From the NCBI RefSeq assembly GCF_947623445.1, contig NC_135241.1, forward strand, positions 2,792,501 to 2,856,500: a stretch of DNA of 64,000 bases, read 5' to 3'. The position numbers were made by a program, and so were the translations under genes. Positions 1-64,000 of the stretch are shown here, in pieces. Below the pieces are notes generated by a model. The model searched no databases and was not told the DNA's origin. It saw only the letters and a program-made list of their open reading frames with translations. The first letter of the stretch is position 1, and the number at the start of each line of letters is the position of its first letter. The DNA is from Clavelina lepadiformis. Lineage: Eukaryota > Chordata > Ascidiacea > Aplousobranchia > Clavelinidae.

Positions 1-318
1 CCAAATGTGTAAAGTTTGTTAAATTTTTTATTTAATGTTGTAGTTTTTAATACTTGTTGGTTAAAACATATCGAAGAGTTGCGCAATTTCTCCGAAACGA
101 TGCAAGAAGTTTCGCCCGATGGTTGAAGTTCAAAGTCTCATTGCATGGCTTCTAAATTTTATAATGTTTGTACATATATATTTTCACATACTCTATAGGC
201 CTATGCATGTATACGTGTAGGCTTGCATGTACTTAAACATATATAACCATTGTTTCACATTTTACACAATCAATGCAATTGAAAATCTAACAGAACGAAA
301 TTATTTGTAGGCTTCGTA
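1..318. repeat. Direct repeat, copy A
   Basis: This stretch at the very edge of the window is repeated almost base for base at 2620-2925, with a few substitutions and small indels. The second copy lies just downstream of the calmodulin-like gene. Copy A may therefore be the downstream flank of another copy of that gene outside the window. It has no coding signal of its own. Confidence 0.9.
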
Positions 319-1342
319 CAATGTATTAGTTCAGTTCGTTTCTCATGGGCGGCTACATAGCCCACACTACAAGAATGTTCTTGATATCAACAGATAACCT
401 AGATGCTATTTATCGAAAACGAGATGTCACTGATGCGGATTAATTTAAAAAAGAAAAGGCTTTTGTACAAGTATAAGCAACGGCCAGCAAAAGAAGTTTA
501 GGCCCAAAATTACAAAACAAAAATTTCATCAAACGCTCTAAGATAGCCATTAAGTACATCTTTCCTAAACCAGAGGTTTTCTTTGCACTGGCTAATATAT
601 CGAGGTGGGACAATTTTTTGAATAAAGGTTTATGATAATCTTGCTAAAAGTTGTAGGCTAAAAGGAATCTTCTTGGTCACAATAACGTCATCAAACAGCA
701 CTTATGACGTTATGCAAATGCCTGAATTTGGCGCACCTCACACTCAAGTTGATTACACGAGTTGGACAGCGGATGACTCATTAGAGAGACTATCGCATTT
801 AGGGATATTGACCTACAACACCATCACCGCTTTCAAAAACTGATCAAGCGAAGTTTGTTCAAGATGCTGTAATCGTATATTGTTACACACAAGTAAACTG
901 GCTTACATTTTCCATGAACCAGTTAACATTATGAGCAAAATGTTGGAAAGAGCGAGTAATTCGAAGCAAAAAAGGCTAAATAAAACCAGATTAATCACAT
1001 TAATGCAAACTTTTTAAGTTATTTTTCAGCAAAACGCAATTTTCAAGTCTCAAACGACTTCTGATATCGGTAAGTGCTTTGACATTTTGCACAAAACATG
1101 TTCACAAGCGTGACTGTGACGAGTTCACTGACACAAATCCTTGTTCTTTTGAAAAATGTACACAGCTGTAAACATGCGCTGAGTTGTGCGTGATTTGTGT
1201 TAGCCAGTAGCCTTGAAATTCTGTTTCAGTGTTAGAAAAAGTCAAAGAATTTCCTGTGGGTTACTTGATATTGTTGCTAGTAATTTTTTAAAACCAAAAA
1301 TACGGTATTTATTATCTTTTAAGGTTAACTGTACTTGCCATA
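319..1342. other. Non-coding upstream region of the calmodulin-like gene
   Basis: No convincing gene is visible here. A T-rich tract ending in AAG at 1321-1323 lies about 20 nt before the ATG and could be a 3' splice or trans-splice acceptor. No clear TATA box was identified. Confidence 0.5.
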
Positions 1343-2273
1343 ATGGAACCGAAGGATTTGAATGTTCGAAAAATGTCAATTTGTATCCTTCGGCGAAACT
1401 CTCTCCCGGAAAACCAGTTGGAGACGATGCACGCTGTTTTCCACCTCTTTGACCAGGACAGAGACGGTTACATTAATCCCGATGAGTTGAAACGGGCACT
1501 GGAAGCATCCGGGTATCATTTAACTGATAATGAACTTGATGAAATTATTAAAGAAGTGGACAGAAATGGAGATGGAAAGATAGATTTTGCCGAGTTCACA
1601 CGTTTGACAAACGCAAGAATAAAACCGAAAGATGAAGAATTTGACGACGATCAACATTATGAAAACGCGTTCAAGGTAAAACTGATATGGCGACTGAAAC
1701 TTTTCGCAATTCAGGTAAAAAAGTTTCACTAATCGGATATCAAAGTGAAAAATACCTGCCGTCACATTGAGTTGGTGTAATTTCGAACATTGTTCGTTTA
1801 CGGCGGCGCCTGTAAAAACTAATTGTACTTTTGTTTGTGTTGTCTGACCAAAAATTGATTACTGTACAACAAATCAAGTTAAATGAGGTTGTATATTTTC
1901 ACTCTTAACTGGTGAGCACAACAAACGACTAGCAATTAAATACATCTTGGCTCTGAATTACGAGCGGGTTTGCTCTAAACCGCACATCTGCTTCTATTGC
2001 GTTTTGCTTGGGAAAAATGATTCTTCGTCCATGGTAGACACTTTATCCTTATTAAGCGGACGAAATTATCTGAAGTGTTTCTGTTTGTTATTTCAGGTGT
2101 TTGACAAAGATGGCAACGGCTTCATTGACCGTGAAGAATTGCGCGAAGTTGTAAGAAGTATAGCAGGAGATCCGAATGAAGAAGAATTGGACAAACTCTT
2201 CGAAGAAGCTGACTTGAACGGAGATGGCCGGATTGATTTTAAAGAATTTATGCAAGCTCTGACCACTTTCTAA
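1343..2273 (+). CDS. Calmodulin-like protein with four EF-hands
   Basis: The two coding exons are 1343-1675 and 2097-2273, joined in phase 0 across a GT-AG intron, giving 169 aa. The four EF-hand loops are at about residues 37-48, 73-84, 114-125 and 150-161, for example DRNGDGKIDFAE and DKDGNGFIDREE. Each loop has acidic or polar ligands at positions 1, 3 and 5 and Glu at position 12, so all four look able to bind calcium. The N-terminus is about 20 residues longer than in calmodulin and the central linker is divergent, so this is a calmodulin-like paralogue rather than calmodulin. Such proteins are cytosolic calcium sensors, but the target cannot be told. The first ATG in frame before EF-hand 1 was taken as the start. 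An AATAAA follows the stop closely. Confidence 0.88.
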
Positions 2274-2288
2274 ACCAATTAATCTTCA

Positions 2289-2294
2289 AATAAA
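2289..2294 (+). terminator. Poly(A) signal AATAAA of the calmodulin-like gene
   Basis: A canonical AATAAA hexamer starts 15 nt after the stop codon of the EF-hand gene. The 3' UTR would be very short. Confidence 0.6.
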
Positions 2295-2619
2295 ATCCCT
2301 TCGGCATCGTAGGTTACTGTGTCGTTAAAACCCACTCTCATTGGTATAATTTATGACCTAACATTGACGATGAGATATTATATCAAAATGTGCACATGTT
2401 TTAGTGAGTTGTGTTGGGTTAATCACTTCTGTTATGCGCAACCCGTCTTTCAACTGTGTAGAGTATTATAACTAAATATATTTACAACATGATCAAATGT
2501 GATATTGTAGATTCCGCCACGCATTTAATTTCGTAATTTCATTTCTGCTTCATGTAGCCTATATTAGCTATAATCGTACAAAACTATAACAAAACGTTTC
2601 AAGACCGTTAGTTATTGTA

Positions 2620-2925
2620 CCAAATGTGTAAAGTTTGTTAAATTTTTTATATAATGTTGTAGTTTTTAATACTTGTTGGTTAAAACATATCGAAGAGTTG
2701 CGCAATTTCTTCGAAACGATGCAAGAACTTTTGCCCGATGGTTGAAGTTCAAAGTCTCATTGCATGGCTTCTAAATTTTATAATGTTTGTACATATATAT
2801 TTTCACATATTCTATAGGCCTATGGATGTATACTTGGACATGTACTTAAAAATATATAACCAATGTTTCACATTTTACGCAATCAATGCAATTGAAAATC
2901 TAACAGAACGAAATTATTTGTAGGC
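2620..2925. repeat. Direct repeat, copy B
   Basis: This is a near-identical copy of 1-318. The pair brackets the calmodulin-like gene in the same orientation, with about 2.6 kb between the starts of the two copies. Confidence 0.9.
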
Positions 2926-3560
2926 TTTGTCGTAGCATTACGTTGGGGTCACCAGTGTGCTAACTGAGCGTGTTGTAATCATTATTAAAATTCACCATGT
3001 AACAAAATTTTGTGAAATTTTTAGTTGCATAAAAATGTGGCTCGGGTTCCAAATAGCGACTGTCAGAACAGCGACTGTCAATAGAGCGACCACACGACAG
3101 CGATTCATTTAAAACAGCGACTGTCAATAGAGCGACTACACGACAGCGATTCATCAAAAACAGCGACTGCCACAACAGCGACCTCACTTTTTTTATTAAA
3201 CCCAAGGCTTACGCGCACACGCACTCTTTCACCCCCTCCACACATACCTTCCATCCCCCACACCTCTCTACACACGTATGCACGCACAAACAGGCAAACA
3301 CTGCGTAGTGGAAGATTGAAACCAAAAGGGACTTTAAAACAACATTTTATTTGGACTATCCATAGAAGTTACATGATTTAAAAATAAATAGGCTAGTCAA
3401 GCCAAACAACAGAAAGTCGTCAAGCCTTGCAATGAAATTCAGGGTCTAGAAAAAGATTGAAACCAAAAGGGACTAACAACCAAAAGTCTTGCAATAAAAA
3501 TCAAGCCACGTTTATTTCTAAATTGTGAGCAAGGGCTCGAAGGAACTGCCGCAGATCATA

Positions 3561-3965
3561 CTAGCCTCGATTTTGCTGTACAACAGTGATTCTTGTGTTC
3601 ATTGTCACGTATCTTTTCATTCGCTGAGTCAGGTCTCTGCCTTGTAGTAGCTGGGTTCGGTTTGCCCGTTGAAGGGCTTCCTCCCGTCTTAATGCTTCGA
3701 TGAATCGAAAGATGGAAGGATGATGAGTTTCCGTTGATCCCTGAAACGCATTGTGCCAACTCTCTAGCTGGTTGTTGGTTCGTGGCAGTCCCGCATCTTG
3801 TCTGGCTTTCACGCTCCACATATGTACGGGAAACAATGGCTGTCGTCTGTCTCCCCGTCTGTTTCTTCGGCCCACGTAGTTGTCTTCGAAGTAATTTACG
3901 AGAGGCATTACTTCTGCTGGGTAGTCTGCCACCAATTCATCAAAGGACATAGTGTTGCCTTCCAT
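3561..3965 (-). pseudogene. C-terminal fragment of a Mutator-like (MULE) transposase
   Basis: The 134-residue ORF contains PLFPVHMWSV followed by LPRTNNQLESWHNAFQ. I recognise this arrangement from the C-terminal part of animal MULE transposases, where an R-TNN-x-E-x-WH block follows the catalytic core. Only the C-terminal part is present. No upstream DDE catalytic region can be read in the element, so this is a truncated remnant. The position inside repeat-built inverted ends supports the call. Confidence 0.65.
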
Positions 3966-4020
3966 TTATAAATGCCTCATTCGACTCAGTGAATTCAACT
4001 CAGTGAACACGAGTTAAGTC

Positions 4021-4449
4021 TAGGCTTACCATACGTCCCGTTTTAGCCGGGACAGTCCCGCTTTTAAAGGCTTTGTCCCGGCGTCCCGATCAGTCAACTA
4101 AAAGTCCCGCTTTGGCATTTACTGAGCCAGCATTGCCCCACACTACACGAATATTAGCATGATGTGATTGGTTTGTTTAGCCAATTTGCTGAAAAGCAAT
4201 ACCCGATGCGTGTTCTTGTTTCGTTGTGTTAAATGTGAAAGTAATTGTTACATCATTGTAGCGGGTAATTGGTCCAGTGGTGAGTTGATTGTTAGCGCAT
4301 TCGCTTGTTCACTGTTCAGTAATAGTATGCTAGGAGGAGGAGGAGATGATCTTTTTGCAGTTAGGTTATTGAAAGAACTTATTTCGTACGGTTCCGGTAC
4401 TTGTTTGCATTTTTTTCCGCTTTTCAATCAAAAAAATATGGCAAGCCTA
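4021..4449. mobile_element. Non-autonomous hAT element nested in the MULE
   Basis: The ends are TAGGCTTACCATA and, inverted, TATGGCAAGCCTA. They are flanked on both sides by the 8 bp direct repeat GTTAAGTC (4013-4020 and 4450-4457). An 8 bp target duplication with a TAGG-type terminus is typical of hAT elements. No transposase is inside, and the interior near the left end has several TCCCG-rich copies. Confidence 0.85.
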
Positions 4450-4585
4450 GTTAAGTCGCTATCATAACAGTCGCTGTTTTAATGCGGTCGGCATTTAGAC
4501 AATCGCTGTTTGGAATGTCGCTCACTTGATTACGTCGCTATTATGAAGTCGCCATTATGACAGTCGCTGTTTTGACAGTCGCTAT

Positions 4586-4845
4586 CCGCCCTGGATGCCT
4601 AAAAATGTTTATGTATTGTGTTTTGCTACTCGGAACTAATCACAAAAATACGAATATTTTCCCTGAAATGTCCTAAATTTTCAAGAAATATCGCTTTTTC
4701 TGATTTTACCCAAAATGTTTCAGTATTAATAAGCATAATTTTGTATAAGACTCACAAACACGCTAAAACATAGAAGTATTGTCCATAATATAGCCTACTA
4801 ATGCATTATGTATAAGGATCCATATTGCAAACATTCCTAAAAACT
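4586..4845. other. Gap without a recognised feature
   Basis: This AT-rich sequence lies between the MULE end and the stop codon of the next ORF. Nothing recognisable is seen. Confidence 0.4.
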
Positions 4846-6531
4846 TCAGAAGTGGTTTTGTTTGCGTGATTTGCGTCTATGAACTGAGAAATCTTCTCGT
4901 ATTATGGACCACAAATAATCCCCCATCATGTTGCAACTCCACCTTCCTTGGTATCTTCTTTCCATACCAGAAATGTCCTGGTGAAACCTTTCACCATGTT
5001 CTTCGCTTACATCACCCATATTTGGACTAAAAAAATCAAGGTGAGAGTGCAGGTAATGCATTTTCAAGGACATACGACATCCCAATTTTTCGTATTCCTC
5101 CATCAGATTGTTCACCAAAATTTTATAGTCGTCGCTTCGTTTACTGCCGAGAAAAAAATTAACTACTTCTCGAAATGCCTTCCATGCTTCTGCTTCTCTC
5201 GTGGTCATTTTATTTTCAAGTTCTTTACACTGGAGCATAAGTCGAACCTGCGGCCCAGTAAAAATTCCAGCCTTCTTCTTAGCTTCTGACAAAAAAGGAA
5301 ACAGGGCAGAAATATGCTGAAAACCATCTCCATCTTTATTCATGGCCTTGAAAAATTGCTTGACAAGGCCAAGCTTGTTGTGCAAAGGAGGCATTAAAAT
5401 TTTTTCCGAATCCACCAAAGGATCGTGCTTCACATTTTGTGTGCCAGGAACGAAAAACGTTCTCTCTGGCCAATCTTTTCTAGAGTAGTGTTCAGTGTCA
5501 GCTCGGGAGTCCCATAAACAAAGAAAACAAGAATGTTTTGTATAACCTCCTTGCAATCCTTTTAAGAACCCAATCATTTTGAAATCTCCACAAAGCTGCC
5601 AGTTGTATCTGACATAGTTAATACTTTCAAGAAGAAACTTTACATTTTTGTAATCTTCTCTCATTTGGACAGAATGGCCAACGGGTATAGATGGATACTG
5701 GTTTCCATTATTAAGGAGGACACATTTCAAACTTCGGGAAGAACTGTCTATAAATAGGCGCCACTCCTTTGGGTCATGAACAATTCCTATTTCTTCAAAA
5801 AGGTTATCAACATTACTACAGAAGCAAAGAGAGCCTGCCACAGAAAAATACCTTGAAAATCTTTCATGCCTTTTTCTCGATAAAGAACATCGACATGACG
5901 AATCTAATAAGTTCCATTGTTTCAACCTTGAAGTCAGAAGTTCGACATTTGACTTAGTGAGCCCCATGTCTCTAACTAAATCATTTAATTCTTGTTGGCT
6001 TGGAAAGTGTGGTTCTGATATCATGTCAGTATAAGATATGTTCACTTCATCATCGGAGTCTTTTTCAATATCTTCAGACCTTGCTAAATCTTCTGGAGCT
6101 TTCTTGCTCGGTGGTTTGGGCAGTGGCAACTCACTGCTATGCGGAACAGGTGCAATAGAAGACGGTATAGAAGGATATACAATGTCACGTCGGTTTTTAG
6201 TTCTTCTAAACCTTGAAATGTCAACCATACAGAAATAGCAGTCATCTGTATGATTTTGGAGTTCTCTCCAGATTCTCGGAATAGCAAATGGCATCGAATG
6301 CCGGTCTCCTCTAAGCCAGCCATCCAAATTTGATCGGCATGTTCCGCAGATCACACGAGGTGCCCAGTGTTTATCTTGGTCACCAATTTTCATGCCAAAA
6401 TAAAGTTCACAAGCGTAAGAAAACTTTGCTTTTACATTTATTTTGTATTTCACTTGCTTTAAACTAATGTATAGACCACAGACATAGCAAAAACAATCAG
6501 CAGACAGCTTACATTTACGTGATGATGACAT
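4846..6531 (-). CDS. Uncharacterised transposon-associated protein (intact single-exon ORF)
   Basis: This uninterrupted 561-aa ORF belongs to a family I know from many arthropod, cnidarian and other invertebrate genomes, where it occurs as many near-identical single-exon copies. That behaviour suggests a mobile-element protein. The N-terminal ~110 residues are Cys-rich (CYVCGLY, VICGTCRSNL, CYFCMVD) and probably bind zinc. The conserved core follows, with RLFIDSSSRSLKCVLLNNGN, CGDFKMIGFLKGLQGGYTKH and LLPPLHNKLGLV-like blocks. It ends with the HLDFF...EEHGERFHQDI block. A shortened relative lies at 29363-30280 on the other strand. The acidic residues in the core could be catalytic, but this is not established. 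No terminal repeats were identified. Confidence 0.75.
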   Translation of the reverse strand: MSSSRKCKLSADCFCYVCGLYISLKQVKYKINVKAKFSYACELYFGMKIGDQDKHWAPRVICGTCRSNLDGWLRGDRHSMPFAIPRIWRELQNHTDDCYFCMVDISRFRRTKNRRDIVYPSIPSSIAPVPHSSELPLPKPPSKKAPEDLARSEDIEKDSDDEVNISYTDMISEPHFPSQQELNDLVRDMGLTKSNVELLTSRLKQWNLLDSSCRCSLSRKRHERFSRYFSVAGSLCFCSNVDNLFEEIGIVHDPKEWRLFIDSSSRSLKCVLLNNGNQYPSIPVGHSVQMREDYKNVKFLLESINYVRYNWQLCGDFKMIGFLKGLQGGYTKHSCFLCLWDSRADTEHYSRKDWPERTFFVPGTQNVKHDPLVDSEKILMPPLHNKLGLVKQFFKAMNKDGDGFQHISALFPFLSEAKKKAGIFTGPQVRLMLQCKELENKMTTREAEAWKAFREVVNFFLGSKRSDDYKILVNNLMEEYEKLGCRMSLKMHYLHSHLDFFSPNMGDVSEEHGERFHQDISGMERRYQGRWSCNMMGDYLWSIIREDFSVHRRKSRKQNHF

Positions 6532-6577
6532 ACCTCAATTTATCCAGAATCACGCTACCTGTAATTAACCTGATAAG

Positions 6578-7137
6578 TAGGGCTTGACCTGCTCAGAATG
6601 CTTGACCGGCTTTTGACCTGCTCAGAATGCTATCAAACAAGCACAAAACAAATTTCAGCTTTGTACGACGTGTGGTATAGAAGTTATTAGGTCAAATAAA
6701 GTCAAAATGTTACGTTAGGTCAAAATACGGTAAAATTGTTTCTTTAGGTCTTCTTTTTAGGTCAAAATCTATTAAACTTGTAATTTTGTAACCATTTTGT
6801 AATATTATTCTTCCGTTTTTCTCTTTTCTTGTACCGCAAACAATTCCAGTGCCCCAAATTATACTTAGAACAAAAGCCACAAAGAGAGGGAAGGCCTTTC
6901 AGCGCGTCTGGTGACGTCTCGATGTGAAGGCATTGCATTTGAAACTGCAAGTTGTCAATCTTAATACGCAGAAACAAAAAAAAGTCAACACTAGAAAAGC
7001 GTTTTGTCAATTTTAAATGCAGCTTTAGATTAGAAACTTGCTGTAGACAATGTAGAGACTATCAGTATAGCGTTTTTCAAAATAAGGTCAAAATTTAAAC
7101 TTTTTAGGTCAAAAAGGTCAAAAAACTGGTTGCCCTA
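6578..7137. mobile_element. Non-autonomous hAT element
   Basis: The element starts TAGGGCTTGACC, ends GGTTGCCCTA, and is flanked by the perfect 8 bp duplication CTGATAAG (6570-6577 and 7138-7145). The interior carries many AGGTCAAA motifs near both ends, which may be transposase binding sites. No transposase ORF of convincing length is inside. Confidence 0.85.
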
Positions 7138-7145
7138 CTGATAAG

Positions 7146-7987
7146 ATACTGTGACGATTACGTCACGAATCACGAGTTGTTTTCGAGCTATTTGGAATTT
7201 AATTTAGAATCCTATAATTCAGTTGTTGACCAAATTTGCGTTCTCCTTAATGACGTCAGATAATTTCCTCGCTTGAACTAGCTTGCCTCATATATATACT
7301 GTTGTAATGTTTACGATCTCCCCTTTTCCCTTTTACCGTCTCACGTGTTACTGAGCGCGATGTAACATTCAGCAAGATTTGCCCGAAGGCAAAAGCCTTT
7401 GTGTTATAATAAATAAAATGGGAACTTTATAAGTTAGTAATTTGTATAAGTTAGACAGAATCAAGCAACTAACAGCATAGTCACGCAAATTTGAGAAATG
7501 AGAACTCATCCATCGAAGCAGAAGCAAAACAAGTCACCAACCATCAATCGTCCTCGCTCATATTCAAACAATTACCGCCAGCATATGCGGTCTTTATGAC
7601 AGATAGGTTCCTTGTGTAATACTTCACACAAGTAGTGCACAAGCGAATTATTAAAATTTGTCATAATACCAGTAACAATAAAATAGCCAACGTGGCAACC
7701 TTGGAGTACTGGCTCACTGAGACTATGCCAAGTATGATCATTGTTACTATACACATACAGGCTACAATTATGAAGTTAAAATGTTGGGCCATGGTGACGT
7801 CACACTGAACCAATGTTATAACGAATTTACAATCACAGTTAGAAAATACAAGGTGCTGAAAGTTTAAAAAGCTTAAAATAATATTTTTATACAATACTTG
7901 AGACAAAAAATTGCCAGAAATTTGTTTTACTCAGCAATATGTTTCAGAAAATATTAAAAAATCGTCACAACTAAATTTTTGTTACAT
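7146..7987. other. Intergenic sequence, nothing recognised
   Basis: The short ORFs here have no recognisable domains or splice-linked partners. A TATATATA tract lies near 7290 and an AATAAA near 7410, but no gene is visible. Confidence 0.4.
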
Positions 7988-8430
7988 GGTGAATTATTAA
8001 TCGTTAGTTTAATCATCAACCATGAGATATTAACTAAACATTCCTCGGCGCATTCATGTTTACAATGTAAACAGACCCCATTCTGCAAATGGCTGTTTCT
8101 CGCAGGGAATGTTTGCTGCAGTCTTTTCTTACGCGTACTCTTTAACAAGCGGTTATTTGATTCAGTTTGTTATAAATAGAACTCTCTAAAACCGCAATTG
8201 AATAAAAGACTTGGCTAAGAAACACATGTTGTGGTTTTATTGATGAGCGGAAAAGGGAAAACAAAATTAAAAACACGATTAAGCTTTCTATTTATGGGAA
8301 ATGTATCTAATTAACCTCTGCAATATGTGAGGTTGGTGGAAGATTTAAAAGAAATGGTTTTAACTGGGAAAAAGTTTTTTGAACCTGCACATTGGCACAG
8401 GTACAAAAAAAACTTGCTAATGACTGTTTA
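7988..8430. repeat. Dispersed ~440 bp repeat, copy 1
   Basis: The same sequence, in the same orientation and roughly 90% identical, occurs at 50082-50523 inside an intron of the PITPNC1 gene. It contains TATAAATAGA followed about 30 nt later by AATAAAAGACTT. This would suit a promoter plus poly(A) signal as in an LTR, but no primer-binding site, target duplication or retroviral gene is seen. The class is unknown. Confidence 0.85.
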
Positions 8431-9066
8431 GCAGGACAGTACAGCAAATCTTAAAACAAAGGAAACGATTTAAACTATGTAAATTTATTTAGGGCTCGCC
8501 CTGACCAGTTTACTCAAGTGTTTGGTTGAAAGTTGACCAGGTTGAGAGAAATTTGCCTGCGTATTTTTTCAAAGAATTTATGAAGAATAACTTATGCCGT
8601 AGATTCAATGAAGTGAAACTTCAGAGGACTCTTTGCTTATTTAAACCGATTGATTTCTTGTATAGGTACTGCACCTGGGTTGCAGTTCATATTTAAAAGC
8701 AAAGAGTTTTGCAGCCAAAGTTTTCCAAAATTTATCTCAACAATTTGAAGTATAGAGTAAGTTTATTGCAAATTTCGATACAAATTGTGGATGTCCATTC
8801 ACATCCAGATGCAAAATTGGAGATTTCTGGCTGGAGATGAAGTTTCTTTGGAACTTTAAATTTGTTTTGTATCGTATATACACCACTAACGCATAATAAA
8901 CAAGAACTTAGTTTGTCCGATGGTCGGTCTGAAAAAAACTAAAATTAATCCTAAACTATGTCGTCATAATGAAAATCAAGGTTTGCTACTATTTATTCAT
9001 ACTCAACAAGATCTAAAATCTATAGGACAGATTGCATCTTGACAAACAAATACTTCCTATTTGCAG
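8431..9066. other. Upstream region of the sulfotransferase gene
   Basis: No ORF or repeat is recognised. The last bases before the ATG form a good 3' splice acceptor (pyrimidine tract, then TTTGCAG directly abutting ATG). Confidence 0.45.
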
Positions 9067-10685
9067 ATGGCAGCAGCTAAGCATGTAAAGTATTTTGGCA
9101 TAATAAGCTTTCTTCTTGTGATCCAGTTTGTAACTTTGTTTATTTTCTGGAACCACAAATTTAATGACAAAATTAAACAGAATTTTTTATCGATTTCCAC
9201 CACAGGACTGCTGACGTCAACCAAACCATTTTGTCCACCTGTAATAACGAAAAGAAGACCTGACGTGGTGATTTTGTTTACTCAAATGCGCTCAGGCTCA
9301 AGTATACTCGGAGAACTCTTCAATCAACGCACTGACGTAACTTACTTGTACGAACCAGTCTTTCCTTTCGATGAACGACCATGTGAGAGACTTTACGAGG
9401 ACAGGATACAAGTATTACGTCATATTTCCCGATGCGAATTTTCCCCGCTTGCTATGCTTTATAAAAAAGCTTATAACGTCACAAATCGCAACGACATTCA
9501 CGCGAGGTGAATAGTTTTCAAAGAAACGGTTTTCAAGTACTGTACTAGGTGCATACATGAGTTACAGATGCTATCGAAGTCTAACAAAAAATAGGTCCAA
9601 CAAATAACATTTATTGATCTTTCAGATGTAAAATCCATAATGTTTGCTTCACAAGCAAAACGCAAAAAGTCAGCCATTTTCTATCACGTGATGCTGGAAT
9701 GTGTGAGGTAGCGAACCGTGTCCAGATCTGTCCGGAGCCATTAAACGCAACCGAACTGTCCGGTTACTGCAAGAAAAGCTTGTTAGTTGCGATGAAGGTG
9801 ATTTATGTTTGCAAGTTGGAATGGATCGTTCCACTCCTTCGTGACCCCGAGGTCAATATCAAGGTCATTCATTTGGTGCGGGATCCGCGAGCTACAACTA
9901 ATTCAAGAACTGAAGGCGGAGGCGGAATTGATGTTGCAAAGTAAGCTTTGGAGACGAATTTTTGCATCATAGAGAAGGCTAGCATCAACCTTTTTCGGAT
10001 TCTGTGTCATTCGAGATTAATCGTGCCCGGAATGCAAGTTAAAATCAATTCATGTTGAGTTTAAATACTTGTATAAATTGCAGAATGTCAGGCTTGTCCT
10101 CCATAGCTTAGCCTATCTTAAATCCGTAACATGCATTGGTTTTGTTTGACTTTGAAATTTGTACTTGTTTTTAAACCAATAAATAACAGTTTTGTGAGGA
10201 CCAAGTATGAATATAGTTTCATACTCTGTAACTATTTGTTTTATAGAAACGCCGGCAACATCATTTGCGAGAGATTGATTCCCAACGTCCAGTTTGCTGA
10301 TGACGTTTTGATGAAGGATCCGACATTACGTCACAAATACATGAGAATACGTCACGAAGACTTTGCCTTGGATCCAATCGGAGTCTCTGCGAAAATTTAT
10401 GATTTTGTTGGAATCAATTTTCTTGATAGCATGAAGTCATGGTTACGTAAAGCTACGTCATCAGAAAACAAAAATGATCTTTCTTTAAAAAATCCTCAAG
10501 GAACCAACCGGAATTCGATGGCGGTTTTGTCTCGTTGGAAAGAAAGTTTGTCCTTTGAAAAGGAGAAGGCAGTTCAAGAAATTTGCAAAGAGGTTATGCC
10601 CAAATTAGGTTATCGTCTCTTTAACTCAGAAAATGAGTTGAGAAATATTTCCAAACTGCATTTCACCACTAAAAATGCTGATTAG
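9067..10685 (+). CDS. Golgi carbohydrate sulfotransferase, CHST1-like
   Basis: The three coding exons are 9067-9506, 9626-9940 and 10247-10685, which join in frame to 397 aa, close to vertebrate CHST1. Residues ~11-28 form a type II membrane anchor after a short cytosolic tail. The 5'-phosphosulfate-binding motif for PAPS is TQMRSGSS (72-79) and the 3'-phosphate-binding motif is VIHLVRDPRATTNSR (about 227-241). The conserved C-terminal NSMAVLSRWKESLS...LGYRL block is also present. Members move sulfate from PAPS to the 6-OH of galactose or GlcNAc on Golgi glycans. The exact acceptor here is not predictable. Lumenal NAT and NVT sequons are present. An AG acceptor directly abuts the ATG, so the first exon may receive a spliced leader or a 5' UTR exon. 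Confidence 0.9.
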
Positions 10686-11129
10686 GTATTTCATGCCATG
10701 TTGTGTCCGCAATTTTGACGAAGTTCTTCAAAAACTGTATAGGCTTACTAACTTCACCTCTCATATACACCTGTGATTATATTATAAAATAGCTTGCAAA
10801 TCGAATGCCGCATAGAATACTTGTTTACGGAAACCGCTTTCATGAAACGTGACATAACAATTGTGCATGCCTATATTACGTGAGTTATTCATTCTTTCTT
10901 GTTATTACGATCGACGCCGCAACATGTTCCTGTTTATGCTGTTGCTGTATATTGCGAACGACACTTTATCGAAACGACACTTTATCGAAACGACACTTTA
11001 TCGAACCGACAGTTGATCAAACCGACAGTTGATCGAATCGACTGTTGCTTCTCCTGCACGCAGTCATAGCAAAACGTGGCGTACAGTTGCATTGTTTGCT
11101 GTAGAAAATTGAAATTTGGTGACTTTTCA

Positions 11130-11335
11130 TAAAAAATGTTCAGCTATCTGTCCATGTTTGTTTGATAAAGTTGGATTTTGTAATTTTTGAGATATTGTGA
11201 TATTTATATAATTTTGCTCTCTCTCCGCATTGAAGCGTATTACTCATTTACGCACCAATAACTCGACTAACTATTCTCTTGCGTTCTCTTCTCGCGGTCA
11301 GCTGGTTTTCAGCACAGCGTGGGCGCGGCGTAACA
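11130..11335. repeat. Dispersed repeat, copy 1 (inverted relative to 42545-42735)
   Basis: About 200 bp including TTTTGCTCTCTCTCCGCATT and AGCTGGTTTTC matches the reverse complement of 42545-42735 with few differences. It lies inside the inverted-repeat element above, so it is either part of it or nested in it. Confidence 0.8.
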
Positions 11336-11446
11336 ATACCACAATTTTTTCAAACAGTGCTGACACTGCAGTTTGAAACTCAATAAGAAACGGCGGGCCG
11401 TATTCTTGTGATAACTTATTAATATGTTTCGGGCCGGACGAAATCG

Positions 11447-11552
11447 TCAACTTTATGATACAAATATAAAATATAGATATAAAATATAAATCGTCAACTT
11501 TATGATACAATTATAAAATATAGATATAAAATATAAATCGTCAACTTTATGA
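11447..11552. repeat. Tandem repeat, ~48 bp unit, just over two copies
   Basis: The unit begins AATCGTCAACTTTATGATA and continues with AT-rich TATAAAATATAGATA sequence. Two full copies and the start of a third follow one another. Confidence 0.85.
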
Positions 11553-11795
11553 TATATACACCACAATTCATTAATGCACACCATTACAAAGACCGCACAT
11601 CACAATGGCTTATTGTCTCAATGTTTGAGAAACACGCAAAAATCTTGCTTGAAGCTATTGTCAAAGTTTGTGTACTGTACTGTCGTTGTACAAAGTACTG
11701 TCGTTCGATAAAGTGTCGTTCGATCATCTGTCGGTTCGATTAACTGTCGTTCGATAAAGTGTCGTTCGATAAAGTGTCTTTCGATAAAGTGTCAT

Positions 11796-13013
11796 AGTAC
11801 CTATAAGACCATAGGGAAATGCCGTTCATTGTTAAAGTTTATTTTCAAACCAAATTTTTTCGTTGTTAGTAAACAGTAGTACAAGCGTCTTGGTTGTAGG
11901 ATACACGGTTTATGCTGTTTCTTTTGTTTAGTATATAGTTCTTCTATAGTTTATTTGTTTATGCTTTTTTTAAATCATACAGCATTCAATTTAATAAATG
12001 ATCGAATTGTTGCTGTGTTAGGCGCAGATGTTTATTACAATGCTTTCCGGTAAAAGCTTAAATTTGACTGCAGGCTCTAATATATACAACTAAAAAATAA
12101 TCAATTAAACAATTATCATAAAACTCGAATACTCGCGAGTTTGCTTGGCCCGGGTGGAGAAAATTGAAATTCAGGAACCTCCAAATAACCCAACACTACA
12201 GCTGGGGCAGAAAGGTTATACCCGCGCATATAGTCTGGAAAATCATGTTTTCATGTTTACCGTCTACTTTGCACAACCTTGTACGTTGTAAAGATCTGGC
12301 CAACCTCTTAGACACGAATTCAGGACAATCCTTTTCTCCAACTCGTAAAGCAAATGATCTGAACAAACGTGCGACGCATGTTGTGATAGCGTAGGACAAT
12401 TTGTAACTGAGCTAGCTTTTACGCTAGGTACCGAGTTCGTTACCCATCCTGCTTTTTAATTTTAATAATATAATATTAGCAGTATTTGTAGTATTACCCC
12501 AATTTAACTGTCCACCAGGTCCACCGGATAGGAGCAGGAGTTCTTAATGCTGGCTAAAAATTAGCATGAAAGTAGCTAAAATTGTTTTTTGACAAAAATT
12601 TTAGTTTTTATTTTGCGCCTCTGTAAAAAAAATTTGAAGCATGGTTTTTTGATGGCATTTTATGGAATGGTAGTTCAAAGCATAGGCTACTAAATTGACA
12701 TGCAAAATTTCAGAGAGCCCCATGGAGGATTTTTCAAGTAATCAGTCTTTTAGTAAATTTACTGTATAATAAAACAAAGATTTATTGGCATTTTTTGGTG
12801 TTTGACGCGTCCTTCATAGATATCAGCTTAAAATCTTAGCCTCTAGTTGTGGAAGGTATCCGCAGCCGCAGTTTTCTTACTGGACCTAGGTATAGCCTGA
12901 TAATGAGTCGCAAACTTGAAAATTTGCGACCTGCAGCTAATAAAGTCGAAGGTTTCTCACAAGACACAACGATAAATAATTAATAAAAATAGATCGGCTT
13001 ATTAGGTGATTAC
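11796..13013. other. Intergenic sequence, nothing recognised
   Basis: The only ORFs are short, overlap on opposite strands and have no recognisable motif. The region is AT-rich without clear repeats. Confidence 0.4.
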
Positions 13014-13420
13014 TAGGGATGGGCCGATACGAACCCAAACCCGAATAGATTCGCCGAATATTGCCTTTATGAAAGATTCGGGCGAACCCGAATACAATAT
13101 TACTTATAACTTAAATGTACTGATTTTCGTAAAAAATGATTATCTAGTTTCCTGACAATGCTAAACTAGAGTCAGCAGTACTTACAATGAAGGTCGTTTT
13201 CCTAACGATTTTGCTTTTTCGATCGTTTTTTAAAGACTATTTTTCAAAAGAAAGCGATTTGTTTATCGATTACGTCATTTTAGAAGCAAAACTTGACAAC
13301 TTTTGTAGGAAATTTTATTGTTTGGTTGTGATACGAATAGATTCGGGATTCGTTTGTGTCGACCTTCATGATATTCGGGTTCGCACGAACCCGAATAATC
13401 TTCCTTGCGGCACATCCCTA
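13014..13420. mobile_element. Non-autonomous hAT element
   Basis: The ends are TAGGGATGGGCC and, on the right, GCACATCCCTA. They are flanked by the perfect 8 bp duplication GTGATTAC (13006-13013 and 13421-13428). Internal inverted ACCCGAATA-type motifs lie near both ends. The short ORF inside is not recognisable. Confidence 0.88.
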
Positions 13421-13428
13421 GTGATTAC

Positions 13429-14226
13429 CTATTTTCTTTAGATTTAGATATAATATTGAGTCGCAAACTAGAAGATGCTGGTTACGAAAAGGAATCGTGA
13501 CGTTAGCCGCTTATAGCTCGAAACAACTGGTTCGTGATTGGCTTCCTCCTCCTGGCTGAAGAGAAAGACCAGGTAGTTGTTGGCTGCCCAGGAAGCCGGG
13601 CATTCTCCATTAGTATCGGTGTAGATATATTCCCAAGTTAACACGATGGTAGATAAAGTCACCAGCGTAAACAGGAAACGAATTAGGTGACATCACAATG
13701 AAGTTTACAGATTAACTTTTGTACCTTCTGTAATGAATATAATAATGTAATATATAATAGTAACTTTTGTAAGGAATCAGGCAAACCTCAAGGAAAGCTA
13801 TTCAACAGTAAAGTCACGGACCTTGCTGTGGCGACCAATCATTCCACCGCTGATGCCGTCACAGGCGGTAGTGTTTCGACTCTGACAAAGCGAGCAAATT
13901 TTCTAAATACACATTCTAGACTCAACTTCTCTAAGTCGACTATTTTGTCAGTTTGAGGCAACAACAGGACTAGGTTTCTCAGGAGCCAAACATCACATAC
14001 GAAGACCAACTTTCTGGTAGGAAGTAGCCAGCACTTAACATAACATAAAATCGTCATAATTACGTCAAAATCAAACAGCTCAAATACACACGTAATAATG
14101 ACTTAGTAACGCTCATAATGAAACCCGTGATAACACTAAATACGTTTGTACAACAATCAAAGAGTCACACATATATTTCATGATAATAATGACGTAATGT
14201 GAAAGTTACATTCATATAAGGAAAAG
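13429..14226. other. Intergenic sequence, nothing recognised
   Basis: The minus-strand open stretches at 13468-13662 and 13839-14057 have no recognised domain and no splice-consistent partners. Confidence 0.4.
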
Positions 14227-14277
14227 TCACTCTTCAAATTTATCCACACATTCTAGTAAAGACATCCATGAATCGTC
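14227..14277 (-). pseudogene. Duplicated tail of the last exon of the kinase-KEN-TPR gene
   Basis: Read on the minus strand this gives DDSWMSLLECVDKFEE followed by a stop. The end of the gene at 15081 reads DESRMSLLVCVDKFEKW and a stop. The match stops abruptly upstream, so this is a small fragment left by a local duplication or a decayed second copy. Confidence 0.6.
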
Positions 14278-15080
14278 ATACTAATACTTAATAAAACTTA
14301 ACATAATCTACTGTAACCGGCAAATTTATAAATGCCGATCACCTAAGCCCTAAGGGGTGTCCTTCGGGCCAGCAAGGCCTGAATTCTACCCTATCCTGGA
14401 TATTAGAAATGCACACAGATTTCTTGAAAGTCTTATATTGAACAGCTAAAAAGCAATGATCACTTGAACAGACGAATAGAACAGCTACAAATCTACGAGC
14501 GTGTATGGGTGTGTGTGATTTCTTTAAGTACAGAACCCAGGGTAATATTACAGTACTTATTATCTGAAAGTACAAACAAGGCCAAAGTAAGAAAATGAAC
14601 ACTACCCTGTGAGTCTGCACACAAAACAATAATCGGCAATACTAGTAAATTTGATCTCAATTACGTGGCTAAGAAATAGGCATTACAACAGGTTGAATGG
14701 CAACTAACTCATCATACTGCATGCAACATTCACTTAAACAAGTTAGGCTAACAACTGCAATACATACTAAATTGGGTGGGATTAAACTGATGCGCTAACA
14801 AAGAAACTGGGCGTTAAGCAAGTAGGTCACAGCTCATCGGCTCTTATGAAAGGAATTCAAGACAAAGAAACACGAGGCTAGAGACGCAATGACCAACCTA
14901 TTTGGAGTTTTGGGCGACACAAATCATATAAATCATTATCACTTAAATCATATAATTGGAATAAACAACAATGCTAATTTGGACGTTACATCTACTCCTG
15001 CAACAATCACAGATTGACATCACTATGGCGTCATCGATGATTGACGTAATCCAGAAGTAACATTGAAATCAAAAAGCGCT
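14278..15080. other. Downstream flank of the kinase-KEN-TPR gene
   Basis: No gene is recognised. Several TGACGT-type motifs occur here, as they do throughout the 14-17 kb stretch. No clear minus-strand AATAAA was found near the stop codon. Confidence 0.4.
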
Positions 15081-18000
15081 TCACCACTTTTCAAATTTAT
15101 CCACACATACTAATAAAGACATCCGTGATTCGTCTTCATTCTTTGCTGATAAATGTTCGGCGGTTCGTTTGAGTCCGATACATAAGTCGTTGCGTTGATC
15201 AGCTAGTGGTGATATGTTCGCTGCCATGGTGGCGAGTTCATTGCAACAAATGGATTTGACGTCACCACCCAGATTGAGAAGAATCATCAACCGTAAACAT
15301 AGTAACATGTTCCAGAAGCGGGGAAGTCCCGTCAGGCGCTTTTGTTTTTGAAGGTAGTTGTAAACGTCACTTCCTTTATCTCTCGTCATGGTTGGATGGT
15401 CTTGGTACAAGTTGCACAAACCTAAAAAACAAAAACAATTATAGTCACAATTATACAAAACTAAAATTGATAAAAAGTAGTTGATCCAAAAGCTTGTATA
15501 GCTGGGACAAATATGTCCACACGTATGTTGACGTCACATAAATTATATTCTGACGTAACAACTGAAGTAATTAAACAGACAATTCACTCGAATTAAATAT
15601 ACAAAAAAATTTAACAATTAACCACATATAGACATGGTGCCTGTCGTTTTCCATAATAAATAACTGATCACGTGCTATAAGAACAAAGTTTACTCGCGCG
15701 ATAAAGATCGCTACAGTCAGAAATCATTCAAGGTTATTGACACAGGTAAAGATTATCTCGTTGTTAACTGCAAATTAGTGACGATTTCTCCAAATGCTTT
15801 CCATCTCAGCCTGGTACGTCATAACATATCTTGTGCGCGGGCATTCAGTTGAGCGCGATTAAACAAAGGTGACGTCACAATAAACAGAAGTCTTTACAAC
15901 AGAGGTAAAATTGCCACTCTCAAGCGATTGCAACAGTCTAACAAGTCGCATGTTTGATTTGCTTATTATTACGTAATAAAGACGAGACAATCGTAACGCT
16001 ATAATTTTAATTATTACGTAATATGTAGAAGATAAAGAAACGGATATGATGCGCTGTGCAGATGCTTTGCAACATCAATTAACAAAACGTAAGAATTTAT
16101 ATTTTACTCGCGTCATAGTAAGGTCATTTCCTAAAGCGTTCAATGGGAGGAATGGGTTCAATTACGTCAATATCTATGACGTAATCAATGACAACATCAT
16201 CCAACGTTAAACAAAGACAACAAATATTTTTATTTCTTACCATTAATTGTGCAGTGAATATTTTCCATCTTCCATTGCTCGCTCTCATCTTCCACTTCCT
16301 GACTAACGTGAAATGATTTGATGTAGAACGCCTCAGCATCCTCAGGTTGGTTGTTGAAGTAGTAATCAGTACCTAAATAATTATAAATCCATGATTACGA
16401 TAAAAAATTTATAAAATGAACAAACTCGATTGTAAACCATAATTCCGAATGACGTCATAATCATCAATTCATAAACAAACAATGAATTAATTATCATTTT
16501 AAAACATAAATTGCCATTTGGTAATGACGTTGTAAATTAACATACGAACCCATATTATTGCAGCATGCTGAGTACAACCCCATCTTCCTACATCCATCGC
16601 CGAATGTGGATTCCAATGTGGTGATGGCCGGTTGGAGAACTTCGATTGCGCGCGAGTATTCAGCAAGATATCTACGGCACAATCCAATGGTCGTCCAACA
16701 TTCAGCTTTCGATGTTGCCACCAACTTTTTATCATCGACTTTCACTGATTGGATGGAATGAACGAAGCCAGTCATGCGTGAAATCACATGACGATATGTG
16801 GTTCGTTGCAGATTTTTGTTGTATCGCAAAATAAATCGGTAACATTCATATGCGCATCTCTTCATCAGTTTCACTTTCTCGGTAGGATCATCAATCTGTT
16901 TGTGAAGATCACCTGCGCACAATACAAGTTTGAGTAATCTTACTTGAGTTTGTTGAGTGCTTAAGAATGTTTAACGTTTAAGTAAGATCACCTGCAAGCA
17001 ACAGAAGTGGCAATATTATCGGTGAATATGTCTCACAACTCAGATTCGACATGTAAGCGATGATATCATTTCCAACATTTATTGCGTCATCAGCGGTTAG
17101 GGAAGTGGTCTTCATTGCAGATTTTAGATCTTCACAAACCTTCAGTGCTTCGTTTATTTTTTGCTTTGAAATCAGATCATTTATGGATGAGAGTTTTTCA
17201 ATCGTAATTTCCAACCCTGCATTGAAAAGATTCAAAAGTTAAATTTTAAATAATTCATTTTTAACCCTGCTTTAATATCAATGCATTGAACATAATTTTT
17301 TGCTCTGAAATATACAGCGATGAGAAATATGCTTGTCACATCTCTGTGGCAGGATTATCCTTGAAATAAGCGGGTCAATATGATTGTTAATGAGGTAATA
17401 TATAATTGTTATTGATCAATTGAAGTAATGGATTGAAAACAAAGGCAAGCGTATGCAACATTTGACAAAGATCTTGTACAAAGTATGAATAAATGACCCA
17501 CTTATATCGGATGACGTCAACATTGCAAAATTTTTTTTTGGTTTTAATCTTAACTGTTAATACGGATGTTCGGTTTTGAAAAATATACATCTCATTTGTT
17601 GCAACTTTTGTCTCGTTTTACATTGCCCTGTACTACGGTATAGTTTAGAGTTAGACAGTAATGCCAACCATTGTTTGGAGCTAACTACGATAGTTTTTAC
17701 CGCAAGATGGCGCACAATACTACGATTGGGCGTAAAATGTTTTTTACGTTTTAGTTCAGCCATAATTTAACACGCCTTAGCAATTAAACAGGAAGCCAGA
17801 TCTATTGGAAACATTCGCAAGGTATAAGCAACTTATCAGGATTGTGCGTTTTTGCCTTTCAAGCTGTTAAACAGATAATGATTTTAACCAACACACGTTC
17901 ACTTGTCGACGAGTTTAACCTTTCCATACTGTGAATGTGAAACTTCTTCCAAGATCTTTGACCACATTTAAATAAGCGAAGTGGAAAACAGGTTGCTTAT

Positions 18001-21000
18001 GAATATAGAAGATAGATATAACAGGTCGTATGATAAAAGATATTACAACTAACACGCGTAGTGGCGGTAGTTTATCAGCGTTCCCTGTATATAGCAGAGT
18101 TATGACCATGTTACCAAACTCGAGTTGAAACGAACCAAGTCAAGTCATTTCGCACATAAGACTGGAGTCAAGTCAAGTTATATAAAAAACGCAAAAACAC
18201 AGTTTCTGTCAAAAAGGAACTTTTAAAATCTTTGAAAATTTGCTTCGTTGCTTTGCTGCTCTGAACGCGCTCGACGGTTGGATTATCCGGATAACGGATA
18301 ACCGATTAACCGCAGTTTTTTTTTCCATCTGATATCCGGATATAATTCTGCCGGTTAACCGGCTAAAAGAGTATCGCTGCTAATGCGTTCGTGGACGCAC
18401 AAACTTCATTTCAAGATAAATTTTAATGTTGTGGCTAAGAAAATCAAAAAAAAATTTTTTTACATAATATTGAAACCTATTTAACAGGAAAACAACTCGA
18501 GTCTTTGCAAAAAGTGACTCGAGTCAGACTATGAATGAGTCTAAGTAAATACGAATAAACAAGAGATATGAAATCTACAAATTGCCAATTTAGTTTGAAA
18601 TAACCAAGGCAACAAACATATTTTAATACCTAGGGCTATGGTTAGGTGTAAATCATATAATTCATAATAAATAAAATACCAGTGTGATTAGTCTTTAGCA
18701 AAACAATTTCTTCAGGGGATGTCCCTTGTTTATACCTGGGAATTCCTGGGTTGTAAGAGTAGAGGGACCTACAATTACTTCATCCTGGATGGATGTGGCA
18801 TTGGATGAGAAAGATTGCTCTGTTGGTTACACAAATTAAAGTGAGAGATCAAAATCTGTGTCAACATGCATATGTCGGATATAACTGAACAAATGTTAAG
18901 AAATAGATGAAATTGTAGAAAAGATTTTTTGTGTTATATGATGTTAAGTGCACCATGCTCACGGAAGAGCACAAACAAGCAAAATATCTTTTTTATTCAT
19001 AATCTGCAATTACCCAAATATTTTTCTCTCTTAAACAGCTTTCACTTTTTACCTGAAGATGTTTTGGCAACATTACTCGAAACCTCATCAGCTCCATCTG
19101 CTCGGTCCTTTCTTGTGAATTCCGTGTCAGGAGCAGCTGGAAATGAATTTCAAAATAAGATGACATAAGACTAAAACATAGAAATAACAACCAAGACAAA
19201 ATATTAGTGAACAATTATGACAAGTGCTAACACTAAAGAGATACAGCGATAAAGCGCTAACACTAAAGAGATACTTATACTAGCCCTATTAGCCTATCAC
19301 CCTTGGGTACTTAAACCCGTTGTACTTGTGCACTAAGCTGCATCTTTACAAAAATTTTGCCATAGCAAGTAATCCTGGAAATTTAGAACCAGGTTCATTT
19401 TAGTTATAACTTTTTTCTTGCTACAAATTGCAGATCATTAAAAAGTGCAACTGTGACAGTTTTGTAAATACTTGATATAATGTTTAAACCAGTGGTTCCC
19501 AACCTTTTTTGCTGCTCGTACCCCTTCGTCAGGTCAGAGCATTCTTCGTACCAAAAAAATTCTGATGGAATTTTTCATATATATATTGCTCTGTGGCCCA
19601 AGGATCTTCGTACCCTTTGATGTTCAATCTCGTACCCCCAGTTGGGAACCGCTGGTTTAAACCAACATGAGTTGTACGAGAACATGATATACATAAAGCT
19701 ATATCAAAGGTTTTGCAAACAATTAGCTAACGTATGTAACATGTTACCATCACAATTAAACTCTTACTAGTGACGTCCTCATTTGCGTGGTGATGTGATA
19801 CATTCTCTATAGATGATTCAACAATATTGGAAGTAGATCTGCAATCAAACATTTTTGTTAGACGTTTCTACGAAAAAAATGTAATCTTTATTTCTTTTAA
19901 TTAAAATACTAAGATGTAAGATTAAAAAAGCACACTTATCGCAATATGGGGGAAACCCCATCACCGCAAACATTTCACATACTTTCACCGCAAACATTTC
20001 ACAAACTTTCGACAAAATGGTTCCCCTCTTATGAAGTTATTTAAATGGGCAAGTAGACGAGGGTATTGTCCAGTGAGTGATTCAAAAAAATCATTGTAGT
20101 TTCTACTGCCATCTTCTGAAACACCGAGAAGAAGTCTTGATGCTGCAGACTCCTTCTGTTCAGCATGTTGATTCTTAAATACAAAATCATCGGAAAAATG
20201 TAAAACTGCAAAATATGTACATACCAGTGTACAGATGGAAGTATTTGCTGGTTGAGAACATGCACAATTTCCTTACATAAGATGAAGTATTTTTAAAAAT
20301 CCAGTGATTTCGAAAAGATCTTAAAGCCTCACCATATTTCTTATCACAATAAGAAGTTCGTGGATATTTCCACATTTCTTCACTGGATAGTCTTCCTCTT
20401 TTCGTAGTGAGTCAGGAACATTGTTAATTGTTATTTTATGTTCTTCAAAGTCTTTCAGGGATTGTTTGTAAGATTCGACATCATGTTTTTTAAGTCGATG
20501 GAAATGCTCATTTGCTTTCTGAAATAAAAAAACTAAAAACATGAACAAAACCATTAATAAGTTTACGATCAGTTGTAATATGACAACAATCTCAGTGAAC
20601 AAACACATATAGGTTACGGGTTCAGTGAAAATGGACATAATGTAAATAAACATTGGAATTAAATTGTAATGTATACATGGGTTATCACCATATCACCCAA
20701 GTCACAATATAAATTATATAATGTACAAAATGTCACTAAATTAAAAGTATAAAATCAACATGAACACCAATAAACCTCATAAAATTTAATTTTTTTCTCT
20801 GAATCCCAGAAAATTGGATGATCTTTCACTTCTTCTATTATTGGTCGTTTTTCAGGATCAAAGGCAAGCATATTCTCTATGAGGTCATAAGCAAGTTCTT
20901 TTTGCTCATTGGATAGAAGATCTGTAGAAGTAGACTATACTTAGCTCAATAAAGAACATGTAAACAAATTATTAAAAATAAAAATTAGAATATGTGATAA

Positions 21001-24000
21001 ACTATGACCACTGAAGTTTGCCAAGATCAAAATCAGCTCATAAGCTCACTTAGAGAACTTCAAGTGTGTTGAAAACACATGTGATTCCCAATACATCTAT
21101 CACATACACCAAGCGTACAAAAGCAGACAGTCACATCTTTACCTGTATACTCAGGCAGAGCAATAAACAACAGATTCCTAATCATAAAGTGGATTAGCAA
21201 GCCTACTCATTACAACACATAGCATAGTTTTATGAGAAGGCGATATTTGAACAAGTTTAACATTAATCCATTTTAAGTAAAATATTTAGATTCCACAAAA
21301 TCTACTAAATCTAAGCAATATTGCTCAATATTCCATTAAAAACCATCAATCAAATTGAACAAAATTCTCAAAGATAAAGCTGTAATTTTTGTGCCAAATG
21401 TTTAAGAATTTAGCTGACCAATCTGCCAAAATTCGGTTAAGTGAAGCAAAAATGCAATAAAAACAGTAATTAAAAATAAAATCAATTAAAATAATTTAAT
21501 ACACTTTAAAGTACGTAACTTACGCTTATGCTAAAAATTACGCTTTAAAGTTTTCAATCTAGTACAAAAAATTTAAAAGCAAAATATTGAAAACTGAGAC
21601 TTATTCTAAGACTAAATATCGGAAACAATAAACTAGCAAATAATTTTATTTTGCAAACATTTTGAGCTTATTAGCCTTAACTTATTTTCAATGCGATAAA
21701 AGTAACCTTGGAGCTATACGCATGCAATATATAAAGGAAAGTGAATAATCTAGATGATCTGTAATTTATAAAACGAGCTGGTGTGAAATAAGACAGAAAC
21801 GAATGAATGAAAATGCTTAAAAAACAAATCTGGGATTTTTGTGTGAAACTATGAAATATTTACCTGAAAAATCTGCGCAATTTAACTTTGGAATTTCACG
21901 TTTCCGTAAATTTAACACTTGTTCATATGGATCCTCACCAAATGGATGACTGCCTTTGGTGAGAACATAGTTAAATAAAACTCCAAGAGAAAATATGTCC
22001 GCAGATTTTTTCTGTCACAATGTGATGCAACCCATTAGGTGTTGTTTTATACATTGTACAATTTGGTTGCAAACTCTGGTAACATACACACCCATTTTTT
22101 CTTCTCTTCTTTTTTTCGTGTATGATTCTCAGGAGCCATGTATGACTCGGTGCTGCCTGATTTCGTAGTTGCATGTGTTTCACCAGAACGTAATTTTTTT
22201 GTCAAACCAAAATCACACACTTTGACAGTAGTCTTACCATCATCACCAATCCGCATCAAAAAATTACTTGGTTTTACATCTCTGTGGACTGAAAGACACC
22301 ATGTTAACAAGTTATATTTTAAGAAATATGTAACAAAGACAAGTCTGGCTTATATGCTGGGTTCTACTAAAAATATGCCTCCATGCTTAAACCTAATGAA
22401 CAAAAGCTACATGTAACTGAGTTGGAGATGGAAGACCACACGGCTATGGAGAAATAAAATAGAGACAAAACGACGCAGTAAGTTTTACACAATTAGATTA
22501 TTCACTTGAGTGACCTGGTCAGGCTTAAGAACAAGCAAGCTTAGTGAGCATGAGCAAGTTTGCGTGAGTTATTACCTATGGTAATATGGTTATTTTGTTA
22601 TTACCTATGGTCAAACATTCCATCAATATACAGTTAGACCTCGTTAATCTGAACCCTGAACAACCGGAATCTCTATTATCTAACACAAAACTGCCGAGAA
22701 CGGATTTCTTCCTATGCATTTTACTCCTTTAATCCATGCATTCCACTCCTTTTACTCTAACACAAAAGTTTCGGAACAAATGTCCAAATAAATAGCAATA
22801 AAATCCGATAAACTGGATTATTAAGAGTGAAGCGAAAATGATTCACGATTGTCCTAGATACAGTAGTTAGTTGACGAAAACAATAGCCGTTATGTATGGA
22901 TAATAGTGTTGCAGTTTCTCTCTTTAAACACCTACGCATACTTTGAATAGGAGTAAGATGCATACTGCTTTTTGAACACGGTGCTGCATTTGCAAGATTG
23001 ATTGATTTTACGCTTTCCTATAATCCTGATACCTCGCTAAACCAACAGTTTATGACAAAACGAAGTGGTCCGGATTAACGAGGTCTGACTGTATGTGTAA
23101 ACCAAAGTCAACGATACATTTGAATCATACTCACTCATACTGCACTTTGTATGTAGATTATTGATACCATCTGTCGTTTGTTTGCAAATTTCCAAGGGAG
23201 TCAGATTGCACCCAGGAAGTTCACCATGTATCCACTGAAGAAAAATATACAAAATCTCATTCTCAATTGAAAAAGCATGCAGCTTTCCAGCAATGATTAC
23301 TGAGAATGAACTGGACCAAGCTTGACCCAAAAAAAGGGAAACTTTGTATTTGTTCACTTCAAACTGAACCAGATTCGGACATAACTTGTTAAAATATGGT
23401 ATTGTAGTAGTTTTTGATTTCTGCGCATGATTGTGGTATGTAGTGTGGTTATGTTAGTTGCATGATGAAACGGTTTTTGTTTTCTTGTATACAACCAAAC
23501 CTTCCCATCAAATAGTTGTTGATTAGGAGGTTGTTGTTGATTCTTACACTTGGATTTAAAAGTCTGCTCCTGGGCGCAATGTTGTTCATAATTCATTGTT
23601 TTTGTTGGATTAAGAAGTGGTAGATGCCGGAAAAATGAATTATTAAATGCAGAGCGAGTTTAAAAGTGGACAATGCACAATGTCCACTTTGTCTTGTGCA
23701 CAATGCAGTGAGCTCATAGTTGGTGACAAAATTAAATCATAAAAATCTGGATCCAGCTAAATAGTGTCTTTGTCTAGCAAGTCCATAACATACATATAAA
23801 AGACGCTGATGAGCATGAAAAGACATTCCTTAGACAAAAAGCAACAATACCTCTTCAATATCTCCATCACATAATTCCATGTAAATTGACATAAATTCAC
23901 CCTAAAATGCATGCAGCAACATTGAAAATTTTATTTCTAATACCTCGTAGCACATTTAGCATTTAATGCTTGAATAAATCTCATTTATATCTAACGTATT

Positions 24001-25662
24001 AAATTGCAGGAAAGTTTTAAAAAATGTTGCCTAATCTGAACCTACTTTTTCCTCTGTCCCTAAATATAAAACCACATTCTCGGGATAAGAACTCTTTTTG
24101 TAGAATTCCTTGAAGTTCTCAATTTCGCACAAACACATTTTGGCATTCAGAAAATGCCTTTTCAACATACACTTCTCAGCAATAAATATTCCATCTATTC
24201 TTTTACACCTAAATATAAAAGTAACTTTACAGAAAGTATGCCGTGTAGTCTGTATTCATTTAAAACAAACAACATTCCTTCACAAAAACAGTTCAAAATA
24301 TTAGGTAAGATAAATTACCACCAATCAAAACAGTTTGAAATGATCATGACTGCATGCATAGGACCAAGAGTGTGCAGGGAAAGCATGGTTAAGTGCAAAA
24401 GTACATACATTTTGTTTTTTGAGCAACTTATGACTTCATAAGCTAGAGCAGGGTAGTCTAAGACTTCCAGCACAAAGCGCCACATTAAGGTTCGAGGAAA
24501 ACGTTGCAGGACGTACAAATAGAGGAAATTCTGGTCTAATGTAGGCAAAGCACTGAGTTTACTGATCTAATCGAACTAATGTTTTGCCGCACGATTAATA
24601 ACGCACTTCTAAATACTTTCTACTTGTTTGCGTCTGCAACAAAGAGCAGAAATCAACGCATGTGTGTGTTGTCACACAATGCTGTGATGTTAGCCATTCA
24701 AAAGAATTGTTACTCCATAATAACCACATTGACTTGCACTTCAATGACATATCTCGGGCTATGGCTAATGCAATGCATTTAAATAAAACATAGTTGTGTT
24801 TTAACAAACTGCTGATTTTGATGTAACTGCACTAGTACCAGTGCAACACTAAAAAATCATGCCAAAAAGTAAAATTCAAATCTCAGTAATTTGAAATTAA
24901 CTTAAAAGTGTTTCTGTGGTTTTTTTCAGAACATTGATTTGCGTTTTTATAATTGAACGCTACTTCGCCGTATAATTCTCAGGTTCCATTTTAGGACACT
25001 TTGAAACTTAAGCCAAGGTTGTCGCAATGTACACAAAAGATAAGAGATACATGTCATCACACCACAGTAAAAACAAACAACTGAAAAATTAAGGCAAATC
25101 AACTGAGATAAAAGCAGTTCAGTTCAGTCTAGCTCAGTGTTTTCGCAGTACCTAAGGCATAACAAGCAAAAGCAGTTATATCTGTATCGTGACCACAACT
25201 TGCAGTAATTTACAACCACTTAGTATGTGCAAGGCGAAATATTTCAGGCTTAATGTGCTATAGCAGTTGGAAACTACCGGTTCTAGGTTCAATGCCATTA
25301 TTTTACTGGTTATTAAGGAAATACTTTTAGATCAAACAAAGTCTAGTATTTTTATCATGTGATGTGAAGGCAGTGGTATGAAAAACAAACAAATCAAAGA
25401 TACAAATTCTTCGAATTAAATGCAGCTCATTCTTTGGGAGCAAAAGCAGTCAATGTATTATATGTACACAACATATACAATAAAAAGATGTCATCATCAA
25501 ATTTGGTCAATACAGACAATGGTAGTCATAACCATAATAAGCAGATGAATCCTAGATAAAAAGCTAAGAAACCTACTTGTAAATGGCAGAGCAATGCGTT
25601 GATTTCATTGGTTCTCCTGGAAAACGTTCAAACAATTGACCACCAGCTTTTTGCTCCGTCAT
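15081..25662 (-). CDS. IRE1/RNase L-type kinase-KEN ribonuclease fused to a TPR-like domain
   Basis: Sixteen exons join in one frame (853 aa): 25662-25577, 24208-24046, 23901-23851, 23234-23135, 22288-22092, 22011-21864, 20921-20776, 20518-20333, 20173-19989, 19838-19768, 19136-19053, 18819-18736, 17216-16992, 16912-16550, 16372-16241, 15421-15081. Residues ~25-295 are a protein kinase: IAEK lysine (41), HRDVKPSN (135-142), DFG (159-161), APE (185-187). The Gly-rich loop is degenerate. Residues ~298-410 are a KEN ribonuclease domain ending in the YPRLLAHLN block. RNMNQH (357-362) aligns with RNKKHH of IRE1 and RNIGEH of RNase L, keeping the R, N and H positions. A Ser/Thr-rich linker (~420-500) leads to TPR-like helices (AECWTTIGLCRRY, NNMGTDYYFNNQPEDAEAF). 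There is no signal peptide or membrane helix, so it is probably cytosolic. RNA cleavage activity is inferred. The start ATG lies 14 nt behind a TTTTAG acceptor. Confidence 0.82.
18110..18545. repeat. Probable MITE with CTCGAGT motifs, in intron 12
   Basis: Inverted ACTCGAGTT and GACTCGAGTCA motifs and repeats of AAGTCAAGTCA occur at both ends of this stretch. Related motifs appear at 55627-55987. A palindromic TTATCCGGATAA cluster lies near 18285-18300. Boundaries and target duplication were not resolved. Confidence 0.4.
19490..19654. mobile_element. Short hAT-type MITE in intron 10
   Basis: The terminal inverted repeats are CAGTGGTTCCCAAC and GTTGGGAACCGCTG, flanked by the perfect 8 bp duplication GTTTAAAC (19482-19489 and 19655-19662). 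At 165 bp it is non-coding and depends on a transposase from elsewhere. Confidence 0.92.
22631..23091. mobile_element. Non-autonomous Tigger/pogo-like element in intron 4
   Basis: The ends are CAGTTAGACCTCGTTAATC and GATTAACGAGGTCTGACTG, with TA on both outer sides. This end sequence and TA duplication match the pogo/Tigger branch of Tc1/mariner elements. No transposase is inside the 461 bp element. Confidence 0.85.
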
Positions 25663-26284
25663 AATTTAGGCTGCTCCTAAAATCATAATAAAACAAAATT
25701 TTTCAACAAAAAGTTTGTTCATTTTTTCCATTTCACCAGTCAAATGCAATTCATAGACCTTGCCAAAGCAGGAACATTATGCAAATTTTTATGGGGTAAA
25801 AGACATTTATAATTAATGCAACAATTAATCACAAAGCACATCACATGAATTATGATAACAATAAAGGTGTGCATTTCGAGTTTAACTTTTTATTTTATTC
25901 TATATCAAGCAATTCTCGAATCAAAAAAACGTAGTGTAAGTTGCACAAAAATCTTCAGTTTATTTTGGTTTACTTTTAGTAATTTAGCAACTTTTAGTAA
26001 TTTAGTAACTTGACAAAACGCTGAAACTTTGCGATTCAAACATTACAAATATTGGCAACAGGCGATCTGTCCGGTAATCCACTAAACCGGGGGGATTCTC
26101 CAAACCGAAAATGTTTACTCTTGATCTATTTACTAAGGGCGCCTATGACAAGAAATCAACAAAATTTGGTTACTGAGAGTTTGATTATTGGGCCCTTTTT
26201 ATGCATAAGGTTTAACCTGCATTTGCTATTCCATACAAGATCAAGACTACTGCCACACAAAATTGAAGGTGTTGCCGTTGGCTT

Positions 26285-26600
26285 TACCAAACTACGTCAA
26301 AGTTGCTGCTCTTGCCTTTTCGTATTAGTTTGAAGAAACAGTCATTGTCATTTTGCACATTATGCCAAAGTTGCTTTCGTTGCCTTTTAAAAAAATATCA
26401 ATGTCTCTTCTCTTTCAAACGGAGTAAAAGTTGCTGCCGATGAGAGTTGCAGTTGCAGGGTAGAATCTGCTGCTCTTGTTCACACAAAGGTCGAAACATC
26501 TGCTGTTTAGCACAAAGTTGCCGCAGTTGTCATTCTGCACGTGGGCAAAGTTGCTGCCACTGATGTTTCACACGTGGGCAAAGTTTCTGCTCTTACCTTT
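26285..26600. repeat. Degenerate short repeats of the CAAAGTTGCTGC type
   Basis: At least six imperfect copies of a motif close to GCAAAGTTGCTGCTCTTG occur at irregular spacing of 20-60 bp. It looks like an old, decayed tandem array. Confidence 0.55.
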
Positions 26601-27313
26601 CTTCATCTAGTCGAGAATTCTTCTGCTTCTGCAAAGTTTTTGAAGAAGCAAGCTAAGTTGTAGTTAGGCAGTTTGTATTTTGTGGCAGCTGGACGCCTAA
26701 CATAAATTTCCAGCAAACTTTTTGCGAAGTTTTGTTTATTAAGCACAAGAACACTTGCACAAGGGCTAGCTTGGTAACTGGGCCTCATCTTTCACCGGGT
26801 CCATCTTCCCCTTTCGAAGGGCATGGTCTCCGGCGTTTGGCTGCAGAGATTTCCGGCTGGTTGGGTCTAAAGTAGAGGTTTTTGATGAGCGACAAGAGAG
26901 TGTGGGAGATAAGAGAGAGACGTTACGTGTGCAGCTCGTTCAGTCTCACCATCTGTAGCGATTGGACTCGCAAGTCACTCGATAATATCCAAAGAGATGT
27001 GGCAGCAAAAAAAATCACAAAGAAAATTTGAACAATGTTAATATTTAACGAAGTGCGACAAGTGAACATGACTGGGTTCATCTATTTAATCCATAATGAT
27101 TGTCCAAATTTCAATAAAAATTGATGAAAACTTATTCAGCTCTAAAAAATTTTTGATTGGGTGTTTTAGATAAACCTGTGGTTATTTACAAGTTTTAGCC
27201 TAGATATGCGCTGGAGAAAGATTGAATAGGTGTACGCTTGGTTATCCGTTGCACACCTGCACAAACGCATTTGTACACCCAAGATCTTTGCAAAATCAGC
27301 CATGAAATACAGA

Positions 27314-27366
27314 CCGGTGACTAGCGATTGGGCCCGTATGCTGGAGGTTTAGGTTCGAATCCTGTC
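27314..27366 (+). other. tRNA-like sequence (possible SINE head)
   Basis: GGTTCGAATCC is an exact RNA polymerase III B-box, and TGACTAGCGATTGG about 36 nt before it resembles an A-box. The spacing is shorter than in a true tRNA and no cloverleaf can be closed. It is best read as a tRNA-derived SINE fragment. Confidence 0.3.
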
Positions 27367-29362
27367 CAATGATACACTATTTTGTTGTGTTCAAATTTAT
27401 TTTGACCAGATTTATTCATGAGAGGTGACAGTTTGTGTCGGAGTGTTTAGTTTTAAGTTACAGGTTAACATTCACTATGTGAGAATTAATATGTCATTTT
27501 AAGCTGAAAATTAATATACAGTGCTATTCAAGAACTAGCCAAATTTACAGCATTCACATTTTCCTACTTGGCAAACGGCAGCCGGTAAAATAAGTGTATA
27601 CTTCACTAAAGATTCTGAACAAATGATGTCCTAAAGATGCAAAAATGTTTCTGTCAAAAATGTTTTGTTTGCAAAAAAGAGAGTGTTTGAGAAAATAGAA
27701 AAAAACAACCTCAAAATTTAAAAAACTTTAAATCAAATAGTTTATTTACTGTCTTCTTTTCTTTTTCCTCTCTATTCCTTTTTCTTTATAATCCTAAACC
27801 GATGTTGGTCAATGTTTTGTGCAATGGTACAATCCTTTACTTTCACACAACCTTATAACCCAGTGTCCTCTTAGCTTAAAGTTTAATACAGTTTATGCTA
27901 TTTTTAAAATCTCGAAACTTAGTAAGTAAACTGAGAAAATAGTGATAGTAACAGTAGATTATAAAGACCCAGATACATTTATGGCCTTTTTTGATACGTC
28001 ATAATCAATGTAAACAATTACTTTCTTATACCAAGTAAAATAAGGGGCGGTAGCTGATAAATACCCATCAACAATATTTTAAACTTTCATCGTAAGCTCT
28101 AACTAAATGTGCAAGTATTTAATGTTTGCACAGTCAAACAATTTAGAATACGAAAAGTGCTCACATATGGAGTTCTTTTTAAAAAATAGCTATAACTCTG
28201 GAGCACAACATACATATCATTATTTTCAATTAGCGGCTTGCTTAATAAGTTATCTACTAACTTATCACTATCTATACGTTATTTTCGATTCCATTCAAAA
28301 ACATTTAAATAATTCAACATTTTTACATCTATAAAATTTCGGGAATAAAACATTGTGTTGAGATAGGCCTGCATGAAAACGTCTCAAATGATACTGTGTT
28401 TATTTGGTGTAATTTTATTAACCTTTGTCAGACTGCAAGGGTACATTTGTAACCTTTCCAATTTTAAATTAAGAAAGTAATTTTTCTAGAAACCTGAGAG
28501 ACCTGAAATTTCCTGACATCTCTACATTTTTGTATTATATTATACTAAATTTCGACAAAAAATATTTTCTTTTTACCGAGATAGAGGATCGAGTTGTTTT
28601 TACACTCTTAAGAGGCGGCATGGGTACAATTGTACCCTTACACATTTTGTATCGAAATGATGCCAGAATAAATAACACAAAGACAATTTATCGAATGTTG
28701 AGTGAAACAGATTACAGAAATGATTTATTTGATACAGAAATATGTAAGAAAACTTAATGCAGGTGGTTTTAGTCCGTTTTACAATTAATACACTGTGTTT
28801 TTTGTCACTGAGTGCTCGTCGCAAACAGGCTGAACGCAAGCCAAGGAGATTTTCCTGGTCTGATGTCGTTTTCGTTTCTGGCGTCTGCAGACATAGCAGC
28901 TGCCAACAACACTACGTAACAAAATTTAAAAAAATTTTTGTTTGGCTACATTTATTAAGTGTGTCTGTATGATTTTCAAGCGCTGATTCCAAAAATGCTA
29001 TCAGTTTTTTTCTATCATCGATCGTTTTCAAGATACAATGATTTCCGTTTTTTGTGATTTTCCATTAACTGTAGGTATTTTATGCGGTTATGATCTGTGT
29101 CTGTCAGCATTATTATGTTGTAAATGGGCGTCCTATTTACTTGAGCAAGTGAATGGGAGTGGGAGTGTAAAATGCAGACGAATGTGCTTTTATTTCTTAT
29201 CTCAGTTTTCATTTTATCACAGCCTGTTAAATTCAGTATAGTCTCATTAGAAAGTTGCGTTTACTGTTTACAGAGAGAAGTATGCCATATGATTACATTT
29301 TGTAGAGTTAAGTCTTGTGTAAATCTTAGATTCAGTTCATCTATTAAATAGTAGAAATCAAA

Positions 29363-30280
29363 ATGTCTAGTAGACAGTGCAAAAATTTAAGTAAGAGTAC
29401 TGCCTACAGGAATAGGCACTTGGAGTTTTCTGTCTACTTTGACGTTTTTGAAGACCTTAGCTATTGCAAAGATGTAGAAGGCCTGTTTGGTGCTGTTGGA
29501 ATAGATCATGATCCTACTCAGTGGCGGCGTTTCATTGACAGTTCTACCAAAAGTCTTAAAGCAGTGTTACTTCACAATGGCAACATATACCCCTCAATTC
29601 CACTTGCTTATTCCTTACAGATGAAAGAAGATCATGAAAACGTCAAGCAACTACTCATTAAAATCAATTACACTCAGTTTGAGTGGTATGTTTGTGGTGA
29701 CTTTAAAATGTTGGGAATTTTGCTTGGTCTGCAGGGTGGTTACACAAAATACTCTTGCTTTCTCTGCTTGTGGAATAGTAGAGCTGATGGTGAGCACTAT
29801 GAGAAAATTTATTGGCCGACACTGGAAAAATTAAACCCAGGAATGTACAACGTTATTAGGGAACCTCTTGTAAGCCGGGAAATAGTTTTACTGCCTCCAC
29901 TTCATATCAAATTAGGTCTGGTAAAACAGTTTGTCAAAGCTTTGGATTTTCAAGGACAAGTTTTTCAAGAAATCCGTTCAGTGTTTCCCAGACTATCACT
30001 TGCCAAAATAAAAGGAGGAATATTTGTTGGTCCTCAGATAAACACAATGTTAAAGTGTAAAAGCTTGGATTTTTTATGTTCGCATCTGGATTTTTTTCAA
30101 GAAAATCTAGGTGACTTCAGTGAGGAACATGGTGAGAGATTTCATCAGGATATTGAGCCAATGGAAAAACGATATAAAGACCGCTGGGATAGTGTAATGA
30201 TGGGAAACTACATTTGGTCTTTAGTAAGGCAAGACAGGAGTAGTCATAAAAGAAAAGCTCGCTCAAAAGTACATTTTTGA
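29363..30280 (+). CDS. Shortened copy of the uncharacterised transposon-associated protein
   Basis: The 305-aa ORF aligns with the C-terminal two thirds of the 561-aa protein encoded at 4846-6531. Shared blocks include RFIDSSTKSLKAVLLHNGN, CGDFKMLGILLGLQGGYTKY and EEHGERFHQDI. The Cys-rich N-terminus is absent. About 55 residues between LKCKSLD and the HSHLDFF block are missing without breaking the frame. The core is otherwise uninterrupted. It lies inside a piggyBac element, so it either inserted there or was captured. It is probably non-functional, but a retained core activity cannot be excluded. Confidence 0.65.
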   Translation: MSSRQCKNLSKSTAYRNRHLEFSVYFDVFEDLSYCKDVEGLFGAVGIDHDPTQWRRFIDSSTKSLKAVLLHNGNIYPSIPLAYSLQMKEDHENVKQLLIKINYTQFEWYVCGDFKMLGILLGLQGGYTKYSCFLCLWNSRADGEHYEKIYWPTLEKLNPGMYNVIREPLVSREIVLLPPLHIKLGLVKQFVKALDFQGQVFQEIRSVFPRLSLAKIKGGIFVGPQINTMLKCKSLDFLCSHLDFFQENLGDFSEEHGERFHQDIEPMEKRYKDRWDSVMMGNYIWSLVRQDRSSHKRKARSKVHF

Positions 30281-30442
30281 ACGACTCTTACTGTTTGACA
30301 AAAATATGTTACATTTATCTTCAAGCCTTCCTCAATAACGTTTTTAAACTGGTTTTTGCGTTTAATAAACCAAACAGAACCTTGATGTGGAGTTAAAGTC
30401 TACTGCAAGAGTAGAACACGATTTGCTGTACTTACAGCTATA

Positions 30443-31206
30443 TCAAAGTTTGAATATCTCGAAAAGTAACGATGGTACGAAAAAACTAACTGGATTTTTT
30501 AACTCAGCACCCAAAAATACATAAAGGGGCATTAAAAAAAGTAGCCAAACAAAAATTGTGTTACGTAGTGCAATCGGTGTAGCTCCACCACTTCCATGGG
30601 GTTCTTTGGAATTAGTTGCTGTCCCTTCTGGCGGTGTTGCAGTGTGCCATCCTAGAACCTTTTCCACCGCAGCTTGAAGGAAACGGTTTCTCATCACCAT
30701 CCGGTCGGTAGAGCGAGCTTCCACTGAAGGCATACATAGCTGTTTCATACATAGCATACAGAATCTTTCTCTGTTGGTATTTTTTCTTGATTTCTGGGTT
30801 GTGTTCCCTGTAGATGATTAACGACGCTAAGCCAGTGAAGTCGATCATAAAAACGCCAATGGCCAACGCAATGTCCGTCGTTTACACTTTACTCACCCAG
30901 CATTTTGTCCAACCCACCTTTGGTTTTGTTATAATACTTCATTATCTCTGGTTTGCTTGATTGTGTCGCTTCGACTTTTCCAGTCATGTTCATGGATGAT
31001 AGAAGAGCACAACCGATTTTTTTTTTCTTTGGCGCATATGAACCGCCCGTTGCATCTTGATGGTAGACGAAATTGGTCGAGTAAACAGCCCTTTCCTTCG
31101 CAGGTTGCATGTTGCTAGGCAAAAACCTATTGGTTTTTCTGACTGTTCCAACTAAAGTCGTGTCCCATGTGTCCCATATGTCCTCGATATGGAAACAATT
31201 GTTCAT
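30443..31206 (-). pseudogene. Decayed piggyBac transposase, C-terminal half
   Basis: Successive minus-strand segments in different frames show TLVGTVRKTNRFLP, a KKKIGCALLSSMN stretch, YYNKTKGGLDKM and IGVFMIDFTGLASLIIY. These blocks occur in this order in piggyBac (DDE_Tnp_1_7) transposases. The NKTKGG(V/L)D block contains the last catalytic Asp. At least two frame changes separate the segments, and the N-terminal catalytic part is not recognisable, so the gene is dead. Its position inside TTAA-flanked ends fits its identity. Confidence 0.8.
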
Positions 31207-31814
31207 CTATGGTGTTGCATTCATGTGGTTTGTAAGCTCTGTCCAAATTTTTATTCAGCATAGGCCAAATATCTCATATTGGTGCAATTTAATCTTTTTG
31301 CACATGCTCTACACGGGTATTTTTGTTGTCAAATCTAATAAATCTGAGCAACATCTTGAAACGGTCTCGAGGCATAGCTGCACGTACAAGAGGCAAAGCA
31401 TGTACTTTCCACATATCTTCCAGATTATCTTTGGTGTTTCTGTGCACAACAACAACAATAAGGATGCCAATAAATTCTAATGAATCTATGCTAAAGCTCG
31501 ACTGAGTGAAATGCCATGCAACAACACCGGAAATTTATAGGAGTTGAGTACAGGGGCATAATGAGCTGTTTGTCTGAATATAATCAAAGTCACAGAGATA
31601 ACATATCCTATAGCGTTGTCCAATGTCTACGTGGCCTGAAAACACGTGTGATATTTCCGAAGAGCACAATATTTAAATGTTCGGACCAATAAATACGGCA
31701 CACCGTACAAAAAGTAAGACTAACTTGGGCATTTCAATATAAAATGTATGTGGGTACAATTGTACCCATACCGCCTGAAAGCGGTGTAATATTAGGCAGT
31801 CTGACAAAGGTTAA

Positions 31815-32313
31815 GTGTAATTTCCGATGTATGATACAATAGCAAGGTGGTGCTTGCATAATAATCATAATCGATTACTATCTTATAGACAAAACTACGG
31901 GAGACAGCTGATAAACACTTATCCTCCGCTTCTAAAGCTAAGTTTTAACTGCATATGTTGGTGTTTACAGTAGTCAAAAGAGTATATACATTTTAGAGTA
32001 TTTACATGGTGTTTCTTAAATCATTTCTGGGATATCGTTATGATAACACAATTTGCGTGATAATTTGCTAAACAAACTAGAACAGAATCTGACTGGAAAG
32101 TATGGCAAATGCGTGATCAATCATGCAAAGACACAAGTTCTGGTGTTACGACGAGCATTGAAGCTTCAATTTTTTGTTTATATTATTCTTGCTGTTTAAA
32201 CACGTTGATTTGCTTTCTTTGTTTGTTATACATCGGCCTGATGTCAAAATGTTTGGCGTGCAACTTTATGATTCTCTTGTGTACAGACCACAGTTATCAC
32301 AAGGAATTGTAGA
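31815..32313. other. Intergenic sequence, nothing recognised
   Basis: AT-rich sequence between the piggyBac element and a small MITE, with no recognisable coding region. Confidence 0.4.
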
Positions 32314-32448
32314 GTCTAGTGCAAAATCGCATAACCATGGTTGTGCACACAAAAGCACACAACCATCACATGCATGTGATGCATTTTCATACTAAATTAT
32401 TGTTACTAAAATTGTGACATCATTTAGTTGTGCACTTTTGCACTAGAC
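32314..32448. mobile_element. Small MITE with GTCTAGTGCAAAA ends
   Basis: The ends GTCTAGTGCAAAA and TTTTGCACTAGAC are exact inverses. The interior has several TTGTGCAC, CACAACC and TGATGCAT motifs. A relative with the same ends and motifs is at 56433-56534. No target duplication is clear here. Confidence 0.65.
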
Positions 32449-34461
32449 CTAGTTAGTGGTCTACATTATACAGAGCAAATATCAATTAAAAAATATACAA
32501 AATGTTTATTACACAAGCATAGAATATAAGGCAAAACAGCAAACTTTTCCCAAACCAACGCAACACTAAAAACACATTGCCTATACCCATAAGTTCACAA
32601 CAGTCTTTAAATCATTAATCAGAACAAACCATAAGAATACCCTTAGACCGGTTATTAATCAGACCCTCCTAGTATATTACCTAGTACACCCAAGCTCCAA
32701 CAAACAACGCCGTTTCCAGAATGTGCTTGAGATACAAGACAATACTAGGCCTTGCAGGCTACAGCGATGCAACTAAACCTCAAATCTGGCGGCCAACTCA
32801 GCCCAGCATAGCAGATGACCCAAAACGACAAAGCGTCAGAAGCCAGTTGCTATTTTTAAGGCGCCAAATCAAGTTTACTGGCACAGGGGATGCAATAAAA
32901 ATAATAAAATCTTAAAATATTAATAAAATATTATTAAAATATTAAAATAAAATGTTACCGTTTTAAAGTAATAGCATGCGAGCGGCAAGCGTGTCTCTTA
33001 CCCTATACAGTTATACACCAACATAACAAAATATATTTTTAATCATCATGCAGAAGGTGAAGGAGAGAGTTCCTCTGTCGTGCCGGATTTGTTCCAGAAA
33101 ACTTAACATTTTCGAAGGACCCCGAAATCTAGCTACAAGCTCCGCATTTGATTAATGTATCCCTTGGTTATTAGGCCTACTATAATATCAATACGTAATC
33201 AAGTTATAAACGGCCAAAGACATCGCTAGTACCAGGCATCAGCTAATGCGTTGGGTCCAGCGCTTGCTTGGGTTGGCCCTGGCTGAAAAGCGATATATGA
33301 CTTGAGATGGGCAATGATGAGACACTGTGCTAATTGTCATAATTAACCCTTATTCCTACAGAATTCTCGTGCAGATCTGATGATATTATAATGTTATTAA
33401 TGTTTTATTTCGTGTGTTTAACAACAGCGCTGTGTTATATTTTGGTCGTAGTTAGTATACGCGACACATTATTACTTCCGAATTACGTCATTTGTACTAC
33501 AGCGCTCAACACGCTAGTTCTCAATCGTTCAGTCGAGTATTAGCAGTCTACCGAATGCAACTCTATGAAAACAGTAAACTTTTTGTTGACAATCAATAAT
33601 TATATACCAATATCGAAGACATTGACAGTTTGGTTCTGGTACTGTGATGCTCAACTAGGCTATCAGCGGTTAATGAACGCGCTATCAATTGAGTCAGACT
33701 AACGAACAATCAACTAACAAGAACAAGCTTAGTTGGCCGTAGTCTGTAGCCACCCAAAAGATTTCATCGTCCGCCACATATTATTGAGTTAAACTCAAGT
33801 AGCATACAGCTTACTGTTCAGTAGGTCACTGGATAAAAGTCTCTCTATAGGCTTGGTCGACACAAAAAATGCTCGCCAACAGATTTTACGTTTAAGTTAC
33901 ATTTATTAAACATTATACAACACTCTCTTGCGAGTAGTTACTGCATTAACCTAACACGACACTAGTTCCTAACATTCTCAACGACAAACAATTGCATGTA
34001 AATCTAAATCGTTACAGTTGTATGCAATTTGTGGGTAAAAGTCCACCAATTTAATAACTATATACCTTAACTTCAATAAACCAATTGGTAGAAGCTAAGT
34101 ACTTTGGAAAAAACTTGGATATGGTTTTGGATGATAACTCACAAAAGCCTAACCTGCTGCTGTAAATTGGTAACTACATTTCAAAAAGCTAACGCGCAAA
34201 GCCTAAAAGTAGCGGAAGTGCTAACGCTTTACAGTGCTTAGTAAGGAACTGAGGTTGCACTCATTGTCGTAATAAAGGCTTCAAGCTGGTTAAATATTAA
34301 CGAAGTTTCGTGATGGATAAACAGCACGCATATTAAAATCTCTCTAAACTGTTTAGGTATAAGAATAAACTTTCAGTTAAACTACTTGAGACTTTACTTA
34401 GAATTCAAATAAACTAAATTTCCTTTAAATTTCAAACACATTTCTTTACAACTATGAGGAT
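32449..34461. other. Intergenic sequence, nothing recognised
   Basis: Two kilobases without a recognisable gene, RNA or repeat. A short run of AATATTAAAATA-type tandem repeats lies around 32900-32955. Confidence 0.45.
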
Positions 34462-34949
34462 CCCAGATAGCACGTCGCTCGAGGGCCGACGTCGAGCCGT
34501 TAGCTTGCTTTTGGCGGCCCACAAACGATAATCGCTGAAAGGCCAACTTCTTTTTGTCCAGCGGGCCTAGGTCGGGTAGGGAGCAACAAAATCTTTGTCG
34601 GACCTCGGTCGGCGCGTTAGCTACGATCTCCTACGAGCCGACTTTGGGCCTACCAACAATCACTAACACACAGGGTTTTTATGCAGTTCAGCAAAAAGTT
34701 TATTTTTTCAAATGTGAAAGTTCCCTTACCAGCAAACACAATATTTTATTATAATCACTATCATCATCCGCTATCATCACTTGTAGAAGATGAGTCGAAA
34801 TTCATGAAATACAATTGTCTGCGCGTGGCTTCATCTTTCCGCTCTTTATCTAAAACATTTTTGTAATGAAATATATTGCATAATGTTTGTTTACTATCTA
34901 CAAAATTAAAAATGCAAAGTAAAACGTTCTGCAATACATGATATGAACA

Positions 34950-37334
34950 TCACACACGCATGCCACACAGCTTACCCAATTTGTTCTTCATTCTTTTTAG
35001 CCGTCCCCCTTCCCTATCACTAGCATTTTTTAACCATTTCTTGATCTCGCAGATACTCTCTGCTTCCTTAATACCCGATTTCTTGTCAGCATCTAAAGTA
35101 TAATGACATAAAAACAAAATACTGGAGTAAACATCATCGACAGATAATAGTAAATAACACTCACAATACATCTTAAAACAATTAAGAAGCGGTAAGCAAC
35201 CTAAAAAATCAAAACATGACTAAGCAAAACCATCAACACTCAATTTCGACTTATTCACCTATAACAGCTTTTGCGAGTTGTGAAGAATGCATTCCTGTCT
35301 TATGAGTATGACTCTTTCCCATCCAATTACAATTGGTTGCCAGTTCACAGGTCAACAATTTGCTCAACATCATGCTGATAACATCTTTTGCTGTTATGCC
35401 ACCTATTGTTTCTAGATAGGAAATCTAAAAAAAATCCTGATAAGAATCATTTGTTTGGCGGCATTATGTTACTGGTTACATGTCATGCTTTTACATGGAA
35501 GCATTATCAAAGTTGAAAAAATGTCAACGTAGTCCCCCATAGCAATTAGATAAAAGAGATGAAAATACTCAATATTCGTATTATTATCAGTAACTTGCAT
35601 ATTAACCTACATGTTGCACTTACAAAAACACGCGCTTGTGATTTCTCTGCTAGCAGTGATTCCACCCTATCAAAATCCTCAAATGAATCTATCGGCAAGT
35701 TGAAGTGTTCCACAGAAGAAGTGGACGGTATCTGCCCTTCCACAAATTGGCGATGAAGAGACTGGAGCATTACACTGTTTTGTTTTACTTGTCCCCAAAT
35801 TCTTTCAAGTAAGAGAATAGTAGATGGTCTCTCACTGTTCAAATATTTGCGCAACATCACCAAGAGCTTGTGACACATGATAATTGGTAGCCCACCAAAG
35901 AGTTTTACAAAACCACTTTTACTTTACTCCTTTTTACATGCAATTATTCCGGGAAAATTTATTTAGTTCTGTACAACTTAAACTTACCGTTCTGTGGGCA
36001 ATTGATGTAACGCACTTGCCTGTACATCAGTTTCTTGAGAAGTCACAGAACTGCAAAAAACATGAAGTGTGTATTGTTAGTATTAAATGCGACATTTAGT
36101 GAAATACGCATATTATAATGGTCTGATACGGGCACGACAAATAAAGATTGCAGTTAGTACAGTACTGGAAATATTGCATGTCAAATTTGTTCACCTTGCA
36201 ACTAAAATGGGTGTTGTAAAAGAAGTATTTGCACTGCCAAAACAAAGAAATTGGTAGCATAGCTTATCACTTCTAAATTTTGAAGATAAAATAGTTTCAT
36301 TTTTTTACCTTGAACATTAATGTAAAGATTGGTAACTTTTATATGTAGCCCATAACTATTTTAAAAAATTACATATTATTTATAATAACAGCAATATCGA
36401 GAATAATGTATACCTTCTTTCCTGGGTGTTAGGCATTTCTGGAACAACAGGTGGTGGTGTTGAATGTTGTAAAAACAATTTTTTCCTTTTGGGTTTGGAT
36501 TGGTCTGATTCCCAGTGGTTACTGCAGTAAATATGTTCACTAATGTGCAAATCACTACTTTAGACAGTCATAACATGTATAATAATAATTAATCAGGTAA
36601 TTTATCAAGCATTTGCACTTTGTTTATTTCATCATTCAAGGTCAATTCTGTTTACTTTACCTGGCATCATTGTCAGAATTTGATTCTTCAAGTCGAGATG
36701 GAGGTCGAATTCTGATAAAAAACATGTATATGTTTTTGTTTCAACAAAATATTTGAAAAATGAGCGAGTTTGAAAACTGTAGACTTCATTACAAATAAAT
36801 TATGTAATGTATTTAGTCACATATTTTTAGTTGTCAAATGCTACTCACAGAAAACCTATCTTCATTGCTTAAATTGCTAAGTGTCCAACCGCATAATTGG
36901 TTTTTTATCTGACTTACTTCCTTTTACTTTCAACGTCGGTAGTGTCTAAATCTTCTGAGCAGATATGAGTTGCATTTACTGCTTTTTCACACTTTTTTCT
37001 AGCACTCTTATAATTATCTGGGAATAATTAAAAAACATGTTTAATTTAACACAGGCGATTGATCCATTGAAACAAAGCAAGTAGGCTTTGCTTTACAACA
37101 AATGTAAATATAACTACCCGTTTCCTTCAAGATTTTAGCAGCAAATTGATTCCAATCTCCACATGGTGGAATTCCTTTTTCTACTGCCTTGCAAACAGCT
37201 GTTCCCTTGATTGCACCTTTAGGGGGCCAGAAGCAAGTTATTCCATCCTTTGTAGCCTTTATCCATGACTTATGAACGACGGCGACATTGTCTTCTTCAT
37301 AGAAGTGCACAATTGCAAACTTTTTATCACTCAT
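34950..37334 (-). CDS. DUF4806 companion protein of the EnSpm-like element
   Basis: The eight exons are 37334-37118, 37017-36918, 36711-36661, 36521-36414, 36050-35988, 35915-35624, 35424-35259 and 35092-34950. They join without a frame break to 379 aa. The N-terminus (residues ~5-70, FAIVHFYEEDNVAVVHKSWI then FWPPKG) is a small domain typical of such proteins. The middle is acidic and charged (ARKKCEKAVN, KPKRKKL). The DUF4806 domain runs from LPIDSFEDFD through ISYLETIGG to LLTCELATNCNWMGK and SSQLAKAVI (about residues 240-330), followed by a basic Lys-rich tail. The function is unknown. By analogy with the DNA-binding accessory protein of CACTA elements it may bind the transposon ends, which is an inference. 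Confidence 0.85.
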
Positions 37335-37636
37335 TGTTAATAAATATTCCTAATTTCCTATGTTATAAAGAATCAACTTTGGTGAAAAACATGAAACATG
37401 ACAAACTTGATTTGACAAGCACTTTTTTAATTCACCCACAAAAATTAAGAATGGTTAATATACATCATTTAAGTTTTACGCAGAAATCAATCTTTCAGCT
37501 TACACCATAAGCTATATTTTTGGTCGTACATGCAAAATAGTTTTAAATACTTAAACTATTATATCATCACGTGTCAAATACAAACCTAAATAGCTAATGA
37601 ATATATATATAAGTTAATGAAAACATGCAAATAACA

Positions 37637-39728
37637 TTACAAAAGCGGTATAGAAACAAATTGACTTCTGTTGGGTAGCAATACACATTTTGAACAAACT
37701 TCTTTTAGATTTATCACACACAGACGATTATTTAGATCTCGTACAGACCAGATGTTCAGTCTGCTTGAATGAACTGGATAGGAAAAAAAGTTATCCTTTA
37801 CATAAAATGTTTGGCAAACAAGCTGGGTTGAGTTATTATAGAACAAAATATTTTGAATTAGATAAATGCTTTCCTGTACTTGTACACAGTTATCTGGACT
37901 TTTAGTACGTAAAACATAATCAGATACGTACAGTTCATGGTATTGCATACAATCATTAACATCTATGTCTGCAGGCAGAGGTCCTGTACAGTGTCTTTTT
38001 TTGTAATGTGTGCCCTTAGTTTTGTTTGCTTTGGTGAAAGGCCTATGCATTTTCTCTGATAACCGCCGAATGGCCTGAGGTAGTGGTGCATGGGGCTTCC
38101 TTAAAAGCCTTTTCAGTGACTGCAAATAATTTTCAAATGGAAAGCTGCAAAATGAATGAAGTGGTCCAAACTGCTTAGCATGCTTAGCTAGATGTGTAAG
38201 TGCGTGAACATTATATATTATTTGATCTGATCCATATAAATTACTCATGTGTTCAATAAATACAAGAAGAAGTTCACCAGCATAATTACAAAAATTAAAG
38301 CAAAGAGTGGGACTGCATAAAATGGTTATGCTTACATGTAACAGCATGAAATTGTCATATAATGAGCTAGGCAGCTTGTCACGAAAAACAACTGGGCCTG
38401 AATACAAAAGAATTGTACGAAACTCAGTTGCTTTCCATCGATCTAACTCTGAAAGCGATCTACCTTTTCGAAGAAATTCTCTGGGTAAAAACTGTTTTAG
38501 CATTTTTAAACTGTCAGAAATGGACGAGAGAATATTGCCGCCAAGTCTTGTTTTCAATGGACCACTTGTCAATAAACACAACAATTTTCTCATAACTCCA
38601 AGGCATACAAGATGCATATAATCAAGTGGAAATTGTGACACCATTCCTATGTTTAATAGTGTCAAACATGATTCTCCGTGTTGGTGATCTTCATAAGCCA
38701 TTTCTTTAAACTTTACGTCAGTTCTTGGAGCAGCGTCACAACTTGGAAATGTCATTCGATGATTATACCAAACACCTCTCTGTTCACAGTAGTCACAACC
38801 ATAATATCCCGTGTGTCCCTTTGTCTTCTTTACAAAAGCCCGTGCTGGAGTGTCACAAATCACATTTGACAATTTTATTTCATACACTTTTCCATCATCA
38901 TAGATCACACCAACATCATCAATTTCATGCATTTCTTTAACAAATTTTTCAAGAAAAAGCATTAGCATCTTTGAGTTTAGAAGTCCCTACCCAAAGACCA
39001 ATAACAAAAGGTTCAGCATTTTTCTCTTGAGTTGTAAGACCTAATATAGGCCAAAATGATTCAGTACTGCTTTTAAATAATGGTAAACCATCAATGTTGA
39101 TCTGAAGCACAATCTGATCGCACAGACACAGGTTCTGGTGTCTCCGTAGCCTAGATTTGATCCCTTCGGCTATGCCGAAGTGGTGATAATGTCCACCAGC
39201 AATTTCATTAATGTCATACGTGCGACAAGTGTGAAGAAGTGTATGACTGTCTTTTGGCAAGTAAGGAAAATGAGGTCTTAAAAGAGTCAGTAAAGAGTTT
39301 GTATGAGACAAAGGTGTCTGACTTTCAATTACCCAGTGTTTCAGAGTAGTAACAAAATCATTCTCATCATCACTAGGCCCATCACTTTCAGAATTACTGT
39401 CATCATAGTTACTCCAACCCTCATTTTGACTTTGAATTAAATGACCATTCCGAGATTCTACATTACTGTTTACCATATAAGTACGTTGGTCTGAATTATC
39501 ATTAACATCAAAGTCAATGTTCTGCGAAACAGAACGATTACCGGTACATGTAGACATTGCAGATATACTTTCTGTAGTACTATTTGATTGTAATACAGCA
39601 ACCGGATCCAATCTTTCTTCATCGCTTTGCTGGAAAAATATGTTATGCCGTTCAGCTCGTGCTGCAGCATGCCGACGCAGTGTTCTATCAGAAACTATAC
39701 TGGTATGCATGTTTTGTGCTGAAGCCAT
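37637..39728 (-). pseudogene. EnSpm/CACTA-like (tnp2-type) transposase with one frameshift
   Basis: An upstream frame (39728-38949, 259 codons) and a downstream frame (38968-37637) together cover a complete transposase of roughly 690 residues. The first part holds INIDGLPLFKSSTESFWPIL. The second holds GHTGYYGCDYCEQRG, IGMVSQFPLDYMHLVCLGVM, RWKATEFRTILLYSGPVVF, YNVHALTHLAKHAKQFGP and SFPFENYLQSLKRLLRK. All are conserved blocks of the animal tnp2-related transposase family. The frames meet at a run of five T (minus strand) near 38955, consistent with one extra base. No intron fits there. It could be inactive, mis-sequenced or read by frameshifting. Nothing else in the gene looks decayed. Confidence 0.8.
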
Positions 39729-41061
39729 GGTTAACCTAAAAACATGACACTTTTATTAGTCAAACTAGAAGCTATTATACATTACAAGTGCAAAATTACA
39801 CACCTTAATTCTATTTTACACAAGTGCCAGAGAGACTCAAAATACACATGAGGGGGCTTTTTTATCCCCCGTCTAAAATACATGTTTCGCTCATGATAAA
39901 GTTACAAAACTTGGCAGTCTTGGACACCTAGCCTAGGTTTATTATTAGACCTCTTCAGATATTGACTTTGCTTGCATGACTTTGTACGTATTTCTTTCTT
40001 ATAGGGCACATTTTATTTCGAGATTTTGCCTCATTCGAAATTTAGTGGATGTCTTTTATATGCCAAATTGTTTGAAATATAGGCTATACTTTTGTTGAAT
40101 ATTGATTTATAATCCTGAAACGGAAAACAACCTGCCTTAAGCAAATGACGCAGCAGTAGGCCTAGTCGAAAAACACACGTAGGCTACGTGACTAAGGCCA
40201 TTAGCCTATACCAAACTCTTTACGTAGCCTAGCGTGCAGACAGAGATGCACATCAACCGATCAACGAGTCTCGTGCATGTGTATGTTTCATGATAAGATC
40301 TAATCGAACTGCAATTGGTGCATATAACATTTGGATTTGTATCAAATCTCTAACCACTTATCAGCAGCAATACTATATAATAAACCGAACTATAGTTTAA
40401 AATCCACCAAAAAACAATTTTTGCCTGCCTTCATATCTTTTAAACGTTACATCCTCAATCCAAACTATTGTATCGTATTGTATCGTAGGCCTATGTAAAA
40501 ACTATTAACTATAACCAACTATCCTATCGCATTGTTCAAACTAGACGGCGTACTGGCTGGCGACGATCAATAGATAGCCTCAAAGCAGAAAAAAACATTA
40601 AAATGATATCGATTTGATAACTTAGAAATAAATGTTTATTTAAGTGTTAAACAAAAACTCAGAATAAACAAAGAAGTATAATACGTGTTATATTCAAAAT
40701 ATCTGAATAAAAAAGCCAGGGGTGTTATTACTATAGCAATTACTATAATTATTATAATTGTTACCAACATTTAGTGATAAAACCTTTCCGACTGTTACGA
40801 ACCTCATTAAATAATAACATTTATATTTTAAAAATATTAAATAAAACTAACTTATGTATGTTTAATCATTATTTTGTTCTAAACGGTTTTACGGCATCAG
40901 CTAACATCACTAATGGACCTCCGTCGGCCCGACAAAGATCTTTTGGACAGCGTAAAAACACCGTGTCTAGCTTGCTACCCATTAGCGGCAGAGGAGCTAC
41001 AATCGCTATAGCGAGAATAGCTCGTTGTAGCTGTCGGGCCGACAACTACGTGCTATCTGGG

Positions 41062-41752
41062 ATGCTTCGGTGTCAAAATATGTTTTGATCTCACAGAACA
41101 GACAGCAGAGCCAAAACGTATTTATCATCCAAATTCCAAATATTCAATTGCTACTGTAAGTCATTGTAAGCGTACATCCTACATTGGATCGCACAACGGC
41201 ATGGACTAGTTATAACGTGAGGACGGAAAATGACAAACTAAATGCTACAAAATGATCAGAGAAACTCATGTAGGTTTGTTAAATTGATAGATTTATAAAT
41301 ACATTGAACACACGTCTACTACTACAACACCAGTTGAGCACCTCGTGTTGTCGAAATTATGCCTGGTTGCAAACATAGTGCACATCTACTACATGCGGCG
41401 ACGGTTATAAGCTGTGGGCTTGTAAACCTTATTCTATCTTAGACTGATACGATCTTGCTAATCTATAGATATAATAGGAGATTGTCTAAAGTCTATTGAT
41501 GTGGCTGTGTGCCATTGTCGTGGCCATGCGACTTTGGATTTGTAGATCTGCTTTAGCTTGTGAGATTTCTGCTAGATTGCATCCATCAAAAACTGTGATT
41601 AAGTTCAGTTTCGACAGGATTCATTTCGACTTTCAATTTGGTGGAATCATTCATCTTTTTGCTGACGTTTCGGGTTATGAGATCTCATTTCATTAGCAAT
41701 GATATATGAGCCCTTGGACAACCCATGATATACAGGCTATGTAGGTCATAGG
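41062..41752. other. Intergenic sequence, nothing recognised
   Basis: Short ORFs only, with no recognised motif or repeat. Confidence 0.4.
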
Positions 41753-42103
41753 CAGGGTTGCCATACCGTCCTTATTTCTAAGATTTGTCCTTATTTTGAA
41801 GGTCCGTGTCTTAGAAAATATGTCTGTCCTTTTTTCTAAGAAATGTCCTTATTTTCACTTGCGTCCTTATTTTCGTCTTATTTTTAGGGCAGAAGTTCGT
41901 ATTTTGGGCATTTTGTCACCTTTACGATACCATTTTGTACCAAAGAGATACCAAAATTATGAACATGCAGATAGTGTCTTGTTTTTTTTTTTTTTTTTTT
42001 AGGAACATTGGTTGCTTTCTCCTGTTGTACACTGTTTAAGGTGGTATTCGTCTTTCATTTTCCAGTCGTCCTTATTTTTGAGTTGAGACTGATGGCAACC
42101 CTG
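41753..42103. mobile_element. Non-autonomous hAT element
   Basis: The ends CAGGGTTGCCA and TGGCAACCCTG are exact inverses. The flanks GTCATAGG (left) and ATCATAGG (right) form an 8 bp duplication with one difference. The interior has many GTCCTTATTTTC motifs and an 18-base T run near 41983-42000. Confidence 0.88.
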
Positions 42104-42544
42104 ATCATAGGAAAAGCGAAGATTTTATGTAACAGCAGTTGATGTAAAGTTCGCATTAATGTTGATAACTTTGGTAAGATTGAGCTGCATTCTACACACC
42201 TGGTGGTTGCAATGAGCGACAACAAATCAGGCACAGAAAATTTATTAAATAAAAGCTGACATATTTCGAACAATATTTGTTATTTGTCAAAGCCAGAATG
42301 ACTTAACCCTATCCTAACCAGGCTCGCGACTTAACTATTTTAACTAGGTGTGGCCGACCCCGCACACACATTTTCAATCGTTAATTACTAGAAAACCATA
42401 CGTCGTAAACTGATCGGATTTTTACAGGTTAGTAGAAAAATCATCTGGCTTCCTGTATCCATCATAATTGTAAAACTAAAGAAAGTGAATTTAGTGTAAA
42501 TTAAGTATTTCTAAAAGTGACACATTTCTAGAAATTTTTCTTGT
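42104..42544. other. Intergenic sequence, nothing recognised
   Basis: No coding or repeat signal recognised. Confidence 0.35.
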
Positions 42545-42735
42545 TACGCCGCGCCCCCGCTGTGCGGAAAACCAGCTGACCGCGAGAAGAGAACGCAAGA
42601 GAATAGTTAGTCGAGATAGTGGTGCGTAATTGAGTAATACGCTTCAATGCGGAGAGAGAGCAAAATTATGAAAATATCACTATATCTCAAAAATTACAAA
42701 ATCCAACTTTATCAAACAAACATGGACAGATAGCT
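42545..42735. repeat. Dispersed repeat, copy 2 (inverted relative to 11130-11335)
   Basis: Reverse complement of the 11.1-11.3 kb repeat, sharing GAAAACCAGCTGACCGCGAG and the CTCTCTCC-type tract. No open reading frame. Confidence 0.8.
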
Positions 42736-45191
42736 TTATCCATAGCATATCCATTGCATTTTTCCATATCATTGAATAAAATTTTCTGCATATTAATTGG
42801 CCGATTTGTGTGTTTTATAATAGTCATAAAAAAAGACAAGCTCTTTAATGAGACTTTTATCCGAGTGAAATATTAATCATCGTGGAAGACGCTTCAATCC
42901 CCAAATGCCAAAATTCATAGTCGTAATCGGTCCCAGGAAATTTTGTAATTACCATACAAGATAACTCTTCTTTATAATTTGCAGTACTTTTAAATGTAAT
43001 ATTGACACATACCTGTTAGCTTGAAACACATTTTAGTGAAAACATTTGGCACTTTTCTTGACAATCTTGACCTCTTTGTGATTGCTCATGCGTAAACTAG
43101 AACGTAAACAGGGTAATATAAGCGTAACATCGGCCTCAAGCTGCATTCACTTGCCATGGTTTGATAGGAATACGCTTTGTGTCTTTGCACTTACTGTTGC
43201 AGCGTGGCGTTAACGGGTGTTAGCATTTTGCAAACTAGTAGCCTGGAGGAAAGTGTGGCATCAGTCAATCATTTTATTTTTCGTCAAAAGCGCGGTGAGG
43301 ACGAAAAATCAAGCCAGTTGTTACTAATACAAGCCAATGAACAGGGAAAAGTGACAAAGACGAAAAGCCTTAAAACGTGCTCAAGAAAAATAACGTTAAC
43401 AATTGCTGGTAACTACTAGCACGGCCAATAAACCTATGATTAGTTAAGTCCATAAAACATAAACTGAAAAAGCGAAAATAAAGCAGACGAACAGGTGGTA
43501 TGTTCAAGAAATTGATGAATGAAACTTGTTTCAATGCTGTACATCGGTGGATGGGAAAAGAAACCCCATCCCGGGCAAGAACCCGGTTTCTGATGGCCAT
43601 ATAACTAAGAAAAGGTGTCTGCACGAACGAGACTCTTCCAATAGTGGAAAGTGTTGCACCTGCACGCACGAGGTTCATCAACCTGTACACCAGTTTGTAA
43701 TCAAGAATTGAGGCTTCAGTTTACGCCAAAATTTGCATTTTTGCATGCACGATTTCTCGCTGAAAACTGATGTACTTTCCTTTCAGATACTCGCCAGTGT
43801 TAATTAATCTTTACGCCAATTTAAAATGAAAAAATCAAGGTAAATTGCACGCTTTCATGCCATGTGCACGACAAACGTTTTTATATTCACGCCAATATAT
43901 AACGAATAAGCAAAGTAACGCTGGTTGCTTGAACACCGGTTTATCATAAATGAAAAAAAATTGAGGCTTCAGTGCACACCACACGACAAAATTGGCGTTT
44001 TTGCATGCATAGTTTCTCGAAAACTGTTGTTAGTTCAAGATTGCAGTTCAGTTAACTGGGGCACAGTTAAGCCTCAACTTCAGTTATAAAGTATGTTAAA
44101 ACAAAACCTATACAAAGCTTCCACCTTTTAAAGTTGGGGTTAGTATACAAGTGCACAACCAGATGACATCACAATTTAAGTAGCTGGGGTCTAGTATACA
44201 AAAGCATCATTTGTAATGTAATGGCTATTGTTTGATCTTGCTGTGCGAGGAATTTCTCACCCCAAAACAGCAAATCCTCCAATCTGGCAAAGCTTGATGT
44301 TCAGGTGTTTTTTTTAAAGCAAGCTAATACAAATGGTGAAACGACCGCACCATACCCACCCCTTGTTTAACCTTAGCTATTACTATTTAACTTACTAATC
44401 TTGTACAAGGGTGCAACAACACATAAAAATTTTCAATGGGTGCGAGCCAGATTGGAAAGTTTACTGTATTTGAGTGAAAAATCTTCCATGTAAACAAGAT
44501 GAAACAATAGCCATTATATGCGCAATTTTGTTTAAACTACTCGCACACTTAGCAAACTTTCCAATCTGAAAGGAATAAAAACATTATTGACCCAACCCCT
44601 GTCAGATGCGAAATTTTTAGATATCTTTGTGATAGTGCTAAGTAGGCCTACTGAAGTAAGGTTTAAGCTAGATCACTAATAATGTACACATGTTATGCTT
44701 GTGGTCCGGGTAAAAATTATTAAATTGGCATAAACTTACTTAGTGCTCTGTCTTGTCAACTTCTATTACCGTTACTACTCAAGTGAAAGAAAAATGTGTG
44801 TGTGTCCATCAAACCTTGCACAAAGACAAAAGTGAATTTACAGTGTTAGGTTAGATTTATTGACAAATTTATCAAATGCATTGAAAGCAAATGTTTCGGC
44901 ACTGATCAAGTCTTTGTGTTCTTGGTAACTTACAAACCTAAGTATTATGTATTAAATATGGGCGTTTTAGCTTATCCGATCGTTTTCGGCATCTAATTAA
45001 TTGCAATTTTTGTGGATCGAGTTTGCAACTACATCAACTTCAACAATGTGATGCATCATTGGTAATCCAGAATTTTTAACATTTTTTCAGTTAACTTTTC
45101 TTAAAAACAAAGAAGTTTGCTTAAGACACTATTTTGTAAACATGCAATATCGTAAATAGTTGATGGTAAAGAAACAATGACTTAAGAAGAC
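42736..45191. other. Upstream flank of the PITPNC1 gene with a local direct repeat
   Basis: No gene is recognised. Around 43690-43770 and 43935-44030 an imperfect direct repeat of about 90 bp occurs, sharing ATTGAGGCTTCAGT, TTTTTGCATGCA and TTTCTCG. At 44145-44210 there are GTGCACAACCAGATGACATC and CTAGTATACAA motifs, related to the small MITE family at 32314 and 56433. Confidence 0.5.
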
Positions 45192-48100
45192 ATGGTGCTC
45201 AAGGAGTACAGAATATGTATGCCCATGACTGTGGAAGAGGTAAGAGACTAGTTTGCTTTGACCGTAGATTGTCTTTGGCTGTATTGTAGTGCATGCAATG
45301 CTTTTCTGCTTCTGTACAACACTAAGGATAGGTAAACATTACAAATATTTTGCAAGCAATGTAAATTGGCAATGTCTTAGCAAGAGCTGTAATTTCAAAT
45401 ATGCCAGCCAGGTTCAGCGCTTATTTGTTACTAAATCATCACAATACTGTTGGGCTAGGCATTAGTAACACTTTTCCTATTTGTTGTTCTTGGTAAACAC
45501 TAAACAGTACTGAATCCTGTACGTTTGTACTGCGAGAAAAATGATTTGAGTTTGTGTGGACACGATTACCATGTAAGTCGCCATGAGTGCATCCATGATC
45601 TACTTGCATCAGCCCCAAGTAGTAAAATGTCATCAATTTATCGCCTCACTTGAATTAAGACAGGATGTAATCGTTATTTTGACTTGATTTCAAAAATATA
45701 ACTAAATGAAAAGATTTTTGAATTCGTTTTAATCTTTAACTGTAAGCAATGCTCTCTACTTTAATTGAACTATCAAACTAGATTGTTGTTTTTCACCGAA
45801 ATTGATGAATTTGTAGTTTTTTTTTGTATTCTTGTTTGTAAACGTGATATTTTTCACGTTTGTCCACTCTCTAACTTCAGCTTTATTAGTTTGATTTTCA
45901 TAATTTTAATGTTAAATTCCACACCATTGTGTTTATACTTTCTGTAGCAAGTGGGCTACCATTTCTTCAAGTAGCAGCAGTGGCCAATTTCAGCATAAAT
46001 TAGTCAATCTGCGTGACACTTTGTGATAAGAATATGTTGTTGTCTTACATAAATTATATTAATTTGGGTTTTTGTTTGCATATGTGTTAAAAACTTTAAA
46101 ACCTGTCAGGATAAAGATACATCGTATTTTTATTTAATATTTCTTTAAATTATAGTATCGGAAGGGTCAGCTATACATGATCAGTCGTCATAGCGACGAG
46201 CAGAGTGAGGTTGGCGAAGGAGTTGAAGTCATTACAAATGAACCATGTTTTGATGAAGATTTTGGCACCGGCCAATTTACAGAAAAGAGAATACATTTAA
46301 ATAAGTAAATTTGTTAAACAGGTTGATATTGAATGGATTAAAGTAGAATGTTTCCGTATTAGCTTTTATTGATTTAATTTTAAATATAAAAAAAGATAAG
46401 GGTCTAATTAGGGTTATAAAATATAAAGTGAAACACATTTGAAGTGTAATTTCTTACAGACGTTTACCTGCATGGGCTGCATCATTTTGTCCAAACATTT
46501 ATGTAACTGAAAAAGCGTGGAATTTTTACCCTTACACCATAACAGGTAAAAACCTTCATTTCATAGCAATATTAAACATGTACCGGTTTTTCCTATTACT
46601 GAATTTTGTATTATAAGTGTATGCTAAACAATATTCTTTTTTATATTTATAATACGTTTTTTATATTTTGTATGTTCTTTTGTGATATGATGGAACAACA
46701 CCGAACAGAATACTCTGTAAGTGATGTAATGTACTGTCCCTTTTTCCACTTTACTTAAATGTGACGCAAATGTTTAAACTGATTTTTGTGCATAACAACT
46801 GTGATTGCTTTAAGATTGTTTATCAAGATCAGCACAATGTGGTTTTGTTTTATGCTACTGGCATATTGTATGAGACTGTGGTTTTTGAATGCCGCCAGTC
46901 AAAAACTGACTAGGTGCGGTAGTAACCAGTCTTTCTTTTTCCTAGTGCACTTGGTTGCCACGTTTTCAGATCTACATTGAAACACGGTATGAGAATGACA
47001 ATGGTGTGTCATGTGATTTTGAATGGACCAAGGTAACCACAAAAAACACTTAACCCAGCTAAACTCCTTGTTTTTTACATCACTCTAATTTTAAAATACC
47101 TCAAAACGTATAATATTATGTATGTACAAACATGTCAGTATAATGGGGCAATATGTTACAATTTGTATCATTTTGACAATACGTCATGCTCACCGCATTA
47201 TTTTGCAACAGATGGAAGGCAGAGTGACTGCGAGTGAATTCACAAACAGGGAGATAATGCATCTTGATCTGGCCTATGATAAAATTCCAGACAAACATTA
47301 TAAAGCCGATGAAGTGGGTGGTTAGATTTATTTTTATCTGCTGTTCTAGTCATAAACTTCATGTGTTATACAGCTGTATTAACTGCTCCTAGACATTGAT
47401 TTGACATTTCGCACAAAATTGTCTAATCCATTAAAAAATGTGCTGCTGAATTTGAGTAGTGTTGCTGCACGACAGGATTATATTAAATCCTAGATAAACT
47501 TTTGATGGCATGTATGTGCACTTGCGTATGGTTAAACTGCTGAATTTTGATCTTGCTAAGCTTCTTGTGTGGCATGCAATGTACCGGTATGAAAAATAAT
47601 TGACGAATTGTTATGAAGCCGAAAATAACAGCAGTGTAACAGGGAATATGGAACATGCAATAACAGGGAATTTGGCGATAATATTTAATTAGAAATTTTA
47701 AATGTGTCAGTGTACTCTGTTTACCAAAAGCGTTGACAAATTTAATCTTGGGTGACATGAGGTCACCACGTCCCCAGTGTTGATTGAGATAGGAAATAAA
47801 GGCGATTGAAAGTGAAAAGAGTTCCCTTGGGAGTGTGGTAAGCTTGTGGTGTTAATTGGTCCAGTGCGAAGTGAATTGTATTTGTTGTCAGTACTGAATG
47901 CGTGACTCCCAACCTGTATATACTTAAAAGCAATTTCTTGTTACTATAATTAGAAAGTGCCATTTGTAATTCCCTACTGGTTCAATTGTTTAATGGCTAC
48001 AAAAACAAAATACCATATACATACTGGTATCTATTCTGAGGTCAATTTGGGAAGCTATTTCTGCAAATAATAATAATAATGTGTAAAACAATACGTATCG

Positions 48101-51100
48101 AAATCTTCTATTTCGATCCGTATTTAGCTGGCAGTTAGACAACACTTAATGCAAACGCTTCCTTAAATTAATCATGTTTTTGTTATAGGATTGCACAAAG
48201 TTTAAATCAAAAATGACAGGCCGTGGACCTTTGCAACGAAATTGGAGGGTAAGTTTGACACTCATTTTTCTTCATACAGACAATTAAAAAATGATGAGGA
48301 CCAGACTTTGTCATGGTCAAAATAGTTTTGATACATATCAAATCTAGCCTCACGGACTCAATATTCTTTCTTAGAAGAGGGGTACAAATGCCGTTATTAC
48401 ATTTGAATTAATCCAGTGTGTACATGCTGGTAACACCAATCTCCAATGTTTAGCAACGACAAAACACTTGTTATATTGTACATTACTAGTTATATTATAC
48501 GTTACTTAAACACTTTATGACTTGTATTCTGAATATTTAGTGTTTTGCTGGTTTTATTGTATCCATTTAATCAGAATTTGCAGAATGTATTGTATCGTTT
48601 CAGGAGACCCATGTTCCAATTATGTGTTCGTACAAGTTGGTTGAGGTGAAATTTGATGTCTGGGGGTTGCAAACCAAAGTAGAAACCTACGTACACAAAG
48701 TAGTAAAGTAAGCCCGTCATTGTTGGCACATTTTTCATACCTATTATGTGCAGCACGGTATGCATCGTTGAAACAAATTCTTGGAATCGTCAACTATTGA
48801 TCATTAGGATATTATAATGTTCTGAAACTTATTTCTAGGTTTATTGAACGTTGAATAACATTTTAACAAACATAATAACGTTTAATGATGAAACGGTTGA
48901 AATAGTCCATGACATTTAGCTTAAATACTCACATAAGGGAAGCGGCAAAGCGCTGTAAAGTTTTATTGGAGATTAAAGTGTAGCATGAGCAATGTTTGTT
49001 TATTGAAGCCATTCTCTTATGAACAAAACTTCTGTGTTATGAGTTATCTCATGGTAGTTTATGACGATATTAAAGTGGCTGATGCGTAGTTTTAAGAAAC
49101 ACGTTTGTTTACATAATTTAAAGGTTTATGTTTCTTTAAACTTTCAGCTCTATTTCTTTAGCTGTACATTGCTAATAAAGTGGTTAAGATTGATCTAACA
49201 TTTTGGCTCACTTTGACTTAAAGTAGCTTGTAGCGATGCATTTATTTAATTGAGATAGGTACAAATGCTCAACGAAGGCCAAATATCCTTAGTAAACTTT
49301 AACTTACTGCTTTTTTTCTTTCCTTAAACAGGCTGTGAATCTGTTGTTGTACCTGTCGTTTTAAGGTCACTCCAGGTCATGCTCATATTATATAACCTCT
49401 TAGAAAGTTTTTAAAAACGTTATCACTACAGAATCGGTGAACACTGCTGATTGTGATTTTGCAGACGTCATTTCTTATTGAACTAGACAAGTGTTTTTTC
49501 TCTACTTGCATGCAACAATTCCTTTACATTCAGTGATATATCATTGAGCTTAAAGGGATTTAGTTAAGATACTTTTGTTAACCCATACATGTGCACTTGT
49601 ACATAAGTGATTAGTGTATGGTATTATTCATGCTGGGTTTACGTAAATGGCAGCAACTTGTGTTTCAATATCTAAGATAGCTGAATCCAATGAGAGTTTT
49701 ACTTCCAAGACAACACAGCTGCATAAGCAAGGCCTTGTGGTCAAGTTTAAGATGAAAAAGTTATTACTAATTAACATATAGATAACTAACAACATCTAGA
49801 AGTCAGTTTAAAAGATTAATCAAAAAATCTTTGGTCATGGTCATACACTCAATTAATCCAGTGCAAGATTGCATACAGTTGGCCAGAGGTGTTGTTCACG
49901 CCATATAAAGGTTCTTGAAACGTCCTTTTATAAATCATTAGTCTGTCAGGTTTTGTGTTTGTACGAGCTAATCATCATCATTTTCTACCAGTCATCTCAT
50001 GCTAGGCAACCTGGGCTATTTCAAAATAAGGTCAGATTAGAGTGCGTCAGACACCTTTTTCACTTAGTTGTAATCATTATTAAAATTGTTAATCATTAGC
50101 TTAATTATCAACCATAAGATATTAACTAAATATTTCTTGGTGCATTCATGTTTACAATGTAAACAGACCCCATGCTGCAAATTGCTATGTTTCTTGCAGG
50201 AAATGTTTGTTGTGGTCTTTTCTTACGTGTACCCTTTAACAAGCGGTTATTTGATTCAGTTTGCTATAAATAGAACTCTCTAGAACCACGATTGAATAAA
50301 AGACTTGGCTAAGAAACACATGTTGTGGTTTTATTGATGAGTAGAAAGGGGGAAACAAAATTAAAAACACGATTAAGCTTTCTATTTAAGGGGAATGTAT
50401 CTAATTATTCTCTGCAATATGTGAGGTTGGTGGAAGATTTAAAAGAAATGGTTTTAGTTGGGAAAAAGTTTCTTGCACCTGCACATTGGCACAGGTGCAA
50501 AAAAATTGCTAATGATTGCTTTAGGGCACTTTTACTTGGTTAAATTTATCATCATTTTGTATCATTTAAATTGTTTTCATCTAAAATGGTTAATTCTTTC
50601 CACAATTTTTGAAAAAAAAACATATTGAGCACAATGTCCATTACCTTTATTTGTATTGTGCGGCATAAGTATCACTTCAGTTCCAAAATAGTAAAGTATG
50701 AAATAAATATAAATTACCTGTGGCTTTTTTACAATACATACCTCAAATGTCTATTTGGATGCCATGCTGAAGACCAAGAAAGGAACAAAGACAAAGTAGT
50801 AAATTATAATATGTGTTTCTAGAATAGGTTCAAAGTCCTACGAATTTGAAAGCATCAACAGATTTTGTGCTGCTCCTATGGCATTTGATTTTATTCTTTT
50901 ATTGACTTAACTGCAACCTTGGTTCTTTTCATTCCTTTACATTCAATGTCATTACACAGTTCTATTTCAGCGGGGACCAATTTTATTTTAAGTATAATAT
51001 TCCCTATTTTTATCTTATGCTGGTTTTATCAGAAATCTTGGTGCGGTGGAAATTTATTTAGATCATAATTTTTGTATCCCTTGTCAAACCATCAATGTTT

Positions 51101-52042
51101 AATATACTTCTGTTGTGCAAATGTTTTTTCATCTGTCAGCAGCGAATGTTTTGTGTTTTATGACAACCCATTAAATTTTAATACACTTTGTAGAATAAAT
51201 ATTTCAAATGTAAGCAGTGAATATTTTTTATTTTTTTTATATCTACTTTCGCAAAAACTTCCCTGTGTTCTTGCAATCATGCCAGAAGCAGTTTTAAGAT
51301 AATAAGATAACATTTTTGGGATTCTTTTAGAGATATACTGCTGCTGGGTCATCGGCAAGCATTCGCCTGGATTGACCTTTGGTATGGTAAGTGCTGTCAG
51401 CATTTATATTTTAATTAATTTTACAATATTAATATTGTTTACATTTACATACGTAAAATATATACACAAAATAAAAAATTAAATTTTTAATTCCATAAAA
51501 ATTTGATTTAAAATCGACATATTATATATCACTACTGTGCTGTGTTTTCCTATAGTTATTGTTTTAAAAAGTCAAATCACAGGAACTTTGCCCAAATCAT
51601 ATAGGCCTTCTTCTATCGTAAACTTTTACTGTACATTCTATTGTAGATATGTCATTCGACAACATACGGCAATACGAGAATGAAATACAGACAGCAACCA
51701 ACAAAAAAGTCCGAGCGAATAGGTCGATGTCACGTTCAAAATGTAAGTGTTACATTTCATAGTCATCATATGTTGTACATTGACATAGTTGGCTGACCTA
51801 TATTTCAACAAATAGATTATGTAACTAAATTCCTTGACTGGGGATTAAATAAAGTTAAGCCAGACCTTAAACCTAAAAGAATTCTTCAGCATCCTCGAGT
51901 ACCAGCTCAGCACATGCTGAAGAAACGAATAATGGAGGAACCTCGCAGAGATAAACCAACTTTCTTCACTTCCGAGAATAGAAGTTTTGCTTCTTGCATT
52001 TACCATATCTTTTGTATGTTGAATACTGTGTTTTTTTGGTGA
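45192..52042 (+). CDS. PITPNC1: Cytoplasmic phosphatidylinositol transfer protein 1 (RdgB-beta type)
   Basis: The eleven exons are 45192-45239, 46156-46304, 46460-46545, 46709-46716, 46946-47032, 47212-47313, 48189-48248, 48604-48707, 51331-51386, 51647-51742 and 51816-52042. They join in one frame to 340 aa (human PITPNC1 is 332). The START-like lipid-binding fold runs through almost the whole protein: [96 protein letters not shown] and [14 protein letters not shown]. These match PITPNC1 better than PITPNA/B. The C-terminal ~100 residues are divergent. The family carries phosphatidylinositol and phosphatidic acid between membranes in the cytosol. Exon 4 has only 8 nt, and intron 8 contains a dispersed repeat. 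Confidence 0.93.
50082..50523. repeat. Dispersed ~440 bp repeat, copy 2
   Basis: Same orientation and sequence as 7988-8430, including the TATAAATAGA and AATAAAAGACTT motifs. It lies in intron 8 of the PITPNC1 gene. Confidence 0.85.
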
Positions 52043-53588
52043 TACGTTACATCTGAAATATCTTTTTTATGCTGGTATGTTAGTGTTATGAGAGAATGAT
52101 TTCCATTGCCGAGGTGTATATGTTTCAGTCGATATTGTGTCCTGCTTCTTTTGTCAGCTATGTTTTGTTTTCAGCTGTGCAGTATCTTCCCTTATGCTAT
52201 TCTGCATAGAGAAATGGTAAGAAAACTGATGGTTGGACTTCTCAAATTACTACAGACTTGTAAATTTATGCTAAAACGTTGCCGTTTTACAAATCTCTGC
52301 CAAGCATGTGTATTAGGTTGATGTTAGAGCAGTCTGACACCTGCCATATTCTTGACCATAACATCTGTCTTATCCATATGCTCTGCCACCGCTTTGGTGC
52401 AAAGTCAATTAGTTGTGCAATATGAAAAAGCTTAGAGAATGTTTCGTTTTATATTGCATATTAACTGCAATTGGAGCAAAATTTACCTCTGTTTGAACAA
52501 GTTTTCACATGATGACATGCATATGTCGTTCAGTTAATCTTGTATCATTTTGACCATTTTGCTATTTGTGATTGTTCTCACATGTTTTGTGATAACCAAA
52601 GATGCCTTATTGTGATTTACGTGATGTTACTTTCGACTAAGCACACCTAGTTTTTTCTGTGCTTGTTGTAATTTGTCTTTGCATTGTGATATGACCTTGG
52701 TCATTTTGCGATAGAGAACAAAGTGATTTTGTGATATGATTTGTCACAAAATTACAATTCAGTGTTTATTTCATATACTGAAAAATTAGGCGTCAAGCAC
52801 TGTGTGGTGTCATTTTTTGCTTATTCACCGTTTGAAAAGTTGTGATTAAAATATTGCAAAATAAAATGTTGTGAATGTAACATCTTTGAATTTGTGAATA
52901 TTGGAAGCATGTTTGTAAATTGAAAGTCATGCCAGTTAGAATTTCAGGTGTAATGTTTTTATTTCTAGTTTGACAGCTACTGTAAATGTTTTAGAATAAT
53001 TTTTTATTGTCCGTGGTGTAAAATCAATTGTAAGAACGTTCTGGCACAATTGAGTAGAAGACCAATGGTTTTTTAAGATTTCTATAATTGACGTCAATGG
53101 TTTCCTTGGAAGAAAGAAACCAGAAATCCTGTAAATTATATTGAGACAATTATCTAATACACCATGGGAAGTTGTAAGAAGTGACCACCAATACAGAAGG
53201 ATAGGAACAATATCACGTCCAATACTTAGCTGTAATATTCTGCAATGACTCATTTTATTTACAACAATAAACATAACTTCACCTTCACAGAGTAATTTAT
53301 ACAAACTACGAGTTTCTATAACTTTCCAAAAGGATAACACTCCACAAACTGTCCAAATGTATTCAAAAGTATCACAGCAAAAATGATGAATTTTATTCAA
53401 GTAATGCCTGTAAACAGCAACTATGTTTCGAAAAACGAGCCATTAGGAAAATCATTCTATATTATAGATGTATGCGATGATGAAGATATGTCTTTTGTAG
53501 AAAAAGCACTCCAAATTGCCTTGAAGTCTTTCAAGAATAACAGATTAAAAAGACCACGTAGTAACTTAGCCTTCATCCGAACTGGCTG
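52043..53588. other. 3' flank between two convergent genes
   Basis: An AATAAA at about 52860 could end the PITPNC1 transcript. A 154-codon minus-strand open stretch (52936-53400) has no recognised domain and no splice-consistent partners, so it is not called as a gene. Confidence 0.45.
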
Positions 53589-55190
53589 CTATCTTCTTGT
53601 AACTGAAAGAAAAAATTATTTATGAATAATTGTTGTGCTGCAGCGATATATAAATATTGCTGGTATAATTTACATGTCAGTTACATCGATATGATTTAAA
53701 CAATGGAATGCATACAATTAATTTATTTAAAATGATTGTCACCTTTAGCAAAACGTTTAAAGTTTTCATGCTTCAGCTGCTTTGAATTAATGCGCCGAAT
53801 TCTCCCCTTATATAAATGTCGTTCCTTAAAATTTGCGACGGTCTCGTCTGGTTGTTTGACAAACCTCTTTGTTTTCGAGATTTCCGTGTACATTTCATGT
53901 TCATCGTTTTCCTCTTCACAGCTTCTAAAAAAACGTTTGTACTAATACAGTTTACGGTATCATAACAAAATGTTAATCCTCGGACTGAGGAACTTTAACT
54001 CGGCAATATTCCTCACGAATCAATTACAGAGCTTCTATGTGTGCATTTTCCAATGGATGCGTTTTCTGTTTGTTTTAAGTGGTCTTGCCCATATTTGGAC
54101 CTGTTCACCACAACCGATGAACAGAAGGAAGCATCGTTAAAGCCTTGCTTAAGGGCATTGCAATGATAGTGCCGCTGGGTTTCGAACTCGGCTTGATAGT
54201 GCCGCCGGGTTTCAAACTCGGGTTCCCATCATTTCAAACCCGGCACCCTACCAGCTCCACTACTGAGCCAACATGTGTGCAACCAGAAACGACTATTTAC
54301 TGCATATGCATCATTTCATCGTGTAAATTAAATGACATTATAATGTGATAATTAGAAAGCGCAACTTTATTTTGCACCTACATTTCTGCATTATCCTCTT
54401 TCTCTGGTGACAAATGTTGTTCTTCAAACATTCGTTTCCTGGCCTGTTTGCGCTTTATGGACTCATCAGCTTGTGTTAGGATATCAAGAGATATTGTTTT
54501 CTGTTTCTGTCAAACAAAAAGTTTTAAAATATTGACAGAAATAATATTGTGATGAGAAAGCATCTATGAAAACACCTACCTTCTGTTTAATATTTCTCAT
54601 CTCGTGCAATTGTCGGAGCATCTTTTGTTCCTCTTTATCTCTGTATTATAGAAAATAAATTAAAGTGTTGAAAAATATTTGCAGTGGTCTGATCTAACAC
54701 ATGTCTGCATGCAATCTTTATGTGCGCAGATGCATTTCAAACGGTAATAATGACCTAACATAATCCCGCTATCTAATTCCTAAATTCTAAAGAACTTCTA
54801 TTCAACATGTAAACATCAAGTTTATCAAGAATCAACTAAGATAAACATTAGTAGTTTGAAAATAGGCCAATGTGGTGGTTCTCTATGCCAAGCAGTCCTA
54901 CCGTGCAAACTGCTTAGCAAATGCACTGTCACACGTGTTTATTATGCATACGACTGATTTATTTGCAGTCGGAAACACTATGATATAATACCAGTATAAC
55001 GTAAGTCTATCAGTTCCCATGTATAAATTTCGATTTAAGAGCTTGTTAGCTTATAAAAAAACTTAAACTTAAGCCTATACCTTTGTAAAACATCTTTCAC
55101 AGATTTTATACTTTTCAAAGCATTTTGTTTGCTTTTGGTGAAGGAAATATCAGAAGGCGCTTCATCATCAGAATCTGAGGACATTGCCAT
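53589..55190 (-). CDS. Small basic protein, probably nucleolar (NOL7-like)
   Basis: The five exons are 55190-55081, 54640-54580, 54506-54382, 53924-53743 and 53602-53589, all with GT-AG borders and matching phases, giving 163 aa. The N-terminus is acidic and Ser-rich (SSDSDDEAPSDISFTKSK), like the DDEAPEELTF region of vertebrate NOL7. A Lys/Arg/Glu-rich helix follows (KRKQARKRMFEEQ), then VANFKERHLYKGRIRRINSK, which resembles the NOL7 stretch before its C-terminal domain. The classic C-terminal NUC129 block is not visible, so the assignment is tentative. The last exon is only 14 nt. Reading on past the exon 4 donor instead gives a similar length and a stop. A role in rRNA processing would follow only if it is NOL7. 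The ATG is 9 nt behind a CATAG acceptor. Confidence 0.5.
54140..54270 (-). mobile_element. tRNA-derived SINE in intron 3 of the NOL7-like gene
   Basis: On the minus strand the sequence starts TGGCTCAGTAGTGG, a good A-box, and goes on to GAGTTTGAAACCCGGC and again GAGTTCGAAACCC, two B-box-like copies. It looks like a tRNA-derived SINE head with a duplicated B-box region. The tail was not resolved. Confidence 0.65.
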
Positions 55191-55626
55191 GATAGCTTCT
55201 ATGAAGTTAAATCAAGCCAGAATTAATGTTTCAAATTCAAAGTTAACACTGTAACACGTCAGCTGTCTGGTAGCCAGCCACAATTTCACCTGAAAAAATT
55301 GTATGTTCAAAATTTAAAAAAACTAAAATTAATAACAATAACTTTCATGCAGTAATCTTAATTAATTTAGTCTAGTGTTAGCCGTTTTTTAACCATGTCA
55401 CTAAGTGCATCTTTACATGCCTTTGTATAAGCTTATTTGTAGCCTAATGACCCGATACTGCTTCAGTATCCAGCTTTGTATAACTTATTACATATGTTTG
55501 TGAGCACTATTTTGTTGTTGTAATTTTTTCAACTCATTTAGACCATTGCAAGTTGGGTTTAGCAACCGTGCTAACCATCATTCATTTTTAACATTTGTTT
55601 ACATCATTCTTGCAAGCTAATAAGCT
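55191..55626. other. Upstream flank of the NOL7-like gene
   Basis: No recognisable feature except the acceptor-like TTAACTTCATAG just before the start codon. Confidence 0.4.
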
Positions 55627-55987
55627 CAGTGTTGTAATGACTCAAGTCATTGGCTTGACTCGAGTCACGTTTTTGATAACTCGACTTGACGTGAGTCAGA
55701 GTCCTATGACTTGAGTAAGGTTATGACGATTGTGAGGGCTAAAAAGAAAACTTTACAAAAACAGATAATTTTCAAAAAAATTACAACCCTTTGTAGAAGG
55801 TATCAACCAGACTAATTTGTGGATAGTTCTGCAGTTATGACCTTATACTTATAGTAACCAATTTAACACAACGCATAATGTGACGTCAAAATAGTTTAAT
55901 TATGTTAAAGGCATTGACCTGACTTGACTCGAGTCACAACTTAAATGGACTTGAGTTATCACTCAAAATGAATTGTTAACAACCCTG
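55627..55987. mobile_element. Probable hAT-type MITE with TGACTCGAGTCA motifs
   Basis: The ends CAGTGTTGTAA and TTAACAACCCTG are near-inverse. Inside both ends are clusters of GACTTGACTCGAGTCA and ACTTGAGT. The flanks share only an imperfect AAGCT stretch, so the target duplication is doubtful. Similar motifs occur at 18110-18545. Confidence 0.5.
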
Positions 55988-56147
55988 ACAAGCTTTCTAG
56001 CATTGCTGCTTTTTCCCTGCACATCGTTCGCTGGTGGAATTGTTATTTTAGCACGCTATAATGGTAACCATTTTATTTTTTGTTACCCTACAAATCGGAG
56101 TAAAAGTTAGTGTCTCCATTTTTTAGAGAGAGCTGATTGTCCTAGTG

Positions 56148-56339
56148 CAGGGGTTCTTAAAGTATGGGTCGCGACCCAAACATGGGTCGCGGAGGGTCAG
56201 AAAATGGGTCGCGACATAGGTTAATATAATATAATATAGGTCTATAGGACATTAAAATGGGTCGCGACATAGGTTTGGGTCGTGAGGTGATCATGAAACT
56301 CAGATTTGGGTCGCGCTCAAAAAAGTTTAAGAACCGCTG
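56148..56339. mobile_element. Short hAT-type MITE
   Basis: The ends CAGGGGTTCTTAAA and TTTAAGAACCGCTG are flanked by the perfect 8 bp duplication TCCTAGTG (56140-56147 and 56340-56347). The interior consists largely of GGGTCGCGACC-type palindromic motifs. Confidence 0.92.
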
Positions 56340-56432
56340 TCCTAGTGTGCAATGTCGTTTTGGAAAAAAAATCTCCGGTGTACTCTTGCCACAATTTGCT
56401 ATCTGGAACACAGACAATGACAAAAAATTAAC

Positions 56433-56534
56433 GGGTCTAGTGCAGAACTACACAACCGCGTGATGCATTTGTATACTAGACCCCTACTACCCAAATTGTG
56501 ACGTCACTTAGGTGTGCACTTCTGCACTAGACCC
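56433..56534. mobile_element. 102 bp MITE with GGGTCTAGTGCAGA ends
   Basis: The ends GGGTCTAGTGCAGA and TCTGCACTAGACCC are inverse. Flanks AAATTAAC and AAATCAAC form an 8 bp duplication with one difference, suggesting hAT. It belongs to the same family as 32314-32448. Confidence 0.75.
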
Positions 56535-56542
56535 AAATCAAC

Positions 56543-59500
56543 GATACAGAAAAAGCTACAATGAGAAAATACAATAACCAAAGTTAATTTTTGTATACCC
56601 TTTCTTTTAAATTAATTTTAAGAATGGACTGCTTTCCCTACTTACTGCGAAACTTTTACTTTTTGACACAACATGCATAAAATAAAGAAACCACGTTTTT
56701 ACCGTTTACTGTTTACTACCCTAGAATAGAGCAAGTTAGACTAGCATGGCGGGTGATCACAGTTTGGGGAATAACCTTTTTCAAAAAAATTTAATTTTCC
56801 ATTAACTTAGATCTTGGGGTAAAATGTTCAACAGCGGTTTATGAAGAAGTTTATATTCCAGTATGTTACATGCTAGCCAGGAATGGCAGAAAAACGTGCT
56901 TTGTTAATGAATTCATATTGCTATGCCATAAATTTTTTATCTGTAAAGTGTTAGTTATCATCAGCAAGTCAATACCAATTACCACCATATTCATTCAACA
57001 CGTTAAACTTGTTGATTTTTGTTACATTTTTTGGAGCATTAGCAAAATTTATTAGCAACTAGAATTGTTTCTTGTCCCCACCCCGCTAATGATGGGGTCG
57101 TGCGCTCAAGTCACCAGTGCGTTAAAGTGACCAATAAACTAATTAGATTTAAAAATAGTGACATTGTTTGTTAGATCGTTGATTTAGATGAGTAGCTTAT
57201 GTCTCTATGGTTATATTTTTATGCCATTCTGTCTAGTTATCCAAAATATCTTGAAAGTTGTATAGTATGACCGCCATCTTTTATTTCATAATAGTCTTTG
57301 TCTTATCACAAAAAAGTGTGCGGGTGACAAATTGCTTTCTTGTTTTAATCTTAATTAATTGAGTGTTTGAAAACGCATGTAGGTGGGCAAAAATACTTCT
57401 CCTTTTTCAGACGTACGCAAGATTAAAAATGAATTGAGAATCACTTTTTTACGGTACAGTTTCCTTTCATAGAACACTGTTTCAGTCCGTAAGTCCTGAA
57501 CAAAGCGGATCGGTGTTTTTTGTAGAACTACCTTTTAAACCTTAAATAAGGACAGATTGAACCTGGTTTAATTCAAGCTAATGCTATGACATAACTTATG
57601 CACAAACTTACATACAACTTCTTTGGGTATATAATTTTATTATGTAAATAATGTGCAATAAGAATGACTGAGTTATTTGTAACAAGTAACATACAATAAC
57701 TTATACCTCGTTGGTGTTCAGTGAGCACAGAGGTGTAAAAACGCGATAATTCGGCGTGTACGATTTTTATCAAACATTACAAGTCTCAAACGAAACGTTT
57801 TGTGCCAGACATTTAACATATGACTGTGATTACGTACAACACACAGAATATTTTAGTGCAACAGCACTCTACCAATAGTCAAGTCAATAGTCACTTCAAG
57901 CACTTTACTTTGGTTATGGAGAGACGTTCATCACTCACGGTTTTCCCCCTTGTTCTGTTAAATCCGTTTGAAAATCAACGGTGCTATTTTTTGATGGATT
58001 GAAATCAACCGTCGCGCTACCTTCGTAATGCCCTTGGGCAAGGCATGAACGACGCTTGCTCCTGTTCAGTGGTCCTGGTGAAAAGTTCCAAATTCGGGCA
58101 ATACGTTATACAAAAAGTAAAACAACAAAAAATGTTTGACAATCGGAAATTGCACAAAGGCTAACTCGGTTTGAGCGAAGAGGGCTCTTAGAAAAGCATT
58201 TGTTAAAATACGATTGAAACTATCCAGATAAACCAAAGTGTTCTCATCCGTCTTGGCCATAGTTATTGTGCATTTTATACGCACTTTAACACAACAACCG
58301 TATAGCCTATGACCTACCAATAACAATAGATGGAGTGAAGTGAAATTGTTTCATTGTTAATCTCTATCTAGCTTCAACTTTGAGTAAAATAGTTTTATCA
58401 ATCGTAACAACGTTCAAGGTTATAGTTAACTAACGAAGGATCTCCTTCGTTGTGGGTGAAATATTGACGATTCTGTCAGTTGATATAACAGTAATATTTT
58501 TGACGTAATTTCAACGTTTATGTGCTTTAATTTCATTACTTTTAAGCGAAAAATAAGTGTGCCAAATGCCTCAACGTTATTTGACATCTTCACTACATGC
58601 CTTGCACAGTGTCCGGGATGCACGTTGAAAAAGATAAAAATAAAAGCTAAGTGGCTATTTCGCTGTATGTAGATCACGCAGCCTGTTGTTAAAGATTGGC
58701 GGTTAAGTAAGGGGAATAGTTTAGCAAAAAGTCGATTTTAGCTATTTAGACTTGAAGGTAGGTTTAGGTTACCATGTTATGACATTTAGATTAGGTTAGC
58801 AAAGAATGTAAAAATTCGCTTCGAGCAGACGATTTTTCCCGGCAAAAATAGTGACAGCCAAAAGAAACAAGATCTCAACAAGGGAAGACACGCGCCACTT
58901 GCTGCGTTGCGGGATTCAAAATAGGAGATATTATCTATAAATGCAACTGCAATAATACCGAACAAATTTTCAATTTAAAATTAAAAGTGTACATTGATGA
59001 CGAAAAATTGTGAATTAACTGAACTTACAAATTGACAAAAAATATCAAATGTAATGTTCAGCATCCTTATCAGCGCAACCTTAACAAAGCACGATAAAAT
59101 ACCGGATGTCTAAGCATGGGCAGCAAGCATATTAACAGCCATGATTTAGCAATGTTTGTAAATGTGCTCTACTAAAGATATCCATGCGCGACGAAAGTAG
59201 ACAAATCACCACCCCTGGGTCAGCACCTTTTCAGAAAAACTCAATAACGTTTCACTTTATCACAAGTATAGCGGTAAATAGGACAACACGAAATAAAACT
59301 AAAAACTTTATATGAATAGGAAATTTAGTTCAGCGGTTATTGACGTGATAATCAATGCAGATTGAATGAGAAACTAATTTAGGTTCACGCTAAACGACGC
59401 TGCCGAATAAAGTTTAATTCAGTTGCGCAAAAGTGCTACTCGTTATTCTGCGATAGAAACAGAATTTTCTATGTACATCTCTCAGTGATTAGATTTTGAC

Positions 59501-59679
59501 ATATTTTGTCGCTCAAGTCCTGTTTACGAAAAAATAGCCATATTTCATGTAAAATTTCTGTATGGACGTCTTGCATATAATTACTTGATGAAAGAGTCTT
59601 CATTCCGTTCCAACCTGACCTGTGCAAGCATTTTCATTGAAGCTTATTATCGCATTCCACAGCGTGTTGCTGTAACAGT
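56543..59679. other. Intergenic sequence, nothing recognised
   Basis: Three kilobases of AT-rich DNA. All open stretches are under 90 codons, without domains or splice-consistent partners. No repeat shared with the rest of the window was noticed. Confidence 0.45.
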
Positions 59680-62418
59680 TCAAGGCAAGAATTCTAAACG
59701 CTGGTTATCGTCATTGAATTCTGAAACAAATAGTCAAAAGAAAATAATGCAGTGCAACTTTAGATATCGTCACAACAATCTATTTGTGTATCCTTTCTTG
59801 TGCTTTGCCATATTGCTTACCATCATCAATAACCAGCAAGGCATGGTTCGTCATCTTCATGCGTTGTATTTTCCGGCTTATCACGATTGCCAGGGTGGCA
59901 ATAACTAAGGTGCCAACCACGCAAGGAACAGCGATGACCCACCATTTTATAGCAACGTCTTCAAAGAATAAATCTATTTGTTAACCAGAGTTGCAGAGTC
60001 AACACGATTTCACATGCATGGTACAAATGTTGCTAACAAATTGGTTATGATGTTCATTAGCCTACAGTTATGAGGCATTAAATGTTAAGTGTAGCGGCTA
60101 GAGATATAAGTTGTTTTACCGGGTACAAAATCAGGGGTCGGCGTTGTCTTATTCGTAGCAGGAATCCCTTCCGAATAAAGGGATATGGTTGCCGTGGCGG
60201 TTACTCGATTACCTGCGATTACCATTGCATAATACGCAGAATATTAGAATTTCTTGACCTTAGCTGATCAAATATAATTCTAGATACTCAGTTACCATCA
60301 TTTCTATCTCCCCTATCCTTTACGACTGCTTTGAACGTAATAGTGACGTCACGATAAAAATCTGCACCCATTAACACGAAGCCGCTTGCCAAAACCAAAA
60401 CAGTTCCCCTTGAAGCGTGCACTGTAAAAGATTAGAAACAAAATAATGAATAATATCGAATATGGCGTTTATGCATTTGCGTAACATAGTGTAGCCTGCT
60501 CACTTACCATATTTGGTTTGATTCGCATATTTTAAGCGCTCAGAGCCCATAACAGAGTCAAAAACAAGTTGAGCGTTCAGTCCGATGTCTGCGTCTGTCG
60601 CCTTCAGTTGCATAACTTGGTCACCTTCATAGTTCACAAATCTTAATTTGTTTGTTGTTGACATTCTTGGACGTACCGGTAATACTCGTTTCGTGCAAAC
60701 ACGATATATTCTATAGGTATGCACTTTCATGCATGTCTATACTGGTATAGGTTAGTACTGTTGGACTGTATAATTTTCAACGTAAAAAGAAACGTGGTTT
60801 TGATTTTATAGTTTTAGTTTTTGATTGAATGCAATTTAATTTTATAAAACTCAGAAGATTTATTTTATTTTATTTTGTTATAAATTATATTTTATTGGAA
60901 TTATTACAAACAAATAATGCACAGGTATTTCGTAACAATACAAGAACGATAAATCTGACAGTTTCCCAGTCCAGGGAGGCCTACAGGTGCTACACCTTGC
61001 CCAAGGGTGACTTAGAGTAACGACAGCTAAGAGATAACTCCGTTTAGTCTCAAAGTGAACCCCTGTCGCCGGATGCAGTTTGAAGTCATACCCAGGACTA
61101 ACTCAGAAGATTTAACTTGTCAAAGAAAACTCAACGATGTCATTACGCCACACAGTGTACTCTTCGGACTTACCGAGCATGACGTTAGTTGGCACGGTCG
61201 AGTGGAGCGATTTCTCTTCAAATATTGGGCTGTTGTCGTTCCTGTCACTCACGGTTATCTCGAACAGGTATGGAAAGTCGCTCTGTTATCACAAAACAGA
61301 AAAAATTTTGTACACTTTCGAGAAGCGCATCAGTCGGGAGACGCGTTATTTTAGTAAAAACCATTCAGTGATACCTGCTTTCCATTGCTCCTAAAGCAAC
61401 GCACTGTTACGAGATGCCGATCAGCCTTTTCTCTATCCAAGTCGTAAAGCTGCAAAAGCCGCCCTTGGAAACTCGGTATTGATCCATTACTTGTTTGTGT
61501 CGGAACAACATACGCGATCGTTGATTGAGTGTTTGCAGTTGGTGGTGTGTGCAAACTGCTGGTGGTTTGGAATTGTTTTGACGCGTAGGTAGAATGCGGA
61601 AATTCCGACGTATAGTTGCTTGGTTCATATGTCGACACCGCTGGCACAGTGCTGTACGTCTTAAGACTTTCCGTTGTTGTCTCCAGTTCATGCGCTCGCG
61701 CTGGACTACCAAGCGATTCCATCGTAGCCGCAGTCCCCGTGGAATTGAAATTATCTATCGAGCGTTTGATAATTTTATCGGAGCTTGTCATTTGTTTGAC
61801 GTCAGCGCCGAACAGCTTGGGCACTTGCGGTTTTTGTGAAGTTCCAGGTCGTGCCAAATTAACCTTGCTTACCTCACAACGAACCTCGTCACCGTATAAG
61901 GGGAACTGCAAAAACCGGTTATTAATGCTCTTGTTTAAACTGGTAATATTGGTCTCAGATTGTAAAGGGACACTTAGTGTTTATTAACCATTTAAGTGAA
62001 ATACAATTTTAGATTGTTTTTCCCGCATACATTGTACAATTGTTTATGGAACTAGCTTACGCCTGATTGCAAATCTAAGTCATTATCATTTCTTAAATTT
62101 GGCATCTGAACGCGTGTATTGGTAAATATTGGTAAAGTTATGAAAGAAAATGTACCGTCGCGATTTCAACTGGACAGTTTCTTGGACCTTCGGGAATGGT
62201 GATAACTGTGGCGATGCCACCTGTCAAATACGAAATGAACTGTAATTATAACCTAACGATAAGTATTATAACGTTAGTTTTGTTTTAGTGCATAGCTATG
62301 CAGTTGTTCAGATTCATCGCTCAATAGGTTGAGTTATATTCAATTGGAACTCACCTTGTGTTGCGATCACGTTTGTTGCTAAGATAATTACAAATATCCA
62401 AATGTCTTGAGACGTCAT
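59680..62418 (-). CDS. Short protocadherin-like single-pass membrane protein
   Basis: The nine exons are 62418-62355, 62220-62156, 61905-61375, 61282-61174, 60624-60508, 60421-60296, 60212-60120, 59973-59821 and 59720-59680. They join without a frame break to 432 aa. A signal peptide is encoded by exon 1 (IWIFVIILATNVIA). Cadherin hallmarks are YDLDREKADRHLVTV followed by the calcium-binding SDRNDNSPIF (~232-241), then QLKATDADIGLNAQLVF of a next repeat and RDVTITFKAVVKDRG. The TM helix is ~379-401 (WWVIAVPCVVGTLVIATLAI), with a tail of only ~30 residues. Exon 3 adds a Ser/Thr-rich stretch of ~120 residues before the first calcium motif. Full protocadherins have six or more repeats, so this is a minimal or reduced member. 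Calcium-dependent adhesion is expected from the family but not shown. The antisense open stretches over exons 3 and 8-9 are shadows. Confidence 0.8.
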
Positions 62419-63240
62419 GTTGGCATTTCTTGTTCTCACACGTATTCCTCCATGTATTATCAACCCCAGTTTAAATCATTCACAAACACAAGTCGGCTTA
62501 CTTATATAGAAAGTTAAATACGATCGATCGATATGTGCTTCCTGACTTCAATGAGCACCTTCTGCTTCTATATCAACGATAAGGCATGTTCTTCATCCAG
62601 TTGATTAATTATACTTATCAAGCGTTTAATTTTAAAGCTTGAATACCTTTATGCTTGACAAGCTAAAATGGTTACAGGTAGGGCTTGCTTTTGTTGAAGT
62701 GTCTGAAAATCATTCTGCTTTACTATGTATGAGGCCTGATTTCACGGAATAGTAATTCATCGAAGTATTTCGACATAGGCTGTTGCGTTCATGGAATCCA
62801 GGCATGTGGTCAGATAACTGTGGCTCACGTATTTTGGCTTGTTCTTTGAGACGCTGGGAACGATTGAATGCCCCTATCAGTTACATTGTGTGTATTAGCC
62901 ACCCTTGTAGTATGCTAATAGGGGCGCACGCAAAATGTTTTCCAATGGTACGCACTAAATTATTTTATGCCAGTAATGATGCCATTGGATTGTGCTTTAC
63001 ATTACATATCAATCAACCTTTACATTACATATCAACCTTTTGTCCGGGGCCGTATTTAGTGTTATGTTGAGGGGTTTTGAAATTCTTTGAAAGCCTTAAA
63101 TTTCCGCCCTTGTCAACTCCAACGCCATTCAAAATGCACGAAGCGCAAAAATTCTGTTCTTTTTCGCCTAAAAAAAACTTTAAAACACAATGGACTTCGT
63201 ATCTCACTTGCTGCGCAGGTATTAAGTAATCGCTAGTACT
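62419..63240. other. Upstream flank of the protocadherin-like gene
   Basis: A TATATAG motif lies about 85 nt upstream of the ATG on the minus strand side. No other gene or repeat is recognised. Confidence 0.4.
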
Positions 63241-63611
63241 GTGTTTCTCAGAAAATAAGACAGGGCTTATATTATTTTTCGCTTAAAAATATGACACCAG
63301 GGCTTAATTAAGGGTATGTCTTTTGTTTTCATTTATTAAAAACAAACTTGAGAATTATGTTTATTCAAAAATGATCATATCATCGTCCTCTGTAATATCT
63401 TGGATGTCACTAGATTCTAAAGTTCCAACGAAGTTTGAATTTAACTGTTTTTCCTGCCGAGCTTTTGCACCTACTCTTTCGTGTTGAGCAATAAAGATTT
63501 CATCGCGTGATTGACTATGTCTTATTTTAAAGGTAGGGCTTATATTAAAATCATTCTCGAAATTCAGGCTAGGTCTTATTTTTAGGGTAGGTCTTATTTT
63601 CGGAGAAACAC
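63241..63611. mobile_element. Inverted-repeat element with GTGTTTCTC ends
   Basis: The ends GTGTTTCTCAGAAAATAAGAC and TCTTATTTTCGGAGAAACAC are near-inverse over about 20 bp. Several AGGGCTTA/TAGGTCTTATTTT motifs lie inside. End sequences like these occur in elements of many animal genomes. No target duplication could be fixed, so the superfamily is left open. Confidence 0.65.
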
Positions 63612-64000
63612 GCGTACACGACGCAAAATAAATATGGTTGTTTCTTGTGGTTCTTTAAAATAATTTAATTATTATTCAGAGTAATTTTGTTTGGTAACTA
63701 TATGTTGTAGTCATTAAATATTATTACGCAATAAAACCTCCGTTGATTTTGTAGATTTTTTGCTAGGTTAGCCAGAATAAATCAATCAAGTACAGTAGAA
63801 CAAGTAACGTACATTTGATAAATACTAAATAATGTCCGATCACTGGCGATAAATGTGACTCCGAAACCAACACAGTGAGTCAGTGACAGCCTGAGTTTCT
63901 TAAGGTGAGAAAACTTTTTACAGCATAAATTCAGAAAATAAAGCGAAAAATTGTACGCACGCGCGTAGTGTGCGTATACGCTGCGGGCGCCTATGATGCT
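63612..64000. other. Window end, nothing recognised
   Basis: No feature seen in the last 390 bases. Confidence 0.4.

Follow-up and report, generated by a model that had tools for sequence, protein, structure and literature searches.

A Clavelina lepadiformis gene predicted to join an IRE1-like kinase-KEN unit to a C-terminal TPR module

Domain architecture and the closest described systems

IRE1, which splices XBP1-type mRNA or performs RIDD, carries an ER-lumenal sensor, a signal peptide and a transmembrane (TM) segment ahead of its kinase-KEN unit, and RNase L is a soluble kinase-KEN protein whose N-terminal ankyrin repeats bind 2-5A. Within the window (the whole stretch of 64,000 nucleotides that was analysed), a Clavelina lepadiformis gene on the minus strand comprises sixteen exons with GT-AG introns and runs in a single frame from the ATG at 25662, which has an in-frame stop close before it, to the stop at 15081. 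The spliced product of 847 residues has the domain order IRE1-like kinase, KEN RNase, Ser/Thr-rich linker and TPR superhelix. It is exactly identical to isoform X1 of the public model LOC143445974 (P0002), itself a prediction, in agreement with the sixteen exons and one frame of the original prediction, which had been made from the DNA alone. Exon 1 (25577..25662) provides the start ATG and an N-terminus that is not hydrophobic. The maximum mean hydropathy over 19-residue windows of the 847-residue protein is 1.43, showing no TM-like segment, as had been proposed.

The fusion protein resembles IRE1 in that the kinase leads directly into KEN and in the R-N-x3-H motif, but differs from it in having no lumenal domain, no visible signal peptide or TM segment and no Gly-rich loop, and in its C-terminal TPR module. 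Like RNase L, it combines a predicted soluble kinase-KEN unit with a repeat module; however, its repeats are of the TPR type and C-terminal, whereas those of RNase L are ankyrin repeats and N-terminal. With a Pfam kinase match beginning at residue 25, a C-terminal TPR module and no ankyrin family among the Pfam matches at E<=1, the claim of an architecture unlike both IRE1 and RNase L holds.

A survey of HEPN domains describes the HEPN-TPR fusions C6orf70, DZIP3 and LA2681 (PMC3710099), which place a HEPN-superfamily RNase beside TPR, as here, but belong to other HEPN families. The KEN partners in the survey's table are kinase, ankyrin, CCCH, UBI and BRCT, and TPR is absent from that table (PMC3710099). 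No KEN-TPR fusion was found among the matches listed for titles and abstracts on KEN, RNase L evolution and ascidian domain shuffling.

The kinase-KEN half and its family

The kinase is encoded by exons 2 to 7. Exon 2 (24046..24208) covers the N-lobe, in which the VAIK Lys motif is replaced by IAEK and no Gly-rich GxGxxG loop is present in residues 1-60. Exons 3 (23851..23901) and 4 (23135..23234) follow, the latter with an alternative donor at 23140 that would drop residues SM if used. HRD, DFG and APE, which had been recognised from the DNA, are located in exon 5 (22092..22288) at residues 135, 159 and 185; exon 6 (21864..22011) encodes the C-lobe and exon 7 (20776..20921) the end of the kinase. 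Because the Gly-rich loop is absent, kinase catalysis appears doubtful from the sequence. The first half of KEN lies in exon 8 (20333..20518), with the catalytic R-N close to the exon end, and the second half in exon 9 (20007..20173), which supplies the catalytic His of the motif RNMNQH (residues 357-362). The catalytic role of the R and H is described in the HEPN survey (PMC3710099).

Sequence comparison with solved structures by phmmer, using an 823-residue version of the protein (15 exons, lacking exon 18819-18736), aligned residues 62-401 through the KEN domain of human IRE1 (3p23) with an E value of 3.6e-41, and IRE1 is the best solved relative across kinase and KEN. A profile built from five KEN domains of Clavelina matches the IRE1 KEN domain (E 5e-5); the first 13 of the 22 PDB chains that it matched at E<=1 are IRE1, and none of the 22 is RNase L. 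The proposed KEN domain after the kinase is thus supported by phmmer and by the profile, with a single-sequence Pfam score for Ribonuc_2-5A below the cut-off (18.8 vs. 23.3 bits, E 0.0018). In a Foldseek search IRE1 ranks at the top with a predicted model that is of low confidence in the kinase-KEN region. This region is poorly predicted in both structure models, and the second is the worse (mean pLDDT of 55.8).

The KEN exon occurs at 16 or more genomic places, of which 13 are on C9, two on C4 and one at this gene. A Pfam KEN search of the genome gave one match above the cut-off, a gene at C4:5.50 Mb that is probably IRE1 itself. Five Clavelina proteins (P0023-P0027) have the kinase-KEN unit in common with the fusion protein, to which they are 41-69% identical, and end at KEN or in other tails; no TPR was seen by eye in the five or by Pfam in the four that were scanned. 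Three of them bear the NCBI names IRE1-like or IRE2-like, and the C-terminus of P0023 includes a strongly hydrophobic segment. The five strongest relatives of the kinase-KEN part are all from Clavelina, in a search over lengths of 228-726 residues that finds only relatives sharing short exact words. The motif R-[N/D]-x3-H is present in six of the seven Clavelina kinase-KEN proteins examined, which amounts to five of six distinct ones, because the residues of P0024 and P0025 are identical where the two overlap. The exception is P0027, for which the genomic reading upstream is DQH, and its loss of the motif may be a splice choice. A KEN tree groups the fusion gene with P0027 (support 93/94), with long-branch warnings.

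The linker, the TPR module and the retained stop codon

The linker (residues 417-493), originally described as a Ser/Thr linker, is 30% Ser/Thr and contains no Met. Its exons 10 (19768..19838), 11 (19053..19136) and 12 (18736..18819, the linker cassette) beat all 100 shuffles against one (P0001), seven and nine of the 28 relatives compared, respectively. The TPR module begins in exon 13 (16992..17216), continues through exons 14 (16550..16912) and 15 (16241..16372) and ends with the stop in exon 16 (15081..15421). TPR superhelices are built of helix pairs of 34 residues in tandem. For residues 494-846 the predicted fold has 16 helices with a pLDDT mostly of 85 or more, and a five-sequence profile of the C-terminal module matches consensus TPR proteins (E 2e-10), bearing out the TPR-like helices of the original prediction. 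PDB fold searches were filled by kinases and say nothing on the TPR part. All Pfam TPR scores of the fusion protein lie below the cut-off; in a scan of six TPR-bearing relatives, P0001, P0011 and P0017 pass a TPR cut-off, and P0004, P0009 and P0015 remain below. The domain search suggested at the outset recovered the kinase from residue 25 on, whereas the single-sequence scores for Ribonuc_2-5A and TPR fell short.

Relatives of the C-terminal part are Clavelina proteins in 22 of 22 cases, in a search that sees only proteins sharing short exact words within a length range. A profile search with the TPR module returned five proteins, all from Clavelina, among the 7997 candidates sharing most words; being limited to these candidates and having overlooked known relatives such as P0003, it proves no absence. 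Among the relatives found, the suggestion of a tunicate-specific factor narrows to Clavelina for both the TPR half (22/22) and the five strongest kinase-KEN relatives. By reading of the proteins, 15 of the 22 carry a different kinase, which we take to be TKL-like, and the three scanned by Pfam (P0001, P0004 and P0017) show no KEN. These proteins (LOC143452114, LOC143471078 and others) share linker cassettes of the chromosome 4 type and TPR with the fusion protein, with identity up to 78% over part of the query, and differ in the kinase. P0009 and P0011 have another N-terminus on the linker-TPR cassette and P0022 yet another, and P0003 is a model of linker and TPR only. In a tree of 23 TPR modules the fusion-gene copy falls inside the main group, its nearest relative not being separated out. 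By these comparisons, the protein is a shuffled representative of a wider modular set, its TPR half being kin to the other-kinase genes.

The prevalence of a different kinase among the TPR-module proteins, the lack of KEN in the three scanned and the intact HRD and DFG would also fit a TPR-kinase signalling adaptor like those relatives, with the kinase as the working part and KEN as a scaffold. However, the catalytic KEN motif is kept in five of the six distinct family members and the Gly-rich loop is absent from the kinase, and we regard such an adaptor as improbable.

Two KEN copies on chromosome 4 end at a stop just after KEN. Close to their stop site, the fusion gene retains an in-frame TGA (19985..19987) that is bypassed by splicing from an upstream donor at 20006, as it would be from one at 19988. 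The retained TGA, the two stop-bearing copies and the linker-TPR model P0003 would be expected if a kinase-KEN gene that stops at this TGA and a neighbouring TPR gene had been wrongly merged by prediction or were joined by read-through only, and the reverse-order model P0015 (TPR, kinase, kinase, KEN) could be a similar merger of neighbours. However, the public model joins exons 9 and 10 through the specific donor ahead of the TGA, no Met follows KEN before residue 529, which already lies in the TPR module, and exons 10-12 match the internal linkers of the TPR family, so that a two-gene split is disfavoured on the sequence and seems unlikely. In addition, no near-identical shorter KEN protein is present among the best 120 of 126 matches (228-726 residues). 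A sole product in which exon 9 terminates at the TGA was rejected, given the joined public model and the linker devoid of Met. If intron 9 were retained, translation would stop at the old TGA and give a protein with KEN but no TPR module, so that splicing could decide whether the enzyme carries that module.

Origin of the chimera and possible function

Families related to the two halves adjoin each other on chromosome 4, and the sequence comparisons indicate that the gene is a chimera of a kinase-KEN family and a different-kinase-TPR family. Exons 12-15 and their introns (16113..18862) run colinear, in blocks, with the 3' half (C4:23937228-23941349) of a different-kinase-linker-TPR gene, at a DNA identity of 85-88% (exons 88.4%, introns 87.8%). 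A tract over exons 7-8 (20203..20918) is 85% identical, introns included, to C4:23852701-23853414, likely through gene conversion or a recent copy. Outside this tract only exons match the C4:23852 copy (76-85% DNA identity, exons 2-5 and 9), and dS is 0.90 in the kinase exons vs. 0.14 in exons 7-8; on both grounds, we rejected the idea that the KEN half arose from this copy by one clean duplication. Across the 140 kb of chromosome 4 that were compared, exons 10, 11 and 16 find no good match except for broken pieces of exon 16, the last TPR exon, at C4:23881-23904 kb, and thus the parent of the entire 3' half was not found. The likeness of the P0027 tail to exons 10-11, considered as a second fusion, was discarded, as 297 of 2000 shuffles scored equally high. 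In the public chromosome 4 model P0015, members of both families are joined in the reverse order.

Comparisons of one paralogue pair each gave a dN/dS of 0.15 for the kinase exons (bootstrap 0.08-0.24, 193 codons), 0.86 for exons 7-8 (0.41-2.01, 108 KEN codons) and 1.06 for TPR exons 13-15 (0.67-2.14, 228 codons). These values suggest, short of proof, that the TPR half changes fast; the contrast is weak, because exons 7-8, a tract of similar age to the TPR copy, give 0.86 and each value comes from a single pair. A TPR dN/dS near 1, the nearly equal exon and intron identities to the chromosome 4 copy and the fragments of the last TPR exon there could also mark a decaying chimera, in which the fusion was made, the TPR half is unselected and no function was added. 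However, the TPR exons are all open, of full length and with intact splice sites, a confident fold is predicted for the module, and fast-evolving recognition modules would give an equal pattern; decay therefore seems a shade less probable still than the two-gene split.

With moderate confidence, we favour a chimeric Clavelina lepadiformis gene for a cytosolic kinase-KEN-linker-TPR RNase in which the TPR module recruits or senses. By analogy with IRE1 and RNase L, kinase lobes with bound nucleotide would pair and two KEN domains would form the active endoribonuclease. The C-terminal TPR superhelix would bring the molecules together through a partner or ligand, standing in for the lumenal domain of IRE1 or the ankyrin repeats of RNase L. 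RNA cutting, a ligand and an antiviral role are inferences, the immune role being drawn from analogy; defence or stress would be the likeliest setting, given a family that is modular, present in many copies and in part arranged in tandem.

More tentatively, Clavelina may possess modular cytosolic receptors in which a fast-changing linker-TPR cassette is placed on several outputs, an RNA-decay effector included, with a splice switch at the ancestral stop. The outputs would be the other kinase in most proteins, the IRE1-type kinase-RNase in this gene and the two further N-termini. If so, an RNA-decay effector would stand under a diversifying recognition module and be switched on or off by splicing.

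The favoured cytosolic RNase would represent a third control mode of a kinase-KEN RNase, beside the lumenal sensor of IRE1 and the ankyrin repeats with which RNase L binds 2-5A, and would occur in the group that is sister to the vertebrates. It would also be a recent birth of an effector by the joining of parts of two gene families, the steps of which are datable and testable because low divergence leaves the parental introns partly recognisable.

Structure and domains of the gene product

The 16 exons, joined through GT-AG introns from 25662 to 15081 on the minus strand of the window (chromosome 2, C2:2792501-2856500, of the 209 Mb genome), give a spliced product of 847 residues. All residues are identical to the public Clavelina lepadiformis model LOC143445974 isoform X1 (P0002), itself predicted, which has the same single frame that the original prediction had read by eye. 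The kinase-KEN-linker-TPR gene structure is real; its function we infer. The P0002 kinase matches Pfam Pkinase at 3e-36 and contains HRD, DFG and APE, and no Gly-rich loop was found in residues 1-60. The phmmer alignment with human IRE1 extends through the KEN domain up to residue 401, and a profile built from five Clavelina KEN domains matches the IRE1 KEN at 5e-5. Pfam's own KEN score of P0002 is under the cut-off, indicating a diverged KEN. Of the 7 family proteins examined, 6 retain the catalytic R-[N/D]-x3-H (5 of 6 distinct ones, as two overlap). The linker consists of 30% Ser/Thr without Met. Single-sequence Pfam TPR scores of P0002 are all under the cut-off; a profile of the TPR module matches consensus TPR chains at 2e-10, and its predicted structure is a 16-helix repeat with pLDDT mostly 85 or more.

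Elsewhere in the window, Pfam matches showed EF-hand pairs of a calmodulin-like protein (1292-2270, plus strand) and a sulfotransferase-like gene (9043-10682, plus strand; Sulfotransfer_1 in 10122-10682, with 9043-9507 assigned by eye). Two long open frames without a Pfam match (4849-6534, minus strand; 29348-30277, plus strand) are similar by eye and are perhaps a mobile element. The open frames at 37640-39752 (minus strand) are mobile-element-like, the first having a weak DUF4218 match under the cut-off.

Relatives of the two halves

The kinase-KEN query has at least 93 exon-level matches in the genome, and these include other kinases. With 100 of 165 candidates scored, at least 16 places carry the KEN exon (query about 289-367): 13 in a cluster on C9 at 13.8-14.4 Mb (13.81-14.38), two on chromosome 4 near 23.85-23.93 Mb, and the window gene. 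Identical scores of three of the 13 cluster matches suggest very recent duplication. Among the protein matches listed (120 of 126, 228-726 aa), five Clavelina proteins lead with E-values of 5e-69 or better, followed by a Daphnia match at 4e-20, then P0030, a kinase-KEN of Chironomus (1e-8) and assorted kinases. P0030 is a fragment-like match to a Clavelina CCR4-NOT subunit model of 290 aa, which aligns with 12% of the query at 70% identity.

In the protein search with the linker-TPR half, all 22 relatives are from Clavelina, as are all five among the matches listed for the TPR-module profile. Read by eye, 15 of these 22 proteins have a kinase other than the IRE1-like type at the N-terminus, and two have an IRE1-like kinase-KEN, P0002 and, in the opposite order, P0015; in the remaining five the kinase is absent, truncated or replaced by something else. 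P0009 and P0011 share one N-terminus ahead of the same TPR module, while that of P0022 is different and includes a hydrophobic segment. Linker-exon cassettes of the SEQSSSTSATSIQDEVNAGSSTLTTRESPG type are repeated in varying copy number in P0001, P0006, P0010, P0012 and others, resembling an expandable tether.

Chromosome 4 counterparts and the origin of the join

Exons 7-8 with their introns are 85% identical in DNA to C4:23852701-23853414, and exons 2-5 and 9 are 76-85% identical to the same gene, their introns having no match. Exons 12-15 with introns match C4:23937-23941 kb in blocks of 85-88% identity; no good counterpart of exons 10, 11 and 16 was found in the chromosome 4 region compared. 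The two best tracts (exons 7-8 and 12-15) each have an exon identity of 88.4%, with intron identities of 86.3% and 87.8%, respectively, and exon 9 is 79.9% identical to its copy. The exon 7-8 tract has a dS of 0.14, against 0.90 for all kinase exons together, suggesting that gene conversion acted on this tract later.

The chromosome 4 TPR gene carries the different kinase at C4:23945-23943 kb and its TPR part at C4:23938-23937 kb, with linker exons in between. Kinase and kinase-KEN copies lie directly behind it on the same strand. The stretch C4:23924-23945 kb (loci L031, L032 and L035) comprises this gene, then two kinases and one KEN, which P0015 (a public model of 1020 aa) joins as TPR, kinase, kinase, KEN, the reverse of the window-gene order. 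Three pieces of the last TPR exon at C4:23881-23904 kb are apparently dead copies; in two, stops interrupt the aligned part. The intron 4 repeat (window 22626-23094) recurs at several places in the cluster in both orientations and is perhaps a small mobile element.

Two KEN copies on chromosome 4 have a stop directly after KEN. The matching TGA is still present in the window at 19985-19987, and in the gene model the donor at 20006 skips it and splices to linker exon 10. A tandem repeat of period 24 (19 bases matching) at 19950-20010 doubles the TGA stretch and alternative donors. Linker exons 10, 11 and 12 match TPR-family linkers in 1, 7 and 9 of the 28 relatives compared, respectively, suggesting that exons 10-11 came with the TPR half; if so, intron 9 contains the join. 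Most simply, a linker-TPR 3' end would have come to lie behind a kinase-KEN gene through recombination within or between such clusters.

Against the chromosome 4 copies, dN/dS (bootstrap ranges) is 0.15 (0.08-0.24) for the kinase exons, 0.40 (0.20-0.84) for the KEN exons and 1.06 (0.67-2.14) for TPR exons 13-15, with no stops found in the aligned codons of the three comparisons. Thus, the kinase taken as one unit is under constraint, and none is visible on the TPR part. This contrast is not clean: young tracts are loose in both halves, exons 7-8 alone, of an age like the TPR copy's, giving 0.86 (0.41-2.01). Fast recognition and relaxed constraint are both compatible with these values.

Precedent and possible mechanism

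A kinase joined to KEN is an old combination and already known. The accessible text of a HEPN survey (PMC3710099) gives ankyrins, CCCH, UBI and BRCT as fusion partners of KEN and reports that solo KEN has expanded in the tunicate Oikopleura. TPR on KEN was found neither there nor in the literature searched by title and abstract, and is the part without a precedent found.

Two exon matches to OAS1_C over the cut-off at C4:4342969-4344987 (4.34 Mb) mark a possible oligoadenylate-synthetase-like gene, from which a 2-5A-like maker may exist, without a link to the window gene. The architecture and the conserved catalytic KEN motif are directly observed. By analogy with IRE1 and RNase L, nucleotide-bound kinase lobes would pair and activate KEN. 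A transcript that keeps intron 9 would encode a KEN-only enzyme, and in the full-length protein the TPR module may bind a partner that gives the pairing signal.
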